From Scilla litardierei (lineage: Eukaryota; Streptophyta; Magnoliopsida; Asparagales; Asparagaceae), in contig CM061141.1 of assembly GCA_030789695.1 (NCBI GenBank), forward strand, positions 325,609,938 to 325,673,937: DNA of 64,000 nt, in the 5' to 3' direction. Position numbers and translations under genes: made by a program. A model generated the notes under the pieces. The model had not been told where the DNA came from. It searched no databases and worked only from the letters and a program-made list of their open reading frames with translations. Positions 1-64,000 of the stretch are shown here, one piece after another. The first letter of the stretch is position 1. Each line of letters begins with the position of its first letter.

Positions 1-1493
1 ACCCCATAGCTAGGGTACGATGAGTTACCGAATCGCCTTGTCGTGAAAGGCGCGTTTCAATCAGTGGTAGCGACACCTGGGTTCACACGGTACAAATGTG
101 TTAGCTACACAAATTGTTTAACATGCTAAGAAACTTAACTTAAACTTAAAATAACTAATAATTTAAACTTAGATTAAAACTTAACTTTAACATTACTTAA
201 CCAAATACTTGAACTTGTATATTAAAAAATATGTTGAAACTAATTAAAGGAAACCTATATAAGAATTTTAATATCACATATAATAAAACTGAACTTTAAC
301 TCTGTAACTAATAAAATTAATAACTAATACATTAACTTATATTATAACTTATTAAAATAAACTAACTCATTAAATATCTTACTTACCCCCTACTCTCCCT
401 GTCTCTTTTCTCTTCTTCGTTCTGTCTTCTTCCTTTTTACTTTTTTTTTCTTTTTTTTTGCTTTCGTTCTTTGCTGCAAGGAGGTGCGAGCAGCGCGAGG
501 GGGACAGAGGCGACACAGGCGGGGGATCCGGGGGTGGCCGGCAGGCGGCGCGAGGCGGGGGGCCGGCGCAGTGCGAGGGGGGCCGACGGGATTCGGTAGG
601 CGGCGGCGCGCAGCTCGAGGGGGGCCGGTGGCGCAAGGACTTGGGGGCGGCGGCCTGGCAGATCAACGCATGGGAGGGCGGCCTGGGGCAGAGCAAGTCT
701 GGGCGTACGGCGGCGGGGGATCTGCAGGGCTCGTCGGCAAAAGGGGAGGCCGGCCTATGGAGGAGGGGAGGGGCAGTGGAAAAAGGAGCTGAGATAGGGT
801 TGAATTTGGGGTTTAATTGCTTGTTTTCAGCTTCAATTTCAGATTTTCTGAGCTCAATTCCAGATTTGTTTGGTTGATTGATGTTTGATTTTTGGGATGA
901 ATGAGGAGGAGATGATCTGGTGTTGTTGTGTTGATGATGGGTTGTGGGTGAAGATGATGAAACTGTGAAGGGGGAAAGAATTGTGTGAGGGGCTGATCAA
1001 TGTTGCAGCAGGGGAGTTGATCGGTGACCCTTGAAGAAGGAAGGGGCAGGGGACAAGGTTCATTAACGGGGGAAGGTTTAGTCAACGATTAGGTTTGCAT
1101 TTAATTAAATTTGTTGACTAATCAGGTTGGGGAGATGTATCAGCTTGAATGTGAAAATCGTGGAGGGGGAAAGAACCGAACGTGTTTTGGGAAAGGTACC
1201 GGGCTTGGGATGAGAAGAACGTGGATTGGTTAATTAACTAATTAATTAACTAATTAACCCAAGTAATTAATGGTGGATTAAAAATTATTGGTAATTAGTA
1301 AAATAAATTAGTAATCGTAATTTTGTAATTAGCAAAATAACTTAGCTAAGGTAATTAGTAAATTAAAGTAACTATTAAACTACGGTAAAAAAAATTTAGA
1401 CGCGCTCGCGTGGACTCTACGGATAAAAACATTCGGACAATCGGAAACAAAATTACACGCAATTAAACATACCTAAAAATACCGGTCGTTACA
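1..1493 (-). repeat. 3' LTR of the Tekay-like element (cut by window start)
   Basis: Direct repeat of 5235-6726. The boundary at 1493 is sharp: both copies read CCGGTCGTTACA and then diverge. Read on the minus strand the LTR begins TGTAACGACC. It has an AT-rich part (110-390), a very GC-rich block (480-790) and a second AT-rich part (1090-1400). The open frames in the GC-rich block are compositional and also occur in the other LTR, so I do not call them genes. Confidence 0.92.
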
Positions 1494-1507
1494 TCCTACC
1501 CTCCTTA
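1494..1507 (-). other. Polypurine tract
   Basis: On the minus strand TAAGGAGGGTAGGA directly abuts the LTR start TGTAACGACC. This is the expected place and composition for the plus-strand primer of an LTR retrotransposon. Confidence 0.85.
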
Positions 1508-1527
1508 GAATAATTCAGTCCTCGGAA

Positions 1528-2298
1528 TTATCTACAGGCATGGAAAAGATAGGGGTAACGTTCTCGCATCTCGTCCTCTCGCTCCCAGGTAGATTCACCA
1601 GGTGAGTCGCGACGCCACATCACTCTGACTAGATCAATAGTCCGGTTCCTGAAGACCTTCTGACGTCTATCTAAGATCTCCACTGGTTGCTGCTCGTATG
1701 TCAAGTCCGGACGAACTGCGATCTCCGAGTAGTCCACGACATGACTAGGGTCACTCACATAGCGACGCAGCTGCGAGATGTGGAACACATTGTGCACTCC
1801 CTCTAAGGCAGGGGGCAATGCAAGCTTGTAGGCCACTTCTCCTACTCGCTCCAAAATATCGAATGGTCCAATGAATCGAGGACTAAGCTTTCCTCTTCGC
1901 CCAAAACGAATCATCCCTCGGTTAGGCGAGATCTTCAGAAAAACATGATCTCCGGGCCGAAACTCTAGATGTCGACGTTTCGCATCCGCCCAATGCTTGT
2001 ACCTATCCTGAGCCAATTGCAGCTTCTCTTTGATGGTTCGAACCACGTCCACGGCTTCTGTGATTAGCTCAGGACCAACCAACTCTCGATCTCCTACATC
2101 ATCCCAGCTCAAGGGGGATCGGCACTTCCTCCCATACAGTGCCGCAAAAGGCGCCATACCGATGCTAGACTGATAGCTGTTGTTGTATGCAAACTCCACC
2201 AAATGGAGATGGTCTTCCCATGATCCTTCGAAGTCCAGCATACATGCCCGCAACATGTCTTCAAGTATCTGAATAGTACGCTCTGACTGGCCATCTGT
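1528..2298 (-). pseudogene. Integrase C-terminal part with chromodomain-like tail (pol, broken)
   Basis: This is the continuation of the integrase reading frame after the in-frame TAG at 2299-2301. It holds the end of the catalytic core, including the third acidic residue just after the stop, followed by the DNA-binding domain and a tail with an EILDRR-type start and a TWEREDEMRERYP motif typical of plant chromovirus integrases. Such tails are thought to steer insertion towards heterochromatin. Translation of this part needs readthrough of the TAG, so the copy is probably dead by itself. Apart from that one codon the frame is open to its natural stop at 1528. Confidence 0.88.
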
Positions 2299-4409
2299 CT
2301 ACGGATGGTAAGCCGTACTAAAACTCAAGTGAGTCCCCAAGCTTTCCTGTAGGCTCCTCCAGAAATGAGAAGTGAATCTAGTGTCTCTGTCTGAGACAAT
2401 GCTGATAGGAACTCCATGCAGCTTCACAATCTCATTCATGTACTTCTTGGCCAAAACTTCTGTAGACTGACCCACTCGGAAAGGAATGAAGTGCGCTGTC
2501 TTCATCAATCGGTCTACGATCACCCAGACAGCGTCATTCTGCTTTGTACTCTTGGGTAGTCCAGTCACAAAGTCCATCGTGATGTGCTGCCACTTCCACT
2601 CCGGAATAGGCAAGGGCTGTAATAAGCCGGCAGTCCTCTGATGTTCAGCCTTCACCTGTTGGCACACAATACACTTCGCTACGCTCCGTGCGACGCTTCT
2701 CTTCATGCCATGCCACCAGTAATGCTGTCGCAGATCCTGGTACATCTTGGTACCTCCAGGATGTATGGAGTATGGAGAACTGTGAGCTTCCTCCAATAGC
2801 TCCTCTCTGATGGCGCCAGACGGTACACAGATCCTCTCTCCAAACCTTAAGGATCCATCTGCATGAATCTTAAACTCTGGCCTCTGGCCTGCTATCACCA
2901 GATCTTTGATCTTCCGCAGCTTCTCATCATCCATCTGAGCATTCTTGATCCTCTCTACCAAGGTCGACTGGATATGCATGCCCATCAAAGATGCAGTCGT
3001 CCCTGGTAGAATCACTTCTATACCCATGTCTCGTATCTCTTGTTGCAATCTCCACTGAGTCGTAAGGGTCATCACCGCTGGTAGACGACTCAATGCATCA
3101 GGTACGACATTGACTTTTCCAGGATGGTACTGAAGGTCAATGTCATAATCCGCCATGAGCTCTATCCATCGTCTCTGACGCATGTTGAGCTCCTTCTGAG
3201 TGAAGAGATACTTCAGACTCTTATGATCCGAGAACACCTTCACATGCTCTCCCAATAGGAAATGCCTCCAAACCTTCAATGCAAAAATTACTGCCGCCAA
3301 CTCAAGATCATGAGTGGGGTAGTTCTTCTCATGGATCTTCAACTGCCTGGATGCATAGGCTACGACTCGACCGTGCTGATGTAACACGCATCCAAGTCCT
3401 TTACCAGATGCATCACAGAAGACTTCAAATCCTCCTGATCGGTCTGGAATGATCAGAATAGGCGCAGTCGTCAACCTCTTCTTCAGCTCCTGGAAAGCAT
3501 CCTCACATGCTTTTGACCAAACAAACACCACATCCTTTCTCGTCAATCGCGTCAAGGCTCCCGCAATCTTCGAGAAGTCTTTGATAAACCTCCGGTAGTA
3601 GCCAGCAAGTCCCAAGAAACTTCGAATCTCAGTCACCGTTCGGGGGCCTGGCCAGTTTTGAACATCGGCTACTTTTTCAGGATCAACAGAAATCCCTTCT
3701 CCGGACACTATGTGGCCTAGAAACGTCACCTTGTTCAGCCAGAACTCGCATTTGCTAAGTTTGGCATAAAGCTGGTGTCTTCTCAGGGTCTCGAGAACCT
3801 TCCTGAGATGCTCAGCATGCTCCACTACATTCTTCGAGTAGATGAGAATGTCGTCGATGTAGACTACTACGAACTTATCCAAGTATTCATACAATACTTG
3901 GTTCATGAGGCTCATAAATACCGCGGGTGCATTGGTTACACCAAACGGCATTACTAAGTACTCATAATGTCCGTATCTGGTCCTGAATGCAGTTTTGGGA
4001 ATATCTTCATCTTTCACCTTCACTTGATGGTATCCCGTCCTCAGATCCAGCTTCGAATAGATGCTTGACCCACCAAGCTGGTCGAAAAGATCGTCGATGC
4101 GCGGGAGAGGGTACTTGTTCTTCACAGTGACTTTGTTCAGCTCACGGTAGTCAACACACATACGAAGGGATCCATCTTTCTTCTTTACCAGCAATATAGG
4201 AGATCCCCAGGGAGATACACTGGGTCGTATCCATCCCTTCTTTAGAAGCTCATCTAGCTGGACCCGTAATTCTTCTAGCTCAGATGGTGCTAGACGATAC
4301 GGTGCTTTAGATATTGGTTGAGCTCCTGGCATTAGTTCTATGGCAAATTTGAGAGTGCGATCCGGAGGCAAACCTGTAAGGTCGTCTGGAAACACATCCA
4401 AGAACTCTC
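2299..4409 (-). pseudogene. Reverse transcriptase, RNase H and integrase N-terminus (pol)
   Basis: About 700 codons in one frame. Reverse transcriptase is at residues 35-250 with the YIDD catalytic motif near 181. RNase H follows with FCDAS near 329. The integrase zinc region (paired His near 541-548, CIVC near 577) and the first two catalytic aspartates (MDFV near 609, SDRD near 671) come next. The frame ends at TAG (2299-2301), at a position where the sequence context reads YHP-stop-TDGQ; a single C-to-T change in a CAG codon is the simplest explanation. The upstream end joins the protease out of frame near 4408-4412, consistent with loss of one base. Confidence 0.92.
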
Positions 4410-4868
4410 GACCACTTCTGGTATCTCAGGCTCAGCTTCCATAGCGGCTGCTATTGCTTTGGTCGATTTGGCTCTGTACTCCACTGGGCCTACCGATCTG
4501 CTTCCACTAATGAACTCGAACTTTGGATGATCAGGAATCTCGAAGACTACCCTCCTTTGACTACAGTCGATGGTGGCATGGAAAGTTCCCAACCAATCCA
4601 TCCCGAATACAGCATCAAAGTTCGGTATGTCTAACATCATAAAGTCAGCAAATAACGCTCGCCCACAAATAACCACTGGGCATTGTGTATACCCACGGGT
4701 CGTCTTTATCACTCCGCCACCCGTATTGACGTTCCAACCGGATGCTAAAGGTTTGACAGGAATAGTGTGGGTGCGAACGAATCGACTCGCCAGAAAGCAG
4801 TGTGATGCTCCTGAGTCGAACAAGGAGAGTGCAGGTTGCCCAGCTACTAGCACGACACCTAGGTTCAA
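4410..4868 (-). pseudogene. Retropepsin-type aspartic protease (pol N-terminus)
   Basis: The minus-strand frame contains the active-site motif LFDSGASHCF and, further on, the FDAVFGMDWL flap-region motif, both typical of gypsy proteases. The enzyme would cleave the Gag-Pol polyprotein. The frame runs on to 4338 but loses register with the reverse transcriptase near 4408-4412. Upstream, to about 5000, another register holds a short acidic segment (TMTVEEAEATGEVITG) that looks like the linker between Gag and protease. The two registers are separated by a stretch with stops, from a small indel or possibly a GT-AG intron-like gap at about 4870-4935. Confidence 0.85.
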
Positions 4869-5224
4869 ACACTAATCTAAGCAACCAATGCTAATGAAAG
4901 AAATGCGTTACGAACTATGCAAGAAATATACCTGTGATCACTTCACCGGTGGCCTCGGCCTCTTCGACAGTCATGGTGTAAGCTCCCATACCCTCGCCAT
5001 TATAAGTTGCCCCAAAAACCCAGTGTGTGTGTGCAGCTTATCGTACTTACAATTTACGAGTCAATCACCATTCTTACTTTTCCAATCACATCTTCCGATT
5101 AACAGTTAAGCATGTCACAGAGTCCAATTCAATTTACGGTACGGTGCAATTTATCAAGTTTAGCTAACTGTTCCAGTGAAACACTTTGCTAATAAAAGAA
5201 ACTAATTTTGGCATGCATCAATAT
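4869..5224 (-). other. Scar where gag and leader should be
   Basis: Only about 350 bases separate the protease from the 5' LTR. A complete element needs roughly 1 kb or more of gag plus a primer-binding site here. I find no CCHC zinc knuckle and no initiator-Met tRNA complement (TGGTATCAGAGC) near the LTR. The first ~130 bases look like the Gag-protease linker; the rest (5020-5224) has no coding signal I recognise. Confidence 0.7.
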
Positions 5225-6726
5225 TGTTTTTAAAACCCCATAGCTAGGGTACGATGAGTTACCGAATCGCCTTGTCGTGAAAGGCGCGTTTCAATCAGTG
5301 GTAGCGACACCTGGGTTCACACGGTACAAATGTGTTAGCTACACAAATTGTTTAACATGCTAAGAAACTTAACTTAAACTTAAAATAACAAATAATTTAA
5401 ACTTAGATTAAAACTTAACTTTAACATTACTTAACCAAATACTTGAACTTGTATATTAAAAAAATATGTTGAAACTAATTAAAGGAAACCTATATAAGAA
5501 TTTTAATATCACATATAATAAAACTGAACTTTAACTCTGTAACTAATAAAATTAATAACTAATACATTAACTTATATTATAACTTATTAAAATAAACTAA
5601 CTCATTAAATATCTTACTTACCCCCTACTCTCCCTGTCTCTTTTCTCTTCTTCGTTCTGTCTTCTTCCTTTTTACTTTTTTTTTCTTTTTTTTTGCTTTC
5701 GTTCTTTGCTGTAAGGAGGCGCGAGCGGCGCGAGGGGGACAGAGGCGGCACAGGCGGGGGATCCGGGGGTGGCCGGCGGGCGGCGCTAGGCGGGGGGCCG
5801 GCGCAGCGCGAGGGGGGCCGGCGGGATCCGGTAGGCGGCGGCGCGCAGCTCGAGGGGGGCCGGTGGCGCAAGGACTTGGGGGCGGCGGCCTGGCAGATCA
5901 ACGCATGGGAGGGCGGCCTGGGGCGGAGCAAGTCTGGGCGTACGGCGGCGGGGGATCTGCAGGGCTCGTCGGCAAAAGGGGAGGCCGGCCTATGGAGGAG
6001 GGGAGGGGCAGTGGAAAAAGGAGCTGAGATAGGGTTGAATTGGGGTTTAATTGCTTGTTTTCAGCTTCAATTTCAGATTTTCTGAGCTCAATTCCAGATT
6101 TGTTTGGTTGATTGATGTTTGATTTTTGGGATGAATGAGGAGGAGATGATCTGGTGTTGTTGTGTTGATGATGGGTTGTGGGTGAAGATGATGAAACTGT
6201 GAAGGGGGAAAGAATTGTGTGAGGGGCTGATCAATGTTGCAGCAGGGGAGTTGATCGGTGACCCTTGAAGAAGGAAGGGGCAGGGGACAAGGTTCATTAA
6301 CGGGGGAAGGTTTAGTCAACGATTAGGTTTGCATTTAATTAAATTTGTTGACTAATCAGGTTGGGGAGATGTATCAGCTTGAATGTGAAAATCGTGGAGG
6401 GGGAAAGAACCGAACGTGTTTTGGGAAAGGTACCGGGCTTGGGATGAGAAGAACGTGGATTGGTTAATTAACTAATTAATTAACTAATTAACCCAAGTAA
6501 TTAATGGTGGATTAAAAATTATTGGTAATTAGTAAAATAAATTAGTAATCGTAATTTTGTAATTAGCAAAATAACTTAGCTAAGGTAATTAGTAAATTAA
6601 AGTAACTATTAAACTACGGTAAAAAAATTTAGACGCGCTCGCGTGGACTCTACGGATAAAAACATTCGGACAATCGGAAACAAAATTACACGCAATTAAA
6701 CATACCTAAAAATACCGGTCGTTACA
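5225..6726 (-). repeat. 5' LTR of the Tekay-like element
   Basis: Direct repeat of 1-1493. Homology is proven from 5235; the terminal TG on the plus strand is probably at 5225, but the matching bases of the other LTR lie outside the window. The copies differ almost only inside the GC-rich block (about 10 of 11 substitutions) plus three single-base homopolymer indels. Confidence 0.9.
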
Positions 6727-8380
6727 AAAACTGTCAGTGAGAAATTATATTCTGCATGTTGTTTTAACATATGATGATTCAACTCTTAAATGGAATGCAA
6801 AATCTCACATCATTTGTACTCAAGCAAGAGAAAATGAAATATTGTCACATGCTTAGCATCTGAACATGTAATGCCAATTCGATCGAACAACTAATAAGAA
6901 GCAACATTTCACATCTTAATATTTGCCAACATCCCAGTTCTTTTGTTAAAAAGCGGATGATTTTTTTTATTTGTTATGTAATTTAAAGAGATATACAATG
7001 AATATGTATGATCTAATTTGGTCCATGTAATTTTATTTCCTTTTTATATTTCATTTAATTTCCAGAAGAATTTTATGGTTGGGATGCATGCAAATAGTGT
7101 GAGCCAATCTATATTACATTTACTTCCTCACGTCTCTGACGGGTGCCCCTACCCACACATCCTCTCTCCTTAAAGCCCTAATTAGGGTAAGGGGGAGAAG
7201 AGTCATGAGCCTCCCCTAATGGGCCAGAAGCCCAATAATTAACAAAATAAATAAATAAAATGGGTATTTTTTGGCTAACGGGCATGCAGCCCCGCTGGTC
7301 TATGGCTTGCATGCCTAATTTAATTTAAATTCATATAATACCCTATTAAACCCCTGAAATTTCCAGAAATTTCTCGAAAAATCGGAAAAAATCGGGAAAA
7401 ATTCCGGAAAAATCCAGGAAAATCAGGGATAATCAGGGTGAGTGTTATAAACTCCAAAACGGAAACCAATCTAAGATTAGGAGTAGCCATGGCATAAGAC
7501 ATGGCTCTCTATATATTCATTCTCATATTGGGTGTTTAGGAGTCCAAGGGACTCCCCACTACAATTAGTAGGGAGTAATGGTGAGATGATGAGTGGATGG
7601 AGGCCAAAGGCCTTCCTCAACTCACAACACTCCCCCTCATCTCTCCATTACCTTGGGTTAAGCATATGAATACTTCAAGATTCAGTATGCTAATGTGGTG
7701 GATACTTCTGGATCCAGAGCCACTGCGGTTGCCTCGTTAAAACCTTAGCTGTGAAAAGCCCAGTGGAAAAAACCAGAAGCTTAAGGCAAAAGAGTACAAC
7801 TATCGAGGGACTCCCCTTGATCTGTACAAGTTTCAAGCTTGCAGATTTCCTATGTATCTATACAATCATCTCATATTCGTCTATACATCCATCATGTTCT
7901 GAAAGCAAATACAATCATCACTTATCTATACAAGTTTCACTCATCTAGCGGCTATTGGAAAGCAGTGGAGCTCTGGAGTGGAACGCTCTTCAAGTTGGTA
8001 GATGACTCCACTAATGTATTCTTTGAATTAGTCTTCACTGTGTCTGCAAGGTACTGCTGGACCTGGCTGAGCGTTTTCAAGAATTGCTTCTTGGATGATG
8101 AGCTTCTCAGAAGATGGAGACTTTGGAGGATGATGTGTAGATCTTTAGGAGGTGGCCGGCCTTTTGTGTTTTACTCATTGCGATGATCTTTAAACCTGCA
8201 TATGCGATATATATTCCTTGACCCTTGGAATTTACGCAGAAGCAGCTTATCATTGGTCTAGTGGTGCTCTCCAGGACAACACTATATCTGGTTAACAGCT
8301 TTACTGCAGACGTTCTACCAAAGACACATGAAGTTGGCCAGATAAAGAAGTGTAACAAGTACACTAGAGCTAGGCTCTTC
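6727..8380 (-). mobile_element. Ty1/copia 3'-end remnant with LTR
   Basis: On the minus strand a purine tract (RC of 7630-7645, GATGAGGGGGAG) abuts TGTTGTGAGTTGAGG, which looks like a polypurine tract followed by an LTR start at 7629. The LTR would extend leftwards through a TATATAG box (about 7510-7520) to an unresolved end (about 7080, or TGTTG at 6757). To the right, 7710-7800 holds an antisense motif (TTGCCTCGTTAAAACCTT) that I associate with the 3' untranslated region of plant copia elements. No pol is recognisable in 7800-8380. Boundaries are soft. Confidence 0.5.
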
Positions 8381-8954
8381 GGGACCTAGGCTTGGGGGGA
8401 TAAACCAACTGATTATAAGAGTGGGCATGACATTAGAGTGGAGACGGTGCACATCAGGGAGATTTAATAACACCTAAACTTTACGAATTTCTTTAGTTTT
8501 GGAGACTTTTCATGTATCAAAATGAATATCCGAATGGCATGATTTTTTTTCTATTCTCTATTGCATGTTGTGTGATTCCTTTATGCTCCTTGTGTATCTA
8601 TGATTGAAAAGGGCGTTGCCAACTTCTTTATACTAGACTCTAGGGATTGCATGAGATTGATATGATTTGATGGTGTTATTTCAGTAGATCCCTGTTTTTT
8701 GCCTGCACTGCATGGTCATATGATTTATGAAACTAGAAATTGCCAATAGCATGTATGTTTAGCACTCAGAGCATCGTAATATATTATTTAGGCATGAGAT
8801 CTGACCGATCATCCTTAGCACTTTTCTCTTACTTCTCTATTTTTACTTTTCATTCCTTCATATTTTCGTTTTCTTATTTTCTTTTTGTTTTCCTCCCGGC
8901 GTACCGATTATTCGTCTTTCTCGAGGATGAGTAAGAGGTAAGCTTGGGGGATTT
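8381..8954 (+). other. 3' untranslated region and polypurine tract of a Tat/Athila-like element
   Basis: Non-coding, T-rich. It contains two purine tracts of the same type, GGCTTGGGGGGATAA at about 8391 and AAGCTTGGGGGATTTT at 8940-8954; the second directly precedes an LTR start. The run TTTCTCGAGGATGAGTAAGAGG just before it resembles 51354-51370, upstream of the same tract in the Athila-like element. No ORF is supported. Confidence 0.65.
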
Positions 8955-9274
8955 TGATGTGTCCATATTTACACTATTTTCATATCATTATTCCATTTCA
9001 TCTCATGCCATTTTCGCATCCAAATCCCTCATTTTACTACGATATTGCATTTCTGACGATATTTTCGAGTTTCGTAGTGTTTTGTGAGTTTTCAGGGATT
9101 TTGGAGCGATTTGGGACCCCACTTAGGTATGGACACATCCAACGTGCTCGAGAGCTTATTGGCGGGGCTCTGGAGGAGTTTGCCACACTTTTGGAGCCAT
9201 CAGAGGAGAAGAGAGAGAGCAGATATAGAGAGAGACAGCCCCCCAGGAGCCTCTGCAGCATTTTCCCAGAAAAT

Positions 9275-9588
9275 GCTCGGTCCGAGCAGCTTAGCTGCTC
9301 GACCGAGCCATATCAGATTGAGAAGAGAGCTGACACTGGCTGACTCGGACCGAGCAGCTCATCTGCTCGGTCAAGTAGCCTCAATTTCCACAAGCCAAAT
9401 CAAGCCACGACGCGGCCCGAGCAGCAGACCGAGTCGACCCCTACTCGGGCCGAGTAGATCCTACTCGGTCCGGGTAGGGTAAGCATCGACTTTGATTTTC
9501 TATAGTGCACGGTCGATAGCTCATCTGCTCGGCCCGAGCCACCGAACGAGCAGCTCATTACTCGACCGAGTCACCTACTCGGTCGGCA
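9275..9588 (+). promoter_or_regulatory. Array of CTCGGnCCGAG dyads in the Tat-like LTR
   Basis: About ten variants of CTCGG[T/A/G]CCGAG, often extended to CTGCTCGG...CCGAGCAG or CTACTCGG...CCGAGTAG, in both orientations. Neighbouring half-sites form larger hairpins; for example 9276-9306 has arms CTCGGTC(C)GAGCAGCT and AGCTGCTCGACCGAG. Position in the LTR upstream of a TATA-like box suggests a promoter or enhancer role; function is inferred. Confidence 0.6.
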
Positions 9589-9617
9589 ACTCAGGGCCAT
9601 TTTTGGAAAGTTTTGAA

Positions 9618-9638
9618 AGATCGCGATGCGCGCGATCT
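9618..9638. repeat. Perfect 8-bp-arm inverted repeat, AGATCGCG...CGCGATCT
   Basis: Arms AGATCGCG (9618-9625) and CGCGATCT (9631-9638) around a 5-base loop, immediately after the dyad array of the Tat-like LTR. Confidence 0.75.
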
Positions 9639-10129
9639 CAGGGCACTGAAGGCTCGTAGAGTTGAGCGATTGAAAGGAGACTTCTCATTAGGGAATTTTA
9701 GAGAGTTTTTACGGAGAGCTTGGGCGATTTTTGGTAGGAATTTTCTGAGAGTAATTTTTTAAGAAGATTTTGAATCAAGTACTTGGAGATTGTTGCGTTA
9801 TTTTGGATTGTTCCTGCGCTTGGGATTCTTTTATAAATTGCAGATCTTTTCATTTGCCCGCTGTAATTCTTCCACTTGGATTATTTCAATTTCTATGATG
9901 TCTCTTCCTCTGGAATCAATGATTTTATTTGTTATTATTGTGATGTGTGAGTAGATTCTTTCTAGGGTTGATGGGTTAGCCCTAGGATTCTAGGGGGAAA
10001 ATGTAGATCTGGATCCCTACGTTGAATTGGGGATTTAGGGATGTAGTTCGGTAGATCCTGCCGAATCTGTAGATAACCCGTACTGCGATCATGCCCACTG
10101 TAACGACCCGCTCCCGGGGGCCCGTTACT

Positions 10130-11040
10130 TATTTGATATTTACGCAGGTCCTGCAGGTTACCAGTGAAAACAAAATAGCCACGATGCAGAGATGTACAAA
10201 AATACTCAAATAGTGTCCAATTATTACAATACATACTGTACAAGATGTCCTAACAAAAATGCATGAAAGTATAAAAGTACATAAGTGAAAATAACTCTGG
10301 AAGCTGCGGTCAAACTCTAGCGCTATTAGCTCAGGAGCATCTATCTCCATATGTACGTCATCTGCGGTGCCACGGAGATGGAACCGTAGGTAAGTCACAA
10401 CAATTCTAAATATAGAAAAGAAGCAGTGCACAAGTATGACAAAAGTAACTACATACGAGCAGACTAGAGTGAAAAGTAAAGTACTGAGCAACAACTGTAC
10501 ACATCTGAGTAGTAAAAGTAAACAGAACTGAAAGGAGAGAACAACTGTACGGTGGTAGTGCAAGTGTAAAGCAGGCTAAGCAAGTGAAACGTACTACTGC
10601 TGTAGCTAAAAGTACGATAGGTAAAGTATTGTGACTACACAAGTGTATTAAGTAACGTGCATGGAACACGTAAAGTAAAGGTGACTGTGGTGCGTAAGGT
10701 AAAAGTGACTGTGCAAAAGTAACTACACTACGTGACTCAAGTCGGAGAGTACAATATGTGACCATCGAGTTCATCTCTTGCCTGGGCGCGACCCAGACGA
10801 ATGTCGAAAACACAGGCAGCTAGACAGGATGCTGACACGTAGCATATATTTATTTGCCGAAATACATGCAGCTAGACATGATTGCCAAAAACCCAGGCAG
10901 CTAGACATGTAGATTGAACTCCAGTTACTCCCGCACTCTCTCAAACTATGAGTTACCTCAAAACCCCAGTGAAGTGTCAAGTGTTCCTCAAAACCCCAGT
11001 GAAGTGTCAAGTGTTCTATGTACATGTTCCTTTCATGATG
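10130..11040. other. Solo-LTR interior without gene
   Basis: Rich in short repeated words (GTAAAGTA, AAAGTGACT) at 10400-10740, then repeats around GGCAGCTAGACA at 10817, 10871 and 10899, and a 29-base direct duplication (AACCCCAGTGAAGTGTCAAG core) at about 10960-11018. Open frames here encode only biased, unrelated peptides. Confidence 0.6.
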
Positions 11041-11150
11041 TTCCACGAGATGTTCTACAAGATATTCCACAAGATATTCCACAAGATATTCCACAAGATG
11101 TTCCACAAGATGTTTCACAGGATATTCCATACGATGTATCACACGATGCT
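11041..11150. repeat. 15-bp tandem repeat, consensus AAGATATTCCACAAG
   Basis: About seven units with a 15-base period; the first four are almost identical and the last ones degrade (GATGTTCCACAA, GATGTTTCACAG, GATATTCCATAC). Because the period is a multiple of three, both strands show open frames with repeated peptides; these are artefacts. Confidence 0.85.
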
Positions 11151-12941
11151 AGTCAACCCAAGTCCACTGGTTGACTTTCTTATTGAAAACTAGAAAGTCA
11201 GAAATTCTTTTCAAAAGCAGGCTGGCCAAGAGAAGTGAGGATAAAAACAAGTCCAACGTTCATGATGTCGATTCCATGCTTCGAGCATGTAATAGTGTGA
11301 TTTAGCACACAATTTACACAAGTTGATGGTTGTGTGCTACAACCACCAAAGTTGAAAGTTGGCAAAGTAATCTTTAGTTGATTACTTTTCCTATTAGATT
11401 ATGTTTCTAGTTCGATTCAAGTCAAGTAGCTGTTCGGGGGCTGTAGTGACGTCCTAAGTTCATACGAGGACACTAACTAACTTTCTAATTTTAGAATTAG
11501 TCGTGACTTACAAATTTTGAGATCGACGTAGCAAGCCGAAACTGAATCTAAGGCTTCCACAGAAGCTGGTGCACAAGAATTTGTACCTGCAAAACACAAG
11601 AACAATTGGTTAAAGCACACACTATTTTCTACCTATTTAACCTGATCGTGTTTGATTTTATAATCGATTGAAACGGTGTCGGAAAGCGTTCTAAATTTCT
11701 CTATAGGCTAGATATGATGAAAATAATTTTATCGTAGGAGGAAATAATTTTCTGAAAGCTATAGTAATTTTTATAATTTTTAAGAAATCAAAAACAATTT
11801 AAAAACTATTTTTCAATTAGTAACGTATTTATTCAAACATTTATTCTGGATGCAATCTGCATCGGAATGGTTCAAGTGAGCTGTCAAAATGACCGAATCG
11901 AAGAGTAATATAGTATATATTTTTCTCACATATAATTGTACGTGAAAATAACAAGTTACAGATTTTTAATCGAAAATAACGTATTTAACTTTTAGACTTA
12001 AAAATTAATACGAGAAAAACTAAGCGTCAGATCGAGATGAAACTAGCGCCATTGGGTCCAGAATGTCATTTCTGATTTTCTGGAGCTAGTTTCACATTTT
12101 TCTGGGCCCTATATTTCAAGTTATGAATTAAAACCCCTTAAACCCCATTTAATAATTAATTAAATACGAAAATACGATAATATACCTCGAATTTACGAGA
12201 TTGCCATAGCGTTTTACCGTCGCTCTTCGTTCTCTTGTGCCTGGGCTGAAGGCGGCGGGGGGTTGTGACGAGCGGCGGCGGATGCTCGTCGGAGCGAGGG
12301 CGAATGGCGGTGAACTCGTCGGAGCGGCAGCGCTTCGTGGTGACCGTCGGCGACTCGAAGAGGCGGCGAAGACGCGACGGCGGAGTGCTGCGGTCGGTGG
12401 CGATGTGGAAGGAGCTTGGGCAGCGGTGGGTAGCTCGAAGAGACGTCGAGCGGGGCAGCTTCGAGCATGGTGGCGGGGTTTCGAGCTCGGAGAGCAGCGG
12501 GGCACGGTGGCGGGCTATCGGAGTGCTCGAGGAACAGCAGCTGCGGTGATGGGCGTCGTCGTCGCTTGGAGGCATGGGGAGCTCCAACGGTAGCGAGGGG
12601 AGACGAGGCTGCATGCAGTCGAAGTACGGCGGCGATGGCGTCGAGCTTGAGCGGAGGGCGACTGTGCATACGGCGATGGGAGAGGGGGCAGCGACATACG
12701 GTGAGACTGTCGTTGTTGCTGTTCTCGCGTGGTGTCGGGGTCGGGCGTCGCCGTCGTCTGCAGCGGGGAGGGTGATGTCGTTCGGTGGCAGTGGCGGGAC
12801 CGTACGCTGGCGAGAGTGGATGCAGCTGGGCGGTGTTGAACGGAAGCGGGGGCAGTACGTGTCAGGGCTTCGTTGACGGTGTACGGGGGAGGTGCGAGGA
12901 GGAAGAACAGGGGAGGGGGCTCGCCATCGGCGGGGCTTGGT
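11151..12941. other. Solo-LTR interior: AT-rich segment then GC-rich block
   Basis: 11151-12190 is AT-rich with no coding signal. 12200-12940 is strongly GC-rich and contains overlapping open frames in five registers, all Arg/Gly/Ala/Pro-rich and without recognisable domains. The equivalent GC-rich block in the Tekay-like LTR shows the same behaviour. The copia insertion site is at 12941/12942. Confidence 0.6.
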
Positions 12942-13467
12942 TGTAGGATCCTATCAAAACAATGACGTTAGGATCGAATAATAACATAGACTTACGTTAG
13001 CGTATGCCACGTCGTAGTCTCTGAACTTCACCCTCGAATTTGCCACAACGGTCGGTACTTCGTCACGGATGATGAAGCATCGTTTCACCGCCTAAATCTC
13101 TATTTAGAAGAGGATTTTAATGGAAGGGAGAAGAAGAACATAAGTTGCCTTATGCAAACTTATGGCATGTTTAGATTAGTGTAAATGCCTTACCCTTGGG
13201 TCATATTTATAGGCTTTAGGGGTAGTTATTGTAGGAAATAACTAAATATAAGCTTATTAGCCTATATTAGCACATTTACTTATCCTCTTCTTCATTCACT
13301 TATCAAGTGCCTTTATGCACTTATAAAGTGACTTTTTCCATTTATCGTGTGGTCCTTTTCACACGAGAAAGGTTCCCTTCGTGCACGCTTTCGTGCACGT
13401 GACATCTGAGGTCCGTATTCCCTCATACATCCCCTCATGGGTGTATTCATGTCGTCCATATCCAACA
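12942..13467 (-). repeat. 3' LTR of the Tork/Angela-like copia
   Basis: 526 bases, TGTAGGATCC...CCATATCCAACA on the plus strand, matching 20190-20717. Read in element orientation it begins TGTTGGATATGG and ends GGATCCTACA. Confidence 0.95.
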
Positions 13468-13478
13468 TCTCCCACTCA
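13468..13478 (-). other. Polypurine tract of the copia element
   Basis: Minus strand GAGTGGGAGA directly before the LTR start TGTTGG. Confidence 0.85.
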
Positions 13479-14481
13479 CACTTGAGGGGATTGTAAGGAA
13501 ACAGCTTTTCCTTTAACTCTTCTGTTTATCATACCGAGAAATAGGCCGTGTGATCGTCATGCGCATAGAGTCCGCTGTTTGTGCACTTGTTAGAGATACA
13601 CAACACTCCTCGAGGTGTAAAGTTGAGTAGATCAACGCATGCTTTACCCTAGATTATTTCTTCACATTTCTTATACTTTATATTCAACAATTGAATCCCA
13701 TCTGGATTACAATTGGCTGGCCAGCTTTGAATCTTTAAAGTCCAAATGTGAATATGAAATTAATCTTCCTCTTCTTGCGATCCTTTTGATCTTGACTTGA
13801 CTTGCTTTTCTAACATGTCCCGCCGGACCGAATTGACCATAGTCCATAAGCAACATGCTAAGATAGCAATCACCCAGTCAAATCTAAAGGAACCAATTAG
13901 AGTCCATAAGGGTAATGAGTTAAGACCCATGTGGTCTTTGGGTCTCACATAATAGTAAATACAATTACTATTCTAACCCAATGGTCAAATGCATACGTAG
14001 TATGAATACGTATTACAACATCACTCCTTTCCCAGGGAGCGTATGTCTTAATGATGTTGTAAGGATGATGATCAGACACCACAATGTCTGATTTTGAGTC
14101 CCTTTTACTACTCAAATAATCTTCTGGACCCACATCCCGCATAAGGCAGATAGGATTTAAGAATCCTCTTAGATCTTTTGTAAGCATCCATATGATGCAG
14201 ATCTTTCATACGACCATTTTGTTTAAGTCATGACTCTAAATCATCCGTCTGATGATTTTGACTTTAAACAAGTCTCATCTTTATTTTATCCGTCTGATAT
14301 AATAAAGGCGGTTGCTCATGTGAGAGAGCCAACCTCAATCTGTCCGACATACTAGAAAATATAGCTGAGATTTTAAAATGTACACAAACATTTTCTAGAA
14401 ACTCATATGCAATGTTAAAAAGAACTTATTCTTTTATTAAATTTGATCTTTTACAGACATGGGAATTTACATTGGTACAAC
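13479..14481 (-). other. 3' untranslated region of the copia element
   Basis: About 1 kb between the end of RNase H and the polypurine tract. No domain is recognised. Several short words recur (for example CCGTCTGAT at about 14243 and 14290), but there is no clear gene. Confidence 0.6.
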
Positions 14482-15275
14482 TCAGCTCTTACGCAATCCT
14501 TGAGATGATAAGTGTTTGTAAAACACATCTCTGGGGATTGCCTTCGTAAGCGGATCCGCTATCATCTCATGCGTAGATATGTACCTTATGTCTACCTTCT
14601 TGGTCTTATCATAGTCTTTTGCAAATTTGTAGTGGATATCAATGTGTTTGGTCTTACAATGGAATTTTGGATCTTTGACATAGGCTATAGATGCTTGACT
14701 GTCGCTGTGTATTGGTATAACACCTGAGTCACTTGCATCAATTAGCCTGTCTAAGAATTTCCTAAGCCAAACAGCCTCTTGGACTGCCATGCTAAATGCT
14801 ACAAACTCGGCTTCCATAGTTGAAAGTGCGATGCAGGATTGTTTCTTGCTACTCCAGGATATTGCACCAGATCCGAGTAGAAAAACATATCATGAGGTCG
14901 ATCGTCGCTCATCGAGATCACCCGCCCAATCAGCATCAGTGTAGCCTTCGAGCCTCAAGGCATCTCCTTGATAGCATAAAGTATAGTCCGCAGTTCCTTT
15001 AAGATACCGCATTATCCTCTTAACCGCTTTCCAGTGTCCTTGCCCTGGATTGGATTGGTAACGACTTACCATTCCAACGGCAAAACAGATGTCCGGTCTT
15101 GTACACATCATAGCGTACATAAGACTACCAACTGCACTGGAATATGGAACTTTTTCCATAATTTCCTTTTCCTTTTGGTTCTTTGGACACGATTTCAGAC
15201 ATAGATTATCGCATTTGCTTATAGGAGTATCAATGGACTTGCAGTCCTGCTTATTAAAACGTTCTAGAACCTTCT
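14482..15275 (-). pseudogene. Copia RNase H (pol C-terminus)
   Basis: Minus-strand frame with TRPDICFAVG, then YTDADWAGDLDERRSTS, a TGA stop at 14890-14892, and continuation in the same frame through MEAEFVAFSMAVQEAVWLRK, HSDSQASIAY and the IADPLTKA end motif to a natural stop at 14482. RNase H removes the RNA strand of the RNA-DNA hybrid during reverse transcription. Apart from the internal TGA the domain is complete. Confidence 0.88.
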
Positions 15276-15675
15276 TTATATAAGTCTCTTGTGAAAGAGA
15301 AAGAAGTTTCTTCGAACGATTCCTTGAAATCTTAACTCCAAGATATATGCAGCTTCTCCCATGTCTTTCATCTCAAAAACTGGTGAAAGCCAAGCCTTGA
15401 TATCCATCACAAAGCCCTTGTCATTTCTGGCTATTAAAATGTCATCTACGTATAGAGACATAATAACATACTTGCTTTTAATCCTCTTGATATACACACA
15501 GTTATCTTCATCAAGCATGGAAAAACCATTTGATAAGACAACTTCTTGAAATCGTATATACCATTGCCTCGAGGATTGTTTAAGACCATATATGGACTTA
15601 CGAAGTTTACAAACCTTATGTTCGTTTCCTTCTTTTACAAACTCTGTTGGTTGTTCCATATAGATCTCCTTGTCT
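15276..15675 (-). pseudogene. Copia reverse transcriptase, palm part
   Basis: Contains IYGLKQSSRQWY and the catalytic YVDDILIA motif. It is out of register with the upstream part (one-base loss near 15675) and with the RNase H part (shift near 15310; the shifted frame then reaches a stop at 15276). The active-site residues look intact. Confidence 0.88.
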
Positions 15676-16678
15676 AATTCCCATTGAGAAAGGCAGTCTT
15701 TACATCCATCTGATGTAATTCGAGGTCTAAGCAAGCTACCATAGCCAGAATCAAGCGAATCGAGGTAAAACGCACAACAGGTGAGAAGGTCTCTTCGTAG
15801 TCTATCCCTTCCTGTTGCGTAAAACCTTTCGCTACAAGGCGAGCTTTATATCTGTCTATAGAGCCATCAGCCTTATGCTTGATCTTGAGAACCCATTTGT
15901 TCCCAATAGCTCTACGTCCTCTGGGTAAGTCAACTAAGTCCCAGACTTGGTTAACTTTCATGGATTCCAACTCCTCCTTCATCGCTTCCATCCATTTGTC
16001 TTTTGCAGGGCATGATACGGCATGTTTGAAAGTAGCAGGCTCGTCATCATCTTGTAGTAAAGTCATAAAGGTTTGCGGAAATTCATCCTCAAATCTTAGA
16101 GGAGCCAACCTTGTACGACTACTACGTCGTATTTGAGATTCTTCAAGTCCTTGTTGACTTGAATTTAGATCAATTCTAATATCACTCTCACTTGGAATGT
16201 TGTTAGAAATGCTCCCACTTGGATCATTATTCCCGTATGGAATAGGATTCGCGTCATTCGTATCATCCATTGGTGAAGTGTGAAACGTATTTTCGTCTTC
16301 ACCAAGAATTCTCCCACTCGAATGAGGTAATCCTTCTTGATCATAAATCTCAAATAGAGATAAGTCCTGGCTTATCTCGCCCTGTCTTGGAAATTCGTTT
16401 TCCAAGAAAGTGACATCCCTCGACTCAAATTCAATTAGTTCTCCATTGTCTTCCTGACCAATGAAAACATAACCTTTGGAGTTTTCTGCGTATCGTATAA
16501 AGATACATTTCCTCCCCCTTGGCCCAAGTTTGCCATACTTATGGGAGGAAATATGTGCGTAGGATGCACACCCCCAAGGTTTAAAAATGCTTAAGTCAGG
16601 AGACCTTTGGTTCCACAACTCATAAGGAGTGGAGCTAACTGATTTCGAGGATACGCGGTTCAAGATGAAAGCAGCCGT
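15676..16678 (-). pseudogene. Copia integrase C-terminus and reverse transcriptase N-terminus
   Basis: Minus-strand frame starting just after a TAG at 16679-16681. It contains the integrase C-terminal region (TPYELWNQRSP, PWGCASYAH) and then the reverse transcriptase start (WMEAMKEELESM, WVLKIKHKADGS, MDVKTAFLNGN). The frame is the same as the upstream integrase and is lost near 15675. Confidence 0.88.
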
Positions 16679-17341
16679 CTATAATGCATCACCCCAAAAG
16701 GTGATTGGCAAGTTAGCTTGCGCCATCATTGAACGGACCATTTCCATTAAAGTCCTATTTCTCCTTTCTGCAACACCATTTTGTTGCAGAGTATAAGACA
16801 TAGTTACCTGATGAACTATGCCCTTTTCATTACAAAGTTCTTTAAAACTTGTTGATTGATATTCACCGCCCCTATCGGTTCGTAAGACCTTAATCTTGCG
16901 ATCTAATTGATTTTCCACCAAACTCATATAGTTTTTAAAGCAGGTTAATGCTTCACTTTTGTGGGATATCAAATAGATATATCCGAATCGGGTGAAGTCA
17001 TCAATAAAAGTGATGAAATAGGACTTCCTGCGTCTTGTCTTGACATTCATCGGACCACATATGTCCGAATGGATGAGCTGTAATGGAACATCGGCCCTTG
17101 TGCCGGTTCCAAACGGCTTGCGACAAGATTTCCCTACAAGGCAATGTTCGCAGGTCGACATATCGACCTTTGAAACATTGGATAGAAGGCCACGTTTGGC
17201 AAGTCTATCCATACGCGTTAGTCCAATGTGACCAAGCCTTGCGTGCCAACAAATTATATCAGACTCATAAGTCGAAGAATTTGCAATAAGGAAATTTTCC
17301 TTACAAAATGAGGAGTCATACATTGTATTTAATACAATAAA
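16679..17341 (-). pseudogene. Copia integrase zinc and catalytic core
   Basis: Zinc region WHARLGHIG with CEHCLVGKS, first acidic site HSDICGPM, second in LRTDRGGEY, third in NGVAERRNRTL. It ends at a TAG (16679-16681) in the same frame as the next segment. The integrase joins element DNA to the host chromosome. Confidence 0.9.
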
Positions 17342-18583
17342 TCATTTGAAAACATATCCAGAACCAATTAGAGTATTATTACAAGACAAGTCCACTTTAC
17401 AATTATGAAAAAACCAGCTATAACCAAGACCCATTAACACGACCACAGATATAATATTCCTTCGAATATCCGGAGCGAATAGGACATCATGTAGTAAGAT
17501 AGTGCGGCCGTTGTCCAAGACGAGCTTGCATGTCCCAATGCCTTTCACTTCAACACGTGTGTTGTTTCCTACAAATATCCACTTTGTTCCTTTGGGTATC
17601 CGGTGATACTCCACGAAGGACCGTCTGTCCCTTGCTATGTGGTCGGTGGCACCTGAATCAATTATCCAAAATGGATTAGATTCTACAAGAAATATTGAAC
17701 TAGAAACACATATGTAACTAGTATTACAAGTTACATTGTCACCTTCATCCGTACAAGAACGGGCATAGTGACCTAACTTGTTGCACTTGAAGCACTTGAT
17801 CCTCTTCAAGTCTTTCTTCTTGTGCCATTTCTTGTTCCCACCCTTATGTTTGGGTTTCTTGGTAGACTCAGGTTGCATATTACGTTCATTAGTAAACTTC
17901 GAACGATTCTTTCGTTTCTTTCCCTCGTGACAGGAACTAACAACCATGTGCACTTCTGCACTTGGCTTGGCAGCCGCAAGCCGCTCTTCCTCTAACTCGA
18001 GGTGCTTTGAAACATCGCTGAAGTTCTTGATGCTCTCATTATGAGTGAGATGCATCTTCATTTGGTCCCACCCATTTGGTAGGGAACGTATGACTGCTTG
18101 GATTTGTTGCTCATCAGTGAGCACATGGCCTGCATCCTTTAACTCTGAGATTAGATTCGCCATATGTCGCAGATGTTTCCCCATGGAATGATCTGGACGT
18201 TTCTTGTATGAATCAAATCTTATAGTTAAAGAACGAAGTTTGGACACCGAGGTGCCACCAAACTTCTCCTCAAGCTTGGACCATATGTCCATGGCTAGGT
18301 CATGCTCTCGGAAGATGCGCATTATGTCATCGGCCATACTAGACAATAACGTAATGCGAGCTATCTTGTTCTTCCGAGACCAAGCATCAAAAGCTTCCTT
18401 GTCTCGTCTGTGTTGGGCCGTAGTGCCCAACTCGGGTTCAATCATTACGTTCTTTAGAGTTTCGAGCATGTCTTGCTCATCTAGAACGTATTGTATCTTG
18501 ATGGACCATAGTTTGTAATTATCGCCGTTGAGTTTTTCACCTCTGTTCAACTCAGCGACGATGTTCTTAGCGGCAGAAGACAT
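17342..18583 (-). CDS. Gag and aspartic protease of the copia element
   Basis: 413 codons from the ATG at 18581-18583 (start MSSAAKNIVAEL). The UBN2-type copia Gag region covers residues ~15-220, a lysine-rich stretch ~225-275, a CCHC zinc knuckle CFKCNKLGHYARSC near 277-290, and the protease active site WIIDSGATDH near 317. Gag forms the particle and the knuckle binds RNA. The frame closes at TGA 17342-17344 and integrase continues in the same register after it, so the stop is probably a nonsense mutation in a Gag-Pol polyprotein. This is the longest undamaged coding piece of the element. Confidence 0.88.
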   Translation of the reverse strand: MSSAAKNIVAELNRGEKLNGDNYKLWSIKIQYVLDEQDMLETLKNVMIEPELGTTAQHRRDKEAFDAWSRKNKIARITLLSSMADDIMRIFREHDLAMDIWSKLEEKFGGTSVSKLRSLTIRFDSYKKRPDHSMGKHLRHMANLISELKDAGHVLTDEQQIQAVIRSLPNGWDQMKMHLTHNESIKNFSDVSKHLELEEERLAAAKPSAEVHMVVSSCHEGKKRKNRSKFTNERNMQPESTKKPKHKGGNKKWHKKKDLKRIKCFKCNKLGHYARSCTDEGDNVTCNTSYICVSSSIFLVESNPFWIIDSGATDHIARDRRSFVEYHRIPKGTKWIFVGNNTRVEVKGIGTCKLVLDNGRTILLHDVLFAPDIRRNIISVVVLMGLGYSWFFHNCKVDLSCNNTLIGSGYVFK

Positions 18584-18857
18584 TTTTGCTTTAAAATGTT
18601 GTAAAAGACACAAAACCGAAGGGTCGATCAAAAATCATTGCATAAAATTTCTTATACATAGATATCACTCCCACTTGGAAAAAATCCCACTTGAAATGAT
18701 ATTATTATATTTGATAAGTTACTTTCGAAAAATATTGAAGATGTTGCTCTAGAATCGGAAAGGTCTCTACGATTCCAATCACCATCTAGAACTACTTCCA
18801 ATATTTTCCCTTCACTTATCAAACGATAGTACTCTTATAGTACTTTGCAGCGGAAAA

Positions 18858-18972
18858 GCGTTTTTGAAAAACGTATTTTGAAAACGTATTTTTCAAACGT
18901 ATTTTGCAAACGTATTTTGCAGTATTTTGAAAACGTATTTTTCAAACGTATTTTGCAAACGTATTTTGCAGG
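18858..18972. repeat. Tandem AAACGTATTTTGC-type repeat
   Basis: About eight units of AAACGTATTTTGC / GAAAACGTATTTTTC arranged head to tail, with a larger duplicated block (TTTCAAACGTATTTTGCAAA) occurring twice. Confidence 0.8.
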
Positions 18973-19289
18973 GCCTACACCCCATTACAGGGTGACATAG
19001 CCGAAATATTTCGACAATTCCCCGGCCATTGCCGGGGTCGTGTCGTGGCCGTGCCAAGGCCGAATTCTTCTTCCTTCCGAAGAGAGTGTTGCCATCGCAA
19101 CTTGGCCAAGGCCAAACTTTCCTTGAGGGGAGTTTTCTGCAAGCCACCGTCGTCGGCTCCCATATGGATCCATGTGTTTCCCCCTACTGGAGAATTTTGC
19201 CGCAGACAACTGCCGCCGGCTCCGTAGAGACCGGCCATGCAAGCCACCCCCTCCGGTCATACAAGCCCTCCCCTTTCCCCATGAAAAAT

Positions 19290-19620
19290 AGGGCCAACCG
19301 GGGCTTGGCCCTGGCCGAGGCCAAGGGCTGGCAATGACCGTGGCCCTGGCAGCGGCCAGGGCCGGCCTCGGCCAGGCCCTGGCCTCTGCCAGGGCCGGCC
19401 CGGCCTGGCCCTGGCCCCCGGCCAGGCCCTGGCCAGGCCCTGGCCTGAGGCCAGGGCACCGGCCCTGGCCCCTGCCAGGGCCGGCCAGCCCCTGGCCCTG
19501 GCCCGGCCTCGGCCCGGCCTGGCCCTGGCCGAGGCCAGGGCCCCCTGGCCCTGGCTGAGGCCGGCCATGGCCCCTTGGCCATGGCCGGCTTTGGCCCATA
19601 TGGCCATGGCCGTCCTCCCC
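19290..19620. repeat. GC-rich GGCCCTGGCC/GGCCAGGGCC minisatellite
   Basis: About 330 bases made almost only of GGCC, CTGG and CAGG words in both orientations, so it is rich in overlapping inverted repeats. It lies in the 5' leader of the copia element, whose surroundings are near average composition. Confidence 0.85.
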
Positions 19621-20176
19621 CTTGCATGGGGTTGGCCGCACACCCCCCACCGGAGGGGTGGCCGTGGTAGTTATTGGCCGTAGCCAACCCCCTCCGCATG
19701 GGGAGGGGGGATGCATAGCCTCCATGGCCCATATGGCCATGGTGATCATGTACCAAAAATGTCATCTTCTCCGTTGAGAATAACCACCATCGTCTTCTCC
19801 GATGAAGCACCCGTTCGTCGAGAAAACGGTTTTGCTTCAATGGCCGTGTGCCAAAAAATGAAGAGAACGCGTTTTCAAGGCCGCAAAATTCACGCTCTAC
19901 ATAAAGAGAGTTCACATTCTCAATTGAATGGAGACTCAGCATCCATGAGGAGCGCGAGTTTGGCGAGATGAACGGTAAGTTCTTCCCGTCACTGAGAGTT
20001 TCTGCCATATCCGTAATGGTAGAAGACTCTAACGTGAAAAGAATAACTATTGTGTTCTCTCCGTCACGACGTGTTCCTACCATATCCATAATGGAAGGAG
20101 ACACATTTGTGAAAGAGACAACGCCACGTTCATCGGTGAGACCGGGGCGACGGTTAGACCGGGGCGAACCCGTATG

Positions 20177-20188
20177 GCTCTGATACCA
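20177..20188 (-). other. Primer-binding site, initiator-Met tRNA type
   Basis: Minus strand TGGTATCAGAGC, one base inside the 5' LTR (LTR starts at 20190 on the plus strand). This is the standard complement of the plant initiator methionine tRNA 3' end. Confidence 0.95.
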
Positions 20189-20189
20189 A

Positions 20190-20717
20190 TGTAGGATCCT
20201 GTCAAAACAACGACGTTAGGATCGAATAATAACATAGACTTACGTTAGCGTATGCCGCGTCGTAGTCTCTGAACTTCACCCTCGTATTTTCTACAACAGT
20301 CGGTACTTCGTCACGGAGGATCGAAGCAGCGTTTCACTGCCTAAATCTCTATTTAGAAGAGGATTTTAATGGAAGGGAGAAGAAGAACATAAGTTACCTT
20401 ATGCAAACTTATGGCATGTTTAGATTAGTGTAAATGTCTTACCCTTGGGTCCTATTTATAGGCTTTAGGGGTAGTTATTGTAGGAAATAACTAAATATAA
20501 GCTTATTAGCCTATATTAGCACATTTACTTATCCTCTTCTTCATTCACTTATCAAGTGCCTTTATGCACTTATAAAGTGACTTTTTCCACTTATCGTGTG
20601 GTCCTTTTCACACGAGAAAAGGTTCCCTTCGTGCACGCTTTCGTGCACGTGACATCTGAGGTCCGTATTCCCTCATACACCCCCTCATGGGTGAATTCAT
20701 GTCGTCCATATCCAACA
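20190..20717 (-). repeat. 5' LTR of the Tork/Angela-like copia
   Basis: 528 bases, partner of 12942-13467. The target-site duplication TTGGT follows at 20718-20722. Confidence 0.95.
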
Positions 20718-20722
20718 TTGGT

Positions 20723-21571
20723 GTCGGGGATAGGTGTAGGCGGCAGTCGGAGCGTGGGGGCGGGAGCTGGGGTCTGCTGAGCTTGCATGTGTTACGAGCT
20801 GAGGGAAAAAGAAATTAACATGGGATTAAATATGACTTAGAAAATTATTTAATATTAAATTTAGTCAAAGATGTTAGTTAGGGGTAGTTAATGGGGTTGG
20901 TGGGTGGTTTGACAATCGGGTTAGGGGAATGCATCTAACCGGGAAAGGAGATAAACGTGTATCCACGTTTATCCCGTTGGGATGACACGTTTAGTGTTAA
21001 TCAGGGTAAAGTTGATTAGTAAAACCCTATTAGTAAAAGTAATTAGGAAAATACAAAATTGAAATTACGATTTTGTCCCTACTAGCAAACGTGTCCGAAA
21101 AATTACGAAAACATACCCACAGAATCGTATCGTCGCGAGGATTGCGAATACGAGATCTATTTCAGGTTTTGAGCTACAGAAATACGAGTTTAGGCCAAAA
21201 TGTTTAGGAAGCGGGTTCGCAGGTCTCCTATCGATTTGACTTCAGAAAATTACGAAATTAATGTGGGAAGCTCTAATTGATCATAGAAGGATATTGTAAA
21301 AGTTTGAAAACGTTTTGATGATGTTTGTATAGAAAATAAATTCATTAAGCCAAAACGGTAATAACTGAAAATGAATTTTTATCAGAATTGTTTTGAGTAT
21401 TTGATGAAACTCGAACTTACTAAAATACTTCATAACTAGTTTGATACTTCAAAATATTTTTATACGAAATTTTTGAAATCGTAAAACTCCTGACAAACCA
21501 TTATAAAATAGTTTTTAAAAAAAATTTGAAAAATACGTGAATAGTTGCATTGAAAAATACGGACCGTTACA
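20723..21571 (-). repeat. Right-hand part of the chromovirus solo LTR
   Basis: Resumes the interrupted GC-rich block, then becomes AT-rich (ATTAGTAAAAGTAATTAGG around 21030) and ends CGGACCGTTACA at 21571. The pattern matches 1090-1493 of the Tekay-like LTR in layout. No gene. Confidence 0.7.
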
Positions 21572-21576
21572 CCCAC

Positions 21577-22065
21577 GGTCTGTGGAATTGATGTACTTAA
21601 GGGTTATCTAAGGATTCGAATAGGGAAATCGATAGATCCAACCAATGCATGTGACTATGCCCGGCTCTTGCATTGAGGGGACCCATCGACGAACTTACCG
21701 CTACGTTGACGGCTACCGCCATTGCGTTAACGAGAGCCACCGAAATACCCCACAATTCTAACCTACGAGAGTGGTACGAATTGGGGGATTAATTCCTTAG
21801 CCCTAATGCAATGTGAGGATCCTATCCCAACATCCACCCCCAACGATCCTAGTGGTGATCCCTAAAGCCCTAGTCCCTTTTATTAGCATTACAACAAACA
21901 ACAAGCAACCCAAATCTTTTACCCCGACGGTTATCTCACTTCTAGACTTAGAAATAGACTGAGAACCAATTGACACTATCACCGTCCCTATGGGATTCGA
22001 CATCTTATATACTATAACTCGACACCGTCCGCTTGCGGATTGAGCCCGAAATTGTAGCCTAGGTG
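21577..22065 (+). repeat. Tat/Athila-like LTR, second part
   Basis: Continues 8955-10098 after the CCCAC-flanked insertion. It includes a U5-like run with CCCTATGGGATTCGACATC at about 21988 and CCGCTTGCGG at about 22028, comparable in position to the 3' end of the Athila-like LTR (TGAGTTCGATATTCCCGCAC near 43730). The true 3' end is not resolved, and I see no Asp-tRNA primer site after it. Confidence 0.55.
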
Positions 22066-22519
22066 CCATATTACTCCTGGCGATCGTGACACCGCCAGGT
22101 GGAACCTAGGTGTAGGTTGCAGGTGCGTCAGTTTTCTCACCGCTGGTTGGTAGTTTGGATTTCTAGTGGTCATCGCTATCATGTGAGATGCGTGCGGCCT
22201 CCAGGGTCGGTAATCTGAGCGATAGTGTGGTTGAGAACGCGTAGACCCGAGCGTCGGTGGCGGATGCTTTGTCCCCATAGGGAGAGGATTCCTAGTTAGC
22301 AGCCTTATCAGTACCGGTGATTCTTGATTGGGAACCCTTACAGCAAGAAATCAATGAGGATGGGAAGTTGGTGAAGATTCAGTTTGTGCTGCTATAGGGA
22401 TCGACAGAGTTTCCATGGTATTTGTTAGAGGGTCCATGCTTGTTGTACCAAGGGTGGCTTTGTCTTATCAAGGACATCTACACCCGTCTTGAGCAAATTG
22501 TAAGAGTTCTATGGGAGTA
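22066..22519 (+). pseudogene. Decayed Ty3/gypsy pol, pre-integrase region (Reina-like), first fragment
   Basis: From about 22290 the plus strand reads, with stops, as the region just before the integrase zinc domain (LLYQGWLCL and DIYTRLEQIVRVL). It breaks off exactly at the AAGTT duplication of Sirevirus A and continues at 34725. 22066-22290 has no recognisable feature. Confidence 0.6.
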
Positions 22520-22926
22520 AAGTTTGTTGAGTATTGCTTCCCCGGATTTAGTTTTGATGATGAACAAACATAAATATCGTGAACTAACTCTTTGTGAGCG
22601 TAGTTATGGAGATCGTCGCCAAAATTCTATGTACATCAAAAGCAACGTCTCAAGACTTCTCAAAGTGCGTGATCGTGTGCCTGAAACTTCGTTGAAGCTC
22701 TAGGAGCATTATTGAAGTCAAGAAGATTCGATTGAAGCTTTGAAGACGGTTCGTCAAGTTTTATTTATAGTCTTCTAGCTTCTTTTCGTAGAATGTTAAG
22801 CCTTGAGTAGGTCTTACATTATTCTCTTCACAACGCTCATATCTTAGAGCTAGGATTATCTTAGAAGCCCATAGAATCTTTCCCGAAGCTTCACGCTTCA
22901 TTTCGCGGCTTCTTGTGCATCTTAGT

Positions 22927-23460
22927 TGGTTCAAGAAGAAGAACCAACTGACTAGATGACAATCTAGTCGGTCAGTAATCCTTCTTGAACCGACTAGATC
23001 TCCTTGCTAAATTCAGCATCTTCACTGTTGACCAATTAGTCGGTCCAAGAAGGTTCACCGACCAACTAGTTGTCAAACTAGTCGGTTTGGAATCCTTCTT
23101 AGACCGACTAGTTAAGACTTCATTTTTCAGCCTGAGCTACTGTTTACAGTTAGTCGGTCCAAGAACATTCATCGACCGACTAGTTGTGAAACTAGTCGGT
23201 TGGAATTTGTTCTTAGACCGACTAGCTTTCTTTGAATTCAACCTATTCTATTTCAACTCTTAGTCGGTCAAAGAACACTCACCGACCGACTAGTTGTCAA
23301 ACTAGTCGGTTGGCAAGTCTTCTTAGACTGACTAGTTCTAACTCCTTGAATTCATCTTATTGGCTGTGAACTAGTTAGTCGGTCCAAGAAGAATAACCGA
23401 CCGACTAGTTGAGAAACTAATCGGTCAGTGATCCTTCTTAGACCGATTAGACTGCTTCAG
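22927..23460 (+). promoter_or_regulatory. Nested dyad array, TAGTCGGT/ACCGACTA, U3 of Sirevirus A 5' LTR
   Basis: Five units spaced roughly 100-120 bases apart. Each has an outer pair (such as TAGTCGGTCCAAGAAGG with CCTTCTTAGACCGACTA) enclosing an inner pair (CCGACTAGTT with AACTAGTCGG) with a 3-4 base loop. Unit sequences differ in the outer arms but remain mostly complementary. The array ends about 60 bases before the TATA box. Palindromic LTR motifs are known in maize Sireviruses with another sequence, so a regulatory role is plausible but unproven. Confidence 0.85.
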
Positions 23461-23519
23461 AAATAGATCCGTTGGAGCATTAAATGCACGAATTTTCCCT
23501 CTCTCTCTCCTCTCTATCC

Positions 23520-23527
23520 TATATATT
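23520..23527 (+). promoter_or_regulatory. TATA box of Sirevirus A 5' LTR
   Basis: TATATATT in a pyrimidine-rich context after the dyad array. The same box is present in the other three Sirevirus LTRs (33994-34000, 36401-36409 minus, 55983-55990 minus). Confidence 0.7.
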
Positions 23528-24249
23528 CTTGAGATGCTTCTTCATAGCATTCAAGGCTGCCATTATTGAGTTTTAGAGACCAAAGAGAGAGCATTTAATT
23601 CTCATTCCAAGCTCACTCATTTCTCACAAGAATCTCTCCCTCACTCTTATTCCTCAAGAGAGATTCTCATTGATTGTGAGCCACTCAAGCTAGGAGCTTG
23701 AATCCAAGTCTCCAACATCTCCCTAACCACCTATTGCTGATCATCTTGGTGGAGCTAGGGTTTGGTGACTTCTTCTTCCTCAAAATCATCCTTGCCCTAA
23801 AATCGTAAGTTTACTCAAGGCATAGGATTTTGTTGGTAAGTGTTTTTATATTTCATTTAATTTGATATTAAGTTTTTCTCTCGGTTGTGAGAGAAGTGTG
23901 TGGTCCCGGTTTGTGGTAGTCACATTTTCATTTGTGTATGATTTCATCTTGTAGAGGTTCTCTACAAGAATTTCATAGTGCAAATTTGAGTTAGAGGTTT
24001 CTAACTCAAGTAGCCGGAGGGGATCCGGGTGTTTGGGACGTAGGATCACCGGGAACAAGTCGGGGAGACTTGGGTGGATCCGAACCCGTTATATCGATTG
24101 TTTGCATTGTCTTTTATTGTTGTCAATATTTTCATTCCGCATTGTTGGTTGATGTTGCACGATAATTAGGAATAATTACTCTTGATTATTTTAAAGTACT
24201 ATTCACCCCCCTTCTAGTACTTGTGCAGTAGCTATCAGGGCATTACATT

Positions 24250-24266
24250 TGGTATATATCAAAGCC
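24250..24266 (+). other. Degenerate initiator-Met primer-binding site of Sirevirus A
   Basis: TGGTATATATCAAAGCC two bases after the LTR, against the intact TGGTATCAGAGC of Sirevirus B. An AT expansion and one substitution spoil the tRNA match; as the site is rebuilt at each cycle, the change arose after insertion. Confidence 0.8.
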
Positions 24267-24278
24267 AAATTCATAGCT

Positions 24279-26573
24279 ATGTCTACCAACGACAACAAGA
24301 ACATTCGTCCACCTTCAGACTATAGCACCTTCAGGAACCGTGAAGGAGCTTCTTCGGTGATGGAAGGACCCTCCTCAACTAGGCCTCCCTTCTTCAACGG
24401 TACCAATTATGGGTACTGGAAATGCCGGATGGAAACGTTCCTCTAGAGCACTTCACTATGGAGAGCCACGTTGACGAAGTATGTCGACCCCCCTGAACCA
24501 GAATTCACAAAGTGGACTACCGCGGAGGTCGCCGCGGAGGTAAACAATGTCAAGGCAATGAACGCCTTGTAATGTGTGTTGGAACCCGAAGACTTCAACA
24601 AGATATGCACATGTAAGAGTGCATATCAAATCTGGAATTCACTCCTCATCTTGCATGAAGGAACGAGTAGGGTAAGAGACTCCAAACTCATTGTTGTAAA
24701 TAAATATTACGAATTATTTCATATGCAACTGGGTGAGAAGATGAAGGAGTACTATGCTCGCTTCGTTGACATTACCAACGAGTTGGAGGCTCTTCGAAAG
24801 ACCTACACCCAAAAGAAGAAAGTCTCAAAGATAATTGATGGACTTCCTTCTTGTTGGAAAAAGCGTACCTTCGCCATCGAGGAAGGTAACAATATGAATA
24901 AATATACTATCGTTCAACTAATGGGTACCATGATGTCTTCTGAGGTACACAAGGACAGTAAAATAAAGATGCAAGACAAGATGAAGTCTTACTTGAAGTA
25001 AGACGAGCCAAAGAAAAAGGCGATAGCGTTCAAGGCCGCTCCATCTACATCTACCGATGATGAAGTATCGGAAGAAGAGTTGGACTTAGAATCCATTGCC
25101 CTCATGGCAAAGAAGTTCAACCGATTCTTCCGGAAAGGTAATTTCAAGAGCAAATCTAAATTTAGTTCTTCTAACGCCTCCGCTCCTTTGTGTTTTAAAT
25201 GCAACAAGCCAGGACACATGAAAGCGGATTGTCCTCAAAACAAACACAAGGAGAAGTGGAAGGCACCAAAGTTCGACAAGTCAAAGAAGTACAAGAAAGG
25301 GTACAAGAAAGGGCTTGTCGGCACATTCACCGACTCCGACGAGGACTCCTCAAATGGAGAGTCGGATGATGAACAAGTGGAGCAAGCACACATGTGCTTC
25401 ATGACTAGAGAGGAACATGATCAAGAATCCTCCTCCGATGAAAGCGCGGATGAAGGGGATGCGGTAACTATGGATGACCTTAGATTAGCTAACGAGCAAA
25501 TTTGGTCTAAGTATTCTAAACTAGTAAATAGATATACTAAGACTAAAGATGAGTTAACTAGCCTCCAAACCTCACCTAAGCCTATCGTCATCAACAACGA
25601 CACCGTTGTTGAAGACTTGAGAAATGAGATTGTAAATCTCAAATCTCAACTTGAGCATGTTCATATTGAGGAATCGGATGAACGCGAGATAGCGGATTTG
25701 ATTTCTCGAAACTCAACTTTGAGTATTGAGAATGAGAATTTCAAATCTCGTGTTTGTGTACTCACATCGCAAGTGTCCACATTAGATGCTTCTATGCATT
25801 CTCTCACTAAGAAGTATGAGTTCACATTAGGCCGAATTAATAAATTCAATAAAGGTAAGGACCATTTGGATAATATCCTAAATGACTTACTTCCGACCAA
25901 TCACCACATTGGCTTGGGGTATAAGATGGAAAATTCATCCAAATCATACACTACCTTTGTTAAGCCATCTTCCGAAGCCTGAACTAGTGGGAGTAAACAC
26001 TCCATTGGTAGTTCATCTACCAATGGTGCTTCCACTAGGTACACATCCCCATTTGGAAAGAAACCCACTTTGGGTGGACCTCCAAAGAAGGGTCATGCAT
26101 TTATGTACACCAATACCATGCCACGTAGGAACACACATCCTACTCCACCAGTTCACAATTATGATGATTTTTATGCTACACGTTCACGAGCACGTGCACA
26201 CCAAGTGAGACACACTCACGCACATGTTTCCCCACATGCATATGTTCATCCACATCACTATCATATGAATGATTACCATCTTGCATCATATCATATGTCG
26301 CCACCATCATTTCATTATGTGCCATATGCTTATCCACGACATGCATTTCCTAGGCCACCTCCCCATAGGTCACATGCATCACATAGAAATCAACAACGTA
26401 TGCATGCTCCCAATAGGAATAGGGCTCCCAAAATATTCACTATTTGGGGCCCGAAGAACACTAACTTGTATGAAAAACAAGCATACATGAATTCCTATTT
26501 TATGAATGTCGTGCATAATGATGATTATGTTGGGAAGTCTACGTCCAATTGGACTTGGCTTCCAAAGGTCTAA
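24279..26573 (+). pseudogene. Sirevirus Gag (copy A)
   Basis: One reading frame from ATG 24279 to TAA 26571-26573, broken by four nonsense codons (24444, 24570, 24999, 25980) and no frameshift. N-terminal capsid-like part with YGYWKCRMETFL; CCHC knuckle CFKCNKPGHMKADC near 25192-25233; acidic Ser/Asp/Glu-rich segment (25330-25470); heptad-like segment likely to form a coiled coil (25480-25870); then an unusual His/Tyr/Pro-rich tail (26130-26420). Long Gags with coiled-coil tails are typical of Sireviruses. Three of the four stops fit C-to-T (or paired CG-to-TA) changes compared with copy B. Confidence 0.9.
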
Positions 26574-27153
26574 TCTTTTAGGACCCAATGACCTTGGGTA
26601 CCATGGAATGATATTTCTTATCTTTAGGTACTCAAGAAAAAGAAAAGGAGCAACAAATCAAAATTTAGCTCCAAGAATAATCAGATACTCGATAGCGGGT
26701 GTTCAAAACACATGACGGGTGAAGCTCAATTGCTCTCCGGAGTGGTTGCCCATTGAAAATGGGAACCGATTAGTCTTTGGAGGCAACGAGAGCAGAACCA
26801 TCATTGGTGTTGGTAAAGTTGGTAATCCTTCTAAACCACCAATAAGTGATGTTTACCTTGTTAAAGGATTAAATCACAATCTTATTTCAATAAGCCAACT
26901 TTGTGACAAAGGTTACAAAGTTAGCTTTGCGAAAGGAATGTGTCATATTTTAAGAAAAGATAATAATGATTTGTTATTTTCTGGCACACGCCATAAGGAT
27001 ATATATATATCCTAGATATCCCCAAGTCACATGAACAATGTCTCATTGTCAACACAAGTGAACAACACTTATGGCATCGACGTTTTGGTCATGTGAACTT
27101 TGGAACACTTTTTAAGCTTTCCAAGTTAAATTCTATTAAAGGATTTCCTAAGC
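26574..27153 (+). pseudogene. Sirevirus protease and integrase zinc region (copy A)
   Basis: The active site ILDSGCSKHMTGEAQ is encoded at about 26685-26730. After a one-base gain near 26750 the next frame gives LVFGGNES, ISDVYLVKGLNHNLISISQL and stops at 27013-27015, where an extra AT in a run of ATs shifts the register. The integrase zinc region (HLWHRRFGHVNFG) can be read in 27066-27105 in another frame. Comparison with copy B shows each change directly. Confidence 0.85.
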
Positions 27154-28521
27154 TTGTCTTTCAAAAGAAAAGCTTTTGTGACTCGTGTCAACGAGGCAAG
27201 CTTTCCTAAATCGTCATTCAAACCTAAGAAAAGTATTTCATCTAAGAGGCCTCTAGAGCTTTTACATCTAGATCTTTTTGGGCTAACTAGAGTTGCTTCA
27301 TTAGGGAATGCTCGATATGGACTTGTCATCGTTGATGACTTTTCTAGATTTACTTGGGTATTTTCATTAAGTAATAAAAATGATGCTTTTGAAAACTTCA
27401 CAATATTTGTGAAGAAAGTACAAAATCTCATTGGAACCACCATTGTCATTATTCGTAGTGATCATGGAGGGGAATTTGAGAATGAGTCTTTCTCAAATTT
27501 TTGTGATGAAGTTGGTATTTCACACATCTTTTCTTTCCCTGATGCACCCCCTCAAAATGGTGTTGTTGAGAGAAAGAATAGGACGCTAGTGGAATGTGCT
27601 CGCACTATGCTTGATAATAGCCAACTTGGCTATCAATTTTGGGCGGAAGCGGTACATACCGCTTGCTATGTGTTTAATAGAATACTTTTGAGACCCGGCA
27701 CCAAACAAACTTGTTATGAATTGTTGTTTGGTAGATTGCCTCAAGTTAAACATTTTCGAGTTTTTGGCGCAAAATGCTTTATTAAAAACACGTATGGTAG
27801 CTTGGACAAATTTGATCCAAGATCCGATGAGGGGATATTTGTTGGATATTCCTCCCGTAGCAAAGCCTACCGGATATACAACAAAAGAACCTCAACGATC
27901 GAGGAATCTCTTCATGTTTCATTTAATGAAAATTTTGTCCCGTCGAGAATTACTAATGATGATGACTCCATGGATGTTTTATGTGATTCTATTGGTAATT
28001 CTAATTCTATTGATTCTAATGTTACTAACCCTACTGATGATACTTTTGAGAATGTTCCTAATGATCCGGGAATTCCCAAACGGCTTCATACAGTTCGTGA
28101 CCATCACCATGAGCAAGTTATTGGCAACATACTTGATAGTGTCAAGACGAGATCTCTAGTCAACTACTTCGCTCATTGTGCCTTTGCCTCCTCAATTGAG
28201 CCAAAGAATATTAACGAAGCGTGCGAAGATAGTGCTTGGATCTTAGCCATGGAGGAGGAACTCATTCAGTTTGAGAGGAATGAGGTTTTGGAGCTTGTTC
28301 CATTACCTTCGAAGAACCACACCGTTATAGGAACGAAGTGGATTTTCAAGAACAAGACCGACGAGAACCAAATCGTCGTCCAGAACAAAGCTCGGTTAGT
28401 AGCTCAAGGCTACCGGCAAGAGGAAGGTATAGACTTCGAAGAATCCTATGCTCCGGTAGCTAGATTAGAATCTATTAGGTTATTGTTATCTTTTGCATGC
28501 CATAAAGATTTTAAACTCTTT
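27154..28521 (+). pseudogene. Sirevirus integrase core and reverse transcriptase N-terminus (copy A)
   Basis: The first codons are out of register until about 27207 (one extra T compared with copy B). Then follow the catalytic region ([28 protein letters not shown]), the C-terminal region ([30 protein letters not shown]) and the reverse transcriptase start ([37 protein letters not shown]). It stops at TAA 28522-28524, where copy B has CAA. Confidence 0.9.
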
Positions 28522-28524
28522 TAA

Positions 28525-29793
28525 ATGGATGTATAAAGTGCGTTTTTAAACGGAGATGTTGTTGAGGAAGTTTATGTTTCTCAACCTCTGGGTTTTATAA
28601 ATGAAAAATTTCCAAATCACGTTTTCAAACTTAAGAAAGCACTTTATGGTTTGAGACAAGCTCCTCGAGCTTGGTATGACCGCCTAAAGAACTTTCTTTT
28701 GGATTTGGGTTTTAAAATGGGTGAAGTTGATTCTACATTATTTGTTAAGTATTCGAATCATGATATTATTTTAGTTCAAATTTATGTTGATGATATCATT
28801 TTTGGTGCTACTAACTTCACTATTTGCAAAGAGTTTTCTAATGTCATGAAGGACCAATTTGAGATGAGCCACATGGGTGAGCTCAAATATTTCTTAGGTC
28901 TCCAAATTCGCCAAATGAACGATGCAATCTTCATCCACCAAACCAAGTACACGGTGGAGTTGCTAAAGCGATTTGGAATAGAGAATGCTTCTGGCAAGAT
29001 GACTCCAATGAGCACTACTACACATCTGGATAAAGATGCGGGCGGCAAAGATGTAGACATTCGTCTATATCGAGGTATGATAGGTAGTTTATTATATATT
29101 ACTGCCAGTCGGCCCGATATTATGTTTGCTGTATATGTATGTGCTCGTTATCAATCTCAACCTAAGGAATCTCACTTGATAGCGGTAAAACGTATTTTCC
29201 GTTATTTAAGTTACACCCTCGACTACGGATTATATTATCCAAAGTCTAGCACATATGAGTTAATCTCATATAGTGACACAGATTATGCTGGATGCAAATC
29301 CGACAGGAAAAGTACTAGTGGCACTTACCATTTTATAGGAAATTCTCTTGTCTCTTGGTTTTCCAAGAAGCAGAATTCCGTATCACTTTCAACCACCGAG
29401 GCGGAATATATTGCCGCCGGTGCTGCGTGTGCTCAGGTTTTTTGGATGAGACACACTCTTAAAGACTTTGGTATAAACTGTGATACTTGCCCTATCATGG
29501 TGGACAACCAAAGTGCAATATGTCTCTCTAATAATCCGGTACACCATTCCCGTTCTAAACACATAGATGTCCGTCACCATTTCCTAGATTATCATGTTGC
29601 TAAAAAGGACATCATTTTAGTGTACATTGAAACCCAGAAGCAAATTGCCGATATTTTCATGAAACCACTCAAGGAAGACTCCTTTGTGCGGTTACGTCGA
29701 GAATTGGGGATTATGGGTGAATCCGAGATATATGATTCATATTTTTCAATAATCTTGCATGATAATAATTTTCTTTATATATGCTCATGCTAG
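28525..29793 (+). pseudogene. Sirevirus reverse transcriptase and RNase H (copy A)
   Basis: Same frame as the preceding segment, with a further TAA near 28534-28536, then open from about 28537. [11 protein letters not shown] at about 28783 is the polymerase catalytic motif. RNase H motifs are [38 protein letters not shown] and KQIADIFMKPL. The usual stop after GESEI (about 29729) is lost here (TAT where copy B has TAG), so the frame runs 21 codons longer. Beyond the two upstream stops the domain looks complete. Confidence 0.9.
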
Positions 29794-29979
29794 ATGTGTT
29801 GGGATTTTTGGATTTATGGTTGGATTTTCGGAATTTATACTAGAATTGTTCATGAACGTCGTATTTATATTTTTCGATGTTTTATGGGGTAGAATAATGA
29901 TGTGTGAGAGTATTTCGATGTATCGTCCAAGTGCTCTTAGGAGAGAAATCAAAATTTCTGATTTTCAAACTTTTGGACT

Positions 29980-30172
29980 CTTTTAGTCGGTCCCAGTTCA
30001 GTCATCGACCGACTAGATTCAGTTCTAGTCGGTCAGTGAATGAACTTAGACCGACTAGATCTTGCCCTATTTTTGACTTTGGCTGCTGTTTGCACTTAGT
30101 CGGTCCAAGCACATTGGCCGACCGACTAGATTGCATTCTAGTCGGTTAGCACTTGTACTTAGACCGACTAAA
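29980..30172 (+). promoter_or_regulatory. Internal dyad array of Sirevirus A upstream of the extra ORF
   Basis: Two nested inverted-repeat units of the same TAGTCGGT/ACCGACTA type as the LTR array, with different outer arms (AGTTCA with TGAACT; AAGCACA with TGTACTT). They lie between pol and the extra ORF, about 40 bases before a TATA-like CTTATACC (30212-30219) and a pyrimidine-rich run (30265-30310). This suggests an internal promoter for the extra ORF. Confidence 0.75.
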
Positions 30173-30509
30173 TGCGTCAGGGGCAGCTATGTCTTTTGGC
30201 ATTCCGATCGACTTATACCCTCTCAACACCGATTAGTTTTCTTTCTAATCAGTGCGAAAACTCTCCTCAGCCCTAAAACCCCTCGTCTCCTCTCCTCCCT
30301 CCACATTGCGCCGCCACTTCCGGCCTCCGTCCGCTGTCGCAGATCTCTCATCTACCTCCAGTCAACCTATGGTATCACTTTCTCTCAGCTTTTAGGGTTA
30401 GATTTCAGTTCATTTCGTTGATTTCCGTCGCTTTAGGGTTTGTATTAGGGTTTCTTCGTTCGATTTTATGTCGATCTCGTGCGTTGGTTTGTGTTGTCTC
30501 GTCTCGATC

Positions 30510-32085
30510 ATGGCGAAGACACGTCTCCTTATCCGTCCATCTAGTCCGTCTCCCATGACCGTTGAGTCTCCTCCTACGGACCCCCTCAACCCAAACGTCG
30601 AGCTAAAACCACTCCCTCCTCTTCCTCACCTCCCCTCAAGAAGAAGAGGACTTCCAAGCCCAAACCCCCATCTCAACCTCATCCCAAGCCCCGAACCAAG
30701 ACCAAAGAGAAAATCTTGACTCCAGGCCCCTTCCGTGCTCCCTCTCCTCCCGATGACTCTGACGAAGAGTATATTCCTGAGTCTGAGCCTACCGCTAGGG
30801 CTTCTACTCCTCCTCCTCGATCTAGCTCTCGTCCGTCTAAGGGGAAGGCTCCCATGCCTTTGGGTGGTGTCGATATTTCGTTATGTCACGATGACCCTAT
30901 GTGTCTCGCGGCATACAATCGTATCGAGCACTGTCCATTGATATTAGAGCACTTCATTCAGTTCTCCGATTTTCGACAACTCGCCGATCTTCTTTCCTAT
31001 AGCGGCCTCTTAGACTATCTTCGCCATGACCCCAAGGCGAACCCTCACCCGTATCCCCGACTCGTCAAATTATTCTATGCAAATTGAGTACGGGGTGAGT
31101 ATGACGACACCCACTCCATTGAGACCACTGTCTTGGGGACACCTATTGTCCTCACGACAGAGATTTAGGGGAGTTGATTGGTGTCTCATCCTCTGGCCTG
31201 CTTCCTTCTGATATCTCTGTGGATGATATCCATGATCTTGACCAGACCATGCTTGTCGAGATGTTCCATGTCATCCCTCCCGCCATGATTGGCGTCCCCT
31301 CGAAATCATTTAAGCCTAACGCTTGGGTCCTCAATCTTATCTTGAAGTCGTGCCTCCTACCGAAGTACGGCTCGTCTAGCTTACCCTCCCATCTGTTCCT
31401 CAAGCTGATCTACGCTCTTTTCATGGGGAGCGAGATCAATTGGGCTCGTATTAACTTAGATAAGATGTACTCCTTTGAATGCATCCAAAAGTCCACCAAA
31501 TCTGCTCACATCCCATATCCTTGTCTGTTGACCCTTGTATTTCGTCACTTCGATGTCCCTCTCCCTCCTGATGATCAATGTCCATTGGGTCCTTCCCTAA
31601 ATGCGACAGCCGTCAAGAAGTCTCTTGCAGCATTACGTCACGTTCAGAGGACTACCCCTTCTGCCACCGAGGGTGCCTCTTCAGCTGCTCCACCTCCTCC
31701 GTCACTCGCTGAGTTTGCAGTTTCTCTGCGACGTGTGGAGTCTCGTGTTTCTCGTTCTGAGGTGATGCTAGCTCGCATCTGTTCTCACTTAGGCATTGAG
31801 GTTCCTCCTTCAGTTTCTGACGAGGAGGAAATGGATGAGGCTGATCTCCAGGATCTTGTTGGATCTACTCCTCGTGCCCCAGAGGGTACGTCTGCTGCTG
31901 CTACTTCTGCTGGTGCTCCTGAGAGCACACCTGCTGCCCCCATTCCTTCGGTGGATACTTCTGCTGGTGCTCTCGAGACCACTCCTATTGCGACTCTCCC
32001 GTCTGTGGACACTCCAGTCGACCCAGTGACCACCACCCCTTCTGCAGAGCCTGCTGCTGCTGCTGATCCTCCCTCCGCCTCCTGA
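30510..32085 (+). pseudogene. Extra 3' ORF (env-like position) of Sirevirus A
   Basis: Likely start ATG 30510 (MAKTRLLIRPSSPSP). A Pro/Ser/Lys-rich N-terminus shifts frame near 30715 into PPDDSDEEYIPESEP, then a globular part (FRQLADLLSYSGLLDYL, PRLVKLFYAN), a TGA at 31085-31087, TVLGTPIVLTTEI, a further shift near 31163, and a long open part to 32085 (303 codons) with LPSHLFLKLIYALFMG and a final Ala/Thr/Ser/Pro-rich tail. The globular part resembles plant-transposon proteins of the Athila ORF type and may be related to 47814-48785. I see no signal peptide or clear membrane segment, so 'envelope' is a positional label only. Confidence 0.7.
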
Positions 32086-32702
32086 GCTTGCGTTGGAGGA
32101 CTCTCCCATGTGCATCTGGATGATATATTTTGTAGTGAGAGAGTGGGGTAGGATAGTTGGTGGTTATGGATTTTTGATATTTTTGGATGTTTTGATGATA
32201 CACTTTTTGTTGTATGTTCCTTTTTGATGTCTGTTGAGACATATGTTGTTTGATGTGCTCCGATCTGAGGATCGTTTATATGTGTGTTGGCGGATGTATA
32301 CTTTTGATGTACCTAGTTAGATATATATATATACATCATGTTGACGTTTACTTCATTGTGCGTATTATATTATTTTTGTCTCTGATGTTGATTTCGTCGC
32401 TCGAGGATTATATTGATTAAATAGAAATTCTTTCTATGAAAACATAGAATTGTTTTTCATGCACTAAATTCATCAAGAATGTTGATATTGGAGAGTATGT
32501 TCCATAACTCAATACGTGAAATTGATTTGAGTTTTGATGATTTTATTTTTCGATTATCGACTATGGTCTCGTTGGCACGTTTGGATTTACTTCATATTTT
32601 ACTTTGGTGTCATTTGGACCGTGGTCGTATTCTACGACTCCCGTGCTTTTATTTGTAGCCATTGTTGTTGTCGTTAATCTCCTCCCACTCTTTTTGCTAA
32701 TG
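32086..32702 (+). other. 3' untranslated region of Sirevirus A
   Basis: No gene. It contains a short (AT)n at about 32321-32333, the position at which copy B carries a long (TG)n. Confidence 0.7.
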
Positions 32703-32999
32703 CCAAAGGGGGAGAGAATTAATAATGACGATGTGCTAAATGATAATTTAAAGCAATTTACCATGAATCTAATTTGATATGTTATATTCAAGGGGAGTTA
32801 AGATATAAAAATGGATTTAGATCCTAAATTTCAATAATTGGATTCACTTTTTATACTTTCATCGTCTGCTTGATGCTTATGATTATTATTTTGTATGGAA
32901 TTAACGTGTCATCAATGCAGGGGGAGTAAGTAAATTTCATTTGAATCATTATTATTGATTATTATTTTTGTTGGTTTGTCATCACCAAAAGGGGGAGAA
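32703..32999 (+). other. Multiplied polypurine tracts of Sirevirus A
   Basis: Four purine tracts in about 300 bases: CCAAAGGGGGAGAG (32704), AAGGGGAGTTAAG (32790), GCAGGGGGAGTAAG (32917) and CAAAAGGGGGAGAA (32986-32999); the last abuts the 3' LTR. Repeated tracts of this kind are a known Sirevirus trait. Confidence 0.9.
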
Positions 33000-34719
33000 T
33001 GTTAAGTATTGATTCCTCGGATTTAGTTTTGATGATGAACCAACATAAATATCGTGAACTAACTCTTTGTGAGCGTAGTTATGGAGACCGTCGCCAAAAT
33101 TCTATGTACATCAAAAGCGACGTCTCAAGACTTCTAAAAGCGCGTGATCGTGTGCCTGAAGCTTTGTTGAAGCTCTAGAAGCATTATTGAAGTCAAGAAG
33201 ATTCGATTGAAGCTTTGAAGACGGTTCGTCAAGTTTTATTTATAGTCTTCTAGCTTCTTTTCGTAGAATGTTAAGCCTTGAATAGATCTTACATTATTAT
33301 CTTCACAACGCTCATATCTTAGAGCTAGGATTATCTTATAAGATCATAGAATCTTTTTCGAAGCTTCACGCTTCATTTCGCGGCTTCTTGTGCATCTTAG
33401 TTGGTTCAAGAAGAAGAACCAACCGACTAGATGACAATCTAGTCGGTCGGTAATCCTTCTTGAACCGACTAGATCTCCTTGCTAAATTCAACATCTTCAC
33501 TGTTGACCAATTAGTCGGTCCAAGAAGGTTCACCGATCGACTAGTTGTCAAACTAGTCGGTTTGGAATCATTCTTAGACCGACTAGTTAAGACTTCATTT
33601 TTCAGCCCGAGCTAATGTGTACAGTTAGTCGGTCCAAGAACATTCATCGATCGACTAGTTGTGAAACTAGTCAGTTGGAATTTGTTCTTAGACCGACTAG
33701 CTCTCTTTGAATTCAACCTATTCTATTTCAACTCTTAGTCGGTCAAAGAACACTCCCCGACCGACTAGTTGTCAAACTAGTCGGTTGGCAAGTCTTCTTA
33801 GACCGACTAGTTCTAACTCCTTGAATTCACCTTATTGGCTGTGAACTAATTAGTCGATCCAAGAAGAACCACCGACCGACTAGTTAAGAAACTAATCGGT
33901 CAGTGATCCTTCTTAAACCAATGAGACTGCTTCAGAAATAGATCCGTTGGAGCATTAAATGCACGAATTTTCCCTCTCTCTCCTCTCTATCCTATATATT
34001 CTTGAGATGCTTCTTCGTAGCATTCAAGGCTGTCATTATTGAGTTTTAAAGATTAAAGAGAGAGCATTTAATTCTCATTCCAAGCTCACTCATTTCTCAC
34101 AAGAATCTCTCACTCACTCTTATTCCTCAAGAGAGATTCTCATTGATTGTGAGCCACTCAAGCTAGGAGCTTGAATCGAAGTCTCCAACATCTCCCTAGC
34201 CACATATTGCTGATCATCTTGGTGGAGCTAGGGTTTGGTGACTTCTTCTTCCTCAAAATCCTCCTTGCCCTAAAATCGTAAGTTTACTCAAGGCATAGGA
34301 TTTTGTTGGTAAGTGTTTTTATATTTCATTTAATTTGATATTAAGTTTTTCTCTCTGTTGTGAAAGAAGTGTGTGATCCCGGTTTGTGGGAGTCACATTT
34401 TCATTTGTGTATGATTTGATCTTGTAGAGGTTTTCTACAAGAATTTCATAGTGCAAATTTGAGTTAGAGGTTTCTAACTCAAGTAGCCGGAGGGGATCCG
34501 GGTGTTTGGGACGTAGGATCACCGGGAACAAGTCGGGGAGACTTGAGTGGATCTGAACCCGTTATATCGATTGTTTGCATTGCCTTTTATTGTTGTCAAT
34601 ATTTTCTTTCCGCATTGTTGGTTGAGGTTGCACGATAATTAGGAATAATTACTCTTGATTATTTTAAAGTACTATTCACCCCCCTCTAGTACTTGTGCAG
34701 TAGCTATTAGGGCATTACA
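33000..34719 (+). repeat. 3' LTR of Sirevirus A
   Basis: 1720 bases, partner of 22525-24247, with the same dyad array (33398-33930) and TATA box. It is followed by AAGTT (34720-34724). Confidence 0.95.
33398..33930 (+). promoter_or_regulatory. Nested dyad array, U3 of Sirevirus A 3' LTR
   Basis: Five units corresponding one to one to 22927-23460, with scattered point changes. Being in the 3' LTR, this copy would be transcribed as the end of the genomic RNA and could fold there. Confidence 0.85.
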
Positions 34720-34724
34720 AAGTT

Positions 34725-35668
34725 AAGGGATATTCTGTTGTTATCAAGACTTATTGATGCATGTCTAGAGAGTTGTTCTATGAGGGGATGAGAAAGGATG
34801 TCACGGAGATAGTGGCAAAGTATGGTATGTGCCAGCATCACAAATACATGGCAACAGCTCTTGGGGCTGCTACAGACTCTATCCTTGCTAGATCGAGTTT
34901 GTGAGAAGCCGACGATTGATTTTATTGAAGGATTACTGAGGTTAAATGGGTATTCAGTCATCCTTATTTAGGTCGACTGCCTCAGCAAGTATGCGTACTT
35001 TGTGGCACTCCGACATCCCCACAACATAGTGACTGTTGCATTAGCATTCATACAAAAGGTGGTGTGGTTACATGGGATCCTGGAATCCATCGTGTCAGAT
35101 TGAGATCGGGTTTTTTCTTAGCCATTTTTGGAGGGAGATATTTAAGATGCAGTGGATGTCTTGAAGATGAGCCCAAGTTATCATCTCCAAACAGACGGCC
35201 GAACTGAAATTGTCAATATGAGCATCAAGACCTATTTACAGTGTTTTGTTTTAGAGGCCCAGAAGAAGTGGGCAAAGTACTAGTACAACACGTCTTATCA
35301 TACCATCACTCAAACTACGTCTATCAAAGTTTTATTTAGGCATGATCTTATACTTCTATTGCACTATGGCCACAGGTCTATACCAATTTCTCAAATGGAC
35401 AAGTACATGGAGGAGAGGGATTGGGTACTAGAGGAGTTGAAGCGACATCTGATGAGAGCACATCAGATTATGAAGACACATGTAGATGTGCAAAGAGATA
35501 TGTACAATTTGCAGTAGGTGACAGCGTATATTTAAAGCCGCGATTTTACCACCAAGGATCCTCAGCTCACAGGAGGAATGCGAAGCTTTCACCTCGAAAC
35601 TTTGGGCCTTACGAGATTGAGACAAGGATTGGATAGGTTGCATACCGACTTAAGTTATTGCTAGAGTC
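34725..35668 (+). pseudogene. Decayed Reina-like chromovirus integrase, middle fragment
   Basis: Continues 22519 after the AAGTT duplication. With stops and shifts it reads as the zinc region (ELFYEGMRKDVTEIVAKYG, CQHHKYMAT), the catalytic core (HGILESIVSD, then LKMSPSYHLQTDGRTE, about 35159-35210) and the DNA-binding domain (VGDSVYLKPRFY, KLSPRNFGPYEIETRIG, 35515-35640). It stops at the CACTA duplication of Sirevirus B and resumes at 56990. This is the oldest recognisable element in the middle of the window. Confidence 0.8.
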
Positions 35669-35673
35669 CACTA

Positions 35674-37401
35674 TGTAATGCCCTGATAGCTACTGCACAA
35701 GTACTAGAGGGGGGGAATAGTACTTTATAATAATCAAGAGTATAATTCTTAATTATCATGCAAACTCAACCAATAATGCGGAAATGAAAATAGACAACAA
35801 TACAAGACAAGCGCAAACAAGCGATGTAACAGGTTCGGATCCACCAAAGTCTCCCCGACTTGTTCCCGGTGATCCTACGTCCCAAACACCCGGATCCCCT
35901 CCGACTACTTGAGTTAGAATCCTCTAACCCAAGTTTGCACTATGAAATTCTTATAGAAAACCTCTACAAGATCAAATCATACACAAATGAAAATGTGACT
36001 CCCACAAACCGGGATCACAAACTTCTCTCACAACCGAGAGATAAACTTGCAATATCAAAGTAAATGAAATAATAAACACTTACCAATAAAATCCTATGCC
36101 TTGATTAAACTTACTGATTTTAGGGTAAGGAAGATTTTGAAGGAGAGAATGTCACCAAACCCTAGCTCCACCAAGATGAACATCGATCGAAGGCTAGGAT
36201 GGAGTTGGTGACTTTGAATCAAGCTCTTGGCTTGAGTGGCTCACAATGAAGATAATCTCTCTTAAGGAAATTAGGGCTCAAGGAGTTTGGAGAGATTCTT
36301 GTGAGAATGAGGAAGCTTTAGAAATGGAGTTTAATGCTTTCTCTTTGATCTCTAAAACACAATAAATGTCAGCCTTGAATGCTAGGAAGAAGCATCACAA
36401 GTATATATAGGATAGAGAGAGGAGAGAAGGAAAATTCGTAGCATTTAATGCTCCAACGGCTCTATTCTGAAGCAGTCTAATCGGTCTAAGAAAGATCACT
36501 GACCGATTAGTTTGGCAACTAGTCGGTCGGTGATTCTCTTGGACCGACTAAAAGGTTCACGGCCAAGAGGGAGAAATCATGATATAGAACTAGTCGGTCT
36601 AAGAAGACTTGCCAACCGACTAGTTTGACAACTAGTCGGTTGGTGAGTGTTCTTTGACCGACTAAGAGTTGAAATACAATAGGCTGAATTCAAGGAGAAC
36701 TAGTCAGTCTAAGAACAAATTCCAACCGACTAGTTTCACAACTAGTCGGTCGATGGTTGTTCTTGGACCGATTAACGAGTCAACAGTAGCTCAGGCTGAA
36801 AAGTGAAAGTATAACTAGTCGGTCTAAGAAGGATTCCAAACCGACTAGTTTGACAACTAGTCGGTCGGTGAACCTTCTTGGACCAACTAATTGGTCAACA
36901 GTGAAGATGCTGAATTGAGCAAGGAGATCTAGTCGGTTCAAGAAGGATTCTTAACTGACTAGATGACAATCTAGTCGGTTGGTTCTTCTTCTTGAACCAA
37001 CTAAGATGCACTAGAAGCCGCGAAATGAAGCGTAAAGCTTCGGGGAAGTTTCTATGGGCTTCTAAGATAATCCTAGCTCTAAGATATGAGCGTTATGAAG
37101 ATTATAATGTAAGTCCTACTCAAGGCTTAACATTATACGAAAAGAAGCTAGAAAACTATAAAATAAACTTGACGAACCGTCTTCAAAGCTTCAATCCGTA
37201 TCTCTTGACTTCAATAATGCTCCTAGAGCTTCAATGAAGCTTCAGGCACACGATCACGAGCTTTGAGAAGTCTTGAGATGTCGCTTTCGATATACGTAGA
37301 ATTTTGGCGACGATCTCCATAAATGCGCTCACAAAGAGTTACTTCACGATATTTATGTTTGTTCATCATCAAAACCAAATCCGGGGAATCAATACTCAAT
37401 A
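35674..37401 (-). repeat. 3' LTR of Sirevirus B
   Basis: 1728 bases. On the plus strand it begins TGTAATGCCCTGATAGC and ends ATACTCAATA (the last CA-complement base changed). It carries a dyad array at 36475-37010 and TATATATAG at 36401-36410. Confidence 0.93.
36475..37010 (-). promoter_or_regulatory. Nested dyad array, U3 of Sirevirus B 3' LTR
   Basis: Five units, same order as in Sirevirus A but with its own substitutions, several in the outer arms. The 36478-36560 unit next to the TATA box is the most diverged. Confidence 0.85.
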
Positions 37402-37710
37402 TTCTCCCCCTTTTTGGTGATGACAAACCAACATAAATAATAATCAATAATAATGCATCAAAAGAAATTTACTTACTCCCCCTGCATTGATGGCACGTTA
37501 ATTCCATATTAAATAATAATCATACGCATCAAGTAGACGAGGAAAGTATAAAATATGATCCAATTATTGAAATATAGGATTTGAAATCCATTTTTATATC
37601 TTAACTCCCCCTGAATCTAACATATCAAATTAGATTCACGGTAAATTGCTTTAAATTATCATTTAGCACATCGTCATTATTAATTCTCTCCCCCTTTGGC
37701 ATTAGCAAAA
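37402..37710 (-). other. Multiplied polypurine tracts of Sirevirus B
   Basis: Minus-strand purine tracts at 37403-37416 (next to the LTR), about 37474-37488, 37603-37616 and 37687-37700, matching the four tracts of Sirevirus A in order and spacing. Confidence 0.9.
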
Positions 37711-38064
37711 AGAGCGGGATGAGATCAACGACACAACAATGACTAAAATAAAAAGCACGAGAGTCGAAGAATACGACCACGGTTCAAATGACCCCAAAGT
37801 AAAATCACGAAGAAAATCAAAGTGTGCCAACGAGACCATAGTCGAAAATCGAAAAAAAATAAAATCATCAAAACTCAAATCAATTTCACATATTGAGTTA
37901 TGGAACATACTCTCCAATATCAACATTCTTAGTGAATTTAGTGCATGGAAAACAATTCTATGTTTTCATAAAAAGAATTCTATTTAATCAATATAATCGT
38001 CGAACGACGAAATCAACATCAGAGACAAAAATATAATGTGCACACTGAAGTAAATGGCAACACG

Positions 38065-38065
<1 letters not shown>

Positions 38066-38135
<70 letters not shown>
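38066..38135. repeat. (TG)n microsatellite, about 32 units
   Basis: Uninterrupted TGTG... from 38066 to 38130 followed by ATATA. It lies in the 3' untranslated region of Sirevirus B at the site of a short AT repeat in Sirevirus A. Open frames through it (repeated CV or HT) are artefacts. Confidence 0.97.
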
Positions 38136-38368
38136 ACATGGGACATCAAAAGGTATACCTCCGCCAACACAAATATAAGCGATCATCAGATCGATGCACA
38201 TCATACAACACATGTCTCAACAGACATCAAAACGATCATACATCAAAAAGTATCATCAAAACATCCAAAAATACATCATAAATACATAACCACCCAACTA
38301 TCTTACCCAACTCTGTCACAACAAAATAAATCATCCAAGTGCACATGGGAGAGTCCTCCAACGCAAGC

Positions 38369-38694
38369 TCAGGAGGCAGAGGCATGATCTACATCAGTAG
38401 CAGGCTGTGCAGAAGGAGTGGTATTGGTCTCTGGGTCGACAGGAGTGTCCACCGAAGGGATGGTGGCAGCAGGAGTGCTCTCGGGAGCACCAGCAGAAGT
38501 AGCAGCAGCAGACGTACCCTCTGGGGCACGAGCATGAGAATCAACAAGCTCCTCAAGATCAACGGCGGAGGGAAGAGAGGAGACGCGGGGGATAGGGTTG
38601 AGGAGAGATAACGCACCGATTAGAATGAGTGCTAATCGGTATAGGCGGGATATAAATCGATTCAGAATGCTAAAAGACATAACTGCCCCTGCGC
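38369..38694 (-). pseudogene. Extra 3' ORF remnant of Sirevirus B (internally deleted)
   Basis: The minus-strand tail EGTSAAATSAGAPESTPA matches the C-terminal tail of the Sirevirus A extra ORF. Upstream it joins abruptly, near 38590-38600, to sequence equivalent to the 5' leader of that ORF, so the start codon and the whole globular part (about 1.5 kb) are gone. The dyad array before it is kept. Confidence 0.8.
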
Positions 38695-38886
38695 AACTAG
38701 TCGGTCTAAGTTCAAGTGCTGATCGACTAGAATGCAATCTAGTCGGTCGGCCAATGAGCTTGGACCGACTAACTGCAAACAACAGCTGAAGTCAAAAATT
38801 AGGGCAAGATCTACTCGGTCTGAGTTCAATCACCAACCGACTAGAATGCAATCTAGTCGGCCGGCCAATGAACTGGGACCGACTAA
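38695..38886 (-). promoter_or_regulatory. Internal dyad array of Sirevirus B
   Basis: Two nested units matching 29980-30172. One unit shows a paired change relative to Sirevirus A: left arm AAGCTCA for AAGCACA, right arm TGAACTT for TGTACTT, so the pair stays complementary. A TATA-like TTTATATCC (minus strand, about 38648-38656) follows. Confidence 0.8.
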
Positions 38887-39116
38887 AAGAGTCCAAAAAT
38901 TTGTGAATTCGAAATTTTGAGTTCTCTCCTAAGAACACTTGGATGAAACATCAAAATACTCTCAAACATCATTATTCTACCCCATAAAACATAGAAAATC
39001 TTAAATACGACGTGCAAATCGAAAATCCAATCACAAATCCAGAAAATCCCAACAATTCTAGCATGAGCATATATAAAAAAAATCATTATCATGCAAGATT
39101 ATTGAAAATATGAATC
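38887..39116 (-). other. pol to array spacer of Sirevirus B
   Basis: Matches 29730-29980 of Sirevirus A. No gene; short hydrophobic frames read here are also present in A but degenerate. Confidence 0.5.
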
Positions 39117-40796
39117 CTAAATCTCGGATTCACACATAATCCCCAATTCTCGACGTAACCGCACAAAGGAGTCTTCCTTGAGTGGTTTCGTGAAAATATC
39201 GGCGATTTGCTTCTGGGTTTCAACGTACACTAAAATGATGTCCTTTTTAGCAACATGATCATCTAGGAAATGGTGACGGACATCTATGTGTTTTGAACGG
39301 GAATGGTGTACCGGATTCTTAGAGAGACAAATTGCACTTTGGTTATCCACCATGATAGGGCAAGTATCACAGTTTATACCAAAGTCTTTAAGTGTGTGTC
39401 TCATCCAAAGAACCTGAGCACATGCAGTACCGGCAGCAATATATTCCGCCTCGGTGGTTGAAAGTGATACGAAATTCTGCTTCTTGGAAAACCAAGAGAC
39501 AAGAGAATTTCCTACAAAATGGCAAGTGCCACTAGTACTTTTCCTATCGGATTTACATCCAGCATAATCTGCGTCACAATATGAGATTAACTCATATGTG
39601 CTAGACTTTGGATAATATAATCCGTAGTCGAGGGTGTAACTTAAATAACAGAAAATACGTTTTACCGCTATCAAGTGAGATTCCTTAGGTTGAGATTGAT
39701 AACGAGCACATACACATACAGCAAACATAATATCGGGCCGACTGGCAGTAAGATATAGTAAACTACCTATCATACCTCGATATAGACGAATGTCTACATC
39801 TTTGCCGCCCGAATCTTTATCAAGATGTGTAGTAGTGCTCATTGGAGTCTTCTTACCAGAATCATTCTCCATTCCAAATCGCTTTAGCAACTCCACCGTG
39901 TACTTGGTTCGGTGGATGAAGATTGCATCGTTCATTTGGCGAATTTGGAGACCTAAGAAATATTTGAGCTCACCCATGTGGCTCATCTCAAATTGGTCCT
40001 TCATGACATTAGAAAACTCTTCGCAAAGAGTGATGTTAGTAGCACCGAAAATGATATCATCAACATAGATTTGAACTAAAATAATATCATGATTCGCATA
40101 CTTAACAAATAGTGTAGAATCAACTTCACCCATTTTAAAACCCAAATCCAGAAGAAAGTTCTTTAGGCGGTCATACCAAGCTCTAGGAGCTTCTCTCAAA
40201 CCATAAAGTTCTTTCTTAAGTTTGAAAATGTGATTTGGAAATTTTTCATTTATAAAACCCGGAGGTTGAGAAACATAAACTTTCTCAACGACATCTCCGT
40301 TTAAAAATGCACTTTTTACATCCATTTGAAAGAGTTTAAAATCTTTATGGCATGCAAAAGATAACAACAACCTAATAGATTCTAATCTAGCTACAGGAGC
40401 AAAGGATTCTTCGAAGTCTATACCTTCCTCTTGCCTGTAGCCTTGAGCTACTAACCGAGATTTGTTCCGGACGACGTTTTGGTTCTCGTCGGTCTTATTC
40501 TTGAAGATCCACTTCATTCCTATAACGGTGTGGCTCTTCGAAGGCAATGGAACAAGATCCCAAACCTCATTCCTCTCAAACTGAATGAGTTCCTCCTCCA
40601 TGGCTAGGATCCAAGAACTATCTTCGCACACTTCCTTAATATTCTTTGGCTCTATCGAAGAGGCAAAGGCACAATGAGCGAAGTAGTTGACTTGAGATCT
40701 CGTCTTGACACTATGAAGTATGTTGCCAATGACTTGCTCATGGGGATGGACACGAACTGTATGAAGTCGTTTGGGAACTCCCTGATCACTAGAACA
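39117..40796 (-). pseudogene. Sirevirus reverse transcriptase and RNase H (copy B)
   Basis: A 504-codon open frame from the GTG at 40631 is preceded in register by EPKNIKEV and more. [52 protein letters not shown] (near residue 189 of that frame), [28 protein letters not shown] and [11 protein letters not shown] are all present, and the frame ends at TAG after CESEI. This is the best preserved polymerase in the window. Register with the integrase is lost near 40797 (one base fewer than copy A). Confidence 0.9.
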
Positions 40797-41592
40797 TTCG
40801 CAAAAGATTCATCAGTAGGGTTAGTATCAATAGAATCAGTAGAATTAGAATTACCAATACAATCACATATAACTTCCATGGAGTCATCATCATTAGTAAT
40901 TCTAGGAGGGACAAAATTTTCATTGAATGAAACATGAAGTGATTCCTCGATCGTTGAGGTTCTTTTGTTGTATATCCAGTAGGCTTTGCTACGGGAGGAA
41001 TATCCAACAAATATCCCCGCATTGGATCTTGGATCAAATTAGTCCAAACTCCCATACATGTTTTTGATAAAACATTTTGCACCAAAAACTCGAAAATGTT
41101 TAACTTGAGGCAATCTACCAAACAACAATTCATAACAAGTTTGTTTGGTGCCGGGCCTCAAGAGTATCCTATTAAACACATAGCAAGCGGTATGTACCGC
41201 TTCCACCCAAAATTGATGGCCAAGTTGGCTATCATCAAGCATTGTGTGAGCACATTCCACTAGCGTCCTATTCTTTCTCTCAACAACACCATTTTGAGGG
41301 GGTGCGCGAGGGAAAGAAAAGGTGTGGGTAAAACCAACTTGATCACAAAAATTTGAGAAAGACTCATTCTCAAATTCCCCTCCATGATCACTACGAATAA
41401 TGACAAGGGTGGTTCCAATGAGATTTTGTACTTTCTTCACAAATATTGTGATGTTTTCAAAAGCATCATTTTTATTACTTAAAGAAAATACCCAAGTAAA
41501 TCTAGAAAAGTCATCAACGATGACAACTCCATATCGAGCATTCCCTAATGAAGCAACTCTAATTGGCCCAAAAAGATCTAGATGTAAAAAGC
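40797..41592 (-). pseudogene. Sirevirus integrase (copy B)
   Basis: Frame with [49 protein letters not shown] and [14 protein letters not shown] replaces a lysine codon near 41039, and one extra T near 41590 separates it from the upstream part. Catalytic residues seem kept. Confidence 0.88.
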
Positions 41593-42272
41593 TTTAGAGG
41601 CCGTTTAGATGAAATGCTTTTCTTAGGGTTGAATGACGATTTGGGAAGTTTTCCTCGTTGACACGAGTCACAAAAGCTTTTCTTTTGGAAGGAAAGCTTA
41701 GGAAATCCTTTAATAGAATTTAACTTGGATAGCTTAAAAAGTGTTCCAAAGTTCACATGACCAAAACGTCGGTGCCATAAGTGTTGTTCACTTGTGTTGG
41801 CAATACGACATTGTTCATGTGACTTGGGGATGTCAAGGATATATATATCCTTATGGCGTGTGCCAGAAAATAACAAATTATTATTATCTTTACTAAAAAT
41901 ATGACACATTCCTTTCGCAAAGCTAACTTTGTAACCATTGTCACAAAGTTGGCTTATTGAAATAAGATTGTGATTTAAGCCTTTAACAAGGTAAACATCA
42001 CTTATTAGAGGTTTAGATGGGTTACCAACTTTACCAACACCAATGATGGTTCCGCTCTCGTTGCCTCCAAAGACTACTCGGTTCCCATTTGCAATGGGCA
42101 CCACTCTGGATTGTAATTGAGCTTCAGCCGTCATGTGTTTTGAACACCCGCTATCGAGTATCCACCCATCCTTGGAGCTAAATTTGGATTTGTTGCTCCG
42201 TTTCTTTTTCTTGAGTACCTAAAGATAAAAATATCATTCCATGGTACCCAAGATCATTGGGTCCTAAAAGAT
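41593..42272 (-). pseudogene. Sirevirus protease and integrase zinc region (copy B)
   Basis: 191 codons open from about 42134: MTAEAQLQ, VVFGGNESGTIIGVGKVG, SDVYLVKGLNHNLISISQL, HLWHRRFGHVNFG and CDSCQRGKL. The protease active site DSGCSKH lies just upstream at about 42135-42160. The region ends at the TAGAC duplication of the Athila-like insertion. Confidence 0.88.
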
Positions 42273-42524
42273 TAGACTGACGTGCGTTTATATTTCATAT
42301 ATTCACGTACGTTTTCTTTTGTGTTTTTCCGTGTTTTTTCGCCGTCTCTTATTCGTTTTCGTGTATTTTCCCGTTTTCTTTCACTTTTCTTTGTTTATCC
42401 ATGATTGCAGGGGATTGACCACGTAGGGGACGTTTAACGATGATATCCCAAGTCCCCGGAGCAACGGGAGAAGTCACGCGTGATCCAGGGGGTCAAACGT
42501 CGAAGAATTCATCTTTCAGCCCCT

Positions 42525-42875
42525 CACCCGGTCGGTTGGTCATCTCCAACCTATCGGGGGATGCACGCGTGCACCACCCGGTCTCTGCCGCAGCTCACAA
42601 AGAAGTCACCCGACCGGTTCGTAGACCGGTTCAGCGGGGGCTGTTCTCTGTTTTCTCGAAGCAAAACGCCAACCGATCGGGTGACTCTCACCCGATCGGT
42701 TCATCTGTAGCTGAAGAAGAAGAGCTGAAGACACGGACGTCGAACCGATCGATTCACCCGACTGCTCCAAGATCCAACCGGTCACTCAAGAACTCACCCG
42801 ACCGGTTCATGTGATCGGGTGAAAGCTCGCCGTTTTCTGTTATTAATTTGTAACGGATCAACCGATCGGTTGATG
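42525..42875 (+). promoter_or_regulatory. CCGATCGG dyad array, 5' LTR of the Athila-like element
   Basis: Many copies of AACCGATCGGTT, ACCCGATCGGGT and mixed or CCGACCGG variants. Pairs form larger hairpins, such as AACCGATCGGGTGA with TCACCCGATCGGTT around 3 bases (about 42670-42702). The last palindrome ends 12 bases before the TATA box. Confidence 0.85.
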
Positions 42876-42883
42876 CGAAGGTC

Positions 42884-42891
42884 TATAAATA
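42884..42891 (+). promoter_or_regulatory. TATA box of the Athila-like 5' LTR
   Basis: TATAAATA just after the dyad array; the same box is at 52018-52025 in the 3' LTR. Confidence 0.8.
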
Positions 42892-43822
42892 GAACCCCTA
42901 GGGTTCCAGAAACGGGAGCTGTTATTTTTTCTACTGTTTTATCTCCTTGTGACGGCTGTAATTGTTACTCTTTTGTAAGTTTTCAGATCTTTCTAAAATT
43001 TTAGTATTGTCTTTATTACTCTATTACTTCCGCATTGCAATTGTCCGATTATGATTCCAACGGTTAAATTTCATTTAGATCGCTTTTTCATGAATTTTTG
43101 TGAGTAGTTCCCAAATCTGGGATTTTGGTGGAAACCCCTTCGGGGGCTCTTCCCGATGCGTCCATAGGGTTAGGAAATCGATAGGGAGTAGGAATCTAAC
43201 GGTTACGCGGGGTGTTTCATTGTCATCGGCGGGAAAAAGACCGCCTTTGACCGTTGGGCCAAGGGGGAATAAACTTGGCGGTTGACTCCCTAGCCATAGC
43301 TCACACCCTTAGCGTAGACGCCGAATCCTAGCACGCGGGAGTGGCAGGATGAGACGTTGGGAGATATCGTTACGGGCTTAGTGCTCCCGGGATCGATCAG
43401 TGTTAATGGACACGGGAGTGCCCACTGATCGAATCCGGGAAGTCCGGTGTATCATCCTGGGCACCGACCGGAATATCGGGCCCATGGGACGCCGGTACCA
43501 CTTTCAGAGGCAACGTCTCACCATTAGACCCTAATCCCGATCGCTATCCATACCCGTAGGCCGTATCGGCGAGAGTCTCTCATCGGGTTGGAAACCAAAG
43601 TCCCGGGTTTTCTTTCTTGTTGTTCATACCCTTTTATTTCCTTTCGTGACAACCATTCACCGATTCGGGCTAGCTCGCCCCTCGGGGTGATTTAGGTCCT
43701 ACCTGACCCAAGCACAACCTCGCCTCCCTGAGTTCGATATTCCCGCACCCTACATTAACCGTGAAACTTGCGGTAAACGACACCGCGCCGCCGTAAAGCA
43801 AGCGGGGCGCCGGTCAAGTTTA

Positions 43823-43840
43823 TGGCGCCGTTGTCGGGGA
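43823..43840 (+). other. Primer-binding site, Asp-tRNA type
   Basis: TGGCGCCGTTGTCGGGGA, six bases inside the LTR. It matches the complement of the plant Asp tRNA 3' end at 17 of 18 positions by memory. This primer is usual in Tat/Athila-type elements. Confidence 0.9.
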
Positions 43841-44017
43841 GGCAACGTGCTTGTTATTCTAGGATCTCTTGAACCCTCGTGTCTAGCTCACATCCCTACC
43901 TCGCGATAATTTTCGCATTCTCCTTTTTCTTTTTTCTTTTTTTCTTATTTTTATTTTTATTTCTTATTTTATCTGTTTCTTTTCCACTTGTCGCTTCACG
44001 GGTGTTTGTTGTTTTTC

Positions 44018-46759
44018 ATGCGCAGGAGTTCAAGGAGTCTTGACGACTTGATTCCCCTCGATCCAGAGATTAACGCCACCCTTAGGCGTTTGGCCGCCGA
44101 GAAGCGAAGAAGAGAAGATCCCGAATCTATGGAGGAGAACACCCCACCTCGCAAGTCTATGCTGGAGTACTCGATGCCATCCATCGAGTCGACTTCCGCC
44201 ATCCGATCTCCAGCTATTGCGGCCCAAAGCTTTGAGCTGAAGCCGTCTCTAGTGACATGGATCCAGCAGGACCAGTTTGCGGGTGCACCCATGGAGAGCC
44301 CAATCGAGCACATAGACTCCTTCTTGGAGAAGTGTGACACCTTCCGGATTAATGGTGTCACGACAGAGGCTATCCGTCTGAAGCTGTTCCCCTTCTCTTT
44401 GCGAGACAAAGCCAAGCAATGGCTAAGGGGGAAGGACCCCAACACTTTCAACACCTGGGAGAAGCTCTCCAACACTTTTCTGACGAAGTTCTTTCCTCCG
44501 GGGAAGACCATGAAGTTGAGGAGTGAGATCTCCTCCTTCTCCCAGGCCAGCCACGAGTCCTTGCATGAAGCTTGGACGAGATATAAAGAGATGCAAAGAA
44601 GATGCCCTCACCATGAGCTTCCGAAGTGGCAGATTATTAATCTGTTCTACAATGGGTTGAGGGATGACCTGAAATCTTCTATGGACGTCACGGCTGGGGG
44701 TTCCTTCATGTCTAGGAGCGAGGAGGATGCCGGGCATATTCTGGAAAATATGGCATCCAACAATGAGCGGTGGTGTGACGAGAGAGCCACACCAAGATCC
44801 GGGGGTATACACAGAGTCGAGGACGTCGACAAACTTTCAAGCAAGTTCGACTTGCTTTCGACCCAGATCTCCGCACTAATGGTAGGAGCCGGTGGGGCTG
44901 GTACACAGCAAATTTCTGCGGTAGCGTCCGAATTCTTTGGGGAATTCGACGGTGGTGACATCTCACCACCGTTGGATCAGGCGAGCACACTATTTTACAA
45001 CCCCACGGGAAATGTGCCGTATCCGCCAAGGACCAACTCCAACCCGGTCTACTCTCCAAACAACCGGAACCACCCCAACTTCAGTTACCGGCCACCATTT
45101 CAGCCCTCGCCGCCTCAACAGCCGCAGCAACAAACTTATCAGCCGGCTAGGCCACAGCAGAGCCCACTTCAGCAGCAACCACTTCAGCAGCAACCACTTT
45201 AGCAGCAATTTTACGCCCCCAAGAATCAGCAGCCGTTCCAGCAGCAGCAGCAGTATGGCCAACAGAGGGCCGTCTCTCCGGTTGAGTCTCTCTTGACTCA
45301 ATATATTACCAACCAAGAGAAGATCAATCAAAAGCTGGAAATGGGTCAGTGGACCCTCACGGACCAAGTAACCCAGCTGGGGTTACAAGTGGCGAACCTT
45401 GCAAGGTCACAAAACCAATTACCGCCACAACCGGAGGTGAACCCGAGGGGAGCAACCCAAACATCGGCACTCATGCACGAGCACGCAAATGTGTCCGCTA
45501 TCGTTCTGAGAAGCGGGACACAAATTCCTACTAGAGTGCCCCCTAGCAACCCGGAAGCACCATTGGTCGTTGAGAGACCGACCGAAAAATCAAATGACGC
45601 CGGTGCTTCGTCATCAAATCCTATGACTCCGGAGGGAGTCTCTGAAGAAGAGAAGAAGAAGGAGGAAGAGCGCCCGAAAGTGTATAAACCCGTTGTGCCA
45701 TTTCCACAACGGTTGGCTCAGGCAAAAATTGATGAGAAATATGGCAAGTTCTTCGCCATGGTCAAGGACCTAAGCCTGCAAATCCCCTTCCTAGAAGCAA
45801 TCGAAACAATCCCCTCCTATGCAAAATTCTTGAAAGATTTGATGACTAGAGGGTCTAGAAAGGAGAAAGTAGTGCTGACGGCGGAATGTAGCGCTCTTAT
45901 TCAGAGGGCAAACCCGCCGAAACTCAAGGACCCGGGGAGCTTCTCTATTCCTTGCACGATCGGGGCGGTGAAGATTCATCGTGCACTCGTCGATCTAGGA
46001 GCGAGTGTTAGCTTGATGCCCTTGTCGATGTATAGAAGGATAGGAATGGGTGATTTGGAGCCCACCGGTATGACCCTACAACTAGCTGACCGGTCGGTCA
46101 AATATCCGGTGGGAATTGTGGATGACCTCCCCGTGAATGTGAGAGGGGTGCATGTGCCTGTGGACTTTGTAGTCATGGACATGCCTGAAGACGCACACAC
46201 CCCCATCATCCTGGGACGGCCCTTCATGGCCACTGCTGGCGTTCTAATAGATGTGAAGAACGAAAAACTCTCTTTGAACGTCAGCGGAGAGAAAGTTGAG
46301 TTTGATCTGGGGTTGTCCATGAAGCACCCCGATCCCCTTGATGACCCTCGATGCAATTTGCTTGAGATAGAAGAAGAAAAGGCCGCTGAAGAGAGCTCCT
46401 GGGAGATTCTCCTGAGAAACCCCCCCGATGACTTGGGGGATTCAGAAGATGGAGACGGCCCCAAGTACAAAGAAGCTGCTGGAAAACCGAGTGCAGCAAG
46501 AACGACCCCTCCCGGGTTCCCCAAGGCTCCTCCTGTGAGGAGAACGGGGAAAGAGCCCATGGACCTCACTAAAGACGAGGTCCGAATCCTGAAGAAGATG
46601 GCGGGAAGCGCCAACACCAAGGAAAAGCCCCCGGATCCCAAGAGCAAGGGGAGGGTAGTCGAGCAAGTATTTTTCCAGCCGCTGACTACTCCAAGTGCCT
46701 TCAACTCCAATGAGAAAGAGATGCCAAACTTCGGGCATCGCCCGTATCGACCACCATGA
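44018..46759 (+). pseudogene. Gag-protease of the Athila-like element (one nonsense codon)
   Basis: One frame of 914 codons from ATG 44018, broken only by TAG at 45200-45202, where two preceding repeat units (CCACTTCAGCAGCAA) have CAG. Gag core at residues ~100-255 (HIDSFLEKCDTFRING, FPFSLRDKAKQWLRG, WEKLSNTFLTKFFPP, LHEAWTRYKEMQRRCPHH). A Pro/Gln-rich repeat segment follows (~350-425), then an acidic linker and a protease with ALVDLGASVSLMP near residue 657 and IILGRPFMATAG further on. There is no CCHC knuckle. The frame ends at TGA 46757-46759 without entering a polymerase. Confidence 0.88.
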
Positions 46760-46955
46760 GCATCTCTTGCGGGCGTCGAGCCAACGACGTTAAACAAGTG
46801 CGCTTCATGGGAGGCAACCCATGTTCTAAACTTCTTCCCCACTTTTCAGCGTTATTTTTTACTTTATTTTATCTATTTTTATAAATAAAATCAGCCGCGA
46901 GAACATCCGTTCGGGGACTTAAACAAATCTATTTGTTTTTACAGGAAACAAGCCC
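46760..46955 (+). other. Post-Gag spacer where pol would be expected
   Basis: CGTCGAGCCAACGACGTTAA and GGGAGGCAACCCATG are words I associate with the 3' side of pol in Tat/Athila elements. Their position directly after Gag-protease suggests that the whole polymerase-integrase region was removed in an ancestor. Confidence 0.6.
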
Positions 46956-47303
46956 CAACCGATCGGGTGACAACTCACCCGATCGGTTGGGATGTATCAG
47001 ATACATGCCGAGATCTGTCCCCATATGACCCGATCGGTTGGGTTGCGAAGAGACCGGGTGGCAGACCGGGTGAGCTGGGGAGAACTCTCGGAAGTTTTTG
47101 GGGAATATCAACCGATCGGTTGAGTTCGAGCACGATCGGTTGACGCGACCGGGTGAGCAGCCCTAAGTTCTCGGGAAAATGAGTGGAGCGGCCAACCGAT
47201 CGGTTGACAAGTCAACCGACCGGTTCGCCTGTAGCATTTCTTCGGCAAGAATTTCGACCTAACCGTCAACCGATCGGGTGACAAGTCACCCGATCGGTTC
47301 GAC
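46956..47303 (+). promoter_or_regulatory. Internal CCGATCGG dyad array of the Athila-like element
   Basis: Three large hairpins of the LTR motif: CCAACCGATCGGGTGA with TCACCCGATCGGTTGG (46956-46992, perfect 16-base arms), AACCGATCGGTTGAC with GTCAACCGACCGGTT (about 47193-47226) and AACCGATCGGGTGAC with GTCACCCGATCGGTT (about 47267-47298), plus single palindromes between. A TATA box follows 14 bases after the last one. Confidence 0.85.
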
Positions 47304-47312
47304 TTAAAACCC

Positions 47313-47320
47313 TATATAAA
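47313..47320 (+). promoter_or_regulatory. Internal TATA box before the extra ORF
   Basis: TATATAAA followed by a C-rich stretch and a strongly pyrimidine-rich leader (47330-47530), as in many plant promoters. Position after the dyad array parallels the LTR. Use as a promoter is inferred. Confidence 0.65.
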
Positions 47321-47751
47321 CCCCCCGACATCCGCTCGTTTTCACCCTCGCCCGATCGCAAAATCCGCCGTCGTTTCGCCTTCCCCTCTTCCCCAACAAC
47401 CGATCCTCACTCCCCCACGTCCTCTACTCCTCCATTACTCCCTCTCTCCACCTCCTCCATCAATCCCTCCATCATCTACACCCTCTCTCTCCTCCCATTC
47501 CGAATTTTTGATCTAGTTTTCCCCCAAACCACACCCATCCAAAAATTCTTGCCGAAGGAGAACGCCGCGGCTCCACGCTACTCTCGCTGAACAGTGTGGG
47601 GACATCTACGAGCAAGCTCCGCCATTCCTCTTAGGTACACTCGCTCCTAAGCTCATATTTATATATTTGCCCTATTAACTGTGCTTGCTCGTTTGCTTGT
47701 GTTAGTGTGCATCCACTATTTTTGCACTCATTCTTGCTCGCACGCTCACAC

Positions 47752-48785
47752 ATGGCTCGGGATAAGGATAAGGGGAAGGGAATTATGCGGGAAGAGGAGC
47801 CGTCTCGAAAGAGATGAAAACAAACACGCCCCCCTTCCCGTACACGAGCACTTACACTTGGCCCTCCTCCGCCTGTTATCCCCCTGTGGACCCAATGTTG
47901 GGCCCGCATGGGTATATTTTTCGGAACCAGGAGCACAAAGATTTTTACCGTAGGCTCGATGCTCGAGGGCATCTATCTACTAAGTTTCCGCACGCACGAA
48001 CACTTGTCAATCTTGGTGTCTTCACCGAGGTCGAATCTCTTTTCGCTAACTTAGGATGGTTGGCCTTTCTTAATGCACATGCCATATCCTACCCGGCACT
48101 CACACTCGAATTTCTCTCTACACTTGTCTGGGAGTCCGGGTCGATCATTAAATTCAAGGTGCGTAACCGTAGTGTCACCACAAATCTGAACACGATTACT
48201 GATATATTTGGTTTCCCCAATCTCAGGGATGATTCCATCCGACACTACGGGTACACGCCCGAATTTGATGTCGATCAATTCTGGTTCCGCCTCACTATGA
48301 TCCGTGAATATCCCCGAGGAAGGGCCAAGGCCTCCTCCATCATTCATCCCGTGTTTCGTTTGGCCCACAGGATCATTTCATCTGCATTCTTTCCTAGGGA
48401 CGAGTCCGGCACCGTGACTATCCCTGACCTTTTTATCCTTTGGGCCATGACTTTCCCTTATGTCCGGGATGATGATGGAATTAGCTTCAGGGCCCCTACC
48501 GTCCCCATCCATGGCAGCGATTGGCTTGTTTACAAGCTACTCGAGATCAGCCGGGCCGGTAAGAGGAAGTTTTGTTGTGGGGGCATCATCACGATCATCT
48601 GCTCTCACGCCCAATTCAATATTACCATCCCCGATAATCTTCCAGCTGCCGCAGGACCCTCACATCTTGATATTAATGTCCTGCGGCACATCCACATGAT
48701 TAAACCCCGCTCGGATGGCCGCTTCATATTTCATTATGGCCACCCCCAGCCCCTTACACCATTCTGCCCAACCCCGCTCGCATGA
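47752..48785 (+). pseudogene. Extra ORF of the Athila-like element, N-terminal and globular part
   Basis: A probable native start is ATG 47752 (MARDKDKGKGI), one register away from the long open frame that begins at 47814 and runs to TGA 48783-48785, so a small indel near 47805-47813 is likely. The long frame (323 codons) holds a compact region (FANLGWLAFLNAHAISYPAL, EFLSTLVWES, NTITDIFGFPNL, FPRDESGTVTIPDLFILWAM) that I recognise as the Athila ORF family found downstream of pol. Role unknown; the old label 'envelope-like' has no support here in signal peptide or membrane segments. Confidence 0.75.
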
Positions 48786-49753
48786 CCCTTGCTCTCGTGG
48801 GAGATTGGACTTTCCCTCCTGATCCCGACTTCTTAGCTGGGTTGAATCTTCCTTTCTTTCCCGCAGACGCCCGTAGACCACCGTCCCCTGCCACCCACTT
48901 AGTCGAGCAGGATATCCCTGCGTCTGGGGGAGATTTAGGGGCTGGCCCGAGTCGTCCTGTTTCTGCTCCGGGACCGATCACGTCTGAGCACCTCTTTGCG
49001 GCCATTTCTGGCCTTGTCTCCTGTGCCGGCATGACCACTGCCGTCGGCACCTCTTCGACCTTACCTGGCGGCACCACCTCTGCCTCGCGTCAGTCTACAT
49101 CTTTTGGTCGCCGTCAGGTATCTGCCCGTTTAGGTCTTGAGAGGGAGGTCGCTGCCCTTCGTGAGCTCGCCATGTCCTCTGCTTCCTCGGACCCATCGCC
49201 ATCCTCCTTTCTTACTCACCCACGTTTCCTCGCACTTGAGAGGAACGTGTCCGCCATTCTCCGCCTTCTTACTCATATCCACGGACCACCTCCACCTTCA
49301 CCACCCCGGCGATCTTCTCCTCCACCCACCCACACTTCCCCACATCCATCACCCCCCTCACCACATTCTTCTCCTCCCTCTTCACATCCCATCCAGGCAT
49401 CCACTTCACCCCTCCCGACCACTTCCACCGCACCCACGCTACCTCCCTCCTCCTCCGTCACTCCATACGTGCGCCAGAGGAAATTGTCGGTGCGCTCCAG
49501 ATCCCTCCCACCACCTCCCACTACCGTCACCACCGCATCTACTTCCTCCATTTCTATTCCTCTCACCACCGCCTTGATCGCCTTCCTACCACCACCACCC
49601 ACCACCACCGACACTCCTCCCATTGTTCACACCACCACTGCCCCTATTCCTTCGCCTCATTCCCCACTTCTCAGCACACCCCCAGCCTCCCCCGACCACC
49701 CATCCACACCCTCTTCCGAGGAGGACGAGGACTCACCTTCTCCTGCTTTCTGA
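48782..49753 (+). pseudogene. Extra ORF of the Athila-like element, C-terminal part
   Basis: Open frame of 323 codons starting with an ATG that overlaps the TGA of the previous frame (ATGA). Content: a short segment with VGDWTFPPDPDFLAGLNLPF, a central helix-like part (RLGLEREVAALREL, FLALERNVSAILRLLTHI) and a very Pro/Ser/Thr-rich tail. The composition continues what is expected of a single Athila-type protein, so I favour one protein broken by a frameshift over two genes, although the clean overlap keeps translational coupling possible. Confidence 0.65.
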
Positions 49754-51378
49754 TTTCACCTCTTTTGGTTTTGACTCCCCCTTGCATATCTCTGCATTTC
49801 CTTGATCATATCATTTCGCTAGCACTTTCTGGTCTAGCTTGGGGGACGTCTATTTTGGTGTGCTGTCGTGTTTTGTTTGTTTTTCTCATTTTTGTGTGTG
49901 TGCTTCTTTTTCATTTTTTGAGTGTCGTGCTTGTGTTTTTATTTTTATTTTCATATTGTTTGATTTTGATTCTGATCTTTCTTTCTTTTTCAGTTTCATC
50001 TATGTGTTTTCCTGGTTTTCATTTCTTTTTGTGTCAGTGCGTATCCCCCCCATTTTCATTGCCCTCCCATACTCACTCATATTGCATTGAGGGCAATGCA
50101 AACTTCAGCTTGGGGGAGTCGCACTGTGTGCGTCGTTTGAGTCCTTCTTTTTCGTTTATTTGAGTCGTTTTTCTCCGTGTTTTTCTTTTTTTCTTTTCTT
50201 CTTTTTAGCTCTTTCTCCTAGAGATGAATCCTATGATGAATCGCCACAAAGTCACACACACCTAGCATTGCATCGATAATCACACTCACTAACCCTAGGA
50301 TTTCGAGTCCTCTTGCATTTCACGCATCGTGGGTCCACTTAGCTTTTTGTGAGTCGTGTGTCGTGACTAGCATTTGGTGTGCTTCTGCTTTGTGATGTTA
50401 CTTTATATACCTGTCCAGGAATGACCCCTAGATTATCATGCTTCGATTTGAATATGCGGTATTTGTTTCTGCTACATGCATGCTATATTTATATCGTATA
50501 TTTCAATTCGCATGCGTCGGGATTCCACAACTAAGGACTAGGATAACCCATTTAGCCTATGCTCTATTTAGCGAGAATAGTTTCCTTTGCCCGAGTGTTT
50601 AGATTTCGACTTCTTTTTTGTTTTACTTGGTGCAAATCCCCTCGTCGTGTACCGTTCTCCCACTTGGGAGAGTACACATGTGTATAGCCAAAAACCCAAA
50701 ATTCAAAAAAAGGAGAAAAGAAAAGAAAAACCCAAAAAGAAAAGAAAAGAAAAATTGTGTATAGCCCAAAATCAAAAAAAAAAAATACAAATGCCCAAAA
50801 CCCAAAAAAATTTCCGTGTGAATATTTTTTCCTACTTGCCAAGAATAAAGGGAAGGCGAGAATTTGCACCGAGTGTTCTACTCCACATCATCTCAACCCC
50901 TATCGTTATCGAAAACACTTGGCTTAGGAACTTTTTAGCTAGTATCTAGGCTATAGTGGTGTGATTTCCTTAACCCTAGTTGTGGAGTCCCCGATGCATG
51001 ATACGCTTCTATTCTCACTCTTCTCATGCATGCTTGAACTTATATTCGCCGCTTAATTCAATTCGAATCGATATTTGGGTCATATCTTGGATTTGTGTAT
51101 ATCGAGCCTCATAGCACATTGTAGAAAGCGACACCATTTGCTAGCACGCGACCACACTCACTCGCGCTTCACCGCGTGGGCCCACGACACTTATTTGGAC
51201 TCGTTTTCCTAGGTTTAGTGGTGTGATTTGGCGTTTTCTTGCTTGGTGTGTCGTTTTTGATTTTGGTGGCTCCGATGGACGATCTAGGATTTAGAGTTTT
51301 CTTTTTCTTTCTTCCTCTCTATTTTCCCCTCTGAGCTCCTACTCTCACTCGTCTTCCTCGAGGACGAGGAAGAGTTCA
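49754..51378 (+). other. Long 3' region of the Athila-like element
   Basis: T-rich, non-coding. Two extra purine tracts of the terminal type, TAGCTTGGGGGACG (about 49836) and CAGCTTGGGGGAGTCG (about 50105), and an A/C-rich duplicated patch (GTGTATAGCC then AAAACCCAAAA-type runs) at 50676-50815. CCTCGAGGACGAGG lies just before the polypurine tract. No gene. Confidence 0.7.
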
Positions 51379-51391
51379 GCTTGGGGGATTT
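51379..51391 (+). other. Polypurine tract of the Athila-like element
   Basis: GCTTGGGGGATTT directly before the 3' LTR start TGACGTGCG. Confidence 0.85.
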
Positions 51392-52949
51392 TGACGTGCG
51401 TTTATATTTCATATATTCACGCACGTTTTCTTTTGTGTTTCTCCGTGTTTTTCCGCCGTCTCTTATTCGTTTTCGTGTATTTTCCCGTTTTCTTTCACTT
51501 TTCTTTGTTTATCCATGATTGCAGGGGATTGACCACGTAGGGGACGTTTAACGATGATATCCCAAGTCCCCTGAGCAACGAGAGAAGTCACGCGTGATCC
51601 AGGGGGTCAAACGTCGAAGAATTCATCTTTCAGCCCCTCACCCGGTCGGTTGGTCATCTCCAACCGATCGGGTGATGCACGCGTGCACCACCCGGTCTCT
51701 GCCGCAGCTCACAAAGAAGTCACCCGACCGGTTCGCAGACCGGTTCAGCGGGGGCTGTTCTCTGTTTTCTCGAAGCAAAACACCAACCGATCGGGTGACT
51801 CTCACCCGATCGGTTCATCTGTAGCTGAAGAAGAAGAGCTGAAGACACGGACGTCGAACCGATCGATTCACCCGACTGCTCCAAGATCCAACCAGTCACT
51901 CAAGAACTCACCCGACCGGTTCATGTGATCGGGTGAAAGCTCGCCGTTTTCTGTTATTAATTTGTAACGGATCAACCGATCGGTTGACTTGTCAACCGAT
52001 CGGTTGATGCGAAGGTCTATAAATAGAACCCCTAGGGTTCCAGAAACGGGAGCTGTTATTTTTTCTACTGTTTTATCTCCTTGTGACGGCTGTAATTGTT
52101 ACTCTTTTGTAAGTTTTCAGATCTTTCTAAAATTTTAGTATTGTCTTTATTACTCTATTACTTCCGCATTGCAATTGTCTGATTATGATTCCAACGGTTA
52201 AATTTCATTTAGATCGCTTTTTCATGAATTTTTGTGAGTAGTTCCCAAATCTGGGATTTTGGTGGAAACCCCTTCGGGGGCTCTTCCCGATGCGTCCATA
52301 GGGTTAGGAAATCGATAGGGAGTAGGAATCTAACGGTTACGCGGGGTGTTTCATTGTCATCGGCGGGAAAAAGACCGCCTTTGACCGTTGGGCCAAGGGG
52401 GAATAAACTTGGCGGTTGACTCCCTAGCCATAGCTCACACCCTTAGCGTAGACACTGAATCCTAGCACGCAGGAGCGGCAGGATGAGACGTTGGGAGATA
52501 TCATTGTGGGCTTAGTGCTCCCGGGATCGATCAGTGTTAATGGACACGGGAGTGCCCACTGATCGAATCCGGGAAGTCCGGTGTATCATCCTGGGCACCG
52601 ACCGGATATCGGGCCCATGGGACGCCGATACCACTTTCAGAGGCAACGTCTCACCATTAGACCCTAATCCCGATCGCTATCCATACCCGTAGGCCGTATC
52701 GACGAGAGTCTCTCGTCGGGTTGGAAACCAAAGTCCCGGGTTTTCTTTCTTGTTGTTCATACCCTTTTATTTCCTTTCGTGACAACCATTCACCGATTCG
52801 GGCTAGCTCACCCCTCGGGGTGATTTAGGTCCTACCTGACCCAAGCACAACCTCGCCTCCCTGAGTTCGATATTCCCGCACCCTACACTAACCGTGAAAC
52901 TTGCGGTAAACGACACCGCGCCGCCGTAACGCAAGCGGGGCGCCGGTTA
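51392..52949 (+). repeat. 3' LTR of the Athila-like element
   Basis: 1558 bases, partner of 42278-43816. It ends GGCGCCGGTTA where the other ends GGTCA, so the terminal CA became TA. Dyad array at 51640-52007 and TATAAATA at 52018-52025. The unit at 51970-52009 keeps two palindromes (18-base arms around TT). Confidence 0.93.
51640..52007 (+). promoter_or_regulatory. CCGATCGG dyad array, 3' LTR of the Athila-like element
   Basis: Same array as 42525-42875 with one additional palindrome next to the TATA box. Several left-LTR decay points (for example AACCTATCGGGGG) are intact here (AACCGATCGGGTG). Confidence 0.85.
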
Positions 52950-52954
52950 TAGAC

Positions 52955-55220
52955 CTTTGGAAGCCAAGTCCAATTGGACTTACACTTCCCAACATAATCA
53001 TCATTGTGCACTACATTCATGAATAAGAATTTATGTAAGCTTGTTTTTCATGCATGCTAGTGTCCTTCGGGCCCCAAATAGTGAATGTCTTGGGAGCCCT
53101 ATTCCTATTGGGAGCATGCATACGTTGTTGATGTCTACGTGATACATGTGGCCTACGAGGAGGTGGCCTAGGAAATGCATGTCGTGGATAAGTATATGGC
53201 ACATGATGAAATGGTGGCGGAGACATATGATATAGTGCATGATGGTAATCATTCATATAATAGTAATGTGGATGAACATATGCATGTGGAGAAACACATG
53301 CGTGAGTGTGTCTCACTTGGTGTGCACGTGCTCGTGGACGTGGAGCATAGAAATCATCATAATTGTGAACCGGTGGAGTAGGATGTGTGTTCCTACGTGG
53401 CATAGTATTGGTGTACATAAATGCATGACCCTTCTTTGGAGGTCCACCCAAAGTGGGTTTCTTTCCAAACGGGGGTGTCTACCTAGTGGAAGCACCATTG
53501 GTAGATGAACTACCCATGGGGTGTTTACTCCCACTAGTTGAGGCATCGGAAGTTGGCCTTACAAAGGTGGTGGAAGATTTGGATGAATTTCCCATTTTAT
53601 ACCCCAAGCCAATACGATGATTGGTCGGAAGTAAATCATTTAGGATATTATCCAAATGGTCCTTGCCTTTGTTGAATTTATTAATTCGGCCTAATGTGGA
53701 CTCATACTTCTCGGTGAGAGAAAGTATTGAAGTATCCAAAGTGGACACTTGAGTAGCGAGTTCACAAACACAAGGCTTGAGATTCTCATTCTCAATACTC
53801 AAAGTTGAGTTTCGAGAAATCCAATCCGCTATCTCGTGTTCCTCCGAATCCTCAATATGAACATGCTCAAGTTGAGATTTGAGATTTTCAATCTCATTTC
53901 TCAAACCTTCAACAACGGTGTCGTTGTTGATGATGACAGGCTTAGGTGAGGTTTGGAGACTAGTTAGCTCATCTTTAGTCTTAGTATATCTATTTACTAG
54001 TTTAGAATATTTAGACCAAATTTGCTCGTTAGCTAATCTAAGGTCATCCATTGTTACCTCATCGCCTTCGTCCTCGCTTTCATCGGAGGAGGACTCTTGA
54101 ACATGTTCTTCTCTAGCCATGAAGCACATGTGTGCTTGCTCTACTTGTTCATCATCCGACTCTCCACTTGAGGAGTCCTCGTCGGAGTCGGTGAATGTGC
54201 CGCCAAGTCCTTTCTTGTACCCTTTCTTGTACTTTCGAGACTTGTCGAACTTTTGCGCCTTCCATTTCTCCTTTTGTTTGTTTTGAGGACAATCCGCTTT
54301 GATGTGTCCTGGCTTGTTGCATTTAAAACACAAAGGAGCGGAGGCGTTAGTAGAACTAAATTTAGATTTGTTCTTGAAATTACCTTTACGGAAGAATCGG
54401 TTGAACTTCTTAGCCATGAGCAATGGATTCTAAGTCCAACTCGTCTTCCGATTCTTCATCATCGGTAGATGTAGATGGAGTGGCCTTGAACGTAATCGCC
54501 TTTTTCTTTGACTCGTCTTGCTTCAAGTACGACTTCATCTTGTCCTGCATCATTATTTTACTGTCCTTGCGTACCTCATAGGACATCAAGGTACCCATTA
54601 GTTGTACGACAGTATACTTATTCATATCGTTACCTTCCTCGATGGCGAAGGAACGCTTTTCCCAACAAGAAGGAAGTCCGTTAATAATCTTTGAGACTGT
54701 CTCCTTTTGGGTGTAAGTCTTTCCAAGAGCCTCCAACTCATTGGTAATGTCAACGAAGCGAGCATAGTACTCCTTCATCTTCTCACCCTGTTGCATGTGA
54801 AATAATTCGTAATCATTATTTACAACAGTGAGTTTGGAGTCACTTACCCTACTCGTTCCTTCATGCAAGATGATGAATGAGTTCCAGATTTGATATGCAC
54901 TCTTACATGTCGGGCTCCAACGCACATTGCAAGGCATTCATAGCCTTGGCATTGTTTACCTCCACGACGACCTCCGCGGTAGTCCACTTAGCGAAGTCTT
55001 GTTCGGCGGGCTCGACATACTCCGTCAACGTAGCTCTCTATAGTGAAGTGCTCCGGAGGAACGTTTCCATCCGGCATTTCCAGTACCCATAATTGGCACC
55101 GTTGAAGTAGGGAGGCCTAGTTGAGGAGTGTCCTTCCATCACCGAAGAAGCTCCTTCACGGTTCCTGAAGGTGCTATAGTCTGAAGGTGGAGGAACGTTC
55201 TTGTTGTCGTTGGTAGACAT
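52955..55220 (-). pseudogene. Sirevirus Gag (copy B)
   Basis: Starts at ATG 55218-55220 (MSTNDNKN). Breaks: a 20-base loss near 54915-54920, a two-base loss near 54412, TAG near 53476-53478 where copy A has TAC, and a one-base loss near 53018. CCHC knuckle CFKCNKPGHIKADC (about 54290-54335), acidic segment, coiled-coil-like segment and the His/Tyr/Pro-rich tail (53090-53420) are all recognisable. The Athila-like element is inserted at its last codons. Confidence 0.9.
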
Positions 55221-55233
55221 AGCTATGAACTTG

Positions 55234-55245
55234 GCTCTGATACCA
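55234..55245 (-). other. Primer-binding site of Sirevirus B, initiator-Met type
   Basis: Minus strand TGGTATCAGAGC, two bases inside the 5' LTR, fully matching the usual plant site. Confidence 0.95.
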
Positions 55246-55247
55246 AA

Positions 55248-56984
55248 TGTAATTCCCTGATAGCTACTGCACAAGTACTAGAGGGGGGGGGGGGGTGAAT
55301 AGTACTTTAAAATAATCAAGAGTATAATTCCTAATTATCGTGCAAACTCAACCAACAATGCGGAAATGAAAATAGACAACAATACAAGACAAGCACAAAC
55401 ACGCGATGTAACGGGTTCAGATCCACCCAAGTCTCCCCGACTTGTTCCCGGTGATCCTACGTCCCAAACACCCGGATCCCCTCCGGCTACTTGAGTTAGA
55501 ATCCTCTAACCCAAGTTTGCACTATGAAATTTTTGTAGAAAACCTCTGCAAGATCAAATCATACACAAATGAAAATGTGACTCCCACAAATCGGGATCAC
55601 AAACTTCTCTCACAACCGAGAGATAAACTTGCAATATCAAAGTAAATGAATAATAAACACTTACCAATAAAATCCTATGCCTTGAGTAAACTTACTGATT
55701 TTAGGGCAAGGAAGATTTTGAAGGAGAGAATGTCACCAAACCCTAGCTCCACCAAGATGAACAGTGATCGAAGGCTAGGATGGAGTTGGTGACTTTGAAT
55801 CAAGCTCTTGGGTTTAGTGGCTCACAATGAAGAGAATCTCTCTTGAGGAAATTAGGGCTCAAGGAGTTTGGAGAGATTCTTGTGAGAATGAGGAAGCTTT
55901 AGAAATGGAGTTTAATGCTTTCTCTTTGATCTCTAAAACACAATAAATGTCAGCCTTGAATGCTAGGAAGAAGCATCACAAGTATATATAGGATAGAGAG
56001 AAGAGAGAAGGAAAATTCGTAGCTTTTAATGCTCCAACGGTTCTATTTTGAAGCAGTCTAATCGGTCTAAGAAGGATCACTGACCGATTAGTTTGGCAAC
56101 TAGTCGGTCGGTGATTCTTCTTAGACCGACTAAAAGGTTCACATGCAAGAGGGAGAAATCAGGATATAGAACTAGTCGGTCTAAGAAGACTTGCCAACCG
56201 ACTAGTTTGACAACTAGTCGGTCGGTGAGTGTTCTTTGACCGACTAAGAGTTGAAATACAATAGGCTGAATTCAAGGAGAACTAGTCGGTCTAAGAACAA
56301 ATTCCAACCGATTAGTTTCACATCTAGTCGGTCGATGGTTGTTCTTGGACCGACTAACGAGTCAACAGTAGCTCAGGCTAAAAAGCGAAAGTATAACTAG
56401 TCGGTCTAAGAAGGATTCCAAACCGACTAGTTTGACAACTAGTCGGTCGGTGAACCTTCTTGGACCGACTAATTGGTTAACAGTGAAGATGCTGAATTGA
56501 GCAAGGAGATCTAGTCGGTTCAAGAGGGATTCTTAACCGACTAGATGACAATCTAGTCGGTTGGTTGGTTCTTCTTGAACCAACTAAGATGCACTAGAAG
56601 CCGCGAAATGAAGCGTAAAGCTTCGAGAAAGTTTCTATCGGCTTCTAAAATTACCCTAGCTCTAAGATATGAGCGTTATGAAGATTATAATGTAAGTCCT
56701 ACTCAAGGCTTAACATTCTACGAAAAGAAGCTTGAAGACTATAAATTAAACTTGACGAACCATCTTCAAAGCTTCAATCCGAATCTCTTGACTTCAGTAA
56801 TGCTCCTAGAGATTCAATGAAGCTTCAGGCACAAGATCACGCGCTTTGAGAAGTCTTGAGACGTCGCTTTTGATATACGTAGAATTTTGGCAACGATCTC
56901 CATAACTGCACTCACAAAGATTTAGTTCACGATATTTATGTTTGTTCATCATCAAAACCAAATCCGGGAAATCAATACTCAGCA
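55248..56984 (-). repeat. 5' LTR of Sirevirus B
   Basis: 1737 bases. Begins TGTAATTCCCTGATAGC on the plus strand and ends ATACTCAGCA at 56984; a 13-base G run lies at 55282-55295, where the other copies have 6-8 G. Dyad array 56052-56580 and TATATATA at 55983-55990. Confidence 0.93.
56052..56580 (-). promoter_or_regulatory. Nested dyad array, U3 of Sirevirus B 5' LTR
   Basis: Five units, partner of 36475-37010. Confidence 0.85.
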
Positions 56985-56989
56985 CACTA

Positions 56990-57300
56990 TACATCCAATG
57001 TTCCATGTATCACAGCTTTGCAAGGACATTAGGGATCACGCACCTCTTCATCACTACCACTGACTCTGACTAAGGATATGGATGTGATCTTGTATCCGTC
57101 GGTGCTGAAGGGAGTTCGTCGAAAAACACAAGGACCCGAGAGGTGTTGATCCAATGGAAGGGCCTTCTCGACCATGAGGTTATTTGGGAGCCTTTTAGAG
57201 TCATTGGGCAGCGGTTTTTTTGACTTCCGCCTTGAGGATAAGTGGTTCTTTGGAAAGTAATGATGGCATCGTGACTTACCAGTGGTGACGGTGTAGGATT
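56990..57300 (+). pseudogene. Decayed Reina-like chromovirus integrase, C-terminal fragment
   Basis: Continues 35668 after the CACTA duplication. With shifts it reads HPMFHVSQLCKDIRDH at once, and then as the chromodomain-like tail of this lineage (short matches at VLIQWKGL-type and WEPF-type positions, 57090-57230). It is decayed beyond use. Confidence 0.7.
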
Positions 57301-57640
57301 GATCGTGGGGTGGCAAACTAGCCTAATGGTAATTTTGTAATTTTGGGGGTCAGGTGTATTTTTGTAATTCTGGACAAATCAGTCCATTATATGTATGCGG
57401 GGGTTAGGACTATTGTTCTTTATGTTGAAAGTGAGTGAGAAAATTCTAGAAGTATATTAGAACCCTAGATTGTGAAGAATTGGGTCTTTTCTCTCGAATC
57501 AAAGGCTAGGAGTGTGGTCTCTTCTTGAAAGTGGTCAACTTATTCTTGTATTTCTCTTTATCTCTGTAAAAATATGAGTATTATTCCACCAAACCCTAGA
57601 AAATCCTTTCAGAGTCCTCCATTTAAGTTACTTCAACTTA
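57301..57640 (+). other. Possible LTR remnant of the Reina-like element
   Basis: Follows the integrase end at the position of a 3' LTR. It includes AACCCTAGATTGTGAAGAAT and CTTCTTGAAAGTGG-type words as in transcribed parts of small plant LTRs. There is no partner in the window to prove it. Confidence 0.35.
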
Positions 57641-59479
57641 ATCCGTCAAATTAAGCTAAACATATATGAGCCAAAATGCTTCACTAATTCCAATGTGGAA
57701 TGTGATTCGGGTTAGGTTCTTGATGCATGAGTACATTCCATGTATCCTCACTTTATGGAGTTAAATACTTGGATTTGGTCTCTAAGTGGTGTATGTTTTA
57801 GAAAATATAACAAATTTATTAAATCCCGACCCTATAAATCATTAATCTTCAAAACACGTGACACGTGGCATCGATCCGTGCGTCGATAACGGCTAACTGT
57901 TCTTTTTGCCAAGGACCTAACCGGATCACTGCATAATGACATTAGAATGCTCTCATGCGTTGGTAAATTAGGGTTAAGAGTTGGAATAAACCCAGCTTGA
58001 GTCTGACTTAACCCGATTTGATTAGAGTTGTGTATGGCATGGGTTTTTGATTAGGATTATAAACAGATTAATTTTATGTCATGTTCTTCTCCAGAGTCAA
58101 TACGTCGAAGTGCCTATCTTAAGTTCATTCGAGTTGAGAAGGCTTAATCTTGCTTTACAAACCTTTGCTAATCAATTCGTGCTCGTTTGTTATTACTGTT
58201 GGGCTGGTCGCTAGCTAAGTAATATGCATATTCCTGGCATGTCCCTTGTCCTTGAGATCATCAATGCTAGTCGTGCTTGCTTATGAAGAAGCAGCTATGA
58301 GTCACCTATCAACTACTATTTATAGGCAAGAGGGATGCATGAAGATGGCTTAATAAAATAATAATTTCATATGTAAATAATAAAGCCAGAGAGAATCCCA
58401 AATGACAGCAACATCAAACAAACACACTTAACTTTGTGACCTTTGTTGGCAAAGTTTAATAAAGATTATGCCTACGGTTGTACAAGTATTAAAGCGTATC
58501 TTAATATTATGCCATGCAAAATATGAAAATTTTACAATCATCTGCTGCATTAGAATTAAACGTTTGCCCCCATTTGCCTTTCAAAACTTGGATCATAATT
58601 AGGAATATAGGATTAATGTTTGGGCCCAACATGAATAGTATAGAAGAACATGGTCTCACAATTTAATGAATCTCTGGAAATTTGATGGTTTTATTATACA
58701 CGATTTTCTTCCCGCAAGATTAAAGCAACCAGCTAATAAAGTAGGACATGGCAGGTCTTGGGCTAGGGTTAACTGGTGATAAATGAGTCGTCGCAACAGA
58801 GCACAGCATGTGTAATGAAAGAGCCTTGTATTAATGTTGGCCAGTCTCAGATTTAGGACGAGGCCGATAATGACATCGAACGGTTGCTATTCTGGTCTCA
58901 GTGAAAGCAACTTACAACGGCTATAAAACTGCAAGCTCAGCCGATACCAAAAACTCAAAGCATCTATCAAAAAAATCAACAAATACCACGTCGCAATCAT
59001 CCTCATCAAAACGCCCCTACTGCCTTCTGTCTTCAATCTGCAGCCTGCTCTCTCACATCTCGATTGAGTGAAAGAAACATATAACAGCTCTCACAACCCT
59101 ACTCTATTTCTTGATGACGGCCATATTGCTGTGATGATACACACATCGCATATGCATGCATGTGGGGCTCCTCTCTCCACCAACTCCATTTCCAAACCTC
59201 ACCTCTATTTCGTCCCTCCTCTTTTGAATTCAAAAAAACCCAATCCCATTCTGATAAGCCAGAATATGCAGAAGAGTTCATTTGTCACATTAATTAATGC
59301 CATTCCCCACATTAAAACAATGTAATTGATTTTCTCTGTAAATCATTTAATGAACCACATAAAAATGTAATCCTAAGAATGAGCTGGCAAATGAGCGCCC
59401 AACTAAAGCAACCGCATCAAGCAGGGGAAAACTGGACTGTCCGCTACCCTCAGCCTATGGACATATTATAGGAAGGAGC
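57641..59479. other. No recognisable gene
   Basis: AT-rich sequence without long conserved frames, repeats or element ends that I can identify. A short frame at 59068-59325 has no recognisable domain. Confidence 0.5.
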
Positions 59480-60405
59480 TGTTGGATATTTCATTCAATT
59501 CAAAGCCAAACTTTAGTCCCACATTGGATGGGAGAACACACTTGGTTGGGTTTATAAGAGACTTCTTATAAATGGGCTATTGGACTTGTTAATGGGCTAG
59601 GATTTGGGGGTAACTCGCATGCGAATGAGCTCAAGCAAGGGGTCGAGCCCAAACCGGGTTGAACCGAATGGAAAATGTGGACGTCGGATCCGGAAAATCT
59701 TAGCGTGTGTGCGCTGCGCAGGCGCGTTCACGGGTGCGCGTACGGAGTGCCCGCGTTTTGCATCATATTTTTTAGCCCTCTTTGTTTGGCAGAATTTGAA
59801 AGGCCCATTACGGTTTTTATTTTTTCCCCCCAGCCATATTCCATATTCTCCTTAATAGCCTGTTTAATGTCTCATAATGTCTCAAAAGCTATAATTTCAT
59901 TTATTGGCTGTTTTAAATTCGCAACAGCTATTTTATTTTTAAATAACAGAGTTATGGCTGAATTCCAACAGTCATTTCTCTTGCTCTATTTAAACTCAAA
60001 ATTCCAAGTGTTAAGACACTGCGAAAATTCATTCTTACACCAACAAAATTCGTTACTGCCTCTTGCTCCACATACGCGAACAGATCCTCTCGTTCTGCAG
60101 ATCCTCTGTTGCTGCAGATCCCTTGCTGCTGTCAACCCCTTGCTGTTCCTCTTCAACTTCCTGCGAGATCGAAGATCGGTTGCTGCTCGCTTGAGCCTTG
60201 TATTGTGAGTGCACACTTACAAGGCCGTTGCCGTTGAATCCTGGAGGGTAGCCGCTGGACCTGACTTGCACCGAGTTCACACTCTGAGGGACGGAAATAT
60301 ACTCTTAAGGACAATGCCTAGCACGCCTCGGTAAGCCGATAAGTCATTTCTGAATCTCTGTTTTAATAGCACCATCCTTTTAAAATCTCAGAAATTTATC
60401 CAACA
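59480..60405 (+). repeat. Copia-type LTR (solo or 5' LTR)
   Basis: Starts TGTTGGATATTTC and ends TTTATCCAACA, an inverted TGTTGGAT/ATCCAACA pair typical of copia LTRs. CCCACATTGG and GGTTTATAAGAG (TATA-like, about 59550) match promoter-region words of several plant copia LTRs. Flanking 5-mers differ (GGAGC and ATCTT), so it is not a simple solo LTR. No primer site follows it, so it may be the worn 5' LTR of the element whose pol is at 62942. Confidence 0.65.
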
Positions 60406-62941
60406 ATCTTAAGAGTAGATCTTATGGATGCTGCTATTATTCTTGCTAACCACCTGCATGCTCTCTCTGAACTCGAATTGTTTTTCTCTTTACTTGGATG
60501 CAAGCGTTTAATTTGTACAAGTAATTCTAAATTTTCTAGCAAATGTGATGTTGGCCATGGGTATTGGCAATTTGGCATTGCTTACGGAAAACTCCTAATT
60601 ACGGATGTTTGACCAAATTTGAAGTTTTTTGGTTCGCTGTAACTTAGAATGACATTTTTTGAATCAAACAATTACTTGTGTAATGCATGTTTTAATTTCT
60701 ATTATTGATTGTTCAGTATATGTATATGCTAATAAGATGATCATTCCTTTTATTGTGAAGAAACATCGTTGTTCCAATTCTCTACTGCAAAGTGAAGAGA
60801 TTAATTATTTGACTATATGTCACTGCTGCTATCATAACTGAGTTTAATTGTTTAAAAAAACTAGTTTCCTTTAAATATGTTGGATTGTATTTGGAATACT
60901 AAGAAAATGGAAATTTTTGTCCTACTTTCTTAATAAGATTTTGTGATTCTCTCAAATATAACCAGTGGCTTTTAATTGGTAGAGCTGGGTGGAGAAAAGA
61001 ATTCATATAGTTGGCACTTGAATGTTAGGACTAAAGGGTGGCCGTTGAGCTTGTTCTTGTTGTCATGCTTCATATAGAATGAGAACGATAAATCGTCATG
61101 AATCCAAAAGAACATGAGTAATATCACTTTAATTGTTATTTACATCTGTTTGTACATGATATGCCATTACCAACCAAGTATTTTATAACATAACAAATAA
61201 AATGTGTTTCTAGCGACAAGTGTAATTTCATTGATCCTTGCTGCAATATGATGTCATTGAAGGTTTGGGTTTTCAAATTGCATGTTGTTCTTGTTCATCT
61301 TGTTGTCATGTCCATTTTTTTTGTCTAGTGGTAGGCTTGACCATGGAAGAGAATGACATCTGATTAGTTTGTAGGAATGTAAAAGTAGCAGATAGTGGGT
61401 ATACTGTATTTGTGTTTGTTGTTTCTTGTGGATAGCGATACTAATATGGAAACTATTTAGAAATTGAAGTCATTATATATATTTGATATAAAAAAGGAAT
61501 TCAGATTCGGATCGAATATTGGTATTTATTGGGTAACGGTGTGCTAAATGTGTATTACATTTGATATTACGCATCGTATTGCATATGCCAATCCTTATGT
61601 TTTGATCTGTCCTAGAAATCCTACCTCTATTTACCCAATTTGCGATGAAGATATAGAATTTATCTTATTAAACAGTTTTATTGTTTGACATGCTTCAGGC
61701 TGTTAGATGGAGCTACATTTTAGTTTATTTATTCATAGAGACCTATAATTGATTACTACATGTGAATTGCACATTAATTACTCAGTTGTAGAGTATTAAT
61801 GGATTGATGTCCAGTGTTGTATTATGCATCAATCATTCACATTACAAAAGACGAGCCTTTAATTTTAAAAGATAAAAAGCTCCAACAGGAAATTGTGCCT
61901 TGTGGATTTCTGCGTCTATTATATTTTGTCATTGGGTGGTTGCACGGGATGTAATCCAAAATAGAATCTCATTTTCGTTTATATTACTAAAATTTTGATG
62001 ACTAGTAATTGCATGTTCTCGGATGTGAAAATAGAAATGCGGCAAGTTTTGAAATGTTTTTTGTTTTGTTATTTATACGTGAGGATTGTGATTTGAAAAC
62101 TGTAGATGTTTTGCCTTTTTTTATTTTTAGTACAATGCAGTTTTGCGTATCCATTGAAACAGTCAATATTTAATGGCCAATTTTATTGGATGGGTTGTCT
62201 AAGTGTTTAGAATAGACTATTTTGAATCGAATTGATGAAAGCATTGCGTGGTATTTGTTGGGGTTCATTCAGGTATATACCTCTATTACGCAACAATGGG
62301 ATTATTGCAATACTGGGGAATTGATGATCTTATGCAATTTTGGGAATCAAATACTGTAACACCCATGGTGAATTCCTGGGGAATACTTGATAATTATTTT
62401 AATTTTCGATAAACATATTTTTAGCCAACACATGCTTAATCTTTTGGATCAGACCATAGTATGCTTCCAGTTAGTTGGGGTTTGTCCATTATTTATTTCC
62501 TTAACTATGAATTGCGAACTGTATTGATGCTTGCCACATGTTGATTGGGGCCATGCTTCCATGCTTTAAGATTAGTTATGTTCAGTAAGTAAGAGACCAT
62601 GGGACCATGACCAAAATTGATTGGTTCACACCTCTGTTTGATTCATTGGGACCATATTTCCCTACTTTATGAAAAGATCATGTTCTCTTGGGATTTTTGC
62701 CCATGTCATTTCCTTAAGCATGGGATCCAGAAGCTTTTATTTCAAATATTGCATCAGAAACGTCCCAGTTTAGCATGATTCGAATAGTCTCATTTGTATG
62801 TATGAAATATAATGTTCATGTATACATATTCGACATTTGGATAATCTCTTGCATTTGGATCATCTGATTTGCATGGTAAAATTGTTGCTTAACTTGTCAG
62901 TTGTCTTGACCATTCATAAGCATTATGCCATAACAAGAGTT
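60406..62941. other. No recognisable gene
   Basis: AT-rich; several short open frames (60424-60612, 60659-60841) without domains. If the LTR at 59480 and the pol at 62942 belong together, this would be the leader, gag and early pol region, but I cannot see any Gag, protease or zinc knuckle. Confidence 0.45.
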
Positions 62942-63840
62942 TGAGTTTGTTTTAAAAAAAACCCCTTGTTTACTTCAAAGTGTGGGGATGCCTAGCTAAA
63001 GTTCTTTTACCAGAACCTAAGAAAAGAAAATTAGGTCATAAAAGCTTTGATTGCATGTTTATTAGCTATGCTCAAAATAGTACTTCATATAGACTCCTAG
63101 TTGTTAGAAGTGAACCAAATATCATGGAGCCTAACACTATTGGTGAAACCATGTATGCAAACTTGTTAAATCTATTTATGGTTTAAATCAAGCACCAAAA
63201 CAATGGCATGATAAATTTGATTGTGTTTTCTATCAAATGGGTATAATGATTTAAAAAAACATGTAGCTACTCCATATAATAGCGACCATTGGAATGCATT
63301 GTCAAGAGTTATGAGAAATTTGAAAGGAACTCTTGTATATGGATTATTTTTTTGTGGCGATCCATCAGTTTAGACGGTTTTACTGATGCAAACTGAATCT
63401 CTGATTCAGATGATCTTAAATCCACAAGTGGTTATGTTTTTACACTTGATGGAGGTGTGGTGTCTTGGAAATCATCCAAGCAAACATGTATTGCTCGGTC
63501 TAATATGTAGTCCGAGTTTATTGCCTTGGAGAAGGCATGTAGTAAAGCCGAATGGCTTAAAAACCTTCTTGGTGATCTTCCCATTTGTGAAAAACCGGTA
63601 CCGTCTGTGTCTATCCATTGTGATAGTCAAGCTGCAATAAAAATGCCAAAAATTATTTTTTAATGGGAAAAGTAGGCATATACGCCTAAGTCACTCTATT
63701 GTGAGGCAGTTGCTAGATCATGGGATAGTATCCCTTGATTATGTGAGGTCAGAGATGAATTTGGTGGATCCTCTGACAAAACCACTAAATAGGAAGTTAG
63801 TGGAAAGTACACCGAGGGAATGGGACTTATACCTAAAACA
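62942..63840 (+). pseudogene. Collapsed copia pol remnant
   Basis: Three separate pol stretches are joined with large gaps: integrase C-terminus (WGCLAKVLLPEPKKRKLG, 62979 on), reverse transcriptase palm (KLVKSIYGLNQAPKQWHD, about 63160-63240), then RNase H ([56 protein letters not shown], 63290-63640) and the C-terminal end near 63770. Stops interrupt it, for example in the SV-stop region near 63373 and at 63508. The polymerase catalytic motif is missing. Clearly dead. Confidence 0.85.
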
Positions 63841-64000
63841 TAGGTCAAGAGTGATGGTAACCCAACCTATGTGATTGATGATCTCATGAAGTAGGTTCAT
63901 ATGGGTAACAACAAGTCTCTTGTTGATCGTGAGGAGCACTTTCATTATATTCATGTCCCTTCCTATGGTGTCGACAGTGCTATCGACGATGAGAAAGGAT
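63841..64000 (+). other. 3' untranslated region of the copia remnant
   Basis: Sequence after the pol end, with GTTCATATGGGTAACAACAA and CGACAGTGCTATCGACGATG, which I associate with the region after pol in the same copia group. It runs off the window. Confidence 0.4.

Follow-up and report, generated by a model that had tools for sequence, protein, structure and literature searches.

The window, that is, the whole 64-kb stretch of DNA analysed, contains two Sireviruses (Ty1/copia), here termed A and B, and an Athila-like element (Ty3/gypsy). The Sireviruses showed copia-type gag and pol (PF14223 in the gag of B and PF07727 in the pol of A, gag with reverse transcriptase being the mark of the class). 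In both A and B, a symmetric CGG-CCG repeated motif was present in the LTR and ahead of the extra ORF. A C-rich stretch, a candidate for the Sirevirus integrase signal, was spotted by eye close to the LTR end. A and B were 90.4%, 92.8% and 89.5% identical over three long blocks and represent one family; the window thus holds two independent cases, Sirevirus and Athila-like, and not three.

The gag and aspartic protease frames of the Athila-like element are located at 43910-46756 (plus strand), and the gag is of the PF03732 type. An extra ORF of the ATHILA ORF-1 family is present 3′ of gag/pol (PF03078, 5.7e-27), as in the Athila lineage. The analysis of frames and Pfam matches across the element identified no reverse transcriptase or integrase frame, which leaves no pol for placement by Ty3/gypsy phylogeny. 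As the assignment rests on the gag type and the extra ORF, with no pol frames, the element is named Athila-like only.

The original prediction placed internal dyad arrays at 29980-30172 (A), 38695-38886 (B) and 46956-47303 (Athila-like), and motif counts located them there. The Sirevirus half-site, TAGTCGGT/ACCGACTA with at most one mismatch, was counted 21, 19, 20 and 20 times in the four LTR arrays. In A (plus strand), these are at 22923-23450 in the 5′ LTR, with five units of four half-sites and a TATA box at 23520, and at 33398-33925 in the 3′ LTR. In B (minus strand), they are at 36478-37004 in the 3′ LTR and at 56058-56587 in the 5′ LTR, with a TATA box at 55990. Internally, nine half-sites were found at 29984-30228 in A and ten at 38615-38878 in B. 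The internal array of A (29983-30171, plus strand) comprises two units, with the 24-18-24 half-site spacing of the LTR units. The internal region of B (38615-38886, minus strand) includes the array (38697-38886), a TATA-like box (~38655) and a start-site dyad (~38615-38640), and most of the extra ORF behind the array is gone.

The motif CCGATCGG was present 15 times in the 64 kb, with three copies in the Athila-like 5′ LTR, seven internally (46959-47290), five in the 3′ LTR and none elsewhere. The LTR dyads with their TATA boxes span 42526-42891 in the 5′ LTR (TATA at 42884) and 51640-52025 in the 3′ LTR (TATA at 52018), both on the plus strand. The internal array (46957-47299, plus strand) consists of eight 12-mer dyads, including three doublets exactly 20 bp apart.

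The biggest cluster per 350 bp numbered 9 in A, 10 in B and 8 in the Athila-like element, above all of the 300 dinucleotide shuffles made for each (maxima of 4, 3 and 1, respectively), which rules out arrays by chance. In the Sireviruses and in the Athila-like element, 8-mers repeated in the LTRs also clustered internally, compared to no more than two per 400 bp in a Ty3 control element; the LTR of a copia control contained no repeated 8-mer, and hence nothing to compare. An origin of the internal arrays as LTR relics was rejected, as the internal regions aligned with the LTRs by BLAST inside the arrays only, and not in the flanks.

A TATA-like box had been predicted behind each internal array. 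This holds for the Athila-like element (47313-47320, plus strand), in which the box is invariant in 21 copies and is one of three TATAWAW strings in 7577 internal bases, and for B (TTATAT); however, the box of A is weak (TTATACCC, 30213-30220, plus strand), with TTATA in 21 of the 22 copies read and a difference in L019. The 22 Sirevirus and 21 Athila-like copies were picked by likeness to the array, so that array-less family members fall outside the sample. The distance from the last dyad to the TATA box in the Athila-like element was 12 bases in the LTR, as predicted, but 13 and not 14 internally. An internal copy of the LTR spacing was not upheld in the Sireviruses: the LTR TATA box follows the last half-site after 70 bases in A and 68 in B, the internal one after ~42. 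The predicted pyrimidine-rich leaders were confirmed and are rare among same-size windows of the same element, at 77% in the Athila-like element (47321-47520, plus strand; reached by 16/7377 windows) and 71% in A (matched by 56/8652).

An extra dyad lies over the expected start site in A (30228-30253, plus strand). In the 22 copies, its arms differed by 3.0% and its loop by 23.9%. No comparable dyad was seen behind the Sirevirus LTR TATA box on inspection of the LTR sequence. Elsewhere in the internal region of these copies, the differences amounted to 2.9% in half-sites, 11.3% in spacers and 24.2% in the leader. Between A and B, 4/80 motif bases of the internal array differed versus 34/198 other bases (p = 0.0066), and the 5′ LTR arrays showed 4/164 versus 45/377 (p = 1.5e-4). 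The comparison of the 5′ and 3′ LTRs of one element showed no contrast between motif and non-motif bases (p = 0.36 and 1). A contrast between A and B, but not between an element's own LTRs, indicates that the motifs were selected while the elements were active, and the same contrast and control rule out a neutral homogenisation of the Sirevirus arrays. The Sirevirus half-sites and start-site dyad are under selection. The Athila-like dyads showed no significant conservation contrast in the 21 copies (1.9% vs. 2.4%, p = 0.25).

The extra ORF of A (30510-32082, plus strand) is interrupted here by frame changes, with intact copies elsewhere, and its second half matches Transposase_32. The Sirevirus extra ORF, a Transposase_32 ORF by Pfam, is under purifying selection (dN/dS 0.17-0.23). 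The Athila-like extra ORF (47754-49750, plus strand) is also broken by frame changes, with an intact frame in L037; an intact copy matched ATHILA (PF03078, 1.1e-28) and, below threshold, Transposase_32. Apart from weak sub-threshold matches, these two were the only Pfam families identified in the extra ORFs. Direct homology between the Sirevirus and Athila-like ORFs was not significant by BLASTP or hhalign, the final hhalign alignment covering 213 collinear columns at a probability of 0.24%. The two ORFs may be related through their Transposase_32 matches, the sole support, of which the Athila-like one is sub-threshold. Protein searches identified no relatives with the Sirevirus ORF piece and six with the Athila-like piece, viral-contig scans gave none, and a PDB profile search gave one match (E 0.22). 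The Sirevirus extra proteins begin with basic, NLS-like clusters; basic residues also cluster N-terminally in the intact Athila-like frame, which shows an acidic end as well. The usual hydropathy cut-off for a membrane segment is 1.6 in a 19-residue window. The top values were 1.55, 1.68, 1.68 and 1.82 in four Sirevirus ORFs, within the Transposase_32 domain, and 1.36 in the 337-aa Athila-like frame.

These results bear on the function and expression of the "envelope-like" extra ORFs of plant retrotransposons. Judged from the sequence, the internal array, TATA box and pyrimidine-rich leader probably form a putative Pol II promoter, from which a separate extra-ORF RNA would be transcribed. This promoter would share its dimer-type binding sites with the LTR of the element, and one DNA-binding factor, most simply host-encoded, would switch the full-length and extra-ORF RNAs together. 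In the Sireviruses, the start-site dyad may serve to tune the internal promoter or to repress it. While the transcription start, the factor, the co-regulation and the role of the start-site dyad are what we infer, the direct basis consists of the arrays, the selection on the Sirevirus half-sites and start-site dyad, the constancy of the Athila-like TATA box and the coding selection on the Sirevirus ORF; with the leaders, these fit an internal promoter. The logic of the LTR promoter, which the original prediction took to be copied internally, is followed in part, as the Sirevirus spacing and start-site dyad differ. The weak internal TATA box of A, the loss of the LTR spacing, the lack of contrast on the Athila-like dyads, an equally strong hairpin potential and four related copia loci with a Transposase_32 ORF but no array (see below) count against the promoter reading. 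The exact coordinates can guide the mapping of start sites, and the dyads of each family can serve as specific DNA probes in binding tests; a nuclear regulator, rather than an envelope, becomes a candidate role of the extra ORF.

The general LTR-plus-internal design is less new than originally claimed, as internal promoters have been proposed for Sireviruses (Bousios 2010, PMC2829016, on dyads in the LTR and pre-ENV) and annotated, with start sites, for the ENV ORF of Athila6A in Arabidopsis (Panda 2016, PMC4977677). The newer part is a design common to both kinds of element, across the two superfamilies. Among the papers listed by literature searches, none dealt with dyads common to an Athila LTR and internal promoter. 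In PMC2829016 (Table 3), pre-ENV dyads are listed for 9/9 ENV-bearing Sireviruses with the repeated motif (RM) and 0/4 without ENV. The A/B family fits these RM boxes, which are CGG-CCG dyads found in numbers in the LTR 5′ of the TATA box and pre-ENV. The start-site dyad, the half-site selection test and the Transposase_32 identity of the ORF go beyond the available text of that paper, which terms the RM Sirevirus-specific, whereas a comparable design is seen here in an Athila-like element. Athila6A shares the lineage and an internal promoter for the ENV ORF; however, the text available for it (PMC4977677) describes no LTR-shared dyads, and the element here is without pol frames. Foamy viruses similarly combine an LTR and an internal promoter in one retroelement, but Tas activates both, and no activator is known here. 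Retand/Grande elements (PMC11963269) also carry an accessory ORF between pol and the 3′ LTR, and that of Grande is reported to be driven by a promoter of its own and to yield a nuclear product; unlike here, the ORF is antisense with a TRP28 domain, and no shared LTR dyads are described in the text available.

Alternatively, the arrays may work as RNA, each unit folding into a long hairpin within the genomic RNA, with a role in packaging, stability or as a small-RNA source. The folding z-scores were −11.5 for the internal array of A (200 shuffles) and −9.1 for that of the Athila-like element (100 shuffles). Half-site pairing in 14 Sirevirus units exceeded shuffles on three of five measures (each 0/500), namely cells paired (69.5% vs. 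60.5%), both sides changed (20 vs. 9.6) and covariation (0.240 vs. 0.119), and one pair was A-T in 10/22 copies and T-A in 9/22. However, the remaining two measures were not above shuffles (72/500 and 418/500), the half-site letters are conserved beyond pairing alone, and the arrays lie directly 5′ of TATA boxes in LTR and interior alike. We consider an RNA role unlikely.

It is similarly doubtful that the dyads, in LTR and internal promoter alike, are targets of the element's own extra protein, which would then work in activation, repression or anti-silencing. The NLS-like start, Transposase_32 domain and purifying selection of the Sirevirus proteins, and the basic and acidic ends of the intact Athila-like frame, would suit such binding. 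The motifs are family-specific in a similar dyad layout, comparable to the VANC targets that vary among related VANDALs (PMC5735166), where family-specific repeated non-coding motifs also accompany an element-encoded protein; VANDALs are DNA transposons, however, and dyad binding is hypothetical here. Against this, OPIE-2 and PREM-2 have LTR dyads without ENV, according to the available text of PMC2829016, the two ORF sets are not significantly similar in direct comparison, and four Transposase_32 loci are without internal arrays. A cassette shared by the two superfamilies, in which a nuclear Transposase_32/ATHILA protein would bind its own dyads, switch gag-pol and its own RNA and perhaps counter silencing as a counterpart of Tas or VANC, is an improbable further reading. 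If the element's own protein did read the dyads, these very abundant plant elements would possess a system for autoregulation or anti-silencing.

The four loci come from a survey in which 150 of 25844 candidates were scored and 20 Transposase_32 loci fetched. The exact-arm dyad counter was insensitive (a score of only 2 on known positives). In L055, L056, L058 and L063 (copia), pol is followed by the ORF, and the fetched upstream DNA, with the LTRs outside it, contained neither the two dyad types nor a repeated 8-base inverted repeat; a universal dyad-plus-ORF cassette was rejected on this basis. The dyads behind L063 resemble the 5′ LTR of an adjoining Sirevirus. TGTTGC dyads recur upstream in several Transposase_32 loci, apparently as a repetitive coding stretch and not as promoter arrays (sequence read in L053 only).

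It is very unlikely that the extra ORF is expressed from RNA started in the LTR, through splicing or read-through, with the internal array in another role such as an internal enhancer. PMC2829016 reports predictions of splice acceptors in BAGY2 and Athila and of stop suppression in SIRE1, but a TATA box and a long leader rich in pyrimidines accompany each internal array, and an ENV ORF promoter is annotated in Athila6A (PMC4977677).

By string count only, RCCGAC, which we take to be the DREB/CBF core, occurred 9 times in the 281-bp internal array of A versus 4 times in 5727 other internal bases, and CNGTTR, presumably the MYB core, 11 times in the 356-bp Athila-like array.

The assembly that holds the window comprises 3.68 Gb. 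Two Ty1/copia copies of the same family, Sirevirus A (22525-34719, forward strand) and Sirevirus B (35673-56981, reverse strand), are present, together with an Athila-like element of the Ty3/gypsy type (42278-52947) that is inserted within Sirevirus B and splits it. BLAST comparison with Sirevirus A showed that the two pieces of Sirevirus B share five bases at the break point, as expected from a 5-bp target-site duplication. The LTR pairs of Sirevirus A, Sirevirus B and the Athila-like element were 96.1%, 95.4% and 97.1% identical, respectively. The original prediction of dyad arrays recurring in the LTR and the interior was upheld, as two cases rather than three, since Sireviruses A and B represent one family. 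A Ty3-type LTR element at 1-6726 (LTR identity of 99.1%) and a copia-type element at 12942-20718 (96.6%) showed no LTR motif arrays recurring in the interior.

The Sirevirus array unit of ~114 bp contains four half-sites (TAGTCGGT and its reverse), with a spacing of 24-18-24 common to most of the LTR units and to the internal units. The Athila-like dyads are of the AACCGATCGGTT type and are often paired as doublets, with three internal doublets at exactly 20 bp and those of the LTR at 19-22 bp. Both designs are palindromes of palindromes with different motifs, and BLAST identified no match between the Sirevirus and Athila-like internal regions. Motif clustering was above that of 300 shuffles in each element. 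The Sirevirus internal array matched its own LTR units at ~70-74% identity across some 190 bases by BLAST; the matches of the Athila-like internal region to its own LTR were only dyad-sized. The last Athila-like LTR dyad stands alone in the 5′ LTR (42860) but forms a doublet of 20 bp in the 3′ LTR (51974-52005), a one-unit change that arose after or during insertion.

Between the internal arrays of Sireviruses A and B, 4/80 motif bases differed versus 34/198 other array bases (p = 0.0066), and between their 5′ LTRs 4/164 versus 45/377 (p = 1.5 × 10−4). The remaining three A-B LTR comparisons showed the same direction (p = 0.045, 0.019 and 0.0009). As a control, the LTRs of a single element, whose divergence begins with insertion, showed no such contrast (9/164 versus 14/382, p = 0.36; 5/160 versus 14/383, p = 1), which points to selection on the Sirevirus motifs during the active phase of the elements. 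In 22 Sirevirus copies (Sireviruses A and B plus 20 fetched from 40 scored of 4699 candidates), picked by similarity to the array, so that all divergence figures are lowered and the sample represents array-bearing members, the half-sites diverged by 2.9%, the spacers by 11.3% and the pyrimidine-rich leader by 24.2%. The upstream flank of the internal array differed by 12.0% (19/22 copies, after omission of three that appear to carry an additional unit). When the motif positions were shifted circularly, a half-site divergence this low was never reached (0/188 shifts). The fetched loci L023 and L025 differ at 2/125 array spacer bases but at 26/45 leader bases, and L013 and L027 at 4/125 but 10/45; given such near-identical spacers beside divergent leaders, arrays may have been exchanged between Sirevirus subfamilies.

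The Athila-like array was matched full length at 97% or more in all 40 scored copies (of 3257 candidates), also picked by similarity to the array, and the internal TATA box was invariant across 21 copies (20 fetched plus the one in the window). The dyads of these 21 copies, which are too alike for the selection test to give a contrast, diverged by 1.9% versus 2.4% in the spacer (p = 0.25; 104/346 circular shifts as low). Gag and protease frames come first in the element, followed by the internal array and then by the ATHILA-family ORF; neither an RT nor an integrase frame was seen among its reading frames. The lack of pol frames, with at least 40 copies matching the internal array at 97% or more, suggests that the family is young and very abundant and is probably mobilised with the aid of another element.

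Judged from sequence, the internal array, TATA box, leader and extra ORF are likely to form a second Pol II transcription unit. One dimeric factor would read both the array and the LTR, and Athila-like transcription would be expected to start at the CA at 47343-47344, which lies 31 bases downstream of the TATA box. Relative to its own LTR promoter, the Sirevirus internal promoter has a weaker TATA, shorter spacing and an added start-site dyad. This array-type dyad lies behind the internal TATA-like box and spans the predicted start site (30228-30253 in Sirevirus A; about 38615-38640 in Sirevirus B), and none was seen behind the Sirevirus A LTR TATA at 23520. Across the 22 copies, its arms differed by 3.0%, being as conserved as the array half-sites, and its loop by 23.9%; in L023, both arms were changed together.

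The strongest rival explanation is that the arrays act as RNA hairpins, consistent with folding z-scores of −11.5 (Sirevirus A internal) and −9.1 (Athila-like internal). Half-site covariation exceeded shuffles on three of five measures, but not on the other two. Four loci of copia elements other than Sireviruses A and B (L055, L056, L058 and L063) have an ORF with a Transposase_32 domain (PF20167) close behind pol and no such array, which limits the generality of the array-plus-ORF design. Bousios 2010 (PMC2829016) similarly describes six Sireviruses with the envelope-like ORF (ENV) and without RM boxes, and four ENV-less Sireviruses with LTR RM boxes.

The internal-promoter interpretation, which we consider likely on these sequence features, is in part already published. 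Half of it has appeared in print: RM dyads in the LTR and before ENV have been described for Sireviruses, with an internal promoter hypothesis (PMC2829016), as have start sites, an intron and an ENV ORF promoter for Athila6A (PMC4977677). No description of dyads common to the Athila LTR and internal promoter was found in the literature, covered mainly as titles and abstract openings and thinly for subscription journals. Other sources list an internal promoter as one expression mechanism (PMC3414828) and cover the accessory ORFs of Retand (PMC11963269), Diaspora as an Athila relative without envelope (PMC1142308) and VANC (PMC5735166). The existence of similar additional ORFs in Tork and Athila, and any modulation of the epigenetic state of these elements by such proteins, are described as still to be investigated (PMC12844716).

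Four intact Sirevirus frames scored 50-62 bits for Transposase_32, exceeding its curated cut-off of 45. Across the whole extra ORF dN/dS was 0.17-0.23, and within the domain it was 0.07-0.14 (six pairwise comparisons of four copies). The proteins have basic NLS-like clusters at the start, and one stretch within the domain reaches a hydropathy of 1.55-1.82, about the usual cut-off for a membrane segment, so such a segment is possible. An intact Athila-like frame (L037) matched ATHILA (PF03078; 1.1 × 10−28) and, weakly, Transposase_32 (0.0012; 19 bits, cut-off 45). PF20167 is described as related to PF03078 in PMC11728184. A common origin of the Sirevirus and Athila-like ORFs is plausible but unproved, as direct profile comparisons were below significance. 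Transposase_32 had 25844 candidate places in the genome, and all 150 scored were over the cut-off. Several of the loci L051-L070 are located behind a copia RNase H end unlike that of Sireviruses A and B. A perfect TG repeat of 32.5 copies (38066-38130) lies behind the remnant of the Sirevirus B extra ORF.
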